49,306 bases of DNA from an uncultured Desulfatiglans sp. (GTDB lineage Bacteria; Desulfobacterota; DSM-4660; Desulfatiglandales; Desulfatiglandaceae), in assembly GCA_900498135.1 (NCBI GenBank), contig LR026961.1, positions 2,312,637 to 2,361,942 on the forward strand. The letters are read 5' to 3'. The first letter of the stretch is position 1. Each line of letters begins with the position of its first letter. Of the stretch, positions 1 through 49,306 are shown in pieces. The position numbers and the translations under genes are program-made. Under the pieces are notes generated by a model. The model was not told the origin of the DNA and searched no databases. It worked only from the letters and a program-made list of their open reading frames with translations.

Positions 1-79
1 GATTTCCTTGATATTGGCCAAAAATCCTCATTTCCGGATTGGAAACTTAGTCCTACCGCGAAATCATTTCCGGATGGAC
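1..79 (-). repeat. Palindromic repeat, copy 1 (cut by window edge)
   Basis: Right-hand part of the dispersed palindromic element described at 48575-48750, here in reverse orientation and truncated by the window start. It begins inside the arm containing TTGATATTGGCCAAAAATCC and ends with the terminal motif CATTTCCGGATGG. The same sequence recurs 182 bp downstream almost without change, so copies 1 to 3 form a tandem array. Open frames seen here are repeat-encoded and show no sign of being genes. Confidence 0.85.
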
Positions 80-87
80 ACTGTTTA

Positions 88-261
88 TTTTCCATCCCGA
101 AATCCTCTTTTTAGCCAATCTCGGCGTCAATCTGCACGTTTGCTTGTGCGGCGACCTGCAGGTCGCCTCCGCGTAAACGCTGGATTTCCTTGATATTGGC
201 CAAAAATCCTCATTTCCGGATTGGAAACTTAGTCCTACCGCGAAATCATTTCCGGATGGAC
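88..261 (-). repeat. Palindromic repeat, copy 2 (full length)
   Basis: Complete reverse-orientation copy. It starts with a variant of the terminal motif (TTTCCATCCCGAAATCC), passes through the central perfect palindrome GGCGACCTGCAGGTCGCC, and ends CATTTCCGGATGG. The tandem period to copy 3 is 182 bp. The two halves are imperfect reverse complements of each other, so the whole unit could fold as one long hairpin. Family relationship to the other copies is read directly from the sequence; function is unknown. Confidence 0.85.
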
Positions 262-269
262 ACTGTTTA

Positions 270-497
270 TTTTCCATCCCGAAATCCTCTTTTTAGCCGA
301 TCTCGGCGTCAATCTGCACGTTTGCTTGTGCGGCGACCTGCAGGTCATTTCCGTGCAACCGCTTGATTTCTTTGATATCGTCAAAATATGGACCCGCCGT
401 GAAGCGGTGGGACTGAGCACGCACAGCGTGTGAAGAAAAATCCTCATTTCCGGATTGGAAACCGGGTTCTACCGGTAAATCATTTCCAGATGAAACC
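270..497 (-). repeat. Palindromic repeat, copy 3 (interrupted)
   Basis: Third tandem reverse-orientation copy. The left half matches copies 1 and 2 up to the arm TTTGATATCGTCAAAA, is then interrupted by about 50 bp (388-437), and resumes with AAAATCCTCATTTCCGG. Its right end (GGAAACCGGGTTCTACC, then CATTTCCAGATGAAACC) has diverged more than in copies 1 and 2. The intervening block carries its own small hairpins and looks like a nested insertion. Confidence 0.75.
388..437. repeat. Small double-hairpin block inside repeat copy 3
   Basis: About 50 bp present only in this full copy. It contains two adjacent inverted repeats, CCGC-N6-GCGG (within CCCGCCGTGAAGCGGTGGG) and CACGC-ACA-GCGTG. The partial repeat at 17265-17340 begins with a sequence like the right edge of this block (GTGTGGAGAAAAAATCC), so the interrupted form may have given rise to that copy. 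Nested mobile palindrome is an inference. Confidence 0.45.
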
Positions 498-650
498 TAT
501 TTAAAAATTGCATTTTCGCATTAAAAAAATCGATTCATTGCAAAATTGCATGGTTTTGAGGTGCAACACTTATCGCATTCGCCCGATCCTCTGGTATAAG
601 GCCTCGTTTTTATAGCAATTTACGCTTTCATGTTGCCATTTCCGTTGCGT

Positions 651-666
651 TGGCACGAACGATGCT
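651..666 (+). promoter_or_regulatory. Candidate sigma-54 (-24/-12) promoter
   Basis: TGGCACGAACGATGCT matches the RpoN consensus TGGCACG-N4-TTGCW at every fixed position except one (A for the first T of the -12 element), with the GG and GC dinucleotides correctly spaced. It points at the NifX/Mrp/NifU-like cluster, whose first start codon is 341 bp downstream. A decayed repeat lies in between. Sigma-54 promoters need an enhancer-binding activator, and none is encoded in this window. Confidence 0.6.
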
Positions 667-779
667 TTCCTTCCAACCTATAGAGACGTCTGCATAGAAA
701 ACCCCTTCGGCAGTTGATGGTTTTCGGTTCGAAAAAGACCCCTTTTTCTGCCGGTGAGGCAATCATTCTTGGGGGGGTG

Positions 780-955
780 ATTTGTATCCGGAGTTGGATT
801 CACTGAAAACCTCGACGGTGACTGCGCGTTTGCGGGAAGGTGCCTATAGGCCGTCGGGCAAGCAATAATGGATGTCGAGATTGGCCAAGAGACGTTTTCC
901 GGAGGAGAATTCATCGGGGATAACCATTTCCGGCGCAGCCGGATGAATGAAACCG
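780..955 (+). repeat. Decayed palindromic repeat, copy 4
   Basis: Forward-orientation degenerate copy. Recognisable blocks in the right order are GTATCCGGAGTTGGATTC, GCGTTTGCGGGAAGG, a mutated centre, GGGCAAGCAA, then GTCGAGATTGGCCAAGAG and TTTCCGGAGGAGAATTC, and a last trace of the terminal motif near 922-953. It sits between the sigma-54 site and the first gene. A 47-codon frame (868-1011) inside it overlaps the next start as ATGA but is mostly repeat sequence. Confidence 0.6.
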
Positions 956-1007
956 ACGTGATCAGTATGGTGAAATACTGGCTGAAACGAAAGGAGATAG
1001 ACAGGGT

Positions 1008-1619
1008 ATGAAAGTAGCTCTCAGTGTCAGCGGCAATGATCTGGATGCGTCCATCGATCCGAGATTCGGGCGTTGTGCGCGGTTTATCGTTGTCGACCCG
1101 GAGACCATGGAATATGAGGTGTTCGACAACGGAAACATTGCGCTGGGCGGCGGCGCAGGCATCAATGCTGCGCAGTTCGTCGCTTCGAAGGGTGCCAATG
1201 TCGTGATCACCGGGAACTGCGGGCCGAATGCCATGCGGACCCTTTCCGCAGCGGGCGTTCGCGTAATCGTTGGACAGGGAGGGACGGTTCGCGAGGCCTT
1301 GGATCGATTTCGGCGCGGAGAGTTGGAAAGCACGACCAACGCGAACGTCAAAGACCATCATGGTCTTGGAGGCAATGCCGCCTATGGTCAGGGTTCCTTT
1401 GCCGGAAGGCAGGGGGGCGGGGGCGGCCGAGGCGGAGGTATGGGGTGTAGAACCGGCGGGGGCGGCAAAGGTTGGTCAGGGGACGTGCCGATGGAACAGA
1501 AGCAGCCGGCCGGCGGATCGAGTGCGGAGGACCTCCGGGAGCTGGGAGATAGTGTGAAAGCCCTGCGAAAACAATTGGAGGCCCTCGAAGCCCGGATGAA
1601 AGAGATGGGAAAGAGTTGA
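1008..1619 (+). CDS. NifX/NifB-C-terminal-like (dinitrogenase FeMo-cofactor biosynthesis) domain protein
   Basis: The first about 110 residues form a NifX-type domain: MKVALSVSGNDLDASIDPRFG opening, the F-G-R-C/F pattern, then GGGAGINAAQFVASKGANVV and a GGTVREALDRF ending. Members bind Fe-S or FeMo-co precursors in nitrogen fixers, but many lone copies have no assigned role. A Gly-rich linker (about residues 131-152, containing GCRTGGG) leads to a charged C-terminal helix (about 172-203) likely to form a coiled coil. The start is supported by AAGGAG upstream. First gene of a seven-gene same-strand cluster; no nifHDK is visible, so a nitrogenase role is not implied. Cytoplasmic. Confidence 0.85.
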   Translation: MKVALSVSGNDLDASIDPRFGRCARFIVVDPETMEYEVFDNGNIALGGGAGINAAQFVASKGANVVITGNCGPNAMRTLSAAGVRVIVGQGGTVREALDRFRRGELESTTNANVKDHHGLGGNAAYGQGSFAGRQGGGGGRGGGMGCRTGGGGKGWSGDVPMEQKQPAGGSSAEDLRELGDSVKALRKQLEALEARMKEMGKS

Positions 1620-1653
1620 CGCGACTGGCCGGATGTCTGGGGTGACGATTCCG

Positions 1654-2070
1654 ATGAAGGTTGCTATTCCAGTCTGGGAGGGCAAGGTTTCTCCTGTTTT
1701 TGACACGGCCTCGCGCGTGCTGGTGGTCGAGGTGCAGAATCGCTGCGAAATCACTCGATTCGAAGCGTTTCTCGAACCTGGCACGACCAATGGCCGCTGT
1801 TATTTTCTGCGGGGACTGGGTGTTGAAACGCTGATCTGCGGAGCTGTTACGAAAGCGGTCTCGCGGTTGCTCGCAGGCAGCGGGATCTCCGTTATCGCTT
1901 GGGTTTCGGGACCCGTGGAGGACGTGCTGCAGGCCTATCTGGACGGGACGCTTTTTCAGCCGCGCTTCCTTATGCCGGGTTGCCGCCATGAGCATCATCG
2001 TGGACGGCACGACGGGAAAGGACGTGGATGTGCGAAGCGTTCCCGGACGGTACAATCCGAAGACCGCTAA
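1654..2070 (+). CDS. Second NifX-like domain protein
   Basis: Short NifX-family protein of about 138 residues. The start at 1654 (MKVAIPVWEGKVSPVFDTA) matches the family opening; an in-frame GTG/ATG-type start 21 bases earlier would add only MSGVTIP and is less likely. The body carries the usual GVETLICGAVTKA and GPVEDVLQAYLDG segments. The tail is basic and His/Cys-rich (PGCRHEHHRGRHDGKGRGC), which could bind metal; that is inference. It follows the first NifX-like gene by 34 bp, so the two are probably co-transcribed. A 498-bp gap with a repeat separates it from the Mrp-like gene. Confidence 0.8.
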   Translation: MKVAIPVWEGKVSPVFDTASRVLVVEVQNRCEITRFEAFLEPGTTNGRCYFLRGLGVETLICGAVTKAVSRLLAGSGISVIAWVSGPVEDVLQAYLDGTLFQPRFLMPGCRHEHHRGRHDGKGRGCAKRSRTVQSEDR

Positions 2071-2367
2071 AAGGCTGCGGACCTGGGAAGGCTGTCAAGC
2101 GGGGTGATCGATTGCCGGAACGCCTCTCGAGGTTCGACACCATCCGCCGCCCATTCAAAGCGTATTTTTCGCCCGGCGGACGCGGCATGGCGGAGGAAGG
2201 CTTGTCTGCTGGTGCTTTTCATATTAGAATTCATTAATTTGACCATGGGAACCAAAACGGCCCTTTGTTTGACGCCGGCGCGCGCTGCACAAGATGCTTC
2301 TGGGAACCCGGCGGCCTGCAAAACTAGGCGATCCAGACCGGCTCCGGCCGGCATAGCGAGTGGGATA

Positions 2368-2510
2368 GTTTCCAATCCGGAAATGAGGATTTTTGGCTAA
2401 TATCAAGGAAATCAATCGTTTGCGTGGAGGCGACCTGGTGGTCACCGCACAAGCAAACGTGCAGATTGACGCCGAGATTGGCCAAAAAGGCCATTTCCGG
2501 ATGGAAACGA
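2368..2510 (+). repeat. Palindromic repeat, copy 5
   Basis: Full 143-bp forward copy from GTTTCCAATCCGGAAATG to CATTTCCGGATGGAAACG. The centre is changed to GGCGACCTGGTGGTCACC, so the perfect central palindrome is damaged while both arms are kept. It ends 58 bp before the Mrp-like gene. The rest of the 2071-2568 gap shows no credible gene; an open frame running through 2104-2400 ends in repeat sequence and is not supported. Confidence 0.9.
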
Positions 2511-2568
2511 GATAGAAGGGGCGTTTGCGGACCTACATCACTATAGGGAAAAGGGAGGTTTTTGAAAT

Positions 2569-3822
2569 ATGAGCGCTCAACAAAAAGGTGGTGCCGGCTC
2601 GATCCAACAGCAGGCCCATGAGATTCAGGATCTGGAGATCAAGGAGCGGCTGGCGCATATCAAGAATAAGATCCTTGTCATGAGTGGGAAGGGGGGGGTC
2701 GGCAAGAGCAGCGTTGCCGCTTATCTTGCCGTTGGCTTGGCGAGACGCGGGTTCAAGGTCGGGCTCATGGATGTGGATTTGCACGGCCCCAGCATCCCGA
2801 GGATGCTCGGACTGCAGGGGACGATCGGTGAAGGCAGCCGTTCAGGAAAGGCCAAACCGGTCCAGTACATGCCGAACATGGAGGTGATATCCATCGAAAC
2901 GCTGCTGGGGGACGACAAGGATGTCGCGACCATCTGGCGAGGGCCCCTGAAGATCGGCGTCATTCGGCAGTTCATCTCCGATCTGGAGTGGATGGACCTC
3001 GACTACATGGTGATCGATTCGCCCCCGGGAACCGGCGATGAACCGCTTACGGTGGCCCAGACGATTCCCGATGCGAAGGCGCTGATCGTGACCACCCCTC
3101 AGGAGGTCAGCCTTGCGGATGTGCGGAAATCGATCCATTTCTGCCGCCAGGTCAAGATGGACATCCTTGGCCTGGTGGAAAACATGAGCGGGCTGAAATG
3201 CCCGCATTGCGGTGAGGTGATCCCTCTGTTCATGGAGCACGGCGGCATGCTCACCGCAAAGCGCGAGGGCCTGCGTTTTCTGGCGAGCCTGCCGATCGAA
3301 CCCCAGGTGGTGCTGAACGGTGATTCCGGAAAAATGGTGGTCCTCGACCAGCCCGACCTGCCCTATGCCCAGGCCTTCAACAAGATGGTCGATCAGATCG
3401 TCGAACTGATGCCTGCGGGCGGTCAGACATCCGTGGCGCAGGAGGCAGGGGGCGAGGGCGGCCGGGCGGCAGCGGCTGAAGATAACCGCAAAATGGTGGT
3501 CGTTCCGGTTATAGAAGGCAAACTGTCCGCTCATTTCGGTCATTCGGAACAGTTCGCCTTCGTTCTTACGGAGGGCGGCAAGATCGTAAATATGGACCTG
3601 CGCACCCCGCCTCCCCATCAGCCGGGCGTCATTCCGCAGTGGCTTCACGATCAGGGTGCCAACGTCGTGATAGCAGGCGGGCTGGGCGAGATGGCTCAGC
3701 AGGCCTTGCGCGAAAAGGATATCGAGGTGATCGTGGGCGCCCCCATGGGGACCGCGGAATCTCTTGTCAATCAGTATCTGGCGGATGCGCTCGTGACAGG
3801 CGCCAATGTCTGCGATCATTAG
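2569..3822 (+). CDS. Mrp/NBP35-type P-loop ATPase fused to a C-terminal NifX-like domain
   Basis: 417 residues. Residues about 30-285 are an Mrp/ApbC/NBP35-family ATPase that carries or transfers Fe-S clusters: deviant Walker A SGKGGVGKSS (39-48), switch region MDVDLHGPSIPRML (67-80), Walker B-like YMVIDSPPGTGDEP, and the conserved CPHC pair (211-214) that binds a bridging cluster in the dimer. Residues about 305-417 are a NifX-type domain (VVPVIEGKLSAHFGHSEQF, ANVVIAGGLGEMA). Both domains are intact and in one frame. The start is preceded by GGGAGG. It ends 33 bp before the zinc-ribbon gene. The fusion suggests the ATPase passes clusters to, or receives them from, the NifX module (inference). 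Confidence 0.9.
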   Translation: MSAQQKGGAGSIQQQAHEIQDLEIKERLAHIKNKILVMSGKGGVGKSSVAAYLAVGLARRGFKVGLMDVDLHGPSIPRMLGLQGTIGEGSRSGKAKPVQYMPNMEVISIETLLGDDKDVATIWRGPLKIGVIRQFISDLEWMDLDYMVIDSPPGTGDEPLTVAQTIPDAKALIVTTPQEVSLADVRKSIHFCRQVKMDILGLVENMSGLKCPHCGEVIPLFMEHGGMLTAKREGLRFLASLPIEPQVVLNGDSGKMVVLDQPDLPYAQAFNKMVDQIVELMPAGGQTSVAQEAGGEGGRAAAAEDNRKMVVVPVIEGKLSAHFGHSEQFAFVLTEGGKIVNMDLRTPPPHQPGVIPQWLHDQGANVVIAGGLGEMAQQALREKDIEVIVGAPMGTAESLVNQYLADALVTGANVCDH

Positions 3823-3855
3823 GCCGCACCGCCCGGTATAGGAAGGAGGTACGAC

Positions 3856-4071
3856 ATGACACCACAAGGACAGGGCTCGGGAGAGGACCAGAGCAGAGGC
3901 AGAGGTCAGGAGCTATCGGGAAAAGGCCGGGGTGCCGGCGGCGGGCGTGGTCTCGGGCCAGGTGGTGAATGTGCGTGCCCCCAGTGCGGGGAGCGGTTGC
4001 CGCATGAGCGGGGGGTGCCCTGCTTCGAGCTGAAGTGCCCGAAGTGCGGCACCCCGATGACACGTGTTTAG
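3856..4071 (+). CDS. Small zinc-ribbon protein
   Basis: 71 residues with a strong Shine-Dalgarno (GGAAGGAGG). The first half is Gly/Arg-rich and probably disordered. The second half has two Cys pairs in a ribbon pattern, [17 protein letters not shown] then [12 protein letters not shown], giving CxxC...C...CxxC. Similar tiny proteins often accompany NifX/Mrp gene sets in anaerobes. The ligands could hold zinc or an Fe-S cluster; the sequence alone does not decide. Its position between the Mrp fusion and the NifU-like gene suggests a partner role in the same system. Confidence 0.8.
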
Positions 4072-4283
4072 CATGCCCGGCGCGCCTGAAGACGGCTTGT
4101 GCTTCCGGCGTTGTTGAGACATAATGCCTCCAGGGTGTACCCATCCGGCTGATTTGCGGTGGACGGTCTCTTGACGGGTTCTTTCGATGAAGAGCAGGCT
4201 GTCCGTTCGGCCGAAGCCGTTCCCGGGAGTCGGTTGTCCGGCGGGAGTGCCCTATTTCTCTACAGAGGAGGATGGTTCGATCC

Positions 4284-4745
4284 ATGAAAGGTGATTTGGA
4301 GGATTTCGTTCAGGAACTTCAGGAAAAGATCTTCGAAGAGACCAAAGCGACTTACGGCGAGGCTGCCTTCGAGCGATGGCTCAACCCGAAATACCACGGA
4401 CGAATGGAGGATGCCGATGGATACGCACGCGTACGAGGGTCGTGCGGCGATACGATGGAAATCTTCCTGAAATTTGAAGGGGACAAGGTTGGGACAGCCC
4501 TTTTCGATACGGATGGTTGCGGATCGAGCGCCGTCTGTGGATCGTTCGCGGCTGAGATGTCTCTGGGCAAGACCCCTGACGAACTGATCGACCTGACCGG
4601 TGAAGCGATTCTTGAAAGATTGGGCGGTCTGCCGGAGGAAGAGCAGCACTGTGCGATGCTCGCGGGCGAAACCCTCCAGGAAGCCTTGAACGACTATATG
4701 CTGAAACAGACGAGGAAGGCAGGTGGACCCTCGGAAAGAGGTTGA
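4284..4745 (+). CDS. IscU/NifU-N-like iron-sulfur scaffold protein
   Basis: 153 residues. The three scaffold cysteines are in their expected settings: GSCGDTM (C54), DGCGSS (C79) and EQHCAML (C123), matching the GACGD, YGCGS and LHCSMLA signatures of IscU/NifU. An extra Cys (C85) follows. The N-terminal 40 residues differ from canonical IscU, and no C-terminal NifU thioredoxin-like domain is present. Start chosen at 4284 because GAGGAGG lies 12 bases upstream; the ATG at 4272 is too close to it. Ends 5 bp before the first ferredoxin-ATPase gene. Expected to assemble Fe-S clusters for the neighbouring proteins (inference). No cysteine desulfurase is visible. Confidence 0.8.
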   Translation: MKGDLEDFVQELQEKIFEETKATYGEAAFERWLNPKYHGRMEDADGYARVRGSCGDTMEIFLKFEGDKVGTALFDTDGCGSSAVCGSFAAEMSLGKTPDELIDLTGEAILERLGGLPEEEQHCAMLAGETLQEALNDYMLKQTRKAGGPSERG

Positions 4746-4750
4746 AAGAC

Positions 4751-5605
4751 ATGATTATCAGCGTAGCCAGCGGTAAAGGGGGGACAGGCAAGACGACCAT
4801 TGCGACCAATCTGGCCCTTTCCCTGGACGATCCCTTGGTATTTCTGGATTGTGACGTAGAGGAACCGAACGCGCATCTTTTTCTTCAGGCTGATCTGGGA
4901 GAACCCGAAGTTTCGACGACTCCGGTCCCCCTGGTCGATGAGGACAAGTGCACGCTGTGCGGGAAGTGCGGTGAGATCTGCCAGTTCAAGGCCATCGTCG
5001 TAATCGGCGAGACGGTCTTGCCTTTTGAGGAGCTTTGCCATAGCTGCGGGGGCTGTATGGAGGTGTGTCCCGAGGACGCGATCAGCGAAAAGCCGCGCGA
5101 ACTCGGTGTGATCGAAGAAGGCCGGCGGAATGGCATACGCTTCATTCACGGCCGGTTGCGGATAGGAGAGGCCATGGCGCCCCCGCTGATCAAAAAGGTT
5201 CGGGCCAGGGCCCCTCTGGATGGGTTGACCATCATCGACGCCCCTCCCGGTACGTCATGTCCGGTGATCGCTGCCATGAAGGGGGCGGACTTCATTCTCC
5301 TGGTGACGGAGCCGACGCCTTTCGGCCTCCATGATTTGAAGCTCGCGGTCGGAGCCGTGCGCGTGCTGGGTATCCCGTGCGGCCTCGTGATCAACCGGTC
5401 GGACCTTGGGGACCGAAAGGTCTATGACTACGCAAAGGAAGAAGGCATTCCCATCCTGATGGAAATCCCGTTCGATCGAAAGATCGCTGAGGCTTACTCC
5501 CGCGGGGTCCCTGTAGTGGAGGCGTTTCCCGAGTGGAAAGAGCGGTTTGTCAGACTCTATCAGGATATCCAGGATGGTGCAGTTGGGAAGGGGGTGCCGG
5601 CATGA
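4751..5605 (+). CDS. MinD/ParA-type ATPase with inserted 2x[4Fe-4S] ferredoxin domain (first of pair)
   Basis: 284 residues. Deviant Walker A SGKGGTGKTT (7-16), then a two-cluster ferredoxin inserted at about 60-115: CTLCGKCGEIC (C67, C70, C73, C77) and CHSCGGCMEVC (C96, C99, C102, C106). Walker B region IIDAPPGTSCPV follows. The family is widespread in anaerobes and poorly characterised; it is thought to couple ATP hydrolysis to Fe-S or electron handling. Start 4751 has an AGAGG site 8 bases upstream. The next gene starts by ATGA overlap, so the two proteins are translationally coupled and may form a heterodimer, as this subfamily usually occurs in pairs. Confidence 0.9.
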   Translation: MIISVASGKGGTGKTTIATNLALSLDDPLVFLDCDVEEPNAHLFLQADLGEPEVSTTPVPLVDEDKCTLCGKCGEICQFKAIVVIGETVLPFEELCHSCGGCMEVCPEDAISEKPRELGVIEEGRRNGIRFIHGRLRIGEAMAPPLIKKVRARAPLDGLTIIDAPPGTSCPVIAAMKGADFILLVTEPTPFGLHDLKLAVGAVRVLGIPCGLVINRSDLGDRKVYDYAKEEGIPILMEIPFDRKIAEAYSRGVPVVEAFPEWKERFVRLYQDIQDGAVGKGVPA

Positions 5606-6468
5606 AGGAGCTCGTGGTTATCAGCGGTAAAGGGGGAACGGGTAAGACGAGCCTCGTCGCTGCCTTTGCCGCCCTGGCGAAGGACAAGGTCATGGCCGAT
5701 GCGGATGTGGATGCGGCCGACCTGCATTTGATTCTGGATCCGCATGTCCAGGAGAGCCATGGATTCGAAAGCGGCCGGACGGCGGTGATCGTGCCGGAGC
5801 GCTGTACGCAGTGCGGGCTGTGCCGCGACCTGTGCCGGTTCGACGCCATCAGCGAGACGTTCGAGGTGGACTCGATCGACTGCGAAGGCTGCGGGGTCTG
5901 CGTGTATTTCTGTCCGGAAAAGGCGGTGGATTTCCCTTTGAACCGTTGCGGGGACTGGTTTGTGTCCGACACCCGCTTGGGTCCCATGGTGCATGCGCGG
6001 CTGGGGATCGCCGAGGAGAATTCGGGGAAGCTGGTTACCCTGGTGAGGCAGGAGGCTAAAAAAATCGCCGAAGAGAACAATCTCGGGCTGATCCTGACCG
6101 ACGGCCCCCCGGGCGTCGGTTGCCCTGTCATCGCTGCAATCGGTGGGGCTGCGGGCCTCCTGATCGTCACCGAGCCGACCGTTTCAGGTCGGCATGACAT
6201 GATGCGGGTGGCGCAGCTAGCCGGGCACTTCGGTGTCCCCGCCATGGTGTGTGTGAACAAGTACGATCTCAATGTGGAACAGACGGAATGCATCGAGGCC
6301 TTTGCGCGCGAGAACGGGATCAAGGTTCTTGACCGCGTACCCTTTGATCCGGTGTTCACCCGGTCTATGGTCGTCGGCCAGACCATTTTGGAATACGACG
6401 AGGGGTCGGAGGCGGTTGAAAGCGTGAGATCCATCTGGAACCAGTGCTCCGAGGTCCTGGGTCTTTGA
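5602..6468 (+). CDS. MinD/ParA-type ATPase with inserted 2x[4Fe-4S] ferredoxin domain (second of pair)
   Basis: 288 residues, paralogue of the upstream gene. Walker A SGKGGTGKTS (8-17); ferredoxin sites CTQCGLCRDLC (C68, C71, C74, C78) and CEGCGVCVYFC (C94, C97, C100, C104); Walker B region LTDGPPGVGCPV. The ATG at 5602 overlaps the previous stop as ATGA, which fixes the start; an upstream in-frame start would lie deep inside the neighbour. Last gene of the cluster, followed after 80 bp by a stem-loop. Role in metal-cofactor assembly or electron transfer is inferred from family and context. Confidence 0.9.
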   Translation: MKELVVISGKGGTGKTSLVAAFAALAKDKVMADADVDAADLHLILDPHVQESHGFESGRTAVIVPERCTQCGLCRDLCRFDAISETFEVDSIDCEGCGVCVYFCPEKAVDFPLNRCGDWFVSDTRLGPMVHARLGIAEENSGKLVTLVRQEAKKIAEENNLGLILTDGPPGVGCPVIAAIGGAAGLLIVTEPTVSGRHDMMRVAQLAGHFGVPAMVCVNKYDLNVEQTECIEAFARENGIKVLDRVPFDPVFTRSMVVGQTILEYDEGSEAVESVRSIWNQCSEVLGL

Positions 6469-6548
6469 TGCGGTCTCGGGCGCCTGCCGGCTGTTGGGCC
6501 TGGCTTTAACGTTGATGGTTCTTCCTGCAGCACCTCCCTCCTGAAGGT

Positions 6549-6572
6549 CGAGGGGCCTCTGAAGGCCCCTCG
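6549..6572. terminator. Stem-loop between convergent genes
   Basis: Perfect 10-bp stem CGAGGGGCCT / AGGCCCCTCG with a 4-base loop CTGA. It lies between the end of the NifX/Mrp cluster and the end of argC, which converge. There is no clear T-run on either side, so termination may be weak or may act as an RNA-stabilising end. Confidence 0.6.
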
Positions 6573-6645
6573 GCCGCATACCTTGCAACGGATTTCTCTC
6601 GGTCGATCAACGAAATCCACGCCGGTCCGCGAGTTCCACCAGGCA

Positions 6646-7707
6646 TCAGGGAAAGATGCCGGGGTTCATCAGTCCAGCCGTTTCATCCAGGCCGAACATG
6701 ATGTTCATGTTCTGCACGGCGCTGCCTGCCTGCCCTTTGACGAGGTTGTCGATGTGGCTGACGACGATCAGCTTGCCGGTTCTGTCATCGATGTTGAGGC
6801 TCAGGTTGCAGAAATTGCTGCCGCGCACGTTGACGCTGCTCTGGGGCTTGTCGGGGCCGAAGACTCGGACGAAGACGTCTTTTCCGTAAAAGGATCGATA
6901 GGCGTCGAGGATCTCTGGAAGGCCTTGTCCGGGCTTCAGACTGCCGTAGATGGTGGAAAGGATCCCTCGACAGAGGGGGACGACATGGGGTGTGAAGGTG
7001 AGGGTGATCGCTGCGCCGGCCAAAAGCCCCAACTCTCTTTCGATCTCGTAGACGTGTTGGTGTCCGGAGATCCTGTAAGCGTTCATGGCCTCATAGCGTG
7101 CCGGGTAGTGGAAGGTGGGCGAGGGCTTTTTCCCCGCTCCGGACACGCCTGTCTTGGCGTCGCAGATGATGCCCTCCAGGTCGATCAGGCCCTCTTTGAC
7201 GGCGGGGGCCAGGCCCAGGATGCAGCTGACCGCAAAACAGCCGGGGTTTCCCACGAGATCCGACCGGGAGATCCCGTCGCGGTGGAGCTCCGCCAGACCG
7301 TAGACGCTCTGGGGCAGAATATCCGGCGATGCATGGGGTTGGGTCCTTCCGATCCGGGCGGCATATCCTGCATACGTGTCTGGGTCGTTGAAGCGGAAAT
7401 CGCCGCTGTAATCGACGACCTTGGTGCCTTTACGGAGCCACTTCGGGCCTTCCTTCTGACCGACGCCGTCCGGCGTGGCGAAAAAGACCACATCGAAGTC
7501 TTCGGGCAGCTCGGGGTCTTGAGGACTGCGCAGCGGGAGGTCGCAGAAGCCGGTCAAATGGGGGTAGAGGTCGCTGATCGCCTTGCCGATGTCCTGCTGG
7601 TCGATCAGGGCCGCGATCTCGACTTCGGGGTGGCGGTTGAGGAGCTCTATGGCACCACAGCCGCCGTACCCGCCGGCGCCGATGATGCCTACCTTGATCT
7701 TTTTCAT
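6646..7707 (-). CDS. argC: N-acetyl-gamma-glutamyl-phosphate reductase
   Basis: 353 residues. Third step of arginine biosynthesis: NADPH-dependent reduction of N-acetylglutamyl phosphate to the semialdehyde. N-terminal NADP-binding GAGGYGG motif, active-site cysteine in GNPGCFAVS, and the C-terminal PHVVPLCRGIL and RGSNFCNLS segments. Start placed at 7707 (MKKIKVGIIGAGG) because GAGGT lies 8 bases upstream; a start five codons earlier lacks a ribosome site. The variant length fits the long ArgC type. Stands 102 bp downstream of the YchF-like gene on the same strand; no other arg gene is in view apart from carB. Confidence 0.93.
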   Translation of the reverse strand: MKKIKVGIIGAGGYGGCGAIELLNRHPEVEIAALIDQQDIGKAISDLYPHLTGFCDLPLRSPQDPELPEDFDVVFFATPDGVGQKEGPKWLRKGTKVVDYSGDFRFNDPDTYAGYAARIGRTQPHASPDILPQSVYGLAELHRDGISRSDLVGNPGCFAVSCILGLAPAVKEGLIDLEGIICDAKTGVSGAGKKPSPTFHYPARYEAMNAYRISGHQHVYEIERELGLLAGAAITLTFTPHVVPLCRGILSTIYGSLKPGQGLPEILDAYRSFYGKDVFVRVFGPDKPQSSVNVRGSNFCNLSLNIDDRTGKLIVVSHIDNLVKGQAGSAVQNMNIMFGLDETAGLMNPGIFP

Positions 7708-7809
7708 GGCAAAAGACCTCATAAAGGGTTCAATGGTTCAGACCGGCGAGGCCGGCCCCCGGGCCATCCTGATAACTCGGGGCTTTGCCGGAGCCGACGC
7801 GGGTGATTT

Positions 7810-8853
7810 TCAGACATTGAAGCGAAACGTGATAATGTCGCCGTCCTTCACGCGATAATCTTTTCCTTCGAGACGCACGAGCCCCGCCTTCTTGCATTCG
7901 AGAAAAGAACCTTTTTCTTTGAGGTCATCGAAGTGAAAGACCTCGGCGCGGATGAAGCCGCGTTTGATGTCGGAATGGATGGCCCCGGCCGCTTCGAGTG
8001 CGGGGGTGTCGTCTGGGATGGGCCAGGCCTTGACCTCATCCGGTCCCACCGTGAAAAAGGAGATGCGCTTCAGGAGTTCGAAGGAGCGTCGGATCACGCG
8101 ATCGAGCGCGGATTCTTCGATATCGTAGGCCTCGCGGAATTCTTGGGACTCCTCTGAAGTCATGTGGGCGATGTCCTCTTCGAGACGACCTCGCACCACC
8201 ATCCGGTCGGCCCTGGTGGGCGGCATCGACCATTCCGGCAGGGCGACGTCTTCATCCTGGTTGTTGAGGATGATCAGCATCGGCTTGGCCGACAGGAGGG
8301 TGAAACCCCTCAGTTCCGGTGCTTCGGCGAGCTCCGGATCGGAGCGGAGCGCGGCGCCTTTTTCGAGGATGGCCCGGCACGCCTCGAGCTGTTCCTGCTC
8401 TTTCCCCTCCGGTGGTTTGCCGCGTCGCCGGTCGAGTTCCAGTCGTTCGAGCCGTTTTTCCACCACGACGAGGTCGTTCAGGATCATCTCTTCCTCGACC
8501 TGCCGGAAGTCCTGTTCACTTTCGGGTGGTGTACCGTCGATGGACGGGAAGTTCCGGACGACGTGAAGCAGGGCGTCGCAGTTGCGGACCTGGGACCAGA
8601 TGGCCCTTTCGGCCTTGGACGCCTTGGCAGAGGGGATTTCCGAGGGCAGCAGGTATTCGATCCGGGCATAGGTGGTCTTTTTGGGCTGGTAGATGCCACT
8701 CAGATAATCGATGCGTTGATCCAAAACCGTGATGGTTGCGATTCTTGGATCCGAGGCGCCGGCCTGCCCGGGGGTTTCGCCCCTGGCGCCGGTCAATGCT
8801 GCAAAAACCGTCGCTTTGCCAGCTTCGGGAAGTCCAATGATACCGAGTTTCAT
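7810..8853 (-). CDS. ychF: Divergent YchF/OLA1-family P-loop NTPase with TGS-like C-terminus
   Basis: 347 residues. YchF proteins are ribosome-associated, ATP-preferring Obg-family NTPases. The C-terminal DUF933/TGS-like domain is clear (SFFTVGPDEVKAWPI; then KRGFIRAEVFHFDDL and YRVKDGDIITFRFNV). The nucleotide motifs are altered: the P-loop reads GLPEAGKAT where the family has GLPNVGKST, so the Mg-binding Ser is Ala. The DxAGL switch is replaced by EYLLPSE, and the NMNE-type base-specificity motif reads LNNQDED. It may be a paralogue beside a canonical YchF elsewhere. Nucleotide binding is plausible, hydrolysis doubtful (inference). Confidence 0.8.
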   Translation of the reverse strand: MKLGIIGLPEAGKATVFAALTGARGETPGQAGASDPRIATITVLDQRIDYLSGIYQPKKTTYARIEYLLPSEIPSAKASKAERAIWSQVRNCDALLHVVRNFPSIDGTPPESEQDFRQVEEEMILNDLVVVEKRLERLELDRRRGKPPEGKEQEQLEACRAILEKGAALRSDPELAEAPELRGFTLLSAKPMLIILNNQDEDVALPEWSMPPTRADRMVVRGRLEEDIAHMTSEESQEFREAYDIEESALDRVIRRSFELLKRISFFTVGPDEVKAWPIPDDTPALEAAGAIHSDIKRGFIRAEVFHFDDLKEKGSFLECKKAGLVRLEGKDYRVKDGDIITFRFNV

Positions 8854-8996
8854 AGCTCTGAACGTGTCCTCAAGGCTGGGTCCGGGAGTTGTGGCTCCGG
8901 TTCCTGCCCGGTTTGGGAGTCCGATTCGACGGGGAGGAGTTGCACCGGACCCTTATAGCAAGTCGGCTATTGAAAAGCAATGCGCAGGTCGAGGCG

Positions 8997-9713
8997 TCAC
9001 CCTCTGCTGTGCCACTTTCTCAGCAGGATATAGATGGCCCCCGTACCGCCGTCGTATGGCCTCGCGGTCGAAAAGGCGAGCACGATTCGTTTTATGCTGC
9101 CGCGGTTGAGCCAGACCGGCAGACGCTCCTTCAGCACCGGGATGTTGTTTTCCGAATTCAGGCCGCGTCCATGGACGACCAGAACGCAGCGAAGCCCCAA
9201 CTGGTGGCTGCGTATCAGGAATCCCCGCAGCTGCGCTTCCGCTTCTTGCTTCGTCAGGCCGTGCAAATCGATGTAATCCTGAACGGGAAATTCGCCGCGC
9301 TTGAGACGCAGCATCAGCTTGCGGCTGAATCCAGGGACGCACCCTTCGATATACTCGTCGCTGAAGGTGATATCGAGTTGCGCTGCGCCGCTGATCAGGT
9401 CGGACAGGTGCGCCATCACCTCCAGTTCGTCGTCCCTGGCGGTGTGCGGCGGCCTCAGGTGGGGGTCCGGCTGGGATGTGACAATGCCTTTCCCTCGCAC
9501 CAGGGGTTTGACATCCGTCATGGCGCGAAGAAAAATCTCCGTCTCGTCCGGGATTTCCTGGGGTTGCTGCGGAGGCGGCGCCTCCGCGGCGGGCAGGACT
9601 TTCGGCCGCCGTTGTTTGGGGCGCACGCCCAAAACCGGGTTGAAAGGTCCCTCCGTGGATTTTACCGCGCCCCGGACGGGCGGCGTACGGTTTTTCTTTC
9701 TCCTGCGGGGCAT
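8997..9713 (-). CDS. Smr (small MutS-related) domain protein
   Basis: About 238 residues. The N-terminus is basic and Pro-rich (MPRRRKKNRTPPVRG). The C-terminal 85 residues are an Smr domain: DLHGLTKQEAEAQL, the core VVHGRGLNSE and the end TARPYDGGTGAIYILLR. Stand-alone Smr proteins are nucleases or nucleic-acid binders, some now linked to collided-ribosome rescue. The start is uncertain: 9713 fits the family, but no good ribosome site precedes it, and an in-frame TTG at 9773 would add 20 residues. Divergent from the DUF3786 gene, with a perfect dyad in the gap. Confidence 0.85.
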   Translation of the reverse strand: MPRRRKKNRTPPVRGAVKSTEGPFNPVLGVRPKQRRPKVLPAAEAPPPQQPQEIPDETEIFLRAMTDVKPLVRGKGIVTSQPDPHLRPPHTARDDELEVMAHLSDLISGAAQLDITFSDEYIEGCVPGFSRKLMLRLKRGEFPVQDYIDLHGLTKQEAEAQLRGFLIRSHQLGLRCVLVVHGRGLNSENNIPVLKERLPVWLNRGSIKRIVLAFSTARPYDGGTGAIYILLRKWHSRG

Positions 9714-9795
9714 GATCGGGCACGAAGTATTACATCTCTTTGGTCTGCACAAAAGGGGCTTGAAATCATCCAATAAATAAAACTATAACACTTCC

Positions 9796-9813
9796 ATCCT
9801 GACCTGTCAGGAT
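9796..9813. promoter_or_regulatory. Perfect 8+2+8 dyad between divergent genes
   Basis: ATCCTGAC-CT-GTCAGGAT lies in the 267-bp gap between the leftward Smr gene and the rightward DUF3786 gene. It could be an operator shared by both. It does not look like an intrinsic terminator, since neither flanking gene ends here and no T-run follows. Confidence 0.4.
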
Positions 9814-9980
9814 CTAAAGCAGGGGGCGCCGATGGATTGCGCTGATCCTGCCGTTGTTTCTTTGCAGACGGGCGGACCTTTTTTCGAGGGCTGTTCCGGA
9901 ACAAAGGAATCGAAATAGGTTTCTTGCGGGGAGAAGACGGGAGGCCCCTACAAGCGAGGCGTTCCCGGGAAAGGTTTGAT

Positions 9981-10613
9981 ATGGCACGCGTTGACGACTA
10001 CAAGAAGGCGGCGGAGCTCGCCAGAAGCGCCTTGAAAGAGACGAACCCGAAGCGGGTGGCGGACAGGGCCGGAGGGCGGTTCGAAGGGGCGCAGGGCCAG
10101 GATCCGTGTCTGGTCATTCGTTTTTTGAACCGGCAGGTGAAGGTGTGTTGGCCGGAGGTGTTGCCGGTCTACGAAGAGACTGGCGAAGAGCTTCCCATCC
10201 AGCAGCAGGTCCTGCTGCTGCATTTTCTCGAGGGAAGCGGGCCGGGCGCGCCGAGCGGAGAATGGGTCGCTTATCAGGAGATACCGGACGGCAAGTTCTA
10301 TTTGGACCCTTTTTTGAGGAGGGCCAAAAATCCGATGGTGCAGACCTTTGGCGAGCAGCCGGAGCGCCTGGTGACCCTGGCTGCCAAAGTTTACGGCGGA
10401 AAACCGGCCGATGAAGGGGATGCCTCTGTCATCGTCGATGCCCTGCCGGGGGTCCCGGTGCTCCTGATCCTGTGGCAGGGAGACGACGAATTCCCGCCCG
10501 AAGGTAACATCCTCTTCGATCGGAGCATTATCGGCTCTCTCTCGGCTGAGGACATCGCATGGCTTTGCGGGATGATCATTTATCCCCTGGTGGGGATGGC
10601 AAGACAGGCCTGA
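9981..10613 (+). CDS. DUF3786 domain protein
   Basis: 210 residues. Matches the DUF3786 pattern of anaerobes and corrinoid-using bacteria: MARVDDYKKAAELA opening, PILQ-like hydrophobic core, WVAYQEIPDGKFYLDPF, and the late VPVLLILWQGDDEFPPEG and LFDRSIIGSLSAED segments. No catalytic residues are known for the family, so no function is given. No membrane segment or signal peptide. Start 9981 chosen because it fits the family opening and has GGGAAAGG upstream; an earlier in-frame ATG would add a basic, non-conserved tail. Followed by purE after 85 bp, probably co-transcribed. Confidence 0.85.
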   Translation: MARVDDYKKAAELARSALKETNPKRVADRAGGRFEGAQGQDPCLVIRFLNRQVKVCWPEVLPVYEETGEELPIQQQVLLLHFLEGSGPGAPSGEWVAYQEIPDGKFYLDPFLRRAKNPMVQTFGEQPERLVTLAAKVYGGKPADEGDASVIVDALPGVPVLLILWQGDDEFPPEGNILFDRSIIGSLSAEDIAWLCGMIIYPLVGMARQA

Positions 10614-10698
10614 TCGTTGAAAGGGCCCCGTCGGCCTGTTCGGAGACGAGGCGTAGAACCCTTTTTTCACGGTAGAAGCCTTCTGGAGAGGTCGATCT

Positions 10699-11199
10699 AT
10701 GTCGGAGAAAAAACCGTTGGTGGGCGTGGTCATGGGCAGTGCATCCGATCGCGATGTGATGCTGCCGTGCGTGCAGACCTTGCAGGATCTGGAGATCCCG
10801 CACGAAGTGAAGATCCTTTCGGCCCACAGGACTCCCCAACGGGCCCAGGAATACGCCCTGGAGGCTGCCGCGAGAGGCCTCCGCGTCCTGATCGCCGGAG
10901 CCGGGTGGGCGGCCCATCTGGCCGGGGCTCTGGCTGCCAACAGCCTCCTGCCGGTCATCGGGGTGCCGATCGACTCGTCCCCGCTCAAGGGACTCGACGC
11001 GCTCCTGGCGACGGTTCAGATGCCGCCCGGCATCCCGGTTGCCACGATGGCGATTGGAGGGGGTGGGGCCAAGAACGCCGCCCTGTTTGCGGCCCAGATT
11101 CTGGCACTGCAGGAAGAGGAGATTGCCCGGCGCTTTACGGAGTACCGCCGGGAGATGACTGCCGCGGCCGAGCGGAATATCGATCGTTGGGATCTTTAG
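10699..11199 (+). CDS. purE: N5-carboxyaminoimidazole ribonucleotide mutase (class I PurE)
   Basis: 166 residues, the usual size. Catalyses the carboxyl shift that makes CAIR in purine biosynthesis. Signatures: VVMGSASDRDVM, ILSAHRTPQRA with the catalytic His, AGAGWAAHLAGALAA, and the substrate loop GVPIDSSPLKGLDALLATVQ, ending in GAKNAALFAAQIL. A GGAGAGG ribosome site precedes the ATG. The TsaC-type gene follows at once. Partner purK is not in the window; purF is 10 kb away. Confidence 0.95.
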   Translation: MSEKKPLVGVVMGSASDRDVMLPCVQTLQDLEIPHEVKILSAHRTPQRAQEYALEAAARGLRVLIAGAGWAAHLAGALAANSLLPVIGVPIDSSPLKGLDALLATVQMPPGIPVATMAIGGGGAKNAALFAAQILALQEEEIARRFTEYRREMTAAAERNIDRWDL

Positions 11200-11216
11200 C
11201 CCTTCGGCCGACCGAC

Positions 11217-11855
11217 GTGGCTGTGCTCCAGCCGCCCCATGAGCGCCACCCCGCTATGGTGCGTGCACTGGAAGTCCTGCGGGGCGGGGGCCTGGTGGCA
11301 TTTCCGACCGAGACCTTTTACGGACTGGCGGCGGACATCCGTCAGGAGGCTGCTTTGCGAAGCCTCTATGCCGCGAAAGGACGCGACCCCGGCGAGCCGT
11401 TGCTCATTCTGGTCGATGGGGCTGCAGCCGTGGACCGCCTGGCATTGCACGTTTCTCCGCTCGCACGGCGATTGATACGCGTGTTCTGGCCTGGTGGGCT
11501 GACCCTGGTCTTCGAAGCCGGTCCTTCCATCTCCGGGCTTCTGACCGCAGGCACCGGCAAGATCGGCATCCGGTGGTCCAGTCATCCCGTGGCTGCAGCG
11601 CTGCCGACCGGCTTGGGTGGCCCTGTGACCGGCACGAGTGCCAACCGGTCAGGTTCTCCTCCCTGCGTCGATGCCCGTGAAGTGGAGGCCCAGCTGAGAG
11701 GGCGTGTCGATTTGATCCTGGACGGGGGCAGGACAGCTGGAATGGCCCCCTCAACGGTGCTCGATGTGAGCGGCGATCTGCCGAAGATCCTGCGCAGGGG
11801 CGTGATTCCGGAGGATGCGTTGATGCAGGTTATCGGCGCCGGGTGCGCCTCTTAA
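11217..11855 (+). CDS. L-threonylcarbamoyladenylate synthase (Sua5/YciO/YrdC family)
   Basis: About 212 residues. Makes the threonylcarbamoyl-AMP intermediate for t6A at position 37 of ANN-decoding tRNAs. Family motifs are PTETFYGLAADI, the KGRDPGEPLLIL signature and GPVTGTSANRSG, ending with STVLDVSGDLPKILRRG. It is the short TsaC type without a Sua5 C-terminal domain. Start uncertain: GTG at 11217 leaves the normal about 22 residues before the GGG-L-VAFPTE strand; the ATG at 11256 would leave only nine. It begins 17 bp after purE, and its last 26 bases overlap the end of the convergent membrane-protein gene. Confidence 0.85.
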   Translation: MAVLQPPHERHPAMVRALEVLRGGGLVAFPTETFYGLAADIRQEAALRSLYAAKGRDPGEPLLILVDGAAAVDRLALHVSPLARRLIRVFWPGGLTLVFEAGPSISGLLTAGTGKIGIRWSSHPVAAALPTGLGGPVTGTSANRSGSPPCVDAREVEAQLRGRVDLILDGGRTAGMAPSTVLDVSGDLPKILRRGVIPEDALMQVIGAGCAS

Positions 11856-12492
11856 CCGGGACAGGGTCAGGTTTCAACAGCCGTTTCCGTTCGCGGAGCC
11901 ACAGGTAAACGATGACCAGAAACGGTTCGAACCGGATGACCAGGTTGTCGATGAAGGTCCAGGAAAATTCCCAAAAAACGGCTTTGACCACGGAAGGTTC
12001 GATCGCCTTCATCTGGGCCAGATAACCGTAGATGTGCGCCGCATTGAAAAAGTAGACGAAGAGCAGGTGGACGAGAACGATCAACCCGATGGCCTCGCAG
12101 AGATGCAGCGGACGCCATCGGAAGAGGGGCAGCAGCGCGATCATGATCGCCAGAGTGAGCGGCAGGTTGAATGAAAAGTTGGAGATGTAGAGCTTGAGCT
12201 GAATGACGGTGTCCGCCAAGCCTTCGTCTGTTATCAGGGGTTTGGCGTGGACGATATCCAGGACCTCTTCTCCCTTTTCGAAGGTCTCGAGCCTGGTTTG
12301 AAAGGTCGCTGCGGCCAGATAGGTTCCCGTCTCCCCCACGACGAGGCCGTATGTGGGTTTGACCAAAGAGATCCAAACGACCAGACAAAGGGGATAAACG
12401 GCGGCAAAGATCAGAAATGCCGCAATGATCCTCTTCTTTCTGTCAGGAGGGGCGCTCTCCGGCGGATTTTTTTGAGCGGCTTTCTTGGGCAT
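11830..12492 (-). CDS. Membrane protein of unknown function
   Basis: 220 residues, not recognised with confidence. A Lys/Pro-rich cytoplasmic N-terminus is followed by a membrane segment (about 24-46, IIAAFLIFAAVYPLCLVVWISL), an extracytoplasmic region of about 65 residues, then three further hydrophobic segments (around LPLTLAIMIALLPLF, CEAIGLIVLVHLLFVYFF and FEPFLVIVYLWL) and an Arg/Lys-rich tail (KRRTRRR). The pattern recalls exosortase-associated membrane proteins, but no exosortase is in view, so this is only a possibility. Start 12492 has AGGAAAGG upstream; the frame stays open to 12645 over the end of the peptidase gene. Possibly co-transcribed with the upstream M24 peptidase. Confidence 0.7.
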   Translation of the reverse strand: MPKKAAQKNPPESAPPDRKKRIIAAFLIFAAVYPLCLVVWISLVKPTYGLVVGETGTYLAAATFQTRLETFEKGEEVLDIVHAKPLITDEGLADTVIQLKLYISNFSFNLPLTLAIMIALLPLFRWRPLHLCEAIGLIVLVHLLFVYFFNAAHIYGYLAQMKAIEPSVVKAVFWEFSWTFIDNLVIRFEPFLVIVYLWLRERKRLLKPDPVPVKRRTRRR

Positions 12493-12595
12493 CGGTCCTT
12501 TCCTGGCCTGGTCGTCGTCCGCTGCTGCAGAAGAGAGGATGAGCCGCCGGCCAAAGCGGGGTCTCAGAAGCTTGCCCCGCGGTATTTTTGGCATG

Positions 12596-13783
12596 TCAGA
12601 CGATGCAGATCTCGTCCGGGAAATGATTGAGCTTCTGAAGACCATCCGGAGTGATCACAAAGGTGTTTTCGATCCCGACCACGCCTTCCCCTGGAAAGAT
12701 ATACTTCGGTTCCATTGCGATGACCATCCCCGCCTTGAGGGTCATGGGGATCCCGCGCCCGATCACCGGCCACTCGTCCAGTTCGAGCCCGACACCATGA
12801 GCTACAAAAGGAACCGCTTCAGGGTGGCCCATGAATCCTTCTGAAAGACCGGCTTCATCGGCCATCTGCAGCGCCAGGTCATACAAGTCCGCGGCGGTGG
12901 CCCCCGGCAGACAACGCTCTGCGACCGCGTTCTGAATATCGCACATGACGCGGTGCGCACGTTGAAATTTTTCCGGGAGCAGGCCGATTGCGAAGGTCCT
13001 CGCCTGATCCGCGACATATCCATTGACGTTGGCGGTGTAGTCGACGATGACCGGTTCGTGGGGCCGGATCGGGCCGTGGCCGGCCCCCTGGGAATAGAAA
13101 GGACCGGGGCCTTCCCCTCCGGTGGGGCCGGGTGCATTGCTCGGGGCGGTGGAACTTTTCCCCGCGAGCACGTGCCCGTAAAAGCATTCCGAGTTGAAGG
13201 CCCGCGTCCTCAGAATACCCGGGTGCCCCATGCGGCGGTAGCAGGCCTCGAGTTCGAGGGCCAGCGCGGACTCGGTCGGGGCGTTCCGAATGATCAGGGG
13301 CACCTCGGCCAGCAGGTTGTCCGCCATGGCTGCAGCTCGCGATATACAATCGATTTCATACGGAGATTTGATCATCCGCACTCGGCGCACGAGGCTGGTG
13401 GCGTCTTCCAGAGTACACTGCGGGAAGTGTTTGGCGTAGGTCAGATAGAGTCTGGCCGGCAAAACGTCCAGTTCCAGACCGATCCGCCGCGGAGGCGAAT
13501 GTTGATGACCATGGATGAGGTCGGGAAGTTGGGAAAAGGAGCCGAGGGGCACGATTGCGTCGAGCCGGGCGTCCTGCCTGGCACGTTCGATGCTTTTGCG
13601 CACCATGAGGAGGGGTTCGCCGGATGATGGTATCCACAGGTGCGCGTCCTGGTCGCACCCGGAGAAATAAAAGACATCGACCTTTTGGACCAGCAATGCC
13701 CCGTCGAGTCCGCTATTGTCCAGCATGGACTGAAAGCGGGTGATCCGGCCTGCTATTTCGCTTCGCATGGAGAAGGTTTCCAT
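12596..13783 (-). CDS. M24-family (Xaa-Pro aminopeptidase-like) metallopeptidase
   Basis: 395 residues. A creatinase-like N-terminal domain (about 1-150) is followed by a pita-bread M24 domain. The metal ligands are present in order: Asp in IVDYTANVNG, Asp in VADQARTF, His in FVAHGVGLELDE, Glu in AMEPKYIFPG and Glu in IENTFVI. Proline-dipeptidase or aminopeptidase-P-like activity is expected; the true substrate cannot be read. Start 13783 (METFSMRSE) is chosen for the AAGGAG upstream rather than an ATG seven codons earlier. Cytoplasmic, no signal peptide. Diverges from the PanP-like gene across about 510 bp. Confidence 0.88.
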   Translation of the reverse strand: METFSMRSEIAGRITRFQSMLDNSGLDGALLVQKVDVFYFSGCDQDAHLWIPSSGEPLLMVRKSIERARQDARLDAIVPLGSFSQLPDLIHGHQHSPPRRIGLELDVLPARLYLTYAKHFPQCTLEDATSLVRRVRMIKSPYEIDCISRAAAMADNLLAEVPLIIRNAPTESALALELEACYRRMGHPGILRTRAFNSECFYGHVLAGKSSTAPSNAPGPTGGEGPGPFYSQGAGHGPIRPHEPVIVDYTANVNGYVADQARTFAIGLLPEKFQRAHRVMCDIQNAVAERCLPGATAADLYDLALQMADEAGLSEGFMGHPEAVPFVAHGVGLELDEWPVIGRGIPMTLKAGMVIAMEPKYIFPGEGVVGIENTFVITPDGLQKLNHFPDEICIV

Positions 13784-14295
13784 GGATTTCTCCTTGATGG
13801 GCAAGAGGCTTGACTTCTAAACCAAAATTTCATTATATCAAAACATTCGATCTTAAGGACCTGTCTCGAGTGCGTGACGGGTGGTGAAAATCCGCGCAGC
13901 TACAAAGGATGCGGGCGCTGGTGCCGTGAGAGGTCCGAAGGAAGGCTGTCAGGCAGTCAACGCCGGGCGTTTGATTTTGCGCCGGGCTCGGACCGCAGGG
14001 TGCGGGCGATTTCCCCTCTGAGCGCAAAGGATCCGGATGTCGAAAGTCCCTTTAGGCGTCTGCAGTTTCCTGCGGGTTTCTCTCCATAGGTTATGTGTAC
14101 AGCCGACCAGGCCTGCTCGCGCGCCGAAGCCGATGCGGGAGATCGAACCCACGCCTTGTAAGCCGGGGCGTCTGCCGGTTCCTGTCTCCTGTAGAGAGCC
14201 CGCTTGCATCATACGTTTTGAGGGTGCATGGGGGCAAGGGGCATTTCCAAGTTTTTCGCGGCTGGCCATCGAATAGGCGGGTAAGCCTCCCCTGG
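13784..14295. other. Divergent intergenic region
   Basis: About 510 bp between the leftward M24 peptidase and the rightward PanP-like gene. An AT-rich stretch (TTCATTATATCAAAACATTC, 13829-13848) could hold the peptidase promoter. I see no repeat copy, RNA gene or conserved frame here. The decarboxylase frame is open back to 14095, but that extension does not look like part of the family. Confidence 0.4.
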
Positions 14296-16032
14296 ATGAA
14301 AGACATCACCATGGACAAAGCGCCCAAAACCGTTAAGGCAAACCTGGAATATCTCAGAAAACTCTTCATTATGCCCGATTCGCCGGACAAGTTCATCGAG
14401 TTCGGCCGTGAGCTGCTGGAGATGATCCACGAGTTTTTCCAGGAAAAGGGCGGTATTCACAGCAGCATCAGCCTGCCTGAGTTGAGCCGGATTTTCAACC
14501 AGACAACGGTCCCGGATCAACCCCAGTTGATCAAGGATGTGTTGGCGGAGATCAAACAGAAGATTATCAAGCACTCTGTCAAGGTCGGAAATCCTTATTA
14601 CATCGGGCACATGATCAGCGCCGTGCCTTATTTCATGATCCTGCTCGAAATGATCATTGCCGCCCTCAACCAGAATCAAGTCAAAATAGAGACGGCGAAG
14701 GCATCGAGTTTTGTGGAACGGGAGATCATCGCCTGGATGCATCACCTGGTCTTCGGGCGGCGCGAGCGTTTTTACGAGAAGCATATGCAGGACCCCCGGG
14801 TGGCCTTGGGCAATGTCACCGCTGACGGGACCATTGCCAATTTGACGGCCTTGCTGGTGGCGCGGGAAAAGGCCTTTCCCGCCGACGGGGATTTTCCCGG
14901 TGCGAGGGGGGCTGGGATAGGGCGTGCACTGAAGCACTACGGCTTCGATCGGGCCGTGGTGCTGGTGTCGACCCGCGGCCACTATTCGATCAAGAAGGCG
15001 GCCAGCATGATCGGCATCGGGGAGGAAAACGTCGTCACCATCCCTGTAGATGAATGCAATCGCATCGACCTGCGCAGGCTGCGCCGGAGGATCAGACAGT
15101 TCCAGCAGGAGACGGAGCGGGTCAAGGTGATGGCGGTGATCGGCATCGCTGGAACCACCGAGACGGGCAACGTCGACAACCTGGCCGAGTTGGGTCAGAT
15201 CGCCAGGGAGGAAGGCGCGCATTTTCATGTGGACGCCTGCTGGGGCGGTTCCGCCCTCCTAGTGGATGAATACCAGACACTCTTCAAGGGGATCGAGCAG
15301 GCCGATTCGGTGTCCATCGATGCCCACAAGCTACTTTATTGCCCGATGACGATGGGGATGGTCCTTTTCCGAAACGAGAAGGACCTCAATGTGATCCGCC
15401 ATTCCTCCCAGTATGTGATCCGCAGGAATTCAGTGGATACAGGGCGGTTCACGATCGAGGGTTCGCGGCCCTTCGCCTGTTTGAAACCTTGGGCCGCCCT
15501 GAAGATCATGGGGCGGGACGGTTATGGGCTGCTGTTCAAGCAGGCGCAGCTTTCGACCAAGCGGTTGAAGGAGATTCTGGACCACTGCGGCAATTTCGAG
15601 ACCCTCAGCAAGCCCCAGTTGTTCATCCTCGCTTACCGGTTCATACCGGAGGCCGCCCAGGAAAAGCTTCGCCGTCTGCAAACGGCCTTGCGCGACTGTT
15701 CGACGAACCGCAAGGAGGAGGCCAGGGAGCTGGAACGGAAGATCCGCAAGATCAACCACCTGATCAATGGCTTGAACATCAAGCTGCACAAGGCCCTCAG
15801 ACGGGACGACAGCACGTTCGTATCCCGCACCACCCTCGAATCTACCCGATACAGGCCTCAAAACATCGTCGTGCTGCGGGCGGTCCTGGTAAACCCGTTG
15901 ACGAACCGTCAGATCCTCCAGGAGATTGTCAGCACGCAAAATCGGATCGGAATGCAGATCTGGAAAGAATTTCTGCCCGCCTTCATCAGGATCGCCGAAG
16001 AACCCTTCGAGCAGAAACAGGCCCAGGCCTGA
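14296..16032 (+). CDS. panP: PLP-dependent decarboxylase, PanP (aspartate 1-decarboxylase)-like
   Basis: 578 residues. Group II amino-acid decarboxylase fold. PLP is expected on Lys in SIDAHKLLYCP, with the cofactor Asp in HVDACWGGSALL. The upstream block HSVKVGNPYYIGHMISA and SFVEREIIAWMHHLVF resembles the PanP family, which replaces pyruvoyl PanD in making beta-alanine for coenzyme A; glutamate decarboxylase is the alternative. A Lys/Arg-rich helical region near the C-terminus (about 470-505, ending KINHLINGLNIK) is long for the family. Start 14296 (MKDITMDKAP) or 14311; neither has a strong ribosome site. Single-gene unit followed by an inverted-repeat element. Confidence 0.8.
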   Translation: MKDITMDKAPKTVKANLEYLRKLFIMPDSPDKFIEFGRELLEMIHEFFQEKGGIHSSISLPELSRIFNQTTVPDQPQLIKDVLAEIKQKIIKHSVKVGNPYYIGHMISAVPYFMILLEMIIAALNQNQVKIETAKASSFVEREIIAWMHHLVFGRRERFYEKHMQDPRVALGNVTADGTIANLTALLVAREKAFPADGDFPGARGAGIGRALKHYGFDRAVVLVSTRGHYSIKKAASMIGIGEENVVTIPVDECNRIDLRRLRRRIRQFQQETERVKVMAVIGIAGTTETGNVDNLAELGQIAREEGAHFHVDACWGGSALLVDEYQTLFKGIEQADSVSIDAHKLLYCPMTMGMVLFRNEKDLNVIRHSSQYVIRRNSVDTGRFTIEGSRPFACLKPWAALKIMGRDGYGLLFKQAQLSTKRLKEILDHCGNFETLSKPQLFILAYRFIPEAAQEKLRRLQTALRDCSTNRKEEARELERKIRKINHLINGLNIKLHKALRRDDSTFVSRTTLESTRYRPQNIVVLRAVLVNPLTNRQILQEIVSTQNRIGMQIWKEFLPAFIRIAEEPFEQKQAQA

Positions 16033-16157
16033 CAGGCCGCTGAAAAACGCTCATCTGTTGGATTACGCTTATCCCACGCAGGGGCGGCTCGCAGTTTCGT
16101 GCTCTTCATTCCACGGGGTTTTGCAGTCCTGGCACCTGCCCATCTTTCAGCGGCCCG
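16033..16157. repeat. Inverted-repeat element left of gpmA
   Basis: About 125 bp with related terminal inverted repeats: CAGGCCGCTGAAAAACG at the left and CATCTTTCAGCGGCCCG at the right (its reverse complement begins CGGGCCGCTGAAAGATG). A related element with the same kind of ends lies on the other side of gpmA. It also separates the convergent PanP-like gene and gpmA, so it may act as a terminator. No coding capacity. Confidence 0.65.
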
Positions 16158-16182
16158 TGCACGGGGGTCTTTCGCCAGGCCG

Positions 16183-16935
16183 CTAGGCGGAGCGTTTCTT
16201 TCCCTGGTTGGCGACAGCCTCTTGAGCTTTTTTCACCTTTTCCGGATCTCCCAGGTAGTAGTTCTCGACGGGTTTCATCTGGCGGTCCAGTTTGTAGACG
16301 AGTGGGATGCCCGTGGGGATGTTCATTCCGACGATATCCTTCTCCGAAATGTTGTCCAGGTACTTTACGAGGGCCCGGAGGCTGTTGCCGTGGGCCGCGA
16401 TAATGACCCGCTTGCCTTCGCGGATCGTGGGCACGATCACGTCCGACCAGTAAGGGATGAAACGGTTGACCGTGTCCTTGAGGCATTCGCTCAGGGGGAG
16501 TTCAGCGGTGTCGATGCCCCTGTAGCGCGGGTCGCTCCCGGGATACATGGGATCGTCAAGGCTCAGCGGTGGGGGGGCGATATCGTAGGCGCGGCGCCAG
16601 ATGAGCACCTGATCCTCTCCGTGACGCTCGGCGGTCTCGGCCTTGTTCATCCCCTGAAGGGCGCCATAATGACGTTCGTTCAGACGCCAGTTCTGCCGGA
16701 TGGGGATCCACATGAGATCCATTTCGTCCAGGGTGATCCACAGGGTTCGAATGGCCCGTTTGAGGACGGAGGTATAGGCGAAGTCGAAGCCGAAACCCTC
16801 CCGGTGCAGAATTCTGCCGGCTTCGTGAGCTTCTTCCATGCCCTTTTCGGACAGGTCCACATCGACCCAGCCGGTGAAACGGTTTTCCTTGTTCCAGAGG
16901 CTTTCCCCGTGGCGGAGTAGAACGAGTGTGTACAT
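16183..16935 (-). CDS. gpmA: 2,3-bisphosphoglycerate-dependent phosphoglycerate mutase
   Basis: 250 residues, the usual size of dPGM. Interconverts 3- and 2-phosphoglycerate. Catalytic RHGESLWN with the phosphohistidine, [15 protein letters not shown], the [12 protein letters not shown] substrate loop, and the second His in [12 protein letters not shown]. The start has an AAGGAG site. Monocistronic and boxed between two inverted-repeat elements. Confidence 0.95.
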
Positions 16936-16971
16936 GAGATTCTCCTTGAAACGGTCTGGGTTCGACCTTGG

Positions 16972-17120
16972 CAGGCCGTTGAAAAACGTCCGTCTGCTGC
17001 GCCACGTTCAACCCGTGCCGCAGCGGCGCACTCCTATGGGCACCTTGCCATGGGATGTTGCAGCGTTTGCATCCGGCCGTTCCTGAACAGCCCGGGCACT
17101 GGAGACTTTTCAACACGCTG
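16972..17120. repeat. Inverted-repeat element right of gpmA
   Basis: About 149 bp bounded by CAGGCCGTTGAAAAACGTC and GACTTTTCAACACGCTG (reverse complement CAGCGTGTTGAAAAGTC), matching the ends of the element at 16033-16157. The interior is GC-rich, with CCGTGCCGCAGCGGCGCAC as a possible stem. It lies in the upstream region of gpmA. It resembles a non-autonomous palindromic element; no transposase is nearby. Confidence 0.65.
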
Positions 17121-17264
17121 TCAAGCCGATTTCTGTTGCATAAAAACCATAAATTCGATGCCTTGGCAAGAGAATAGTGTGCTGTCGAAGGCTGTGCATC
17201 CTGTATCCTTGGGAAGGAGACCGCTTCCGCTTGCCGGGAGTGGGCGCCAGGCGATGGGGATGTA

Positions 17265-17340
17265 AAAGGTGTGGAGAAAAAATCCTCGTTTCCGGATTGG
17301 AAACCGGGTCTTTGCGGGGAATTGTTCCCGGACGAACCCT
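17265..17340 (-). repeat. Partial palindromic repeat, copy 6
   Basis: Matches the right end of the interrupted copy 3: GTGTGGAGAAAAAATCC, then TTTCCGGATTGGAAACCGGG and a decayed terminal motif TGTTCCCGGACGAACC. It runs up to the ribosome site of the rubrerythrin gene, so it probably lies in that gene's 5' leader. Confidence 0.6.
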
Positions 17341-17358
17341 GTTGTAGAGGAGAATGAC

Positions 17359-17841
17359 GTGTTCGAGTTGGGTGAGATTATCGATCTGGCGATTCAGATC
17401 GAGCGGAACGGTGAGCGTACTTATGCGGAAGCGGCCGGGAAGGCCAAGCGGCAGGACCTGGTCGATGCTCTGACGAAATTGGCCTCGGATGAGCGGGAAC
17501 ATGTGGAATGGTTCGAGGCGCTCAAGAAGGAATGTGCTGAAGAAGGGCGCGATGAAAGCATGCGGGATTTCGGGCGTCGGCTCCTCGGCGACATCCTGGG
17601 GGAGCAGCGTTTTTCGCTGGCTGAGGTGGACTTCGAGCGGATCGAGACCGTCAAGGAGGTCCTTGCGGCTGCCCTCGAATTCGAGAAGGATACCATCCTC
17701 TTTTACCAGATGATCCAGGCGGCGATAGCCGATGCAACGGTTTCAGGGGGCCTCGATAAGATCATTCATGAAGAAAAACAGCATGTTAGTCTGATCGAGA
17801 CGTTTATCTCCGATCCGCTCAAACCGCTTGACAGGCCCTGA
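17359..17841 (+). CDS. Rubrerythrin-like diiron ferritin-family protein
   Basis: 160 residues, a four-helix ferritin-like protein. Diiron ligands appear in order: Glu in QIERNGERTYAEA, the ExxH of SDEREHVEWFE, Glu in ALEFEKDTILFY, and the second ExxH in HEEKQHVSLIE. There is no C-terminal rubredoxin CxxC domain, so it is the short type; peroxide reduction would need an outside electron donor. The start is the GTG at 17359, preceded by AGAGGAGA; the frame is open upstream only through repeat sequence. Oxygen or peroxide defence fits an anaerobe. A 317-bp gap follows before carB. Confidence 0.85.
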   Translation: MFELGEIIDLAIQIERNGERTYAEAAGKAKRQDLVDALTKLASDEREHVEWFEALKKECAEEGRDESMRDFGRRLLGDILGEQRFSLAEVDFERIETVKEVLAAALEFEKDTILFYQMIQAAIADATVSGGLDKIIHEEKQHVSLIETFISDPLKPLDRP

Positions 17842-18158
17842 ACCCTTTTCTATATTAGCTCCACTCAAATTTCGGATCCTATTTTGTCCAGATTCGCGCC
17901 GCTCATCCGCCTCGAGTGTCTTCCAGGTGCCTTGGAAAAGGCGGGGTGCGGACGAACCGCCTGGAGTTCCGACTCCGTCTATGACACCCGATAGGGCTTC
18001 AGCCTCCTCTGGCTCCGTGGGTTTCAGCTTTCCAACCCATTTTTTCAGGTGATTGCGGGCGCCGTCCGTCGGTTGCAGGAAGGTCCGGAAGGCAGCGTGT
18101 GGCAAAAGTCGGCGGGCTTCGGGCCGTGGCGGGAGAACGTATTTCCAGGGAGATTGCT
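17842..18158. other. Leader region upstream of carB
   Basis: A 317-bp gap. An AT-rich run near 17849-17875 could hold a promoter. A small stem GGAGT-TCCG-ACTCC lies near 17963. I could not identify a PyrR site or a peptide-type attenuator. No gene is supported. Confidence 0.35.
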
Positions 18159-20477
18159 ATGCCAAGACGTGACGACATCAAGAAGGTGATGATCATCGGA
18201 TCGGGGCCCATTGTAATAGGCCAGGCCTGCGAATTTGACTATTCCGGGACCCAGGCCTGCAAAGCCTTGCGAAAACTGGGCTATGAAATCGTGCTGGTCA
18301 ATTCGAACCCGGCCACGATCATGACGGATCCCGGGATTGCCGATGCGACCTATGTGGAGCCGCTCAATCTCCAGACCATGGCCGAAATCGTCGAAAAGGA
18401 GCGTCCGGATGCCATTCTCCCCAATCTTGGAGGGCAATCGGGTCTCAACCTGTCTTCGGAGCTCGCCCGTGCGGGAATCCTCGAAAAGTTCGGCGTCAAG
18501 GTCATCGGGGTTCAGGTGGATGCGATCGAACGGGGGGAGGACCGTATCATCTTCAAGGAGACCATGAACCGCCTGGGGATCGAAATGCCCCGCAGCAAGC
18601 CTGCGTTCAGCGTCGAGGAGGCCGAGAAGATCGCCGATGAGCTCGGATATCCGGTGGTGATCCGTCCCGCCTACACCATGGGGGGCACCGGCGGCGGGCA
18701 CGTCTACAATGTCGAGGAACTCAGGGTCATCGCAGGAAGAGGCCTTGCGGCAAGCCTTGTCGGCCAGATCCTGGTGGAGGAATCGGTGCGCGGCTGGGAG
18801 GAGCTGGAACTGGAGGTCGTCCGCGATGCCAAGAACCAGATGATCACTGTGTGTTTCATCGAAAACGTGGATGCCATGGGCGTCCACACGGGCGATTCCT
18901 ACTGCACGGCGCCGATGCTGACCATCGCGCCGGAGCTGCAGCAGCGCCTGCAGAAATACTCCTACGACATCGTGGAGGCCATTCAGGTGATCGGCGGCAC
19001 GAATATCCAGTTCGCCCATGACCCCGAGACCGGCCGGGTGGTGGTGATCGAGATCAACCCGCGGACCTCCCGTTCATCGGCGCTGGCATCCAAGGCCACC
19101 GGTTTCCCGATCGCATTGGTCTCGGCCATGCTGGCCGGCGGAATGACCCTCGACGAGCTGCCGTATTGGCGCAAGGGGACCCTCGATCAGTACACCCCCT
19201 GGGGGGACTATGTCGTGGTGAAGTTCGCCCGCTGGGCCTTCGAGAAGTTCCCGGGGTCGGAAGATCGCCTGGGGACGCAGATGCGGGCCGTCGGCGAGGT
19301 GATGAGTATCGGCAAGACTTACAAGGAGGCTTTTCAGAAGGCGATTCGCTCTCTCGAGATCGGCCGGTACGGCCTCGGCTTTGCCAAGGATTTCCATCAG
19401 AGGCCGCTCGATGATTTGATGGACATGCTGGCGGAGCCTAGCAGCGAGCGGCAGTTCATCATGTACGAGGCCCTGCGCAAAGGCGCATCGGTCGAGATTC
19501 TGCACCGCAAGACGCACATCAAGGCCTGGTTTATCGAGCAGATGCGTGAACTCGTGCAGCTGGAGGAAGAGATCCTTTCATGGAAAGGCAAGGAGCTTCC
19601 TGACGATGTGCTGGTGCGAGCGAAAAGGGACGGGTTCTCGGACCGGTATCTCGCCGGCCTGCTGGGTGTGGCGGAGGGTTCTCTACGGGCGCGCCGCCTC
19701 TCCCTGGGGATGATGGAGGCTTGGGAACCCGTACCTGTCAGCGGCGTCGAGGACGCGGCCTATTATTACTCCAGCTACAACGCCGAGGACAAGGTCCCTG
19801 TCAGCGATAGACGGAAGATCATGGTGCTCGGCGGCGGCCCCAACCGGATCGGGCAGGGGATCGAATTCGATTATTGCTGTGTGCACGCGGCTTTTGCCCT
19901 GCGGGATGCCGGGTTCGAGTCCATCATGGTGAACTGTAATCCGGAGACGGTTTCAACCGATTATGATACATCCGACAAGCTTTATTTCGAGCCCCTCACG
20001 GTAGAAGATGTTCTCAGCATTTATGAGAAAGAGAAACCGGAAGGGGTGGTCGTTCAGTTCGGCGGACAGACGCCGCTCAACATCGCCAACGAACTGGAGC
20101 AGGCCGGCGTCAGGATCCTCGGCACCTCCCCGGACACGATCGACCTAGCCGAGGACCGTGACCGGTTCCGCCACATGATGCAAAATCTAGGCATCCCCCA
20201 GCCGGAGTCCGGCATGGCCAGCACCCTGGAACAGGCGCTCGATGTCGCCGGGAGGATCGGCTATCCTTTGATGGTCCGGCCGTCCTATGTCCTCGGAGGG
20301 CGGGCGATGGAGGTCGTCCACGACGAGGAGATGCTGCGCCGCTACGTTGCAGCCGCCGTGGATGTCAGTCCCGAGCGGCCGATCCTGATCGACAAGTTCC
20401 TTGAAAACGCCATCGAGGCTGAGGCTGATGCCATTTCTGCAGGCACAAATGCATCTGTGCCGTCCGATATTGATTGA
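18159..20477 (+). CDS. carB: Carbamoyl-phosphate synthase large subunit, N-terminal fragment (split gene)
   Basis: 772 residues of the about 1,070 expected. CarB makes carbamoyl phosphate for arginine and pyrimidines. The first ATP-grasp half is complete (MIIGSGPIVIGQACEFDYSG, GGQSGLNLSSELA, RPAYTMGGTGGG, EINPRTSRSSALASKATG), and the second half begins at MVLGGGPNRIGQGIEFDYCC. The frame then runs into an 85-nt duplication and stops at 20475-20477 after an aberrant tail (ISAGTNASVPSDID). The rest of CarB continues in the next frame. Start 18159 has AGGGAGA upstream. It might be a real split gene, a programmed bypass, a pseudogene or an assembly error; carA is not in view. Confidence 0.9.
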   Translation: MPRRDDIKKVMIIGSGPIVIGQACEFDYSGTQACKALRKLGYEIVLVNSNPATIMTDPGIADATYVEPLNLQTMAEIVEKERPDAILPNLGGQSGLNLSSELARAGILEKFGVKVIGVQVDAIERGEDRIIFKETMNRLGIEMPRSKPAFSVEEAEKIADELGYPVVIRPAYTMGGTGGGHVYNVEELRVIAGRGLAASLVGQILVEESVRGWEELELEVVRDAKNQMITVCFIENVDAMGVHTGDSYCTAPMLTIAPELQQRLQKYSYDIVEAIQVIGGTNIQFAHDPETGRVVVIEINPRTSRSSALASKATGFPIALVSAMLAGGMTLDELPYWRKGTLDQYTPWGDYVVVKFARWAFEKFPGSEDRLGTQMRAVGEVMSIGKTYKEAFQKAIRSLEIGRYGLGFAKDFHQRPLDDLMDMLAEPSSERQFIMYEALRKGASVEILHRKTHIKAWFIEQMRELVQLEEEILSWKGKELPDDVLVRAKRDGFSDRYLAGLLGVAEGSLRARRLSLGMMEAWEPVPVSGVEDAAYYYSSYNAEDKVPVSDRRKIMVLGGGPNRIGQGIEFDYCCVHAAFALRDAGFESIMVNCNPETVSTDYDTSDKLYFEPLTVEDVLSIYEKEKPEGVVVQFGGQTPLNIANELEQAGVRILGTSPDTIDLAEDRDRFRHMMQNLGIPQPESGMASTLEQALDVAGRIGYPLMVRPSYVLGGRAMEVVHDEEMLRRYVAAAVDVSPERPILIDKFLENAIEAEADAISAGTNASVPSDID

Positions 20478-20517
20478 CAAGTTCCTTGAAAACGCCATCG
20501 AAGCGGAAGCGGATGCC
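20376..20517 (+). repeat. 85-nt duplication that splits carB
   Basis: Two copies of a 19-codon block (20376-20432 and 20461-20517, offset 85) both encode RPILIDKFLENAIEAEADA. They differ at eight positions, all synonymous (for example CGG/CGT, ATC/ATA, CTG/TTG, GAG/GAA, GCT/GCG); the central 26 bases are identical. Between them lie 28 bases containing the stem-loop GGCACAAATGCATCTGTGCC (20442-20461). Removing 85 bases would restore a continuous CarB frame. Confidence 0.9.
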
Positions 20518-21444
20518 ATGGCGGACGGAGAAAGCGCCTTTGTTCCGGCCGTCATGGAACATATCGAGCTGGCGGGTATCCATTCGGGCGATTCGGCCTG
20601 CGTGATTCCGCCGATCAGCATTCCCGCCAAGCATCTGGACACCATCTACGAATACACCCGGCGGATCGCCGTGGAACTCAAGGTGGTGGGACTCATGAAC
20701 ATCCAGTACGCGATCGCCGAGGACACGGTCTACATTCTCGAGGCCAACCCCCGCGCCTCTCGTACGGTTCCCCTGGTCTCGAAGGTGTGCAATATTCCGA
20801 TGGCCCGTTTCGCGACCGAACTCATGCTGGGGAAGAAATTGGCCGACCTCGATATCCGGCCTCGGGCCATCCCCCATTTCGGCGTCAAGGAAGCCGTGTT
20901 TCCGTTCAACATGTTTCCCGAAGTGGACCCGATCCTCGGACCGGAGATGCGCTCGACCGGAGAGGTCCTGGGCATGGCGGATTCCTTCGGTCTAGCCTAT
21001 TTCAAGGCGCAGGAGGCCGCGCAGCAGACATTGCCCTCGGAAGGAGCCGTGCTGATTACGGTATCGGAAAACGATCGGCCGGCGGTGTTGGAGGTGGCGA
21101 GGCAGTTTGAAAAACTTGGATTCAAGATCCGTTCGACGGAAGGGACCTGCCGGTTCCTGGAGGAGAGCGGAATCGAGTCGCAGCGGATCTTCAAGATGCA
21201 CGAGGGCCGCCCGAATATCGTGGACGCCATCAAAAACAATGAAATCCAGCTGGTGATCAATTCGCCGAGCGGAAAGTTGAGCAAGCACGACGATTCCTAT
21301 ATCCGGAAGGCCGCGATCAAGTACCGGGTGCCTTACATCACGACCCTGGCGGCGGCGCTGGCCGCGGCCAGGGGGATCTCGGCCGTCCGGCGGGGGCACG
21401 GTGCGGTCAAGTCGCTGCAGGCTTATCACACGGACATCCGCTAA
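20428..21444 (+). CDS. carB: Carbamoyl-phosphate synthase large subunit, C-terminal fragment (split gene)
   Basis: About 338 residues from the ATG at 20428, or 331 from the ATG at 20449 (MHLCRPILIDKFLEN). It covers the end of the second ATP-grasp domain (MEHIELAGIHSGDSAC, YILEANPRASRTVP) and the allosteric MGS-like domain (VLEVARQFEKLGFKIRSTEGT, INSPSGKLSKHD). All expected segments to the C-terminus are intact. Its start lies inside the upstream fragment, overlapping it by 50 bases, and GAGG motifs lie just before 20428, so coupled translation is possible. Known natural CarB splits lie between the two halves; this one falls inside the second ATP-grasp domain. Confidence 0.85.
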   Translation: MPFLQAQMHLCRPILIDKFLENAIEAEADAMADGESAFVPAVMEHIELAGIHSGDSACVIPPISIPAKHLDTIYEYTRRIAVELKVVGLMNIQYAIAEDTVYILEANPRASRTVPLVSKVCNIPMARFATELMLGKKLADLDIRPRAIPHFGVKEAVFPFNMFPEVDPILGPEMRSTGEVLGMADSFGLAYFKAQEAAQQTLPSEGAVLITVSENDRPAVLEVARQFEKLGFKIRSTEGTCRFLEESGIESQRIFKMHEGRPNIVDAIKNNEIQLVINSPSGKLSKHDDSYIRKAAIKYRVPYITTLAAALAAARGISAVRRGHGAVKSLQAYHTDIR

Positions 21445-21445
21445 T

Positions 21446-21474
21446 CTCCATCCGGAAGAGGGCTTTTTGGCCCC
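21446..21474 (-). repeat. Fragment of the palindromic repeat
   Basis: CTCCATCCGGAAGAGGG followed by CTTTTTGGCC matches the terminal motif and first arm of the palindromic element (TTTCCATCCGGAAATGG, then TCTTTTTGGCC). It begins directly after the carB stop and is the only trace in the 91-bp carB-purF gap. Confidence 0.5.
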
Positions 21475-21535
21475 ACCCGGGCGCCAATGACAGGGTCGGT
21501 GGCAGGCTGGTTCGAGGGAGGAACACTAGGGGAGG

Positions 21536-22909
21536 ATGAAGAATTTTCAGGAAAACTGCGGGATTTTCGGGATTTGCTCGCCCAATGCCTGTGTGCAGGA
21601 CATTTACCAGGGAATCGATTTTCTACAGCATCGGGGCCAGCAGTACTGCGGCATAGCGACTTACGGCGATGAAGGGATCCTCCAGGTGACCCATTACGGC
21701 AAGGTGGCGAACACCATGACGGATACCGATATCGCGTATCTGAAGGGGCGGTCGGGTATCGGGCACGTGAGCCTCAAGGAGAGGCAGCCCGTCATGTGGC
21801 GCTCCAAGCTGGGGGAACTCGCTCTGGCCTTCAGCGGGAACATCATCAATGCGAAATCCTTGATGCAGGAGATGATGGAGTGCGGCATCGTTTTTTACAA
21901 AGGCTACCACATCGAGATCATCTCCATGATCATCATGAACGCCGGGGATATCGTGTCGGGGATCGCTGCTTTGTCCGAGAAGGTCAAAGGGGCTTACTCC
22001 CTTGTGGTGCTGTCTCAGGAGGGCATTTATGCCATCCGCGATGTGTCCGGTTTCCGGCCCCTGTGCCTTGGGCGGGGGGAGGGGAAGTTCGCTGTCTCGT
22101 CCGAGTCGCGTGCCCTGCACAATCTGGACATGGAATTGGTGAGGGATGTGCGGCCGGGCGAGATCGTGCTCGTCAGCCCCAATGGATTCAAGACCCTGAA
22201 GCAGCTGCCGGCGCCCAGGCCCGCTTACTGCGCCTTTGAATGGGCGTATACCGCGAGCATCGATTCGATCATGGACGGGGTTTACGTCCAGGAGGCGCGT
22301 AACCGGATCGGAGCCAAACTGGCGCAGCGCGATCTGGCCGAAGGAGGTCTGACGGCGGATATCGTAGCGCCGGTGCCGATGAGCGGCATAGGACATGCCA
22401 TCGGGTACCACATCCAGTCGCTGGTCCCTTACCAGGAGGTCTTCCTCTATAACCGTTACGCCGATCGGAGCTACACCCAGTCTACGCAGATGGCGCGTGA
22501 GCAGATGGCCAAGCGCAAACTGTCCGTGCTTCGGTACGCGGTCAAGGGGAAGCGCATCATCCTCTGCGATGATTCGATCGTGCGGGGGACTCAGATCCTG
22601 CACAAGGTCAAAGATTTAAAACAGGCCGGTGCAAAGGAGGTCCATGTCCGGGTGGCCTGCCCCCCGCTCATGTATCCGTGCGACTTCGGCATCTCCACCC
22701 GCAGCTATGACGAACTGGCCGCGCGCAAATACATCCCCAGGGGGAACATTACCCATATGGAGGAGTTGCGGGCCTTGGAAAACTGGGTGGCCGAGAACAT
22801 CGGGGCCGACTCGGTCAAGTACAACAGCCTGGATGATTTTGTAGCGGCGTTGGGCATCCCGGAAGGGGAACTCTGCCTGAAGTGCTGGAACGGTATCCAC
22901 CCGGCCTAG
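21536..22909 (+). CDS. purF: Amidophosphoribosyltransferase
   Basis: 457 residues. First committed step of purine synthesis (PRPP + Gln to phosphoribosylamine). The Ntn glutaminase domain starts at Cys8 (ENCGIFGI), which implies removal of a seven-residue propeptide; QHRGQQYCGIA follows. The PRPP site is ILCDDSIVRGTQ. Cysteines in YCAFEW, the CPPLMYPCDFG region and the C-terminal CLKCWNG suit the [4Fe-4S]-bearing Bacillus-type enzyme. Probably co-transcribed with carB. Only GAGGGAGG some 14 bases upstream serves as a plausible ribosome site. Confidence 0.93.
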   Translation: MKNFQENCGIFGICSPNACVQDIYQGIDFLQHRGQQYCGIATYGDEGILQVTHYGKVANTMTDTDIAYLKGRSGIGHVSLKERQPVMWRSKLGELALAFSGNIINAKSLMQEMMECGIVFYKGYHIEIISMIIMNAGDIVSGIAALSEKVKGAYSLVVLSQEGIYAIRDVSGFRPLCLGRGEGKFAVSSESRALHNLDMELVRDVRPGEIVLVSPNGFKTLKQLPAPRPAYCAFEWAYTASIDSIMDGVYVQEARNRIGAKLAQRDLAEGGLTADIVAPVPMSGIGHAIGYHIQSLVPYQEVFLYNRYADRSYTQSTQMAREQMAKRKLSVLRYAVKGKRIILCDDSIVRGTQILHKVKDLKQAGAKEVHVRVACPPLMYPCDFGISTRSYDELAARKYIPRGNITHMEELRALENWVAENIGADSVKYNSLDDFVAALGIPEGELCLKCWNGIHPA

Positions 22910-23008
22910 GTTCCGGCCTTGGGCGTCCCCTCGCGAGGTTCGGGGCGTTGACCGGAGCGCGGGACGGAGCCGGGCCTCCGGACCCGCGGCAAAGCCCGCC
23001 TGGGGCAT

Positions 23009-23026
23009 CTGCTTCCCGAGAAGCAG
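23009..23026. terminator. Small stem-loop between convergent purF and ruvB
   Basis: CTGCTTC-CCGA-GAAGCAG forms a perfect 7-bp stem with a tetraloop in the 138-bp convergent gap. No T-run follows on either strand, so strength is doubtful. Confidence 0.4.
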
Positions 23027-23047
23027 CCCGACGGTCAGCCGGAATGA

Positions 23048-24073
23048 TTAGAAAAGCCGCTTTTGCAGCTTTGCATGTCTGCTCTCGTTGAGGCCGAGGT
23101 GGCGATAGGCCCTGGCCGTGGCGACCCTGCCCCGGGGTGTCCGCTTGATGAAGCCTTCCTGGATGAGGAAGGGCTCATACACATCTTCCAATGTCCCTTT
23201 TTCTTCGCTGACCGCGGCTGAAAGGCTCTCGAGTCCTAGCGGTCCCCCTTCGAATTTCTCTATGATCGTCAGCAGGATCGTCCGGTCCATCTTGTCCAGG
23301 CCGCAATGGTCGACTTCGAGCAGGTCGAGGGCGCTGTCGGCCAGTCTTCCGGTAACGACTCCCCCCCCTTCCACCTGAGCGAAATCACGAACCCTGCGCA
23401 GCAGGCGGTTGGCGATCCGGGGTGTGCCGCGGGAACGGCCCGCGATTTCGAGGGCCCCCTCTTCCTCGATCGCTATCTGCAGGATGGCGGCCGAGCGCAT
23501 GATGATCCGGTGTAGATCCTCAGGCTTGTAGAAATCGAGCCTCAGAATGACGCCGAACCGGTCTCTCAGCGGCGGCGTCAGAAGGCCCGCGCGGGTCGTG
23601 GCGCCTACCAGGGTGAATGGCGGCAGGGGGATCTTCATTGTTCGGGCGGACGGGCCCTGTCCGATGATGAGATCGAGCTCATAATCCTCCATCGCGGGAT
23701 AGAGTATTTCCTCCACCACGTGGTTCAGGCGGTGGATTTCGTCGATAAAGAGGACATCGTGGGGCTCGAGGCTGGTGAGGATGGCGGCGAGATCTCCGGC
23801 CTTTTCCACGACCGGGCCGGACGTGCTTCGGATGTTGACCCCGAGCTCGTTCGCGATGATGTGAGCGAGGGATGTTTTCCCCAGGCCCGGGCTGCCGTGG
23901 AACAGGACGTGATCCAGTGCCTCCGCCCGCCCTTTGGCTGCTTCAATGAAGACGCGCAGGTTGCGCTTCATCTCGTCCTGACCGATGTATTCATCCAGGC
24001 TGCGCGGCCGCAGGCCGAGTTCAGCCGGACTTTCCTCCGGCTGGCGTTGAGGGTCGATGATTCTTTCGGTCAT
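23048..24073 (-). CDS. ruvB: Holliday junction branch-migration DNA helicase RuvB
   Basis: 341 residues, normal length. AAA+ motor of the RuvAB complex. [15 protein letters not shown] opening, Walker [13 protein letters not shown], Walker [10 protein letters not shown], sensor-1 [19 protein letters not shown] and the winged-helix C-terminus ([17 protein letters not shown]). Start 24073 (MTERIIDPQ) matches the family; the frame stays open 22 codons further upstream without conservation. Last gene of the yebC-ruvC-ruvA-ruvB series. Confidence 0.95.
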
Positions 24074-24191
24074 CGGTCTACACAGGCGATCCTGATAGAT
24101 TTGTCGGGAATGGGGCGGACGATTCGCATCATAAGACATATGGCGGATCGAATTCGACCATCGATGTCCGCACCTTTCAATATACCATCAA

Positions 24192-24797
24192 CTAGGCGAG
24201 GAGCCGCAGCGCCTCGCGGATGACGGCTTCGAGATCGGGTTTGGTTACGGCCGTCCCGGCCCTTTCAACGGCCTCTTTGGCGGCCTTCTGGGAATAACCG
24301 AGGTTCAGGAGCGCCGAGAGGGCATCGTCCAGGAACTGATTTTCCCCAGGTGTCCCGGGCGTTTCGGCGACGGTTGCTCCCAGACGGTTGCGCGCTTTGA
24401 GGGCTCGGTCCTTCAATTCCAGGGAGATCCGCTCGGAGCTTTTTTTGCCGATGCCGGGAATGGCCTGCAGGCTGGGCGCGTTCCCTTCTGCGATGGCATC
24501 GAGCAGTTCGTGCGGGCCGATCCCCGACAGGATGTTGACGGCCAGCCTGGGGCCGATACCGGATACCGTGATCAGCATGAGGAAGATTTCTTTTTCGATT
24601 TCGGTCTGGAACCCGAACAGCTGTAAGGTGTCGTCCCGCAGGCGCGTATGGATGTGCAGCGCAACGGCTTCCCCTTCATCGGCCAGATGGTAAAGGGTTG
24701 AAAGCGGCACCAGAACCTCGTAGCCTACACCGTTCACGTCAATGATGAGCGACTGCGTGTTCTTCTTGAGAAGGATACCGCGCAAAAAGGCGATCAT
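24192..24797 (-). CDS. ruvA: Holliday junction ATP-dependent DNA helicase subunit RuvA
   Basis: 201 residues. OB-fold N-terminus (MIAFLRGILLKKNT, VNGVGYEVLVP), tandem helix-hairpin-helix repeats (VSGIGPRLAVNILSGIG and IPGIGKKSSERISLELKD) and the C-terminal RuvB-binding domain (ALLNLGYSQKAAKEAVE). The ATG at 24797 overlaps the end of ruvC by four bases, which fixes the start. Binds and holds the four-way junction for RuvB. Confidence 0.95.
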   Translation of the reverse strand: MIAFLRGILLKKNTQSLIIDVNGVGYEVLVPLSTLYHLADEGEAVALHIHTRLRDDTLQLFGFQTEIEKEIFLMLITVSGIGPRLAVNILSGIGPHELLDAIAEGNAPSLQAIPGIGKKSSERISLELKDRALKARNRLGATVAETPGTPGENQFLDDALSALLNLGYSQKAAKEAVERAGTAVTKPDLEAVIREALRLLA

Positions 24798-25300
24798 CTG
24801 GTATATCCGCCGGCATGATGGGCAGCGGCCCGGAAAGATGAAGTGTTCAAATGACAAACCGCTGCCGCCAGGGCATCGGTCGCATCGAGGTGAAGATCAC
24901 CGCGAATGCCGAGAATCATCTTCATCATGTACTGCACCTGTTCCTTCGTCCCCCGGCCGTAACCCACAACGGATTTCTTGATTTCGAGCGGAGTGTATTC
25001 AAAAATACCGACACCGCAGTGTGCCGCCGCGATCAGAAGGGCTCCCCTGGCGTGCCCGAGCTTGAGGGCGCTCTTGACGTTCTTGGCGTAGAAGATATCT
25101 TCGATGGCCATCTCGCTCGGCCGGAATTCCTGTATGATAGCGACCAGGGATTGGAAGAGAAGATGCAGCTTCTCTTGAAAGCAGACCGTTTTCTCGGGGC
25201 GGATGATCCCGGCGTGCACGCAGACCATTCTGTTCCCGCGTTTTTCGACCAGCCCGAATCCGGTGACCCTGGATCCGGGATCCACGCCGAGCACGATCAT
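24794..25300 (-). CDS. ruvC: Crossover junction endodeoxyribonuclease RuvC
   Basis: 168 residues. Resolves Holliday junctions. Acidic active-site residues are visible in VLGVDPGSRVTG, AIEDIFYAKN and LDATDALAAA. The KSVVGYGRGTKEQVQ DNA-contact region is conserved. The ATG directly follows the yebC stop codon, so translation is probably coupled; there is little ribosome-site sequence of its own. Confidence 0.95.
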   Translation of the reverse strand: MIVLGVDPGSRVTGFGLVEKRGNRMVCVHAGIIRPEKTVCFQEKLHLLFQSLVAIIQEFRPSEMAIEDIFYAKNVKSALKLGHARGALLIAAAHCGVGIFEYTPLEIKKSVVGYGRGTKEQVQYMMKMILGIRGDLHLDATDALAAAVCHLNTSSFRAAAHHAGGYTR

Positions 25301-26047
25301 CTAATCCATGGCCTCCAGGACGTCGTCCGAGATGTCGAAGTTGGCATAGACGTGGCTGACGTCATCGTTGTCTTCGAGGCCCTGCATCAGATTCAGCATC
25401 TGCTGTGCCTTTTTTCCGTCCAGCTTGACGGTGCTCTTCGGAATCATGGTAATTTCCGCGAGTTCATATTCCACTTCGGCCTTGTCGATCGCTTCCTTGA
25501 CGGCCTCGAAATCGCCGGGGTCCGATATGACCTCGAACTGGTCTTCTTCGTCGCGGACATCCTCCGCCCCGGCCTCGAGGGCGGTTTCGAGCAGGGCCTC
25601 TTCATTGGCCTTGCTCTTGTCGACGGCGATCAATCCCTTTTTCTCGAAGGTCCAGGCAACGCAGCCTGGTTCACCGAGGCTCCCGCCGTTGCGCTCGAAA
25701 AGATGCTTGACCTCCGCTACGGTGCGGTTGCGGTTGTCGGTGAGGCATTCGACGAGGACGGCGACGCCCCCGGGGCCGTATCCCTCATAGGTGATTTCAT
25801 CGTAGGAGACCCCTTCGATTTCGCCGGTACCCTTCTTGATCGCCCTTTCAATGTTCTCCTTGGGCATATTTTCCGCTTTGGCTGCGATGATGGCGGATCG
25901 CAGCCGTGGATTGCCGTCGGCGTCTCCGCCCCCCATCCTGGCGGCGACGGTGATTTCCTTGATCAGCTTTGTAAAGATCTTGCCGCGCTTGGCGTCTGCT
26001 GCGCCTTTTTTGTGCTTGATGGAACTCCACTTCGAATGGCCTGACAT
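25301..26047 (-). CDS. yebC: YebC/PmpR-family regulatory protein
   Basis: 248 residues, standard length. [21 protein letters not shown] opening, [26 protein letters not shown] and [19 protein letters not shown] are family signatures. The family was described as transcriptional regulators; some members are now implicated in easing ribosome stalling at proline stretches. The ribosome site is GGGAGG. Heads the ruvCAB series, the common arrangement. Confidence 0.93.
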
Positions 26048-26256
26048 AAATAGCCTCCCCCCACTGATTCAACTGTTCGCTTTCGCCGGACAAGGGCTCT
26101 GTTGCCCTCTCTCGGGGTCAATCTACAACGCTTGCTTTGTGCAGCCGTCCCGGTAGGTCCCGGCTCGGTCTCATGGTTGCGCTCATGCCGGTCCGAGCCA
26201 TGCGCTCGGGTCCGGACGGCCCGGGGTGCCTTGACCGGTGCCGCTGGACATTTCTG

Positions 26257-26847
26257 CTAACACGTGAAACCCATGCCGATAAGATAGACTTCACGGCTTC
26301 GTTTTCTTGTCGCCTGGGGCCTGAACAGGCGCACCCGCTCGAAACGGCCGGCGACCGAGGCCTGAAAGCCCTTGATTTCTCCGCCCTCGAAAAGCTTGCA
26401 AACAAACCGTCCCGATCTTACGAGCACAGCCTCCGCAATCTTGAAGGCCTGCTCTGAGAGGGCCAAAGACCGGCTTGTATCGGTTGCCGGAGCGCCTGTC
26501 GTCTGGGGTGCGAGATCGCTGAGGACTACGTCCCTCGGCCCGAGGTTTTGTTGCAGCGTCTGGATGTCGATGGAAAAGATATCGGCCTGGATGAACTGAA
26601 ATTTGAGAGCGGATAGGCGTTCGGGTTTTTTCAGGTCAATGCCTGCCACATGGCCTTGCGGCGCCGTGGTCCTTAGGGCGTATTGCGACCAGGACCCCGG
26701 GTAGCATCCAAGATCGAGGATCCGGTCCCCTTTTCTGATGATCCTGAACCTGCGGTCGATCTCCTGCAGTTTGTAAACCGAACGCGCGAGCCAGTTCTCT
26801 TCCCGGGCGCGGCGTGCGTAATGGTCATCCCACGTGTTCTTCTGCAT
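26257..26847 (-). CDS. rlmE: 23S rRNA (uridine-2'-O-)-methyltransferase RlmE (FtsJ/RrmJ)
   Basis: 196 residues. SAM-dependent 2'-O-methylation of U2552 in the A-loop. SAM motif ILDLGCYPGSWSQYA; the K-D-K-E catalytic set is provided by Lys in SVYKLQEID, Asp in LSDLAPQTTG, Lys in VCKLFEGGE and Glu in SREVYLIG. The ribosome site is weak. It is separated from yebC by 209 bp, so it may have its own promoter. Confidence 0.92.
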   Translation of the reverse strand: MQKNTWDDHYARRAREENWLARSVYKLQEIDRRFRIIRKGDRILDLGCYPGSWSQYALRTTAPQGHVAGIDLKKPERLSALKFQFIQADIFSIDIQTLQQNLGPRDVVLSDLAPQTTGAPATDTSRSLALSEQAFKIAEAVLVRSGRFVCKLFEGGEIKGFQASVAGRFERVRLFRPQATRKRSREVYLIGMGFTC

Positions 26848-27222
26848 TTTTTCATATTTATCATAGCCCTATGCGCTTTGCAAAATAATTAGTGCCGATC
26901 CGTAAACGATTTTTTCCCCTGCAGACGGCGGGGTCTTTCGGGCGAAACGGCAGGCTGAGCGATCTAGTGCTGAGCGCGCAGAGGCTTTCTTTGCAATTTT
27001 TTCAGGCGAGGATTATATACAGAGATCGCTCATCCTGGAGGGGTCAACCGGCGCACTCCGAACCGGATTCGAAGGTGTCGCGAAGACGCCGGCCCGGATA
27101 AAAACACACCCAGCCCGTTTCGTTCTCTGCGCCAGGGTCACTCATCAGGCGGAGGCGCGGCAGGACGGTTTGTCGTCCATCTGGACATTTTCAACGACAG
27201 CGGGCGAAGCCTGTGGAGGTCT

Positions 27223-27555
27223 ATGCGAAGCGGCGGATCTTGCTCGAGAGGTGGATGGGTGGTTCTGCTGCTCTGCGTGGTTATCGGGGCAAATGCGGCG
27301 TATGGGGAGGCCTCGACGATCAAAGGCATCGATCTGGCGGCAGGCGAAGGTGGCCACCCGGCGGTCTGGCGGGCTGTCGGTCCGCGCTGTAGCACGCTTT
27401 CGTCGTGGTCCCGGTTCCTTGGCGTGAGCATGAAAGAACCTGGCGGCAGTCTTGTGGACACCGGTGAGGGCGTTCCCCTGTCGGCCGGGGGGGGTGCTGA
27501 ACCTCCATGCCGAGCCGGATGCCTCAGGTCTGGGGGTGAATCCTCGCATCTCTGA
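27223..27555 (+). CDS. Possible exported protein, perhaps a remnant
   Basis: 110 codons with a convincing signal-peptide shape: short basic start (MRSGGSCSRGGW), hydrophobic core (VVLLLCVVIGANAAYG) and an Ala-rich cleavage zone. GGAGG lies only three bases before the ATG. The mature part begins with ASTIKGIDLAAGEGG, faintly like an AMIN-type beta strand, then loses any recognisable fold and ends in Gly/Ser/Arg-rich sequence. It could be a frameshifted remnant of a larger envelope protein or chance. It is the only candidate in the 865-bp gap 26848-27712. Confidence 0.3.
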   Translation: MRSGGSCSRGGWVVLLLCVVIGANAAYGEASTIKGIDLAAGEGGHPAVWRAVGPRCSTLSSWSRFLGVSMKEPGGSLVDTGEGVPLSAGGGAEPPCRAGCLRSGGESSHL

Positions 27556-27601
27556 CGCAGTGCGTGCTGGTGTTGAAAAAGGGTCCGGGGAACAGGCTTA
27601 T

Positions 27602-27613
27602 GTCATAAATGAC
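27602..27613. promoter_or_regulatory. Short dyad upstream of the aldehyde:ferredoxin oxidoreductase
   Basis: GTCAT-AA-ATGAC lies about 100 bp before the oxidoreductase start in an AT-rich patch of an otherwise GC-rich region. It might be an operator or part of the promoter. No sigma-54 element of good fit is present here. Confidence 0.3.
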
Positions 27614-27712
27614 TTAACATCTTGAAAAATCAGTAAAAAATGGCTTGCCGCCGATCTCGGTTTGTGCCATCCTTAAAAGGTATCGAACCGAGAACCCCAA
27701 AAGGAGGCTGCC

Positions 27713-29443
27713 ATGGTGGATGTAATCAGAGTGAATATGACGGATGGTTCTATCCAGCGGGACCCGTTGCCGAAAACCTATGAAGGTTTGGGTGGTCGCG
27801 GTCTCACTTCGGCCTTTTTACTGAACGAAGTGGAACCCACCTGTACTCCCATCGGACCTCTCAACAAATTGATCTTCGCTCCCGGGTTGCTGGGGGGAAC
27901 GAACTGCGCCAACTCAGGCCGGATATCGGTCGGGGCGAAGAGCCCTCTGACGGGCACGATCAAGGAGGCCAATTCGGGCGGCCAGGCGGGAAGCTACCTC
28001 GCGCGGCTGGGGATCGCCGCCATCGTCGTGGAGGGCCAGCCGACGGATGGCAGGCTTTTCAAGCTCCATGTGACCAGGGACCGCTGCGAACTCCTGCCGG
28101 CTGATGATCTGAAGGGCCTGGGCAACTATGCTTCGGTCGAGAAGCTCAAAGGCACCTATGGCGACCGGGTGGGATATGTGAGCATCGGCCAGGCGGGCGA
28201 GTGGAAGCTGGGTGCCGCTTCGGTCGCCTTTACCGACCGGGACGGCCGTCCGACGCGGCATGCCGGCCGCGGCGGTCTCGGGGCGGTGATGGGTTCCAAG
28301 GGACTGAAGGCCATCGTCATCGACCCGGCCGGGGGGGAAGCCGCCCCGCTTGTCGACAAGGATGCCTTCCGGGAGGCCTCCAAGCGTTTTCTGAACGCCC
28401 TCCAGACCCACCCGGTCACCAGCCAGGGGCTGACCAACTTCGGGACGGATATTCTGATCAACATCATCAACGAGGCCGGTGGGCTCCCGACGCGCAATTT
28501 CAGCTCAGGGCGCTTCGAGGGGGCCGAAAAGGTCGGAGGAGAGACGTTGAACAGCGTCACGACCGCCCGGAAGGGCGATTGCTCCCATGGGTGCATGGCC
28601 GGCTGTGTCATCCGCTGCTCGGGGGTTTATCTCGATGAGAAGGGGAACTATGTGAGCAAATGGCCGGAGTATGAAACCGTCTGGGCCTGGGGGCCCAACT
28701 GCGGGATCGATGATCTCGACGCCATCGCGCGAATGGACCGCGGCTGCGATGACATCGGTCTGGACACCATCGAGACCGGCAACGCGGTGGCTGTGGCTAT
28801 GGAGGCCGGGATCAAGGCCTTTGGGGATGTGGCCGGTGCAGAGGAGCTTCTGGGGGAGATCGGTAAGGGAACGCCCCTCGGTCGGATCCTCGGTTCGGGG
28901 GCGGGGGCCGTCGGCAAGGTCTTCGGGGTCCGCCGGGTGCCGGTCGTCAAGAATCAGGCCCTGCCGGCCTACGACCCGAGGGCGGTCAAAGGGGTTGGCG
29001 TCACCTACGCCACCTCGCCGATGGGCGCGGACCACACCGCCGGCTATGCGGTCGCGACCAACATCATGAAAGTGGGGGGCGACGTGGACCCTCTTTCCGT
29101 AACGGGCCAGGTGGATCTTTCGAGGGGGCTGCAGATCACGACAGCGGCCATCGACACGGCCGGTCTCTGCCTCTTTGTAGCCTTCCCGGTGATGGACATC
29201 CCGGACGCCATGGTGGCTGTGGCGGACATGATCAGTGCGAAATACGGCATCGAGATGACCGTGGATGATTTCAATGCACTGGGAAGCCGCGTTCTCAAGA
29301 TGGAAAGGGAGTTCAACACCCGGGCGGGTTTCACGGCGGCCGACGATCGTCTGCCGGAGTTTTTCAAGCTTGAGAAACTCGCGCCCCACAACCATGTCTT
29401 CGATGTTCCGGATGAGGAATTGGACCGGGTTTTCAACTTTTGA
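27713..29443 (+). CDS. Aldehyde:ferredoxin oxidoreductase family protein (tungsten/molybdenum-bis-pterin)
   Basis: 576 residues. Oxidises aldehydes to acids with ferredoxin in anaerobes. The N-terminal pterin/AOR domain (LGGRGLTSAFLLNEV, GRISVGAKSPLTG, SIGQAGEWKLGAASV, HAGRGGLGAVMGSKGLKAI) is intact. The cluster-binding cysteines are C290, C294, C298 and C302 (CSHGCMAGCVIRC), spaced CxxxCxxxCxxxC rather than the CxxCxxxC of Pyrococcus AOR; a distal Cys lies in TAGLCLFV. AAGGAGG precedes the start. Monocistronic, convergent with the catabolic operon; it might oxidise an aromatic aldehyde feeding that pathway (inference). No MoaD-like partner is adjacent. Confidence 0.88.
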   Translation: MVDVIRVNMTDGSIQRDPLPKTYEGLGGRGLTSAFLLNEVEPTCTPIGPLNKLIFAPGLLGGTNCANSGRISVGAKSPLTGTIKEANSGGQAGSYLARLGIAAIVVEGQPTDGRLFKLHVTRDRCELLPADDLKGLGNYASVEKLKGTYGDRVGYVSIGQAGEWKLGAASVAFTDRDGRPTRHAGRGGLGAVMGSKGLKAIVIDPAGGEAAPLVDKDAFREASKRFLNALQTHPVTSQGLTNFGTDILINIINEAGGLPTRNFSSGRFEGAEKVGGETLNSVTTARKGDCSHGCMAGCVIRCSGVYLDEKGNYVSKWPEYETVWAWGPNCGIDDLDAIARMDRGCDDIGLDTIETGNAVAVAMEAGIKAFGDVAGAEELLGEIGKGTPLGRILGSGAGAVGKVFGVRRVPVVKNQALPAYDPRAVKGVGVTYATSPMGADHTAGYAVATNIMKVGGDVDPLSVTGQVDLSRGLQITTAAIDTAGLCLFVAFPVMDIPDAMVAVADMISAKYGIEMTVDDFNALGSRVLKMEREFNTRAGFTAADDRLPEFFKLEKLAPHNHVFDVPDEELDRVFNF

Positions 29444-29625
29444 GACGGATGGCCGCGCGGATCGCCCGGCGCACCGGCGGATCCGCGCCTTGAAAGAGGG
29501 GGGGCATTCAGACGACAGGGTGCAATGCCACCGTGTGAAACGGAGTTCAGGAGAACCCGTGGGCAGTGTTTACGCCGGCCATTTGCGGGGAAGTGCCGCC
29601 CGCGAGGGTAACGATGCGTCCGAAC

Positions 29626-29663
29626 AAAGAGCCGCCAACCTTTTCCAAGGTTTGCGGCTCTTT
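29626..29663. terminator. Bidirectional terminator-like hairpin
   Basis: Arms AAAGAGCCGC and GCGGCTCTTT, extended by AACCTT / AAGGTT around a short loop and broken by one mismatch. A-rich and T-rich ends flank both sides, so it can serve the rightward oxidoreductase and the leftward 15-kb operon, which converge here. Confidence 0.75.
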
Positions 29664-29719
29664 CCTGTCCACAGGCTCTGGTCTTGGGGGTGTTGGAGGG
29701 AAATCAAGCGGTTGCACCG

Positions 29720-29835
29720 AAACAGGGTTCTACGGGGAGATCATTTATGTATGGGCGCGACCTATGAATCGCTGCATAACAAAACGTGCAGATCGACGCC
29801 GAGACCGGCAGGGAAGCCTCTTTCGGATGGAGGCT
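29720..29835 (+). repeat. Decayed palindromic repeat, copy 7
   Basis: Two recognisable arms: GAAACAGGGTTCTACGGGG with ATCATTTATG near 29720-29750, and AACGTGCAGATCGACGCC followed by GAGACCGGC and TTTCGGATGGAGGC at 29782-29835. The order and spacing suggest an old copy with a large deletion in the centre. The rest of the 445-bp convergent gap holds only the terminator hairpin. Confidence 0.5.
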
Positions 29836-29888
29836 GCAGCAGGGGTTTCTCTGCGCCAAACGGGCGTCGTCCGTCCGGGCGCCGTCGC

Positions 29889-30431
29889 CTAAAAGCGGTC
29901 GTCATGCGTGAATTCGGTGATCTCACGGCGCTTCGGCGCGGACGATTCCTTGGCGGCGTAGCCGAGGGGGATCAGGGCCACGAGTTCGCAGCCCTTCGGA
30001 ACGGCCAGAACCTCCGCAGCCTTGGCATGGTCGAAGAGCCCGGTGATGACCGTTCCGAGGCCCTGATCACGGGCCGCAAGGCAAATACTCTGCGTGACGA
30101 TACCCAGATCGAACATGAACCAGTCGCCGAACTTCGTGGTGACCTCGCCTTTGTAATAGCCCGAACGCTGCAGCACACCGCAGACCGCCAGGACGACGGG
30201 GGCCTCCACCAAGGCCTTGCTGGCGGGATTGGTCGCAGGGACGGCCGCCTGAAGCCTTTCCTTCTGCGCCGGGTCTTTTACGACGACGATCTCCCAGCAC
30301 TGGGTGTTGGCCCACGACGGAGACCATTGGACCGCTTCCAGGACGGCCTCGAGCGCGTCGTCGGACACAGGCTTGTTCTCGTAGCGGCGAATGCTGCGTC
30401 TCTCCTTCAAGATCTTCATGAGATCCGACAT
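29889..30431 (-). CDS. Nitroreductase-family FMN oxidoreductase
   Basis: 180 residues. The family uses FMN to reduce nitro groups, quinones or flavins. The N-terminal RRSIRRYENKPVSDD phosphate-binding motif, WSPSWANTQCWEIVVV, and the late LGTVITGLFDHAKAAEVL segment are present. Start 30431 (MSDLMKIL) has AAGGAG upstream. Last gene of the catabolic operon. Its substrate in this pathway is unknown; it could reduce an aromatic side substrate or act as a flavin reductase (inference). Confidence 0.88.
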   Translation of the reverse strand: MSDLMKILKERRSIRRYENKPVSDDALEAVLEAVQWSPSWANTQCWEIVVVKDPAQKERLQAAVPATNPASKALVEAPVVLAVCGVLQRSGYYKGEVTTKFGDWFMFDLGIVTQSICLAARDQGLGTVITGLFDHAKAAEVLAVPKGCELVALIPLGYAAKESSAPKRREITEFTHDDRF

Positions 30432-30444
30432 GTTGCTTACTCCT

Positions 30445-30633
30445 TCACCCATCCACCCGGAGTTCGTCCAGGTCACAAACATTGATTTCCAGCATCTTCA
30501 GCGATGCCAGCATGCGCGCGGTGTTGCGTTTGACGGCCGGAAAGGTGTCCGCCATTCCATGGAGGCCTTCGGCTGTTTTTCGCATGCTGGAGATCATCTC
30601 GGCCATTTTTTTGAATTGAGCCTCATCTACCAT
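30445..30633 (-). CDS. Small conserved-looking protein of unknown function
   Basis: 62 residues with a good ribosome site (AAAGGAG). The sequence MVDEAQFKKMAEMISSMRKT and the following segment are predicted helical and amphipathic; one Cys is in NVCDLDELRVDG. Not recognised. It sits 21 bp after the PaaK-like ligase and 13 bp before the nitroreductase, all on the same strand, which supports it as a real operon member. Confidence 0.7.
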   Translation of the reverse strand: MVDEAQFKKMAEMISSMRKTAEGLHGMADTFPAVKRNTARMLASLKMLEINVCDLDELRVDG

Positions 30634-30654
30634 CGCCGGCCTTCTCCTTTCCTG

Positions 30655-31986
30655 TCAATGGTCCTTTCGCAGGTCCTTGAACCGTTTGGCCTTGACCTCG
30701 TAGCGGGGCAGGCGACCGTAATCATTGAACTCGAGGTCATAGCGCAGATTGGTCTTCAGCCGCAGCTGATCGACCAGGGCGGCCTCGACGGCCTTCCGGT
30801 TCCCGCGGGCCTCCGGCAGCACCTCGACCTTGAGGGTGATCCGGTCCGAATCTCCGACCTTGTCGACGATGACCTCGTATTCGTCCCCGAGCCCCTCGAT
30901 GCTCCGCACGACCTCTTCGATGGCGGAAGGAGCGAGCAGCACGCCCTTGACCTTGGTGATATCATCGGCGCGGCCGACCACCCCGCCCTTGATGAGGCGG
31001 AAGGTCCGGCCGCAGCGGCAGGGCTCCGAATCCCATTCGATCACATCTTTGGAATCGAAACGGACGCAAGGCTGGGCCTGGCGGTCGAAGGCGGTGATGA
31101 CCATCTTGCCCCGCCGGCCGGGTTCTTCGATGATCTCCCCCGTGTCGATGTCTTCGATCTCGACCAGGAACATGCCTTCATTGACGTGCATCCCGAAGGG
31201 CTGCTCCGCGCACTCGAAGGACCAGGCCCCGATTTCCGTCGCGCCGGCATGATCGAAGACCTTGGCGCCCCAGGCATCCTGCATGCGCTTTTTGGTGGAA
31301 GGGATCCCGGCGCCGGGTTCTCCGGCGCAAGTGATCCTGCGAATCGTCAGCGCAGCGGGGTCGATTCCCATCTTGCGGGCGGTGTCCGCCATCCCGAGCA
31401 CATAGGTGGGCGTGGCCATCATGGCCGTGGCCCTCAGTTCCTGTATCTTGAGGATGCGTGCCTTGGTGTCGAGAATTCCGCCCGGCACGACCTCGCAGCC
31501 GATCTTTTCGGCGGCGTAATGCCCCGCCCAGAAGGCGACGAAGATATTGTACCCGAAGGGCAGGAAGACCCGATCAGACGGGCGGTACCCCTGGGACCAG
31601 AGAATGCAGGACCAGCACTCGGCCCACCATTCCCAGTCCTGCCACGTATCCGGCTGGTACACCGGTTGACCGGTCGTGCCGCTCGTCTGGCGAAACTCGG
31701 TCACCTCCTCCAGCGGCACGCAGAGGGCGTCCCCGTAAGGGAAAGGATCTTTCCGCTGGATGTCGCGCATCATGGATTTTTCCACCTTCGGCACGGCGCG
31801 GATGTCCTCGAACGTACGGATATCCTCCGGGCGGACACCCGCCTGATCGTAGAGCGCGCGGTGAAACCGGGAATGGTCATAGGTCCAGGCAAAGATCCGC
31901 TTGAACTTTTTCAGCTGAAGCGCCCTGAGTTTTTCCCTTGGCAGGGTCTCGATCACTGGATTCCAATAAATTGGATAGTCGACCAT
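30655..31986 (-). CDS. Phenylacetate-CoA ligase (PaaK)-family adenylate-forming enzyme
   Basis: 443 residues, the short PaaK type. Activates an aryl acid as acyl-AMP, then CoA thioester. Signature phosphate loop RQTSGTTGQPV, ATP-site segment FDHAGATEIGAW, and the hinge Asp region GRADDITKVKGVLLAPSAIEE. A Cys-rich loop SEPCRCGRTFR, common in PaaK, is present. The start has GAGAGG. Downstream of the response-regulator-like gene by 215 bp containing a long-armed inverted repeat (32110-32117 / 32150-32157). Together with the ligase at 41772-43430 it is a candidate 4-hydroxybenzoate- or benzoate-CoA ligase; which does what cannot be read. Confidence 0.88.
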   Translation of the reverse strand: MVDYPIYWNPVIETLPREKLRALQLKKFKRIFAWTYDHSRFHRALYDQAGVRPEDIRTFEDIRAVPKVEKSMMRDIQRKDPFPYGDALCVPLEEVTEFRQTSGTTGQPVYQPDTWQDWEWWAECWSCILWSQGYRPSDRVFLPFGYNIFVAFWAGHYAAEKIGCEVVPGGILDTKARILKIQELRATAMMATPTYVLGMADTARKMGIDPAALTIRRITCAGEPGAGIPSTKKRMQDAWGAKVFDHAGATEIGAWSFECAEQPFGMHVNEGMFLVEIEDIDTGEIIEEPGRRGKMVITAFDRQAQPCVRFDSKDVIEWDSEPCRCGRTFRLIKGGVVGRADDITKVKGVLLAPSAIEEVVRSIEGLGDEYEVIVDKVGDSDRITLKVEVLPEARGNRKAVEAALVDQLRLKTNLRYDLEFNDYGRLPRYEVKAKRFKDLRKDH

Positions 31987-32201
31987 GATGCAACCTCTCG
32001 GTTCAGGAACGCGACGAAAAAACGGTTTCAGACAGGCGCTTTAGGTCAGGCTTTCGGGATGAAGGTGCGCAGAACGAACCCTGCACTGATGCCTCTTTTA
32101 GCATAAAAGCGGTGGCCAGAGCAAGTATGGGAATCCCCTCGATGAAACCGGCCACCGGTCTTTCAGGAAGCGGAGGGACGCGGAATAGTCCCGATCGCTT
32201 C

Positions 32202-32729
32202 TCACTCCTGCTTTTTCTGGGCCCTGGACCTGCTTTGGATGGCGGTCCGGAGTGTATCCAAAAACTCCCTGTCGGCCATTTCCCATGCGGCTCCGAACCG
32301 CATCTGGAAATACGATCGGGGAAGCCTTTTCTGCCATGCGACCAAGGGGCTCTCGCCCTTGGCGCGAGCGATCAGGATGTCGTTCAGAAAATCCTCGATC
32401 CGCGAGATCTCTTCCTTCGGAACATAAGCCGCCGCCCCTTCCTTGACGGATTTGATGACGTTGTCCGGCGTAAAGGCGTGGGCCGTCAACATGAGGGCTG
32501 GAATATCGTGCTGGTTGGCGATCTCGAGAAGGTCATACCCCCTGACGCCCATGATATCCAGGACGGCTACATCGAAACGCCGCGACTCGAGCAGGCGTTT
32601 CGCCTCCTCGTACGTGGAGGCGGTGACGACCTGGCACATGCTCAAATGTTCTGTCAACACATCGAGGATATCCTGTTCGTCATCCACCACCAGGATTCTT
32701 TTCCCCTTCAACAGACTGCTTTCGGTCAT
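32202..32729 (-). CDS. Response-regulator receiver-domain protein without output domain
   Basis: 175 residues. REC domain at about 10-125 with the acidic pair D16/D17, phosphoacceptor D58 (AVLDIMGVRG), T82 (LTAH) and K105 (VPKEE) all present, so phosphorylation is plausible. The C-terminal 50 residues are basic and helical (KRLPRSYFQMRFGAAW), with no DNA-binding domain recognised. It starts 12 bp after the ATP-binding subunit of the phenylphosphate-synthase-like enzyme. In Thauera the third synthase gene at this place encodes a CBS-domain activator. No histidine kinase is in view. Confidence 0.88.
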   Translation of the reverse strand: MTESSLLKGKRILVVDDEQDILDVLTEHLSMCQVVTASTYEEAKRLLESRRFDVAVLDIMGVRGYDLLEIANQHDIPALMLTAHAFTPDNVIKSVKEGAAAYVPKEEISRIEDFLNDILIARAKGESPLVAWQKRLPRSYFQMRFGAAWEMADREFLDTLRTAIQSRSRAQKKQE

Positions 32730-32741
32730 TGTAAAATCTCC

Positions 32742-33818
32742 TTAGTCGAGCTTCAGCTTGATGGGCGTGGTCGCTTTTTCGAACAACAACTCAAAACCCG
32801 TCTTCTTGCCCAGGACGGACTCTTTCTTCTTTTTGCCCCAGGCGCTCTCGGGCCGGGCCTGCACGAGATAGATGGACTCGGGGAAGGGCAGGCTCCCGGA
32901 GATGGCAAATTCGATATCCTGGGGAACGCCGAAATGGCCCTCGACCTTTTTGGCGATGCGCGCCAGCTCGATGATCTCCTGGTCTTCCAGGCAGGGCTGC
33001 TGTTTTCGGTCGAGGGGCAACTCCTTGTACTCCATCTGCCGGGTTTCGGGGTTGTACGCGAATTCGCTTCCCTTGTCGGAGACGACCCTTTCGTCGATTT
33101 CCAAGGTGATCTTATCGACAAGATACCGGTCCGGATTGACGTTGCCCGAGACCACCGCCTCGCCGAAGCCGAAGCCGGCCTCCATGGAGACCTTCGACTC
33201 GTCGCCGTTGATGGGGTTGAGGCTGAACATGACACCGGCAGCCTTCGCGTCGACCATCGTGAGGACGGCCACCCCGATCGGGTCGTATTCCAGTTTGAGC
33301 CCCAGGCGCGCGCGGGCAATGATGGAGCGGGTGTTGAAGGTGCTCGCCCAGACGCTGCGCACGTATTTGACGACATCGTCCGCGCCGCTTACGTTCAGAA
33401 AGGTTTCGTACTGCCCAGGATGGCTGACCGGACCCGCCGAGCGTGTGGCGACAAAAAGGTTTTCCTTGCCGGTCTGCCGGCAGAGTTCAGCGTAGTACTC
33501 GCGGATGGTCTTGTCCATGTCGGGCGGGAGAGGGACCGATTCGACCGCGCTACGGACCTCTTTGGAGATGATGTCGAATTTCTCCGTGTCAGCCACACTC
33601 TCGGCATCGGCCTTCAAATTTGCAAGGATTTTCAGAACGCGGTCGGTTGCTTCGGTCTCCTTCATGAACCGGTCGTAGGCGACGACGCTCAGCGCGAAGC
33701 CGGGCGGGACGTGGAATCCGGCCTGCGTCAGCTCTCCGAGATTCGCACATTTTTTGCCCACGATGTCATTATGTTCCTTCGACAATTCGCTCAGCCAGTA
33801 AATCCATTGGTCCGGCAT
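32742..33818 (-). CDS. Phenylphosphate synthase PpsB-like subunit (PEP synthase ATP-binding domain)
   Basis: 358 residues. Equivalent to the N-terminal nucleotide-binding half of PEP synthase / pyruvate phosphate dikinase: VGKKCANLGELTQAGFHVPPG, VATRSAGPVSHPGQYETFLNV, AAGVMFSLNPINGDE, FGFGEAVVSG and the closing YLVQARPES. The swivelling His and PEP domains are absent and lie in part in the next gene upstream. Such split pairs phosphorylate phenol to phenylphosphate in Thauera. Start 33818 (MPDQWIYW) chosen because GGAGG is correctly spaced to it but abuts the ATG at 33827. An 86-bp gap with a stem-loop separates it from the PpsA-like gene. Confidence 0.85.
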   Translation of the reverse strand: MPDQWIYWLSELSKEHNDIVGKKCANLGELTQAGFHVPPGFALSVVAYDRFMKETEATDRVLKILANLKADAESVADTEKFDIISKEVRSAVESVPLPPDMDKTIREYYAELCRQTGKENLFVATRSAGPVSHPGQYETFLNVSGADDVVKYVRSVWASTFNTRSIIARARLGLKLEYDPIGVAVLTMVDAKAAGVMFSLNPINGDESKVSMEAGFGFGEAVVSGNVNPDRYLVDKITLEIDERVVSDKGSEFAYNPETRQMEYKELPLDRKQQPCLEDQEIIELARIAKKVEGHFGVPQDIEFAISGSLPFPESIYLVQARPESAWGKKKKESVLGKKTGFELLFEKATTPIKLKLD

Positions 33819-33859
33819 CTTCTTCATCCTCCTCTGTGTTGCTGCGATGCAGCGCCTCC

Positions 33860-33899
33860 CCGCCGGGCATCGAGGTGCGAGTTCCTCGGTCTCCGGCGG
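33860..33899 (-). other. Intercistronic stem-loop between PpsA- and PpsB-like genes
   Basis: Outer arms CCGCCGG / CCGGCGG and an inner GAGG / CCTC pair enclose the gap between the two subunit genes. No T-run follows, so it is more likely a processing or stability element than a terminator (inference). Confidence 0.45.
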
Positions 33900-33913
33900 A
33901 GAGGGGTAAAGAA

Positions 33914-35761
33914 TTAAGCGCGTTTAACGATGGTCACCTTGCCGGTGCTTCCATCCACGCGGATGATATCGCCGGTCTTGATGACCTGGGTCGCGACCCC
34001 GGTTCCGGTCACGGAAGGCAGACCGTATTCCCGCGAAACGATGGCCGCGTGCGAGGTGAGACCGCCGATATCCGTTACGGCGGCCTGGATCTTGGTAAAG
34101 ACAGGGGCCCAGGACGGGTTGGTCGTCGGTGCGACCATGATCTCGCCGGGCTCCAGTTTGGCGACGTCCGCCAGCATTTTGAGCACGCGGGCGGGTCCTT
34201 CTGCCACGCCGGCGGATGAGGGGAACCCGGTGATCTCATCCAGATCTCCGACTTCCATCCCCGCGCCCTTCAACCACTCCTGCACCAGATCGGTCGTGAC
34301 GCCCCAGAGCATAAGGGTGAAGGGTTCGGCGATCTCTTCGGGCGGTACCCCGATGGCAGGAGAGGGATTCCACTTCGCCGCCGCATCGAGAATCTTCTTC
34401 CGTTTCTCGGCCTTCGCCTGCCAGAAGGCGCCTCTGGTGGGAACGCCTACGCCGAGGGCCCACGCGGTGGCCAGGTCCTCCAGGAGCATGGGGACCTCGA
34501 ACCGGTTGAAGAGGTAGATGTCTTCGGGTTCGGCGAGGACCCCGTGCTTGGTGAGGATCTTGCCGAACTGGTTGATCCGTTCAAACCAGATCGTGTGGAG
34601 CCAGTGCTCGACCCAGAAGAGGTGGTCCTCTGCATAGCGGTAGATCGCGCGGACGACCCGGTGCGCGTCCTCGAAGGTCTTGCGGTCGTCCTCGGACCGG
34701 ATGAGGGCCTTGTATTCGGCGACGATGCGCTCTCTTTCTTCGGAGATGGCATCGAACTTACGTTCGATCGTCTCGCCTTTCTCGAGACGTTCGACATAGC
34801 TCTGCATGTAGCTGAAGGGGAGGTCCATCGTGTTGATCCAACTCCCCTCGTAGTGGAACCAGCCGCTGCCGTTCGAGACATAGAACCACGGGTTCTTGAT
34901 CTTGTCCATCTCCTCGATCCAGGCCTTTCCTTCGGGCGTGGTCCTGAGGATGTTCATCTTCTCCTCGGCGGTGCCCTTCTGCTTCAAGACCTCGGCGACG
35001 GAGCGGTGGCTCATGGCCAGCCGGCTCAAGCGGCAGAGTTCTTCCTCCGGCCGGAACATGGAGACGTCCGCCCCGGCGACCATCTTGCCGATCGTGCCTT
35101 CCTTGATCCCGGGAAAAAGCTTCCGGCAGGTGTCCACGAACATCAGGTAGGCCAGGTAGGCCAGGTTGAGATACTGGAAGTGATACTGCCAGGCCCGGAT
35201 GATGAGATTGACGATGTCGTTGAAATTCTCCATGAGAACATTGGCTTCGGTAAATCCTTTGGGCGAAGGAATGACCTCGTCATCGGGCGCGAATTCATAC
35301 AGCTCTTTCGGGATGTGAATGGCCTCCATGTCATGGCCGAGTTTGTGGAATTTCTCGAGCCACTCTTCCCACTGCCGGGCGTAGTTATCAAAGGTGTAGG
35401 GAACCCGCTTCCCGAAAAGTTCGGCCTTCTTCTGGATGACGTCCCCCGGGGGCGATTCGACGGCGCTGATGTACATGTAGCACCCCAAAATACGCTGGGC
35501 GACGCCTTGGGCCGGAGGGATACAGAAGACCCTGGTGTTGTACTGGGACAGCGCGATCTGCCAGGCCTCCTGGAAGATGTCGTCCAGCGGGTAGAGCGGA
35601 TCGGCGGCGTGGATCTTGTCGTGATACCAGAAATGCCGCTTTTCCCAGGCCTCCCGGTCCTTGCTGAAAAGACGCTGGGGCGCGTACATTTCCTCCCATC
35701 CCTCCATTTCGGGTGGCAATTCGATTTCATCTGCAAATGGAAATTGGATCGGTGCTGCCAT
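33914..35761 (-). CDS. Phenylphosphate synthase PpsA-like subunit (phosphohistidine domain)
   Basis: 615 residues. The C-terminus is the PEP-utilising mobile domain, with the phosphorylated His (about H571) in GGLTSHAAIVSREYG. The long N-terminal part (about 1-500; FADEIELPPEMEGWEEMY, WFHYEGSWINTMDLPFSYMQS, WVEHWLHTIWFERINQFGKIL) matches the alpha subunit of phenylphosphate synthase rather than PEP synthase. In Thauera this subunit relays phosphate from ATP to phenol. Start 35761 has GAGGGGGGAA. It lies between the molybdenum-subunit gene and the PpsB-like gene. Action on another hydroxyaromatic or carboxylate is possible. Confidence 0.85.
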   Translation of the reverse strand: MAAPIQFPFADEIELPPEMEGWEEMYAPQRLFSKDREAWEKRHFWYHDKIHAADPLYPLDDIFQEAWQIALSQYNTRVFCIPPAQGVAQRILGCYMYISAVESPPGDVIQKKAELFGKRVPYTFDNYARQWEEWLEKFHKLGHDMEAIHIPKELYEFAPDDEVIPSPKGFTEANVLMENFNDIVNLIIRAWQYHFQYLNLAYLAYLMFVDTCRKLFPGIKEGTIGKMVAGADVSMFRPEEELCRLSRLAMSHRSVAEVLKQKGTAEEKMNILRTTPEGKAWIEEMDKIKNPWFYVSNGSGWFHYEGSWINTMDLPFSYMQSYVERLEKGETIERKFDAISEERERIVAEYKALIRSEDDRKTFEDAHRVVRAIYRYAEDHLFWVEHWLHTIWFERINQFGKILTKHGVLAEPEDIYLFNRFEVPMLLEDLATAWALGVGVPTRGAFWQAKAEKRKKILDAAAKWNPSPAIGVPPEEIAEPFTLMLWGVTTDLVQEWLKGAGMEVGDLDEITGFPSSAGVAEGPARVLKMLADVAKLEPGEIMVAPTTNPSWAPVFTKIQAAVTDIGGLTSHAAIVSREYGLPSVTGTGVATQVIKTGDIIRVDGSTGKVTIVKRA

Positions 35762-35848
35762 GATGTTCCCCCCTCTATTTGGTTGAATGCCCGGTGTTGC
35801 CTCGACCCGCCGCCCGCGCATTCCGGCGGGAAGCGGGTCACCCCTTGA

Positions 35849-38200
35849 CTACTTCCCCTTGGCCTTTTGGATGGCCATGAAGACCCTTTCCGGTGTGAGC
35901 GGAAGCTCGTCGATCCGAACGCCGATGGCGTCGTGTACCGCGTTCAGGATGGCCGGGATCGTGGGCATGATGGCCCCTTCCCCGACCTCCTTGGCCCCGA
36001 AGGGACCATTCGGTTCGCCGGTTTCCACCACGATGGTGTTGACGTTGGGCATGTCCAGGGCCGTAGCGATCTTGTACTCGCCGAGGTTGGCATTGAGGAC
36101 TCGTCCCTTGGCGTCGATCTTCACCTCTTCATAAAGGGCCTCACCGAGCCCCATGGAGAGCGATCCCTGCATCTGTCCCTCGACCGAGGTCACATTGATC
36201 GCCAGACCGCAGTCGTGGGCGTCCGTCATCTGGTCCACCTTGACGCGTCCGGTTTCGAGGTCGACCGTCACCTCCACGACTTGGGCGGAGCAGCCATAGG
36301 CTGGAGAGGTCCCGACGGCCGCCCCCTTGAATTTTCCGCCCAGTGCCGGCGGCTTGTACTTCCCGGTTCCGACGATGCTGCCTCTGGCGAGGTAGGCCAT
36401 GCGGGCGGCTTCTCTGAAGGTGAGCTTGTCTCCGGTGGGCGGATCGGTCCAGCCCCGATGCTCTTTGATGTAGGCCGTGCGCAGGCCGCTGAAATCGACG
36501 TCCTTCTTGAAGTGGATCAGGCCGTCTTTGATGTCCATCTCGTCCATCGGGACGCCGAGGATCTCGGAGACGACCTCCAATACCTGCCGTTTCACATCCT
36601 CGGCCGCCTCTTTGGCCGCATGCCCGCTCATCAGGGTCTGGCGGCTCGAATAGGCGCCGAGGTCCACGCCGTAGTCCGTGCTTCCCGAGGAGACCTTGAT
36701 ATCCTCCAGCCTCACCCCCAGGGCCTCGGCCGCGATCATGCCCATCGTCGTATCGGAGCCCTGCCCGATCTCGGCGGAGGCTGTCAGGAGATCCGCCGTG
36801 CCACCGTCTTCCCGCAGCTTCAGGACCGCGGTCGAATGGTAGGTGTCCGATCGGTAGATCGGATACCCGGCGCCCGAAACGAAGAATCCGCAGGCGATCC
36901 CGATTCCCTTGCCGGGGGGGAGCTTGCCCTTCTTGGCGTTCCAGTCCGAGCCGTTCTTCACGGCCTCGATGCATTCCTTCATGCCGAGGCTGCTCATGTT
37001 CAAGTCGTTGCAGGTGGTGTCTCCGCGCTCCATCATGTTCTTCAGGCGGAAATCGACCGGGTCGATGCCCAGCTCCTGGGCGATGGCATCCAGCTGCTGC
37101 TCCCAGGCCGCCCGCGCCGCCACCCCGCCGTGGCCCCGCTGGGCGCCGCAGGTGGGTTTGTTCGTGTAGATCCGATAGCCGTCATACTTCATGTTGGGCA
37201 GTTTGTAAGGACCGCCGAGGAGGGATCCGGCGTAGTAGACCGTGGCGATCCCGAAACTCGTGTAGGCGCCCCCTTCCAGGTAGCACTTGTTCGTCAGAGC
37301 CATCAGGGTCCCGTCCTTCTTGACCCCGGTGGTCAATTCGTGGAAGAACTGATGCCGGGCGCGGGAGTGTAGAAAGACCTGTTCCCGGGAATAGTTCATC
37401 TTGACCGGTTTGCCCGTCTTCATGGACATGAGGGAGGCCGCCATCTCGAGCGGGATGGCCTCGGCCTTGGGCCCGAAACCGCCACCTACATACGGCTTGA
37501 TCACGCGCACTTTTCCGATGGGGAGACGGAGCACCATGGCCGTGGTGCGCTGCACATAGTGCGGTGTTTGAGTGGAGGTGTGCAGGGTGAGTTCTCCCAT
37601 CAGGGGATCGAAGGACGCCAGACAGCCGTGCGGTTCGATGAAGGCGGGGTCCTGACGTTTGTTGACGAATTTGTCCGTCCGGATGAGGTCGCACTGCTTG
37701 AAGGCCTCTTCGACATTGCCGAACTCCTGGTGCACCTCGGCGCAGATGTTGCCGGGGTAGTCCGAATGGATCAAGGGGGCCCCTTCGGCCATGGCCTCTT
37801 CGATCGTCATAAGAAGTGGGAGTTCCTCGTAATCCACCTGAATGAGGGAGACAGCCTCCATCGCTGTTTCGAGATCGACGGCGGCTACCGCCGCGATCTC
37901 GTCGCCGATGTAGCGCACCTTGTCATGGCAGAAGAGGGTTTCATCGTAGCGGGCCGGGCTGACGCCGTACTTGACGAGTCCGGCTTCGGCGGCCGTAACG
38001 ACGCACTTGACCCCCGGAAGCTTTAAGGCCTTCGAGGTGTCGATGTTGAGGATCTTGGCGTGCGCGATCGGGCTTTGAAGCAGGGCACCGTAGAGCATGC
38101 CCGGCATCTTCAGATCGTCGACATATTGCGCGCGTCCCGTGGCTTTGGCCGGGGCGTCCAGCCTCGGCGCCCTGCGGTTGATGACGCTGTGTTGGCTCAT
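35849..38200 (-). CDS. Xanthine-dehydrogenase-family molybdenum subunit, 4-hydroxybenzoyl-CoA reductase HcrA-like
   Basis: 783 residues. Large Mo-pterin subunit: RLDAPAKATGRAQYVDDL opening, PYVGGGFGPKAEAIPLEMAA, the RGHGGVAARAAWEQQLD segment, and GAKEVGEGAIMP with the catalytic Glu. Length is close to HcrA of Thauera. In this operon the likely reaction is reductive dehydroxylation of 4-hydroxybenzoyl-CoA to benzoyl-CoA; reductive deamination of an aminobenzoyl-CoA or a hydroxylation are alternatives. GAGGAG precedes the start. It follows the [2Fe-2S] subunit gene after 152 bp that hold a GC-rich stem-loop (CCGGAG / CTCCGG, near 38290-38316). Confidence 0.87.
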   Translation of the reverse strand: MSQHSVINRRAPRLDAPAKATGRAQYVDDLKMPGMLYGALLQSPIAHAKILNIDTSKALKLPGVKCVVTAAEAGLVKYGVSPARYDETLFCHDKVRYIGDEIAAVAAVDLETAMEAVSLIQVDYEELPLLMTIEEAMAEGAPLIHSDYPGNICAEVHQEFGNVEEAFKQCDLIRTDKFVNKRQDPAFIEPHGCLASFDPLMGELTLHTSTQTPHYVQRTTAMVLRLPIGKVRVIKPYVGGGFGPKAEAIPLEMAASLMSMKTGKPVKMNYSREQVFLHSRARHQFFHELTTGVKKDGTLMALTNKCYLEGGAYTSFGIATVYYAGSLLGGPYKLPNMKYDGYRIYTNKPTCGAQRGHGGVAARAAWEQQLDAIAQELGIDPVDFRLKNMMERGDTTCNDLNMSSLGMKECIEAVKNGSDWNAKKGKLPPGKGIGIACGFFVSGAGYPIYRSDTYHSTAVLKLREDGGTADLLTASAEIGQGSDTTMGMIAAEALGVRLEDIKVSSGSTDYGVDLGAYSSRQTLMSGHAAKEAAEDVKRQVLEVVSEILGVPMDEMDIKDGLIHFKKDVDFSGLRTAYIKEHRGWTDPPTGDKLTFREAARMAYLARGSIVGTGKYKPPALGGKFKGAAVGTSPAYGCSAQVVEVTVDLETGRVKVDQMTDAHDCGLAINVTSVEGQMQGSLSMGLGEALYEEVKIDAKGRVLNANLGEYKIATALDMPNVNTIVVETGEPNGPFGAKEVGEGAIMPTIPAILNAVHDAIGVRIDELPLTPERVFMAIQKAKGK

Positions 38201-38352
38201 GGTCTTTCACTCCTCTCGATAGCATGGATCGGGTTTTGATGTCTGCGTTGTCTTCAGCACTCAGGCTCGGTTGGTCCAGGGAATCAGCAGACCGGAGGCC
38301 TCTTTGCAGGGGCTCCGGCCGGCGCGGACACGGAAATGTTCACCCGGCCTGA

Positions 38353-38817
38353 TCAACCGGCACGGCCGACGTCGAGGATCGCCTCGACGATCTTCTGATA
38401 GCCTGTGCAGCGGCAAAGGTTCCCTGAAAGCGCGCGTCTGACCTCGGCCTCGTTGGGATGCGGATTCTTCTCGAGCAGGCTTTTGGCCGAGAGGATCATC
38501 CCGGGGCTGCAGAAGCCGCACTGGATCGAACCGTGCTCGATGAAGGCCTGCTGCAGCGGGTGCAGTCCTTTGCCCGTCTCCACGCCTTCAATGGTAGTGA
38601 TATTCTTGCCGTTGGCTTGGACTGCAAGGACGAGGCAGGAGTTGACGGCTTTTCCATCCATGATGACCGTGCAGGCCCCGCAGTCCCCCAGGTCACAGCC
38701 TTTCTTGGTGCCGGTCAGGCCCAGTTCGTATCGCAGAAGGTCCGTGAGGGTGAGATTTGGCGCCACGGCCACTTCCATTTCTTCACCGTTGATGGTCAGT
38801 CGGATCAATTTTTTCAT
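38353..38817 (-). CDS. [2Fe-2S] subunit of the molybdenum enzyme (HcrC-like)
   Basis: 154 residues. All eight cluster ligands are visible: plant-type set C41, C46, C49, C61 (GCDLGDCGAC ... SC) and the helical-domain set C100, C103, C135, C137 (QCGFCSPG, LCRCTGY). Carries electrons between the FAD and Mo subunits. The ribosome site is GAGGAG. The start is 14 bp after the stop of the FAD-subunit gene. Confidence 0.93.
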   Translation of the reverse strand: MKKLIRLTINGEEMEVAVAPNLTLTDLLRYELGLTGTKKGCDLGDCGACTVIMDGKAVNSCLVLAVQANGKNITTIEGVETGKGLHPLQQAFIEHGSIQCGFCSPGMILSAKSLLEKNPHPNEAEVRRALSGNLCRCTGYQKIVEAILDVGRAG

Positions 38818-38831
38818 CGTTTCATTCTCCT

Positions 38832-39713
38832 CTAGCTTCTGGCCCGGGCGTCCTTGAGGGCCGCATCGAGGGCGCGTTTCGTCAGGACCCCCACCATGGC
38901 CCGCCGGTATGCGGCGGATCCGCGGAAGTCGTCGATCGGGCGGCTGTCGCCCGAAGCTGCATTCGCTGCTTTTTCGAACAGGGCGTCGGAGGGCTTCTCG
39001 CCGATCAACGCACTTTCGGCCGACGGCGCTCGGATGGGGGTAGGGGCAACCGAACCGAGGACCACCCGTGCGGCCTTGATGGGTCCGCTTGGACCGTCCA
39101 GGGCGATGAAGGCCGCCACGTTGACGAGGGAGATCTCGAGCGCTTCTCGAACCCCGAGCTTCTGGTAGCCGGCTCCCGAGTTCGGGAGCGGTGCCGGGAG
39201 GAGAAAAGCGGTCAGAAGTTCATCCTGGGCCAGAATCGTGGCGCCCGGACCGGTAAAGAGCGATTCCACCGGGACGGTGCGCTCGCCGCCCGTTTTCTGG
39301 AGCACGGCTTCTGCGCCGTAAGCAATAAGGGACGGGGGAAGGTCGGCCGCTGGACGGGCCGAGACCACATTGCCGGCGATGGTCGCGAGGTTTCTGACCA
39401 GGGGGGAGCCGAGCCAGCCCGCGCCGGAGGCGAGGGCGGCAAAGGTCTGCTTTACCAGCGCGTTTTCGGCCAGATCCGCCACGTTTTCACGGGCGCCGAT
39501 GCGCACCTGCCCATTTTTCTTGTCTACCCCTTTCAGGTCTGCGAGTTTTCCGACGGAGATCACATTCGCCGTGGTGTAGACCTTCTTTTTGAGGTTGACC
39601 AGAAGGTCTGTTCCGCCTGCCAGAACTTTTCCGTCCCCTTTGAACTGTGACAGCAGTTCGCAGACCTCCGCCACGCTCCCGGGCTCATGGTAATCAAATC
39701 TAGGTAAAAGCAT
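38832..39713 (-). CDS. FAD-binding subunit of the molybdenum enzyme, lacking the HcrB [4Fe-4S] insert
   Basis: 293 residues. FAD motifs VLAGGTDLLV and RNLATIAGNVV are present, as is the C-terminal CO-dehydrogenase-flavoprotein domain (GVREALEISLVNVAAF). It has a single cysteine in total. 4-Hydroxybenzoyl-CoA reductase from Thauera carries about 40 extra residues with four Cys binding a [4Fe-4S] cluster in this subunit; that insert is missing here, where sequence runs directly from TIAGNVVSARPAADLPP. Start 39713 (MLLPRFDYHEP) has AAAGGAG at 8 bases; the ATG at 39719 is too close. It may work with a different electron donor or on a different substrate. Confidence 0.88.
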   Translation of the reverse strand: MLLPRFDYHEPGSVAEVCELLSQFKGDGKVLAGGTDLLVNLKKKVYTTANVISVGKLADLKGVDKKNGQVRIGARENVADLAENALVKQTFAALASGAGWLGSPLVRNLATIAGNVVSARPAADLPPSLIAYGAEAVLQKTGGERTVPVESLFTGPGATILAQDELLTAFLLPAPLPNSGAGYQKLGVREALEISLVNVAAFIALDGPSGPIKAARVVLGSVAPTPIRAPSAESALIGEKPSDALFEKAANAASGDSRPIDDFRGSAAYRRAMVGVLTKRALDAALKDARARS

Positions 39714-39755
39714 CTTCATCTCTCCTTTGTTGTCCCTGGGCTCAAACCCTTGCGC

Positions 39756-40337
39756 CTAACGGGGCTTCGCGGACGTTTCCTCGCCCCAGCGCCGGAACAG
39801 GTTGTGCTCGATTCCGAGGTAATCAAAGATTTTTCCGATGGTCTGATCGAGGATGTCCTCGATGGTTTTGGGTTTGTGGTAGAATGACGGCACGGGAGGC
39901 AGAAGATGGGCGCCCATGTCGGCGGCGGTCATCATGAGCCTGAGGTGCCCCTTATGTAAAGGTGTTTCACGGACGACCAGCACCAGTTTGCGCTTCTCTT
40001 TCAGCGTGACGTCGGCGGCGCGGACGAGAAGGTTTTCGGTGTAGGAATTGGCGATCCCCGAGAGGCTCTTGATCGTGCAGGGTGCGACGACCATTCCCGA
40101 GGTGAGGAAGGATCCGCTGGCGAGGGCCGCACCGACGTCGCGGTGATCATAGCAGTATGCGGCCATGGCTTCAATATCCTTTGCGGTGTACCCGGTTTCG
40201 ATCTCGATATTTTTTTTGCCTGATGGTGAGATGATGAGGTGGGTTTCAACATCGGTTTTACTGAGGTGTTCCAGCAGACGTACGCCATAGATGACGCCGC
40301 TGGCGCCCGAAATGGCTACGACGATTCGTTGATTCAT
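39756..40337 (-). CDS. ubiX: Flavin prenyltransferase UbiX
   Basis: 193 residues. Makes prenyl-FMN, the cofactor of UbiD-family (de)carboxylases, from FMN and dimethylallyl (pyro)phosphate. VVAISGASGVIYGVRLLE opening, VAPCTIKSLSGIANSYTENLL, RKLVLVVRETPLHKGHLRLM and the closing PPVPSFYHKPKTIEDI are typical. The AAGGGG site supports the start. It lies in the same operon as the UbiD gene, giving a direct cofactor supply. Confidence 0.94.
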   Translation of the reverse strand: MNQRIVVAISGASGVIYGVRLLEHLSKTDVETHLIISPSGKKNIEIETGYTAKDIEAMAAYCYDHRDVGAALASGSFLTSGMVVAPCTIKSLSGIANSYTENLLVRAADVTLKEKRKLVLVVRETPLHKGHLRLMMTAADMGAHLLPPVPSFYHKPKTIEDILDQTIGKIFDYLGIEHNLFRRWGEETSAKPR

Positions 40338-40556
40338 GGCAACCCCTTGCTATTCCCCCTGCATGGCCGAGGGTACTGGTTTCAAATGGGAAAATTCCCG
40401 CAAGCCATGCTATCGCCCCGGCTCGCCGGGGGCAGGAAACTCCGGCTGCCGGGGATGTCGCGTGGCATGGGCGGAACATCCCTGCTTGGTTCTCCTTCGA
40501 TCAGGATACTTCTCCTTCCTGATGCCTCCTGCATTGAAATCGCTGGAAACCTCCCA

Positions 40557-41768
40557 TTAAAAAATCTGAAGGGATGCCTTGACGACCGCCGCGGCAAAGG
40601 CTGGATCCTCCATGTTGTCGTCCACTTCGAGGATTTCGATCTCAGGCTTGAGGCCTTTGCGCAACTCCTCCGCAAAGACGAGGTCCTCTTCGGGGTTGTG
40701 GGTGGCATTTCCCGGATAATCGACGGAAGACCATCCTTTAAGGGGGATAAGGACCTTAACGGGACCTTTGGAGCGGTTGAGTTTTTCCCGGAATGCCCCG
40801 GCTACTTCGCGCAGTTCGTCGGCCGAGAGGCGGATCCAGGTGCGGAACCGGTCGAGATCGTATTTCGGCCGCTGCGCATAGTCCGGTTTGTACTTGGATT
40901 TGGCGGGCGTCATGTGATTGACGCTGCAGGTCGAGATGATCTGCGGAATCCCGGCCTCACCGGCGGACTCGAGACGCCTCGGCCCCGCGTCCCGCATGAA
41001 GCCGAACAAGTGTTCGCCGACGCCGCCGGGCGCCAGATCGACGACCCCGCTGAACAGCCCGTCGGCGATCATGTCTTCCATCGCACGGTCGCAGACCCCA
41101 GCCGCAGAAAACCCGATGACCTGGTATCCCTCCTGGGTCAAGGCCTCGCGGACGGAACTGGCGCATTTCTCGCAAGGCCCGAGCATGGTGAGGGCGATGG
41201 CCTTGCCTGCAGCGGAGCGGGGGGAGATGATGTCATCCTGCACCTGGCCCGCCATGGCGGCCGCCGCCCGATCCAGGACGTTTTTCAAGAGGTCCGAGAG
41301 CCCCGAGATCTCGATGACCGAGTGAAAAAGGGCGATGTCTCCTGTACCGATGTACCGGGTGGAAAGGCCCGGCAACGCGGCGGTGGAGGAGATCATCAGC
41401 TTGGGTACGCCGAAGGGCAGCGCCCGCATGACATCCGTCGCCATCAGGGATCCGGTGGAGCCCCCGAGCCCGACGACGCCGCTGAGCTTGCCTTCCTTCT
41501 GAAGATCCTGGGCGATCTTTGCCCCGCCCCGGATCATGGTGTTGGTGATTTTAGAGCGTTCACGGGATTCGCGAACCTCCTGCAGGCTGCTCCCGCCGGC
41601 CTCGGCCACACGGCCGGGGCCGATGTCGGCGGGGGAAGCCTCGTCGCCGCGCATCGAGATATCCATCAAGAGGGGCTCGAGGCCCCTGGCCTCGAGCCGT
41701 TCCTTCAGATACAGGGTCTCCTGCCCTTTGGTATCCAGGGTGGATATCACCAGGACTTTCTTGCCCAT
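40557..41768 (-). CDS. Tm-1-like / UPF0261 family protein (operon copy)
   Basis: 403 residues. MGKKVLVISTLDTKGQE opening, GVVGLGGSTGSLMATDVMRALPFGVPKLM with the ATP-binding-type glycine loop, and a C-terminal half resembling TIM-barrel metabolic enzymes (LIPLKGWSSVDYPGNATHN). The family includes the tomato Tm-1 N-terminal domain; its metabolic role in bacteria is not established. A second member lies at 47021-48235. It is four bases from the ligase gene and 219 bp before ubiX, so it belongs to the operon. Confidence 0.88.
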   Translation of the reverse strand: MGKKVLVISTLDTKGQETLYLKERLEARGLEPLLMDISMRGDEASPADIGPGRVAEAGGSSLQEVRESRERSKITNTMIRGGAKIAQDLQKEGKLSGVVGLGGSTGSLMATDVMRALPFGVPKLMISSTAALPGLSTRYIGTGDIALFHSVIEISGLSDLLKNVLDRAAAAMAGQVQDDIISPRSAAGKAIALTMLGPCEKCASSVREALTQEGYQVIGFSAAGVCDRAMEDMIADGLFSGVVDLAPGGVGEHLFGFMRDAGPRRLESAGEAGIPQIISTCSVNHMTPAKSKYKPDYAQRPKYDLDRFRTWIRLSADELREVAGAFREKLNRSKGPVKVLIPLKGWSSVDYPGNATHNPEEDLVFAEELRKGLKPEIEILEVDDNMEDPAFAAAVVKASLQIF

Positions 41769-41771
41769 GAT

Positions 41772-43430
41772 CTAAATCTCCCCTGCTGCGATCCGCTTTT
41801 CAATGTCGACTTTGAGTTCCTTCTTATTGATCTTGCCGGAGTCGCCCACCGTGGGGAAGGCGTCCATGAGGACCATCTTTTCAGGCAATTTGAACATGGC
41901 CAGTTTCTTCGACTTCAGGAAGTCGACCATCTCCTGGAAGGTCAGGGTCTGACCGGCCTTGGGGATGACGCAGACGCAGCACCTTTCCCCCATCTCTCGG
42001 TCGGGGTAGCCCACGATGGCGACCGAGGCCACCTTCGGATGTTCGTTGAGCAGTCCTTCGACCTCGGCTGGGTAGATGTTCTGGCCGCCGCGGATGATCA
42101 TATCCTTGGCGCGTCCGAGGATCCAGAGGCAGCCCTGGTCGAACTTGACGATGTCGCCTGTGGTGGTCCAGCCGTTTTCGTCGAACACCGTGGCCGTGAG
42201 CTTCTCGTCCCGGTAATAGCCCGCCGGGGCGTGGGGGCCGCGGAACCAAAGCACGCCGGGTTCGCCTTCCGGGACCTCCTTCTTGTTTTCTTCATCCATC
42301 AGACGCACTTCGTTGCCGGGCAGCATGCGGCCGACCGTGCGGCGGCGGAGTTCCTTCGAATCTTCCACGCGGCATCCCGAGACCGAACCCATATCCTGGG
42401 TCCCCAGGTCGCTCGTAATGGCGGCGCCAAAGGCATTCTCGGCCTCCTCGGCCACCTGCGGCGAGAGGTAGCCGCCGGCCGAGCGGATGAAACGAAGGGA
42501 ACTCAGGTCATACTTCTTGGTGTCGACCTCGAGCATTCTCACGAGGTGCGTCGGGACCACGCCGATGGCCGTCGCCTTCTCCTTCTCGATCAGCGCCAGG
42601 GCGTCTTCGGGGGAGAATTCCTCGAGCATGACGGTCTTCGCACCGGCGAGCGGTGCCGCAAAATAGGTCAGGGTTCCGGCCGCGCCGCCGGCGTGGGGCG
42701 CGATGGCCATGGTGATGTCGTCCTTGTTCAGCCCCCAGATGTCGACGCGGGCCTTCGAGGTGCAGACCCTGGGCGCGATGGGCCATTCGACCAGCTTGGG
42801 AAGTCCGGTGGTGCCGGTGGTGCTGGTGAGGAGCCCCACGTTCCAGATGGGATCCAGGCGCCTTTCCTTAAAAACGGCTTCATCGCCCGGTTTCGGGCTG
42901 CGGCCCTCGGCGAGTTTGGTAATGGAGTAGGTGCCTGCCGGGGCGTCGGCGGGGACCGTGTCATCGAACAGGAAGAAATTCTTGAGATAGGGGAAGCGCG
43001 CCTGAAGACCCTTGTACATCGCGAGGTAGTCGAACTTGCGATAGACCGTCGGGATGACGACGGCAGCGGCCTCGGTCCGTTCGACCATGTACTCCAGTTC
43101 TTTCTCCCTCAGGTAGGGATAGACGGTCAGGGAGATCAGACCGGCCCTCTCGCTCGCGACGCGGGCCAGAAATCCGTAAACGCTGTTGGGGGACTGGATG
43201 ATGATGCGGGAGAACTTGGGGATGCCCATCTCCACCCACGACATCGCGATCGCGTCGACCAGCTTTTTGGCCTGGGCCCAGGTGACGCGATACTTCGAGT
43301 CCACCAGAGCCTCACGATCACCCAGTTCACGGGCGTTGCGATCATAAAAATCATAAAAGGTCTCCTGCGTCCAGTAGCCCTTCTTCAGGAATTCATCGAC
43401 CATCTTCTGCTGATAACGGATCGGTTTCAT
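41772..43430 (-). CDS. AMP-dependent aryl-CoA ligase / aryl-AMP synthetase family protein
   Basis: 552 residues. Adenylation P-loop LLTSTTGTTGLPKLVEW, A5-like motif SDLGTQDMGSVSG, the TTGDIVKF and hinge GRAKDMIIRGGQNIYPAEVE, and the catalytic Lys in GDSGKINKKEL. It resembles the DhbE/EntE-like aryl-acid branch, which fits activation of 4-hydroxybenzoate or a related acid. GAGGGAAG precedes the start. Second gene of the operon after ubiD, which places it directly after the carboxylation step. Confidence 0.88.
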   Translation of the reverse strand: MKPIRYQQKMVDEFLKKGYWTQETFYDFYDRNARELGDREALVDSKYRVTWAQAKKLVDAIAMSWVEMGIPKFSRIIIQSPNSVYGFLARVASERAGLISLTVYPYLREKELEYMVERTEAAAVVIPTVYRKFDYLAMYKGLQARFPYLKNFFLFDDTVPADAPAGTYSITKLAEGRSPKPGDEAVFKERRLDPIWNVGLLTSTTGTTGLPKLVEWPIAPRVCTSKARVDIWGLNKDDITMAIAPHAGGAAGTLTYFAAPLAGAKTVMLEEFSPEDALALIEKEKATAIGVVPTHLVRMLEVDTKKYDLSSLRFIRSAGGYLSPQVAEEAENAFGAAITSDLGTQDMGSVSGCRVEDSKELRRRTVGRMLPGNEVRLMDEENKKEVPEGEPGVLWFRGPHAPAGYYRDEKLTATVFDENGWTTTGDIVKFDQGCLWILGRAKDMIIRGGQNIYPAEVEGLLNEHPKVASVAIVGYPDREMGERCCVCVIPKAGQTLTFQEMVDFLKSKKLAMFKLPEKMVLMDAFPTVGDSGKINKKELKVDIEKRIAAGEI

Positions 43431-43538
43431 CTTTGCTTCCCTCTCGAAATGGATGAATGTTCGTCTGCCTTGATGGGGCTGTCTTCCCGCTGCCGGTTGA
43501 AGACCGGCCTTGAACGGACCCGCCTAAAAACGGTTTTC

Positions 43539-43573
43539 GGCGCACCCCCGGCCTGAACGGCCGGGAGTGCGCC
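43539..43573 (-). other. Strong stem-loop between ubiD and the ligase gene
   Basis: A 15-bp stem with one mismatch: GGCGCAC-C-CCCGGCC, loop TGAAC, then GGCCGGG-A-GTGCGCC. On the transcribed (minus) strand it is followed by GAAAACCGTTTTTAGG, so a partial terminator or a processing site that sets the ubiD to downstream ratio is possible. Confidence 0.6.
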
Positions 43574-43601
43574 TCCCGGGGGAGGGTTTCCGGTTTAAGG
43601 A

Positions 43602-45008
43602 TTAGAGCCCTAGTTCTGACCAGCGTGCTTCGACCTTCTTGACTATTTCGGGGTCGAGCTTGATCGGGATGGGCTTCTCTTTCCAGTCGTAGGGGATGGT
43701 GGCGTCCAGCAGGAGGCGGCCCGTGATATCCCTGGCGTCGATGGGCAGCGAGGGGTCGAGCGGGGTCGAGCGGCCGCGCTTGATGACCTGGCAGCGGTTC
43801 GGCTGGAAGCGGAAGCTCAGGGCGTACAGGACCCGTGGAATATCCCAGGGCTCGATGTCTTCGTCGACCACGATCACGGTCTTGAGGCCGTAGGCGCCCA
43901 TTTCCGTCGAGATGGCGGCGGTGAGTACCTGGTCGGCGTGGCCGGGATACATCTGTTTCATGGAGATGATGGCGAGGAAGCGGCCCGAGCCTTCCGGCGG
44001 GCAGTAGACCGAGCGGATGCCGGGGATCTTCATGGCGACGAGCTGCTGCCACAGGGTCGCGCCGTAGGAGATGGCCATGGTCATGTGGGTGTCGGTGACG
44101 GCACGGCCGACCGTGGTGCCCCAGAGGATCGGGTTGTTGCGGTGGGTCACGCACTTGACATCGATGAAATTCCTCGGGTCTGTTCCGACGCCGGAATAGT
44201 AGCCGGTGTATTCACCGAACGGGCCTTCCTGCATGAAGGCCTCGGGATCGACCTCGCCTTCGACGACGATTTCAGCGTGCGCCGGGATCGGGAGATCCAC
44301 GGTTTCGCCCTGGACCACTTCGACCGGTTCGTTGCGGATGGCGCCGGCGACATCGTACTCCGACACGAAAGCGGATATCCGGGCGGCGCCGAGGATGAAG
44401 AGCAGGGGGTCGCAGCCGATGATCGAGGCGACCGGCATCTTTTTGCCCATGGCCTGGTATTTCTTGAGCATGATGTCGGCGTGCTTGCCTTTGATGAACT
44501 GGGTGCCCATCTTGTCCTTTCCGAGGAGCTGGGAGCGGTAGGTACCGAGGTTCACCCAGCCGGTCTCGGGGTCTTTCGAGATGATGAAATGGGCGGTGCC
44601 GAGAAAGCGGCCGCCGTCGAGGGGGTACCAATGAGGCGTCGGGAATTTGTATAGGTCGACTTCGTCGCCCATCATGATATTCTCTTTGCAGGGCGCGGCG
44701 GACTTGTCCACTACCTTCGGGGGAATCAGCTTGTCGCCGATTTTGACCCATTCTTCCATGATCTGCGTCAGGGAAGACGACCGGTCCATCCCCATGATGA
44801 GGGAGAGCCGCTCTGTGGTCGTGCAGACGCTCGTGATGACGGGTGAGGTGTAATCCTTCACGTTCTCGAACAGCAGCGCCGGACCTTGTTTTTCTTCGTT
44901 CAACTTGGCGATGTGCGACAGCTCCAGGTTCCAATCGACCTTCGCCTTGATCCGCTTCAGCGCGTCATGCTCTTCGGCCACCTTGACAAAATCTCTCATG
45001 CTTTTCAT
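43602..45008 (-). CDS. ubiD: UbiD-family prenyl-FMN-dependent carboxylase/decarboxylase
   Basis: 468 residues. Opening MKSMRDFVKVAEEHDALKRI, prenyl-FMN and metal-site blocks NLGTYRSQLLGKDKMG and EGPFGEYTGYYSG (catalytic Arg and Glu), and VVDEDIEPWDIPRVLYAL. Phenylphosphate carboxylase of Thauera uses several UbiD-like subunits; only one is encoded here. In context it would carboxylate phenylphosphate (or a phenol) to 4-hydroxybenzoate. AAGGAG is 8 bases before the first ATG, which fixes the start. First gene of the 15-kb operon, divergent from the LysR gene. Confidence 0.92.
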   Translation of the reverse strand: MKSMRDFVKVAEEHDALKRIKAKVDWNLELSHIAKLNEEKQGPALLFENVKDYTSPVITSVCTTTERLSLIMGMDRSSSLTQIMEEWVKIGDKLIPPKVVDKSAAPCKENIMMGDEVDLYKFPTPHWYPLDGGRFLGTAHFIISKDPETGWVNLGTYRSQLLGKDKMGTQFIKGKHADIMLKKYQAMGKKMPVASIIGCDPLLFILGAARISAFVSEYDVAGAIRNEPVEVVQGETVDLPIPAHAEIVVEGEVDPEAFMQEGPFGEYTGYYSGVGTDPRNFIDVKCVTHRNNPILWGTTVGRAVTDTHMTMAISYGATLWQQLVAMKIPGIRSVYCPPEGSGRFLAIISMKQMYPGHADQVLTAAISTEMGAYGLKTVIVVDEDIEPWDIPRVLYALSFRFQPNRCQVIKRGRSTPLDPSLPIDARDITGRLLLDATIPYDWKEKPIPIKLDPEIVKKVEARWSELGL

Positions 45009-45064
45009 TCTAAAATCTCCTTCATTGGGTTAAAATTAGTAAAAAAGGACAATATGGTTACGCT

Positions 45065-45077
45065 ATTGCTACGCAAT
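45065..45077. promoter_or_regulatory. Short dyad upstream of the ubiD operon
   Basis: ATTGC-TAC-GCAAT, about 57 bp before the ubiD start codon and close to where its promoter should be. Candidate operator or chance; the sequence differs from the LysR-type boxes further upstream. Confidence 0.3.
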
Positions 45078-45398
45078 GCTGGACGTAATTTTCAAACAGG
45101 AGATATATAAGGATTGATGCCTCCCCTGATGTGATACGCCGAAAACGAGCGGTTTCAGGTCAGAGGGAGAATGAATGTCTGTGTATCCGAACGTAACACC
45201 CGAAAACGTCAACCAAATTGTGCTGTCCGGTGCAGATTGTCTCTGCCGCTTCGAAGCCGGCGGCCGGACCGGCGATGCGGCCGCTTTCCTTCGGGCTCAG
45301 CCCAGTCGGTGGTAAAGGAAGCGCCCTTCTCGTTAAATTTTCCAACCGTGAGCCTTGAGAAAACCGTCGGTGTCATAGGTTGCGCCGTATCGGGAATG

Positions 45399-45417
45399 GT
45401 TCAAATTTAGTTTGAAC
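45399..45417. promoter_or_regulatory. Perfect 7+5+7 dyad in the ubiD-lysR gap
   Basis: GTTCAAA-TTTAG-TTTGAAC, midway in the 801-bp divergent gap (45009-45809). It could bind a dimeric regulator. No gene is supported in the gap; a short frame that ends inside this dyad shows no conserved features. Confidence 0.45.
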
Positions 45418-45573
45418 TTGGAGGAATGTTGTGCGCGTCTGTCTTGAAGCTCTATATCTGCTACATCCGTTCCGGGAGTGCATCGCTGGAAGAGCGCCCG
45501 TAGATCGAATGGTGTTGTGCAATCGTTAGCCCTTTAATCGCCTTTTCAAAGAAAACTGTCAAATGCATTTTTT

Positions 45574-45612
45574 TTATGGTATCCATAAGTGTTATTTATG
45601 AATAGGATTCAT
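45574..45612. promoter_or_regulatory. Two adjacent T-N11-A dyads (LysR-type boxes)
   Basis: TTATGG-TAT-CCATAA (45574-45588) and ATGAAT-AGG-ATTCAT (45598-45612) are both perfect 6+3+6 dyads, each holding the LysR T-N11-A pattern. Their centres are 24 bp apart, roughly two helical turns. They lie about 200 bp before the lysR start, fitting autoregulation and perhaps control of the divergent operon. Confidence 0.6.
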
Positions 45613-45809
45613 GCATAACCGGCTTTTAGGGATTGGATCACCATGATGCGACGGAAGCGAGGCTGCACTTTTGTTTCCTGTTTTTCCATTGGAGGGGCAA
45701 GGATTCCTTCTATTGCGGCTGTGCGTGAATGGGGCCATTTTGCTTTGTGCAGAGGATGGGCAGTTTCCTTCCGGGGATTGAGGCGCAGGGTGCCAGGAGG
45801 TCGTTTTAT

Positions 45810-46778
45810 ATGATTAATTTCAATCATTTCAGGATATTTTACTATGCTGCCAAGGCGGAAAGTTTCACCGAAGCGGCGGAGAGGCTTTTCATCACCCAGC
45901 CGGCCGTGACAGCACAGATACGCGCCTTCGAAGAAGCCTGCAACCTCAAATTGTTCAAAAAAAAAGGGCGCCACGTCCATCTTACAGACGAAGGGAAAGC
46001 CCTTTTTCACTATGCCCGCAAGGTATTCGAATTCGAGCATGAAATTGAGGTTGCGATCGACAAGATGCACCAGCTCAAGCGGGGGGTCCTGCGGATAGGG
46101 ACCACCAAGACCTATGCGCGTTACTTCATGCCTTACCTTCTCAGCGGTTTTTTGAAGGATTACCCGGATATAAAGGTCTTTTTGAACGAGGGCAGTTCGG
46201 CCGAAATGACCCGTGGACTGCTCGATCTGACCATCGAGATCGCGGTAATCGCCAAAGCCGAGGAGAACCCTGCGGTTGTCTTCAGGCCCTTCAGCCAGGA
46301 GGAATTGCTGCCTATTCTTCCACCCGGTCACAGGCTGGCGGGGCGGGATTCGGTGCATTTTACGGAGCTGGCCGGGGACCCGATCATCTTGAAGGACACC
46401 GGATCAGGGACGCGGAGGCGCGTGGCGGATCTCTTCGCGAGATACGGGCGTGTTCCGAATATCCTGATGGAGACGAACAATGTCGAATTCATCAAAGAGT
46501 TGGTTGGGAGGGGAGAGGGCTTCTCTTTCCTCGTCAAGGCAGCCGTGGTCCAGGACGTAAAAGAAAAACGGCTGGTCACGCCTCAGATAAGGGGCGAGCA
46601 TCTTTATCTCGATGTGAGCATTGCCTATCTGAAGGATCAGTCCCTTTCGAGGCCAGCCAAGGCCTTTCTGCGTATGCTCGAGAACTTGGCCGGCGACAAC
46701 CCGTCACCGGCCGAAGGCATCGGGGCCCTCACAGCGAGGATCCTGGCCCGAGGCGAGGAGGCTGGCCGGATCGAATGA
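45810..46778 (+). CDS. LysR-family transcriptional regulator
   Basis: 322 residues. N-terminal winged helix-turn-helix (MINFNHFRIFYYAAKAESFT, ITQPAVTAQIRAFEEACNLKLF) and a C-terminal periplasmic-binding-fold effector domain from about residue 90 (VLRIGTTKTYARYFMPYLL, LTIEIAVIAKAEE). Start 45810 has AGGAGG upstream; the frame is open further but without conservation. Its divergent place beside the aromatic operon makes it the likely local regulator, perhaps responding to an aromatic acid (inference). Confidence 0.92.
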   Translation: MINFNHFRIFYYAAKAESFTEAAERLFITQPAVTAQIRAFEEACNLKLFKKKGRHVHLTDEGKALFHYARKVFEFEHEIEVAIDKMHQLKRGVLRIGTTKTYARYFMPYLLSGFLKDYPDIKVFLNEGSSAEMTRGLLDLTIEIAVIAKAEENPAVVFRPFSQEELLPILPPGHRLAGRDSVHFTELAGDPIILKDTGSGTRRRVADLFARYGRVPNILMETNNVEFIKELVGRGEGFSFLVKAAVVQDVKEKRLVTPQIRGEHLYLDVSIAYLKDQSLSRPAKAFLRMLENLAGDNPSPAEGIGALTARILARGEEAGRIE

Positions 46779-46820
46779 CACGGTTTTCCGAACAGCCGCC
46801 ATCCGCCCTTGTATTCTAGT

Positions 46821-46994
46821 CTCCATCCGGAAATGTTTTTGCGGTAGAACTCGGTTTCCAATCCGGAAATGAGGATTTTTGGCCAATATCAAGGAAATCA
46901 AGCGTTTGCGCGGAGGCGACCTGCAGGTCGCCGCACAAGCAAACGTGCAGATTGACGCCGAGATTGGCCAAAAAGACCATTTCCGGATGGAAAC
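46821..46994 (+). repeat. Palindromic repeat, copy 8 (full length)
   Basis: Forward copy from CTCCATCCGGAAATG through GCGGTAGAACTCGGTTTCC to the 141-bp palindrome ending CATTTCCGGATGGAAAC. Almost identical to copy 9, 1.75 kb away, including the intact centre GGCGACCTGCAGGTCGCC. It lies between the end of the lysR gene and the end of the second Tm-1-like gene, which converge. Confidence 0.92.
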
Positions 46995-47020
46995 TATTCT
47001 AATCTTCGAAAAAACCTCTA

Positions 47021-48235
47021 CTACTCCCCGCTGTTCTGAATCATGGCATGCATCGCCTGGGCGCACTGCTCGGCAAAGGTGCTCGAGTTGATGTGCTGGT
47101 GAGATTCCTGGATGCTGACCACAGATGAGAGATTCTTACGGACCGTATCCAGGAAAAAACGGTTCATCGCCGGGTCATACAGAGGGGCTCCTTCCTTGTC
47201 GGCCTCAGACCACCCGAGCGTTGGGATGAGCAGCTTGGCACCCTGGCCGAAACGATTCAGTTTTTCGGCCAGCTGGCGCGCCAGTGTCGCAGCCTCCTCC
47301 CGGCTCAATCGAACGGCGGACCGGAAATCATAGAAGAAGATGCTACGCTCCTCGTATCGCTCCGGGATGTGGTTGCGATCGAAGATCAGCACTGCGCAGT
47401 CGAGGCCCCCGGGGATCACCAGCCGGGGTGGGTTGGGTCTTCCGGGGAAGGGCACGAGCCTTCCCGGCCCGATCCCGCCACAGTACCCGTCCAGGAGGGC
47501 GTCGGCCAGTTCGTGGGTGGCGAAATCGAGGACGCCCGCAAACAGCCCTTCGGATGCCAGTTCTTCCATCGCCATCCCACCGGTTCCATTGGCGTGAAAG
47601 GGAATGACCTCGTAGCCGAGGGCCTCCAGATGCCTGCGTACGTGCTCCGCTCCCTCTGTAATGAAGCCGAACATGGTCAGGCCCACCCGCTTTTTCGTGC
47701 TGCCGGTTCGATGCTTTTCGTTGCTGTCCACCATGCCGCAGACGGCTCCGGCGGCGCGCTCCAGCAGCCCGGCGGAAATGCTGTTGATGCCCAGCAGATC
47801 CACGACGCTGTGCATCATGGTGATGTCTTTGGTTCCCACCGTGCGGGACATGTCCCTGGAGGCTACCGTGGATATCATGACCTTGGGGATTCCCATGGGG
47901 AGGATGCGCATGATTTCGGTGCAGAGATAGGTGCCGGTTCCTCCGCCCGCTGAGACGACCCCGGAGAGCCTGTCTTGCCGGTAGAGTTCCTGGACCAACG
48001 AGCGCCCTTTTTCGATGACGGCCTCGATGGCTTCGTCCCGGCCCAGACCTCCGCGGGCCGCGATCGCCTCGGTGTAAAGATCGTAGTCGACGGGAAAAGG
48101 CGCCGGGGCCTTGGTTCCCGCGTGAAGCGTCAACGCCGGAAATCCTCGTTCTTCAATCACGTCTCTGAGGTAAGCATGTTCCTCTCCTTTGGAATCGAAA
48201 GTGCCTAGTACAACGACCGCCTTGTTTCTCTCCAT
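47021..48235 (-). CDS. Tm-1-like / UPF0261 family protein (second copy)
   Basis: 404 residues, clearly homologous to the operon copy at 40557-41768 but well diverged. VVVLGTFDSKGEEHAYLRDV opening, GVVSAGGGTGTYLCTEIMRILPMGIPKVM loop, and the C-terminal LLIPTLGWSEADKEGAPLYDP segment. Internal differences (for example RHLEALGYEVIPFHANGTGG) suggest another substrate. GGAG precedes the start. It is alone, transcribed towards the lysR gene. Role not known. Confidence 0.88.
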   Translation of the reverse strand: MERNKAVVVLGTFDSKGEEHAYLRDVIEERGFPALTLHAGTKAPAPFPVDYDLYTEAIAARGGLGRDEAIEAVIEKGRSLVQELYRQDRLSGVVSAGGGTGTYLCTEIMRILPMGIPKVMISTVASRDMSRTVGTKDITMMHSVVDLLGINSISAGLLERAAGAVCGMVDSNEKHRTGSTKKRVGLTMFGFITEGAEHVRRHLEALGYEVIPFHANGTGGMAMEELASEGLFAGVLDFATHELADALLDGYCGGIGPGRLVPFPGRPNPPRLVIPGGLDCAVLIFDRNHIPERYEERSIFFYDFRSAVRLSREEAATLARQLAEKLNRFGQGAKLLIPTLGWSEADKEGAPLYDPAMNRFFLDTVRKNLSSVVSIQESHQHINSSTFAEQCAQAMHAMIQNSGE

Positions 48236-48574
48236 GGCAACGCTCCATTATCCAAATGTTGCAGCGGGTGGAAGGGATACTTCCCGACAAAGTGCGTATT
48301 CTTTGGAACGGTCTATTCAGAGTGCCTGCCGGTAGACGCGTGGAAACAGATGTCCATACCGGGGGCTGTGTCTGGCAGCGTGTTCGACGGCCTGCCGTTC
48401 CTGCGCCGGGACAAAATGTTCAGATGCAATGTCAGCGAAATCCCAAGGAAAGCTTCATATGCTGGTTTGATTGGCGCCTCTTTTCTGGATTGAAAGGTCC
48501 CATATATAGGCCATTGGGAAAAGATCGTCAAAAGAATTTCGGCGCACGAAGGTTGGTTTGAGATTTTTTAAGTT
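48236..48574. other. Intergenic region upstream of the second Tm-1-like gene
   Basis: About 340 bp with no supported gene. It should hold the promoter of the leftward Tm-1-like gene. I see no sigma-54 element facing left and no strong dyad. Confidence 0.35.
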
Positions 48575-48750
48575 GTTTCCATCCGGAAATGATTTCGCGG
48601 TAGAACTCAGTTTCCAATCCGGAAATGAGGATTTTTGGCCAATATCAAGGAAATCAAGCGTTTGCGCGGAGGCGACCTGCAGGTCGCCGCACAAGCAAAC
48701 GTGCAGATTGACGCCGAGATTGGCCAAAAAGACCATTTCCGGATGGAAAC
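48575..48750 (+). repeat. Palindromic repeat, copy 9 (reference copy)
   Basis: Best-preserved unit. A 35-bp lead (GTTTCCATCCGGAAATG, then GCGGTAGAACTCA) precedes a 141-bp imperfect palindrome (48610-48750) centred on the perfect 18-bp dyad GGCGACCTGCAGGTCGCC (48671-48688). Both halves carry, at matching distance from the centre, GTTTCCA(A)TCCGGAAATG, TTTTTGGCCAAT and CGTTTGC. The terminal motif therefore occurs three times per unit. No transposase or coding sequence is inside. Confidence 0.92.
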
Positions 48751-49054
48751 GAGCTCACTTTGCCGAAGATGCGAGTGCACACTTCGCTGTGAAACATCCC
48801 CGGTCGCCTTCGGTGTAGGAAATCAAGACAAGGTGTGTAGGAAAAGACAACATAGTGGCTTAAGGCAGGAAATACCGGGTTCGCCTCTTTGAGCAGCAGC
48901 GGATTATAGGTATGGCACGAGGCTGCACTGTTGTATTTCACGCCAACCTGGTCCTTTTCGATGGAGGCAGGATCTGGCCGCCCTTCTTTTCGTTTGGATA
49001 AAAAATTTAATATGATCGGTATGATATGTCGTATTTTCTCCGTTTGATCCGGTT

Positions 49055-49070
49055 TGGCACGCAGGTTGCT
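49055..49070 (+). promoter_or_regulatory. Perfect sigma-54 (-24/-12) promoter
   Basis: TGGCACGCAGGTTGCT matches TGGCACG-N4-TTGCW at every fixed position. It lies 54 bp before the start codon of the last gene, so transcription would start near 49081 and give a leader of about 44 bases. An activator-dependent gene is expected. Confidence 0.8.
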
Positions 49071-49124
49071 TAAGAAGACAACCAACACAGGATATCACCC
49101 TTCCTCTAAAGAAAGGAGCAGGAC

Positions 49125-49306
49125 ATGGCTAGCAAAGATGCAGAAAATCGGAGAGCGACGGTGGGGTACGGTTCGACCTATCGCAGGGGCCGTAGCCAGG
49201 ACCCCGCGGATAACGCCTCGCTGAAAGCGGTCCTGAACGGACAGCTTTGGATGGTCAAGCCGGACAAGCAGGCTCAGGCGGCCAATCCGTGCATCTGGAT
49301 GCAGGC
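49125..49306 (+). CDS. N-terminal part of an unidentified protein, runs off the window
   Basis: 60 codons visible. AAGGAG lies 9 bases before the ATG. The sequence begins MASKDAENRRATVGYGSTYR and continues to NPCIWMQ at the window edge. The start of a Cys-Ile-Trp-Met motif recalls Cys-rich N-terminal extensions on some delta-proteobacterial proteins (for example GcvH-like ones), but too little is visible to name it. Expression from the sigma-54 promoter just upstream is likely. Confidence 0.75.
   Translation, partial: MASKDAENRRATVGYGSTYRRGRSQDPADNASLKAVLNGQLWMVKPDKQAQAANPCIWMQ

Follow-up and report, generated by a model that had tools for sequence, protein, structure and literature searches.

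The genes at 35849–39719 of the window (the whole stretch of 49,306 nucleotides analysed here) probably encode a molybdenum-containing 4-hydroxybenzoyl-CoA reductase (4-HBCR) of an anaerobic phenol pathway, in which a catalytic subunit of the HcrA line would work with an exchanged FAD subunit and electrons would enter directly at the FAD.

A phenol operon with an insertless FAD subunit

The three subunit genes belong to an operon of 14.35 kb (30655–45008), whose genes all read on the minus strand in the ascending order of Table 1, from the phenylacetate-CoA-ligase-type gene to the UbiD-type gene. Gene order and size equal those of the phenol (phe) cluster H567DRAFT_02049–02059 of Desulfatiglans anilini, which is given as 14.4 kb and whose proteins, in the sections of the report drawn on here, reach far higher levels in growth on phenol than with benzoate (PMC6114531). 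The operon proteins are 94–99% identical to those of a same-genus genome (G001), which was taken as D. anilini DSM 4660 on the basis that three of four compared protein masses equal the published values. These are the CoA ligase (50.501 kDa), PpsB (39.928 kDa, with the start three codons downstream) and the UbiD-type carboxylase (52.24 kDa), while none of the start sites listed for PpsA matches the published 70.027 kDa, the nearest giving 70.38. Three antisense ORFs, p601 (32112–33917, +), p571 (30391–32106, +) and a 249-aa ORF (45609–46358, −), were rejected as genes and ignored in the neighbour-gene counts; none has a Pfam or NCBIfam family, and they lie opposite PpsB, a CoA ligase and a LysR gene, respectively. 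Near the cluster, on the opposite strand, there is an aldehyde ferredoxin oxidoreductase-type gene (27713–29443, +). The window also holds a second UPF0261 gene (47021–48235, −); L228:4437–5669 is of this family too, and the D. anilini contig matching the aniline cluster has one such gene. These genes may have a role in carboxylating aryl compounds or in forming CoA esters.

The initial annotation had described the FAD subunit as having one cysteine and lacking the [4Fe-4S] insert, and the ORF translation and the alignment to T. aromatica HcrB bear this out. The ORF encodes 295 aa with a single Cys; its start is either 39719 (MKMLLP) or the third codon at 39713, the latter being plausible because most orthologues start MLLP. 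Both Pfam domains of the medium-subunit fold, FAD_binding_5 and CO_deh_flav_C, were detected. In T. aromatica HcrB the insert (Cys 122/138/146/155) is placed between GGN and GDVAP, where the window protein reads GNVVSARPAADLPPSL and the four-Cys insert is absent. The single Cys is itself variable, with 1 to 7 Cys among 20 aligned clade members. With the HcrB model TIGR03195 the subunit scores 116.5 bits (cut-off 404.55), and its top NCBIfam model is XdhB at 207.1 bits, also below cut-off (310). In its AlphaFold model (pLDDT 88) the nearest structures are CO dehydrogenase (CODH) medium chains (Z 37.6), with HcrB 1rm6_B farther away (Z 33.3); by sequence, too, the best solved relative is a CODH medium chain, CutM (PDB 1ffu/1ffv, 161 bits).

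Table 1. Genes of the phenol operon and the divergent regulator, in window coordinates.
Feature	Position	Strand	Basis and remarks
Phenylacetate-CoA-ligase-type acyl-CoA ligase	30655..31986	-	Pfam AMP-binding_C_2 and AMP-binding; published as 4-hydroxybenzoate-CoA ligase
Response regulator receiver protein	32202..32729	-	Pfam Response_reg
PpsB-like phenylphosphate synthase beta subunit	32742..33827	-	Pfam PPDK_N
PpsA-like phenylphosphate synthase alpha subunit	33914..35821	-	C-terminal PEP-utilizers mobile domain; position matches H567DRAFT_02052
Catalytic molybdenum subunit, HcrA-like	35849..38200	-	TIGR03194, best solved relative 1rm6_A, tree position
[2Fe-2S] subunit	38353..38817	-	Pfam Fer2_2 and Fer2; Cys 41, 46, 49, 61, 100, 103, 135, 137
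FAD (medium) subunit, no [4Fe-4S] insert	38832..39719	-	Pfam PF00941 and PF03450; D. anilini orthologue H567DRAFT_02055 ('CO dehydrogenase medium subunit')
UbiX-type flavin prenyltransferase	39756..40337	-	NF004685 above cut-off
UPF0261 protein	40557..41768	-	Pfam UPF0261 N and C; near HcrA orthologue in 14 loci
AMP-forming acyl/aryl-CoA ligase	41772..43430	-	Pfam AMP-binding; orthologue of H567DRAFT_02058; in 14 clade loci
UbiD-type phenylphosphate carboxylase beta subunit	43602..45008	-	TIGR02724, 506.7 bits, above cut-off 468.95
LysR regulator, divergent from cluster	45729..46778	+	Pfam HTH_1 and LysR_substrate

The catalytic subunit and its orthologues in the Desulfobacterota

The Mo, FAD and 2×[2Fe-2S] subunits are encoded together in one operon, the make-up of HcrABC. 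Against the HcrA model TIGR03194 the catalytic subunit scores 903.6 bits; the curated cut-off of 994.55 is passed by no protein in 61 genomes, that of the window included. Within the window genome it is the top HcrA match (899.9 bits), followed by 764.3, 724.2, 667.8 and 600.7 bits. The XdhA model gives 599.9 bits, below its cut-off of 780, and among solved chains T. aromatica HcrA (1rm6_A) matches with 588 bits and the next chain with 314 bits. In the trees, where T. aromatica stands as the one proven HcrABC, the subunit and its close relatives form a clade (the window clade) whose sister in the 90-row catalytic tree is T. aromatica HcrA together with the insert-bearing enzyme L209 (SH-aLRT 97); in a careful tree of 34 rows from which L209 was left out, T. 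aromatica HcrA takes the sister position by itself (96/91). Tyr326 of T. aromatica HcrA, which we take to be an active-site residue, corresponds to Tyr323 of the window subunit and occurs in 52/52 catalytic subunits of the clade. Outside the clade it was found in one of 37 catalytic subunits partnered with an insert-bearing FAD subunit (L209) and in one of 30 with an insertless partner. Our literature search found no paper joining this residue to 4-HBCR.

A contig scan for HcrA orthologues returned 52 loci. Fifty, from Desulfonema magnum, Desulfosarcina cetonica and alkanivorans, Desulforhabdus, Syntrophorhabdus, Syntrophus and many MAGs, show 69–79% identity over the best segment, and two show 33–35%. 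Once duplicates and fragments had been taken out and related-genome loci added, the clade set comprised 52 catalytic subunits. The FAD gene is in view for 45 of these and out of view for 7, and the four-Cys pattern is found in none of the 45, so that the missing insert is more than a chance feature of one protein. Duplicates (L061, L063, L083), low-scoring Mo hits and Mo fragments below 1800 nt (L112, L113, L116) were dropped before counting, FAD pairs more than 1600 nt apart (L110) were counted as not in view, and L090, whose FAD gene lies in two overlapping frames, was still scored insertless. A UbiD gene accompanies 13 clade loci and a PpsA gene 10. In D. magnum and D. alkanivorans, both with complete genomes, the window-type set is present and two FAD subunits each were found, all insertless; the HcrB model cut-off was passed by nothing in 395 genomes of the phylum. 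Plasmid searches for further proven HcrABC (R. palustris, Azoarcus, Geobacter) led to distant relatives only. One gene family accompanies the HcrA orthologue closely in 15 loci, in most of them as the next gene downstream; the two members that were scanned (L065:11368–12174, +; L097:11636–12397, +) are ThiF-type, and 13 more loci have the family. None of the conserved neighbours (ThiF-, MoeA- and MobA-type cofactor genes, IclR regulators and a histidine phosphatase) indicates an electron donor.

Discordance between the FAD and catalytic trees

The FAD trees were built without the insert columns. In the careful tree all 16 insert-bearing subunits, including T. aromatica HcrB, form one group, and the window clade falls outside it (98/94); the window-clade FAD group itself has weak support (74/91). 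In the larger tree the group consists of the 37 insert rows and L230 (support 99), a subunit missed by the insert pattern which nonetheless has a longer four-Cys insert. In contrast, the tree of the catalytic partners from these loci nests the window clade within the insert-bearing set. A three-subunit phylogeny had been proposed in the initial annotation; in the trees of two of the subunits, the catalytic one sides with T. aromatica HcrA and the FAD subunit stays outside the insert-bearing HcrB group. In AU tests on the FAD alignment, joining the window clade and T. aromatica HcrB as one clade gave p 0.025 and imposing the grouping of the catalytic (HcrA) tree gave p 3e-70; on the catalytic alignment, uniting all insert-bearing subunits gave p 2.6e-7 and placing the window clade outside gave p 0.026, the tested groups having been chosen after the trees were known and T. 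aromatica being a long branch.

An FAD clade outside the insert-bearing HcrB group, with a catalytic partner nested among insert-bearing enzymes, suggests that the subunit was exchanged as a whole and that the insert was not simply deleted. From this discordance it is likely, not proven, that a medium subunit of the xanthine dehydrogenase (XDH)/CODH type replaced HcrB in an ancestor of a large Desulfobacterota clade, given the post hoc naming of the groups and the long branch of T. aromatica. Two more insertless lineages, the L008 group and L011, lie inside the catalytic tree, and pairing with an insertless subunit thus probably arose more than once. As a further sign of exchange, loci L168 and L170 of one genome (G004) have near-identical insert-bearing FAD subunits and clearly different catalytic subunits. 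FAD variants at L230:9025–10026 (−), L262, L257 and L261 have a four-Cys insert longer than that of HcrB and with other spacing, and they possibly represent a further subtype.

Alternative functions, electron route and known systems

The genome of the window encodes seven FAD subunits, two of which, at 4.377 and 0.960 Mb, are insert-bearing and head the genome's HcrB matches (223.4 and 177.5 bits). That these sets are the true 4-HBCRs and the window set has another function is nevertheless unlikely, since as HcrA their catalytic subunits reach 600.7 and 667.8 bits (the window's, 899.9), fall outside the clade of T. aromatica and the window, and are without Tyr326; moreover, no insert-bearing FAD subunit accompanies the window-type set in the complete genomes of D. 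magnum and D. alkanivorans. D. anilini has nine FAD subunits, insert-bearing sets among them. Its contigs C56 and C57, which presumably adjoin, have the gene order of the published aniline cluster, and C57 carries an insert-bearing FAD subunit, from a set related to those of the window genome. According to the available part of PMC7500099, phenol-grown cells showed no aniline-cluster proteins: high abundance of the 4-HBCR proteins encoded in cluster ani was confined to 4-aminobenzoate or aniline, and the 4-HBCR proteins of cluster hcr were detected on aniline only. This pattern makes the phe set the best candidate on phenol in D. anilini, although a further set on C106, with no link to the published proteome, could act on phenol-derived 4-hydroxybenzoyl-CoA. 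A second complete hcrBCA set had been named in the initial annotation as the case that could explain the pathway otherwise; two insert-bearing HcrB-like sets do exist, but they lie outside the operon and have the more distant catalytic subunits. It is also quite improbable that the window set reduces another aryl-CoA, be it 4-aminobenzoyl-CoA, protocatechuyl-CoA or a substituted 4-hydroxybenzoyl-CoA. The substrate is not readable from the sequence and D. anilini degrades aniline too (PMC7500099, in part); against this, the cluster encodes phenylphosphate synthase and carboxylase, and according to the sections of PMC6114531 used here the orthologous cluster is raised on phenol. The suggestion of 4-aminobenzoyl-CoA made in the initial annotation is disfavoured in particular, because the aniline-cluster contigs carry their own insert-bearing set.

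The same annotation had raised the possibility of a hydroxylase. An oxidative enzyme of the xanthine dehydrogenase type would agree with XdhB being the best, sub-cut-off model of the FAD subunit, with a fold general to the family; yet the sister position to HcrA and the shared Tyr326, the need of the phenol pathway for a dehydroxylation to arrive at benzoyl-CoA, the phenol operon itself and the phenol induction reported for D. anilini (PMC6114531, in part) make it very unlikely. We give hardly any credence to the FAD and Fe-S subunits being an aerobic-type CODH working with CO2/CO. The label comes from D. anilini, for which, in the sections available, formation of CO was discussed with reductive dehydroxylation as an alternative (PMC6114531), and it fits the solved structures nearest to the FAD subunit; however, the Mo subunit of the same operon scores 329.3 bits with the CoxL model TIGR02416 (cut-off 991.15) against 903.6 as HcrA, and the FAD gene adjoins the HcrA orthologue in 45 loci. 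The labelling of H567DRAFT_02054/02055 (window 38353–39719, −) is probably a misassignment, which probably arose because the FAD subunit is CODH-like.

The operon would thus lead from phenol through phenylphosphate, 4-hydroxybenzoate and 4-hydroxybenzoyl-CoA to benzoyl-CoA, with the insertless 4-HBCR at the last step. By its sequence the enzyme would work like a 4-HBCR, while formally it stays below the cut-offs of two curated models and lacks the [4Fe-4S] feature. With no such insert in the FAD subunit, electrons probably enter the reductase by another route, as the initial annotation had proposed; this inference agrees with the finding that no ferredoxin-type CxxCxxC motif occurs elsewhere in the 14.4 kb cluster, and CxxCxxCx2-4C frames were found in the window only at 4616–6465, far from it. 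We infer for this enzyme the reductase reaction, its reductive direction and a direct entry of electrons at the FAD, from where they would reach Mo by way of two [2Fe-2S] clusters; the enzyme would do without the [4Fe-4S] relay through which T. aromatica accepts electrons from ferredoxin, and NADH is a reasonable first guess as donor. Tentatively, and with somewhat less than even confidence, such a chimera of an HcrA-line catalytic subunit and an exchanged XDH/CODH-type flavin subunit may be the main 4-HBCR of phenol-degrading sulfate reducers and syntrophs, drawing on a donor such as NADH with no ferredoxin/[4Fe-4S] relay.

The HcrB insert has reportedly been treated as what enables a reverse, ferredoxin-driven enzyme of the xanthine oxidase type. 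If our reading is true, the [4Fe-4S] cluster formerly regarded as enabling inverted electron flow is not needed, and a widespread insertless clade at the same pathway step would separate reductive catalysis from this cluster; for low-energy anaerobes that degrade phenol, the balance of electrons and energy would change as well. It would also correct the CO dehydrogenase reading of the two D. anilini subunits as given in the part of PMC6114531 considered. Searched by reductase name at title and abstract level, the literature yielded no description of an insertless 4-HBCR in Desulfobacterota.

Among known systems, T. aromatica HcrABC (PDB 1rm6/1sb3) shares with the window enzyme the sister catalytic subunit, the three-subunit make-up, Tyr326 and the place in the phenol pathway; unlike the window's, its FAD subunit has the four-Cys [4Fe-4S] insert and groups elsewhere. 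The D. anilini phe cluster is alike in genes, order and protein sequence, and differs in that its FAD and Fe-S subunits were published as CO dehydrogenase (PMC6114531, in part), whereas they are here assigned to the reductase. CutM resembles the window FAD subunit most by both sequence and fold, but the catalytic partner in the window is HcrA-like and not CoxL. Urolithin C dehydroxylase (Ucdh) of Enterocloster bolteae, a purified enzyme also of the xanthine oxidase family, takes off a phenolic hydroxyl located para to an acyl group, and its closest characterised relative is 4-HBCR (32.7% identical); unlike the window enzyme's presumed substrate, that of Ucdh is no CoA ester, and NADH was shown to serve it as donor (PMC12771579, in part). 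Known reductive enzymes lacking the insert had been named in the initial annotation as a case against its reading, and Ucdh comes close to this case by description, MCD, FAD and two [2Fe-2S] clusters being the only cofactors given for it in the portion of PMC12771579 at hand. Finally, E. coli PaoABC (5g5g) is likewise a three-subunit enzyme of the xanthine oxidase family, and its FAD subunit PaoB has a Cys-containing insert at the HcrB place, yet the enzyme oxidises aldehydes; the insert alone is thus no marker of the reductive direction.

Follow-up and report, generated by a model that had tools for sequence, protein, structure and literature searches.

Judging from sequence comparisons, the near-palindromic repeats dispersed through the 49,306-nucleotide stretch of DNA analysed here (the window) are very probably MITEs mobilised in trans by the transposase of a resident 1.7-kb ISNCY insertion sequence. 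Their identity as MITEs is supported by their ends, their target duplications, the empty sites, their length classes, their abundance and the presence of a resident insertion sequence with matching ends and duplication length. A very abundant and previously unassigned repeat family is now tied to the ISNCY transposase family. In titles and abstracts, a literature search with most subscription journals outside its scope revealed no evident ISNCY-linked MITE family, and a review of MITEs makes no mention of ISNCY (PMC10969869).

A modular family of near-palindromic repeats

The window corresponds to positions 2312637-2361942 of a 4.80 Mb genome assembled as one contig (G000). The family of near-symmetrical palindromes of about 141 bp described in the initial annotation is real, as the exact 176-bp unit found at 48575-48750 belongs to a set of at least 41 full-length or nearly full-length copies, 95-100% identical, accompanied by partial and diverged ones elsewhere in G000. 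The 16-bp end motif TTTCCATCCGGAAATG occurs at 352 + 353 = 705 sites of this genome when up to two mismatches are allowed, against 4 + 1 = 5 sites for the reversed pattern used as a control. Since an element carries two to three motifs, this count suggests an estimate of roughly 200-300 elements in G000.

The 176-bp unit is made of a 35-bp left extension followed by a 141-bp near-palindromic core, the apex of which is GGCGACCTGCAGGTCGCC. Alignment of the copies with their flanks places a 17-bp outer terminal inverted repeat, GTTTCCATCCGGAAATG, at both element ends (the right edge reading CATTTCCGGATGGAAAC), and a slightly different inner end motif, GTTTCCAATCCGGAAATG, at the join of extension and core, where it opens the core; the three-fold terminal motif noted earlier is thus made of the outer repeat at both ends and this inner copy. 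The 141-bp form is also found alone, without its extension (window 2368-2508), and the family as a whole is modular: the core may bear the 35-bp extension on its left, and it contains none, one or two copies of a 52-bp double-hairpin module. This module, CCGGGACCCGCCGCGAAGCGGTGGGACTGAGCACGCGAAGCGTGTGAAGAAA, consists of two small hairpins with GAAG-type loops (seen in L079-L098; for example L096:14178-14404) and is inserted at one core position, cores with one or two modules measuring about 193 and 245 bp. The subfamily census covered the window and a biased sample of 20 stretches of 20 kb picked for motifs. We rejected the module as an independent repeat: of its 44 matches in the sampled stretches, 39 adjoin an identifiable core and 5 resemble truncated or decayed elements.

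All units measure 141-280 bp, below the 500 bp typical of MITEs, and have no coding capacity, as had been proposed from the window. RNA folding of one 141-bp copy gives -67 kcal/mol. By impression, the body of the elements is GC-mixed, whereas a typical MITE body is A+T-rich, and a search of the core by eye revealed no exact match to the IHF site WATCARNNNNTTR. The copies had been described as all intergenic; this is roughly true, 25 of 30 copies falling outside long ORFs in a crude ORF scan.

Copies within the window were sought by blastn with three reference elements (Table 1), the best match in the reversed-window control having an E value of 0.28. All copies listed initially were recovered, some of them as decayed pieces, with weak support for the one placed at 780-955 outside 826-903. 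The copy at 48575-48750 is without a clear target duplication (flanks ttaagtt / gagctca). The three units at window 1-497 (G000 2312542-2313131) form an array with spacers TGTTTA plus TTTTCCATCC, and similar partial tandem units are found at G000 191104-191374, 3448964-3449236 and 3491425-3491694.

Table 1. Copies of the repeat and their parts in the window (E values from blastn).
Feature	Position	Strand	Remarks
Reported full-length 176-bp MITE	48575..48750	+	outer inverted repeats 48575-48591 and 48734-48750
35-bp left extension of reported copy	48575..48609	+	opens with outer terminal repeat
141-bp near-palindromic core of reported copy	48610..48750	+	part common to most relatives
Full-length 176-bp MITE	46819..46994	+	E 2e-84; perfect 7-bp target duplication; site empty in G001
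Left target-site duplication TATTCTA	46812..46818	.	beside copy 46819-46994
Right target-site duplication TATTCTA	46995..47001	.	beside copy 46819-46994
141-bp form without left extension	2368..2508	+	match 2367-2508, E 2e-61; imperfect duplication gggata / gagata
176-bp copy cut by window edge	1..81	-	E 8e-34; G000 2312542-2312717; duplication TGTTTA
Second array unit, 176-bp type	89..263	-	E 1e-76
Third array unit, one 52-bp module (core about 193 bp + extension)	271..495	-	E 2e-74
52-bp double-hairpin module in third array unit	387..438	-	boundaries approximate
Heavily decayed copy	826..903	+	E 4e-5
Decayed partial copy	17271..17332	-	E 8e-10
Decayed partial copy, right end	21447..21488	-	E 7e-5
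Decayed partial copy absent from the initial annotation	26086..26145	-	E 2e-4, weak
Decayed copy	29719..29831	+	match 29769-29831, E 3e-7

Target duplications and empty sites

Perfect flanking duplications of 6-7 bp, such as TAGATA, TAGTTA, TATTCTA and GAGGCTA, border 16 of the 25 copies whose ends were placed by rule, and 2 more have duplications with one mismatch; the chance of a perfect 6-mer duplication is 1/4096 per copy. We queried the sister species G001 with the joined flanks of 13 copies. Base-level alignments revealed uninterrupted single empty targets in G001 for the copy at window 46819-46994 (L018, TATTCTA) as well as for L013 (AACCTAG), L025 (AGTTTA) and L030 (GAATTC); they show that the L005 site is empty too, with small changes. 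The sites of L020 and L015 are probably empty as well, though diverged, and for L008 and L019 an element lies at or beside the matching flanks in G001. Insertion therefore postdates the divergence of the two species or went on through it.

Some element ends are found next to a recurrent flanking sequence. A left flank of more than 100 bp ending in ...TTGACAAGAGCCCGTTTCATAACA adjoins the ISNCY element at G000 1500303 (L142/L112); on contig 53 of G001 (L182), the same flank adjoins a MITE, the other flank of which matches a different G000 site, L008; and at G000 4334252 (L010) at least the last 35 bp of this flank adjoin a MITE. As the same flank occurs at differing elements and sites, these ends lie where segments that were rearranged or duplicated meet, and the repeats mark rearrangement junctions in these genomes.

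The probable partner insertion sequence

The transposase survey of G000 covered PF01609 and PF01797 only, so that another transposase with identical ends could be missed. A DDE_Tnp_1 search combined with a motif scan of the loci obtained revealed three transposase genes enclosed by inverted copies of the motif (G000 1500303-, 2157540- and 2892551-). These are the three copies of an insertion sequence of ~1.69 kb with ends GTTTCCATCCGGAAA../..TATTTCCGGATGGAAAC (in longer form, GTTTCCATCCGGAAAACG and GTTTCCATCCGGAAATAGGG), and a 6-bp duplication, TAAATA, is present at copy L115. The 455-aa product, which contains the Pfam domains DDE_Tnp_1 and DUF772, is identified as NCBIfam NF033593 'ISNCY family transposase' with 438.9 bits against a curated cut-off of 325 (E 1.7e-131). 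One copy (L138, G000 2157540-2158904) has one in-frame TGA; the ORFs of the other two are intact.

MITE and insertion sequence have little in common beyond the terminal repeat, plus ~24/28 bases at the right end. Two independent ISNCY members, an element of G016 (protein 66% identical; ends GTGTGCATCC../..GGATGGACAC; duplication TAATTA) and ISRle10 of Rhizobium (end GTGCCCGTCCATAAACG; duplication TAGTCTA), confirm the kind of ends and the duplication length. In a scan of genome contigs, the only two named relatives of the transposase come from Desulfobacterales and Desulfobacteraceae MAGs, and none was found in viral contigs. Inverted ends, 6-7 bp duplications, empty sites and a transposase gene bordered by matching ends all bear out the MITE reading offered in the initial annotation; the TnpA-REP partner suggested there gives way to an ISNCY-type DDE transposase.

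Relatives in other genera

The proposed search of the genome and its relatives yields further copies: 27 of 61 genomes have a match, and diverged 141-bp cores extend to other genera and to a second family within the order. Several diverged relatives keep the left extension, starting GTGCCCATCC..., and perfect duplications are found at the outer edges in other genera (TAGCTC, TAACTC, TAGTCTA, TAGATTA and TCATTA). The 176-bp architecture thus predates the genus. No repeat copies were found in phage and plasmid records.

The ends of the repeats and of the transposon shift together between genera. Exact ends of the GTTTCC and GTGTCC types number 137 and 26 in G000, 61 and 14 in G001, and 3 and 230 in G007, which belongs to another genus. 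In G000 the transposase gene is bracketed by GTTTCC ends; in G007 the motif GTGTCCATCCGGAAATA, of the GTGTCC type, lies downstream of a transposase fragment that is 87% identical and sits at a contig edge. The parallel shift to GTGTCC of the repeats and of the end flanking the transposase gene in G007 is the most telling of these comparisons and lends indirect support to mobilisation in trans. No intact ISNCY transposase was found in G001, a 110-contig draft that carries full-length MITE copies; a missing intact insertion sequence in G001 or G007 is weak evidence, both genomes being drafts. In G007, which is of the same family as G000, a ~142-bp version with GTGTCCATCCGGAAATG ends has expanded independently, reaching 230 exact end motifs in 3.4 Mb.

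Alternative explanations and the hairpin

Spread by a RAYT (TnpA-REP, Y1 single-strand) transposase, as for REP/BIME-type repeats, is hardly credible here. Like REPs, the present repeats are dispersed, palindromic and mostly intergenic, they exist in hundreds of copies, and G000 has 6 PF01797 matches. However, the motif flanks none of these 6 Y1 loci (one has a single match with 3 mismatches), and target duplications of 6-7 bp together with two inverted ends are unlike Y1 transposition, which is not known to make target duplications. As the initial annotation had remarked, the units are also much longer than REPs, which measure 20-40 bp (PMC3733652). Another reading holds that the repeats are what decay or internal deletion has left of an extinct insertion sequence from a different family, the ends of which would merely be like those of the ISNCY element, and the limited similarity between MITE and resident insertion sequence is in its favour. 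This origin nevertheless seems very unlikely in view of the ends shifted alike in G007 on the repeats and on the flank of the transposase gene, a duplication length identical to that of the ISNCY element and the recent near-identical copies in G000.

The hairpin itself raises the alternative that the repeats are structured RNA or terminator elements kept by the host, for instance as mRNA stabilisers or sRNAs, with mobility only in the past. In an alignment of 19 diverged cores, 97.1% of the cells of a 49-pair consensus hairpin are paired and 18 of the 49 pairs are changed on both sides, so that the compensatory changes anticipated for the stem are present. None of 500 shuffles, a control that takes sequences regardless of kinship, reaches the observed values, and pairing falls to 38-48% when the partner strand is shifted by 1-3 bases. 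Some copies also lie between convergent genes, such as the one at 46819-46994, between ORFs 45729-46778 (+) and 47021-48235 (-). Such sites are not preferred, however (4 of 30 copies in the crude scan, with no orientation preference); presence and absence vary between sister species, most other copies are visibly decaying, and no Rfam family matches above its gathering score, which leaves the earlier idea of a structured RNA mobilised in trans with no direct support. In addition, polymerase template switching at quasi-palindromes raises the complementarity of their arms and could also yield paired changes without selection (PMC7202029). We consider retention by the host unlikely.

Mobilisation of the repeats as MITEs by the ISNCY element is thus the reading we prefer. 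They are short relatives of an insertion sequence, cut-out and non-coding, and the ISNCY transposase would recognise their two inverted ends GTTTCCATCCGGAAATG, excise the element or copy it, and place it, with duplication of 6-7 bp, in short A+T-rich targets of TAnnTA type. The mover would be the resident transposase rather than an extinct one, and the movement may be either cut-and-paste or replicative. The hairpin core, which is unusually well preserved for this known kind of element, is maintained through changes that pair across its two arms, which may reflect either a role that the hairpin plays as DNA or RNA or templated repair of the quasi-palindrome, and the paired changes do not in themselves prove selection. 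Several unpaired internal-loop positions are invariant in all 19 cores, and the persistence of these loops, which repair should remove, argues against a pure repair origin. The combination of paired changes across genera with invariant loop positions being unexpected under simple templated repair, we tentatively raise the possibility that the long hairpin is selected within the mobile element, where the folded DNA or transcript might aid end capture by the ISNCY transposase or limit insertion harm, with the 52-bp module (0, 1 or 2 copies) as a swappable cassette for the same role. The natural series formed by these elements (0-2 modules, with or without the extension, 19 diverged stems) offers material for asking whether MITE hairpins are functional or kept by repair.

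Comparison with known systems

The partner element shares its transposase family, an end of the form GTnnCCrTCC... and a 6-7 bp duplication with the NF033593 insertion sequences (ISRle10 and, by annotation, ISRm17), whereas the MITEs are without the transposase gene and have mainly the ends in common with them. MITEs are typically shorter than 500 bp, with terminal repeats of ~4-30 bp and direct repeats beside the younger copies, and are mobilised in trans by insertion sequences; prokaryotic examples are Chunjie of Geobacter uraniireducens (178-235 bp), QMITE2 of Coxiella, the Correia element and ERIC (PMC10969869). The present repeats agree with this description in size, in terminal inverted repeats of that length range, in target duplications and empty sites and in the existence of an autonomous relative with the same ends. 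As is the case for Chunjie, QMITE2, Correia and ERIC, they are below 500 bp, non-coding, hairpin-forming and mostly intergenic, and they have terminal inverted repeats, direct repeats at younger copies, size variants and decayed copies. They differ from these four in that their ends match an ISNCY insertion sequence, in their modular core (0-2 52-bp modules, with a second end carried by a 35-bp extension) and in the paired changes of the stem, measured here across genera.
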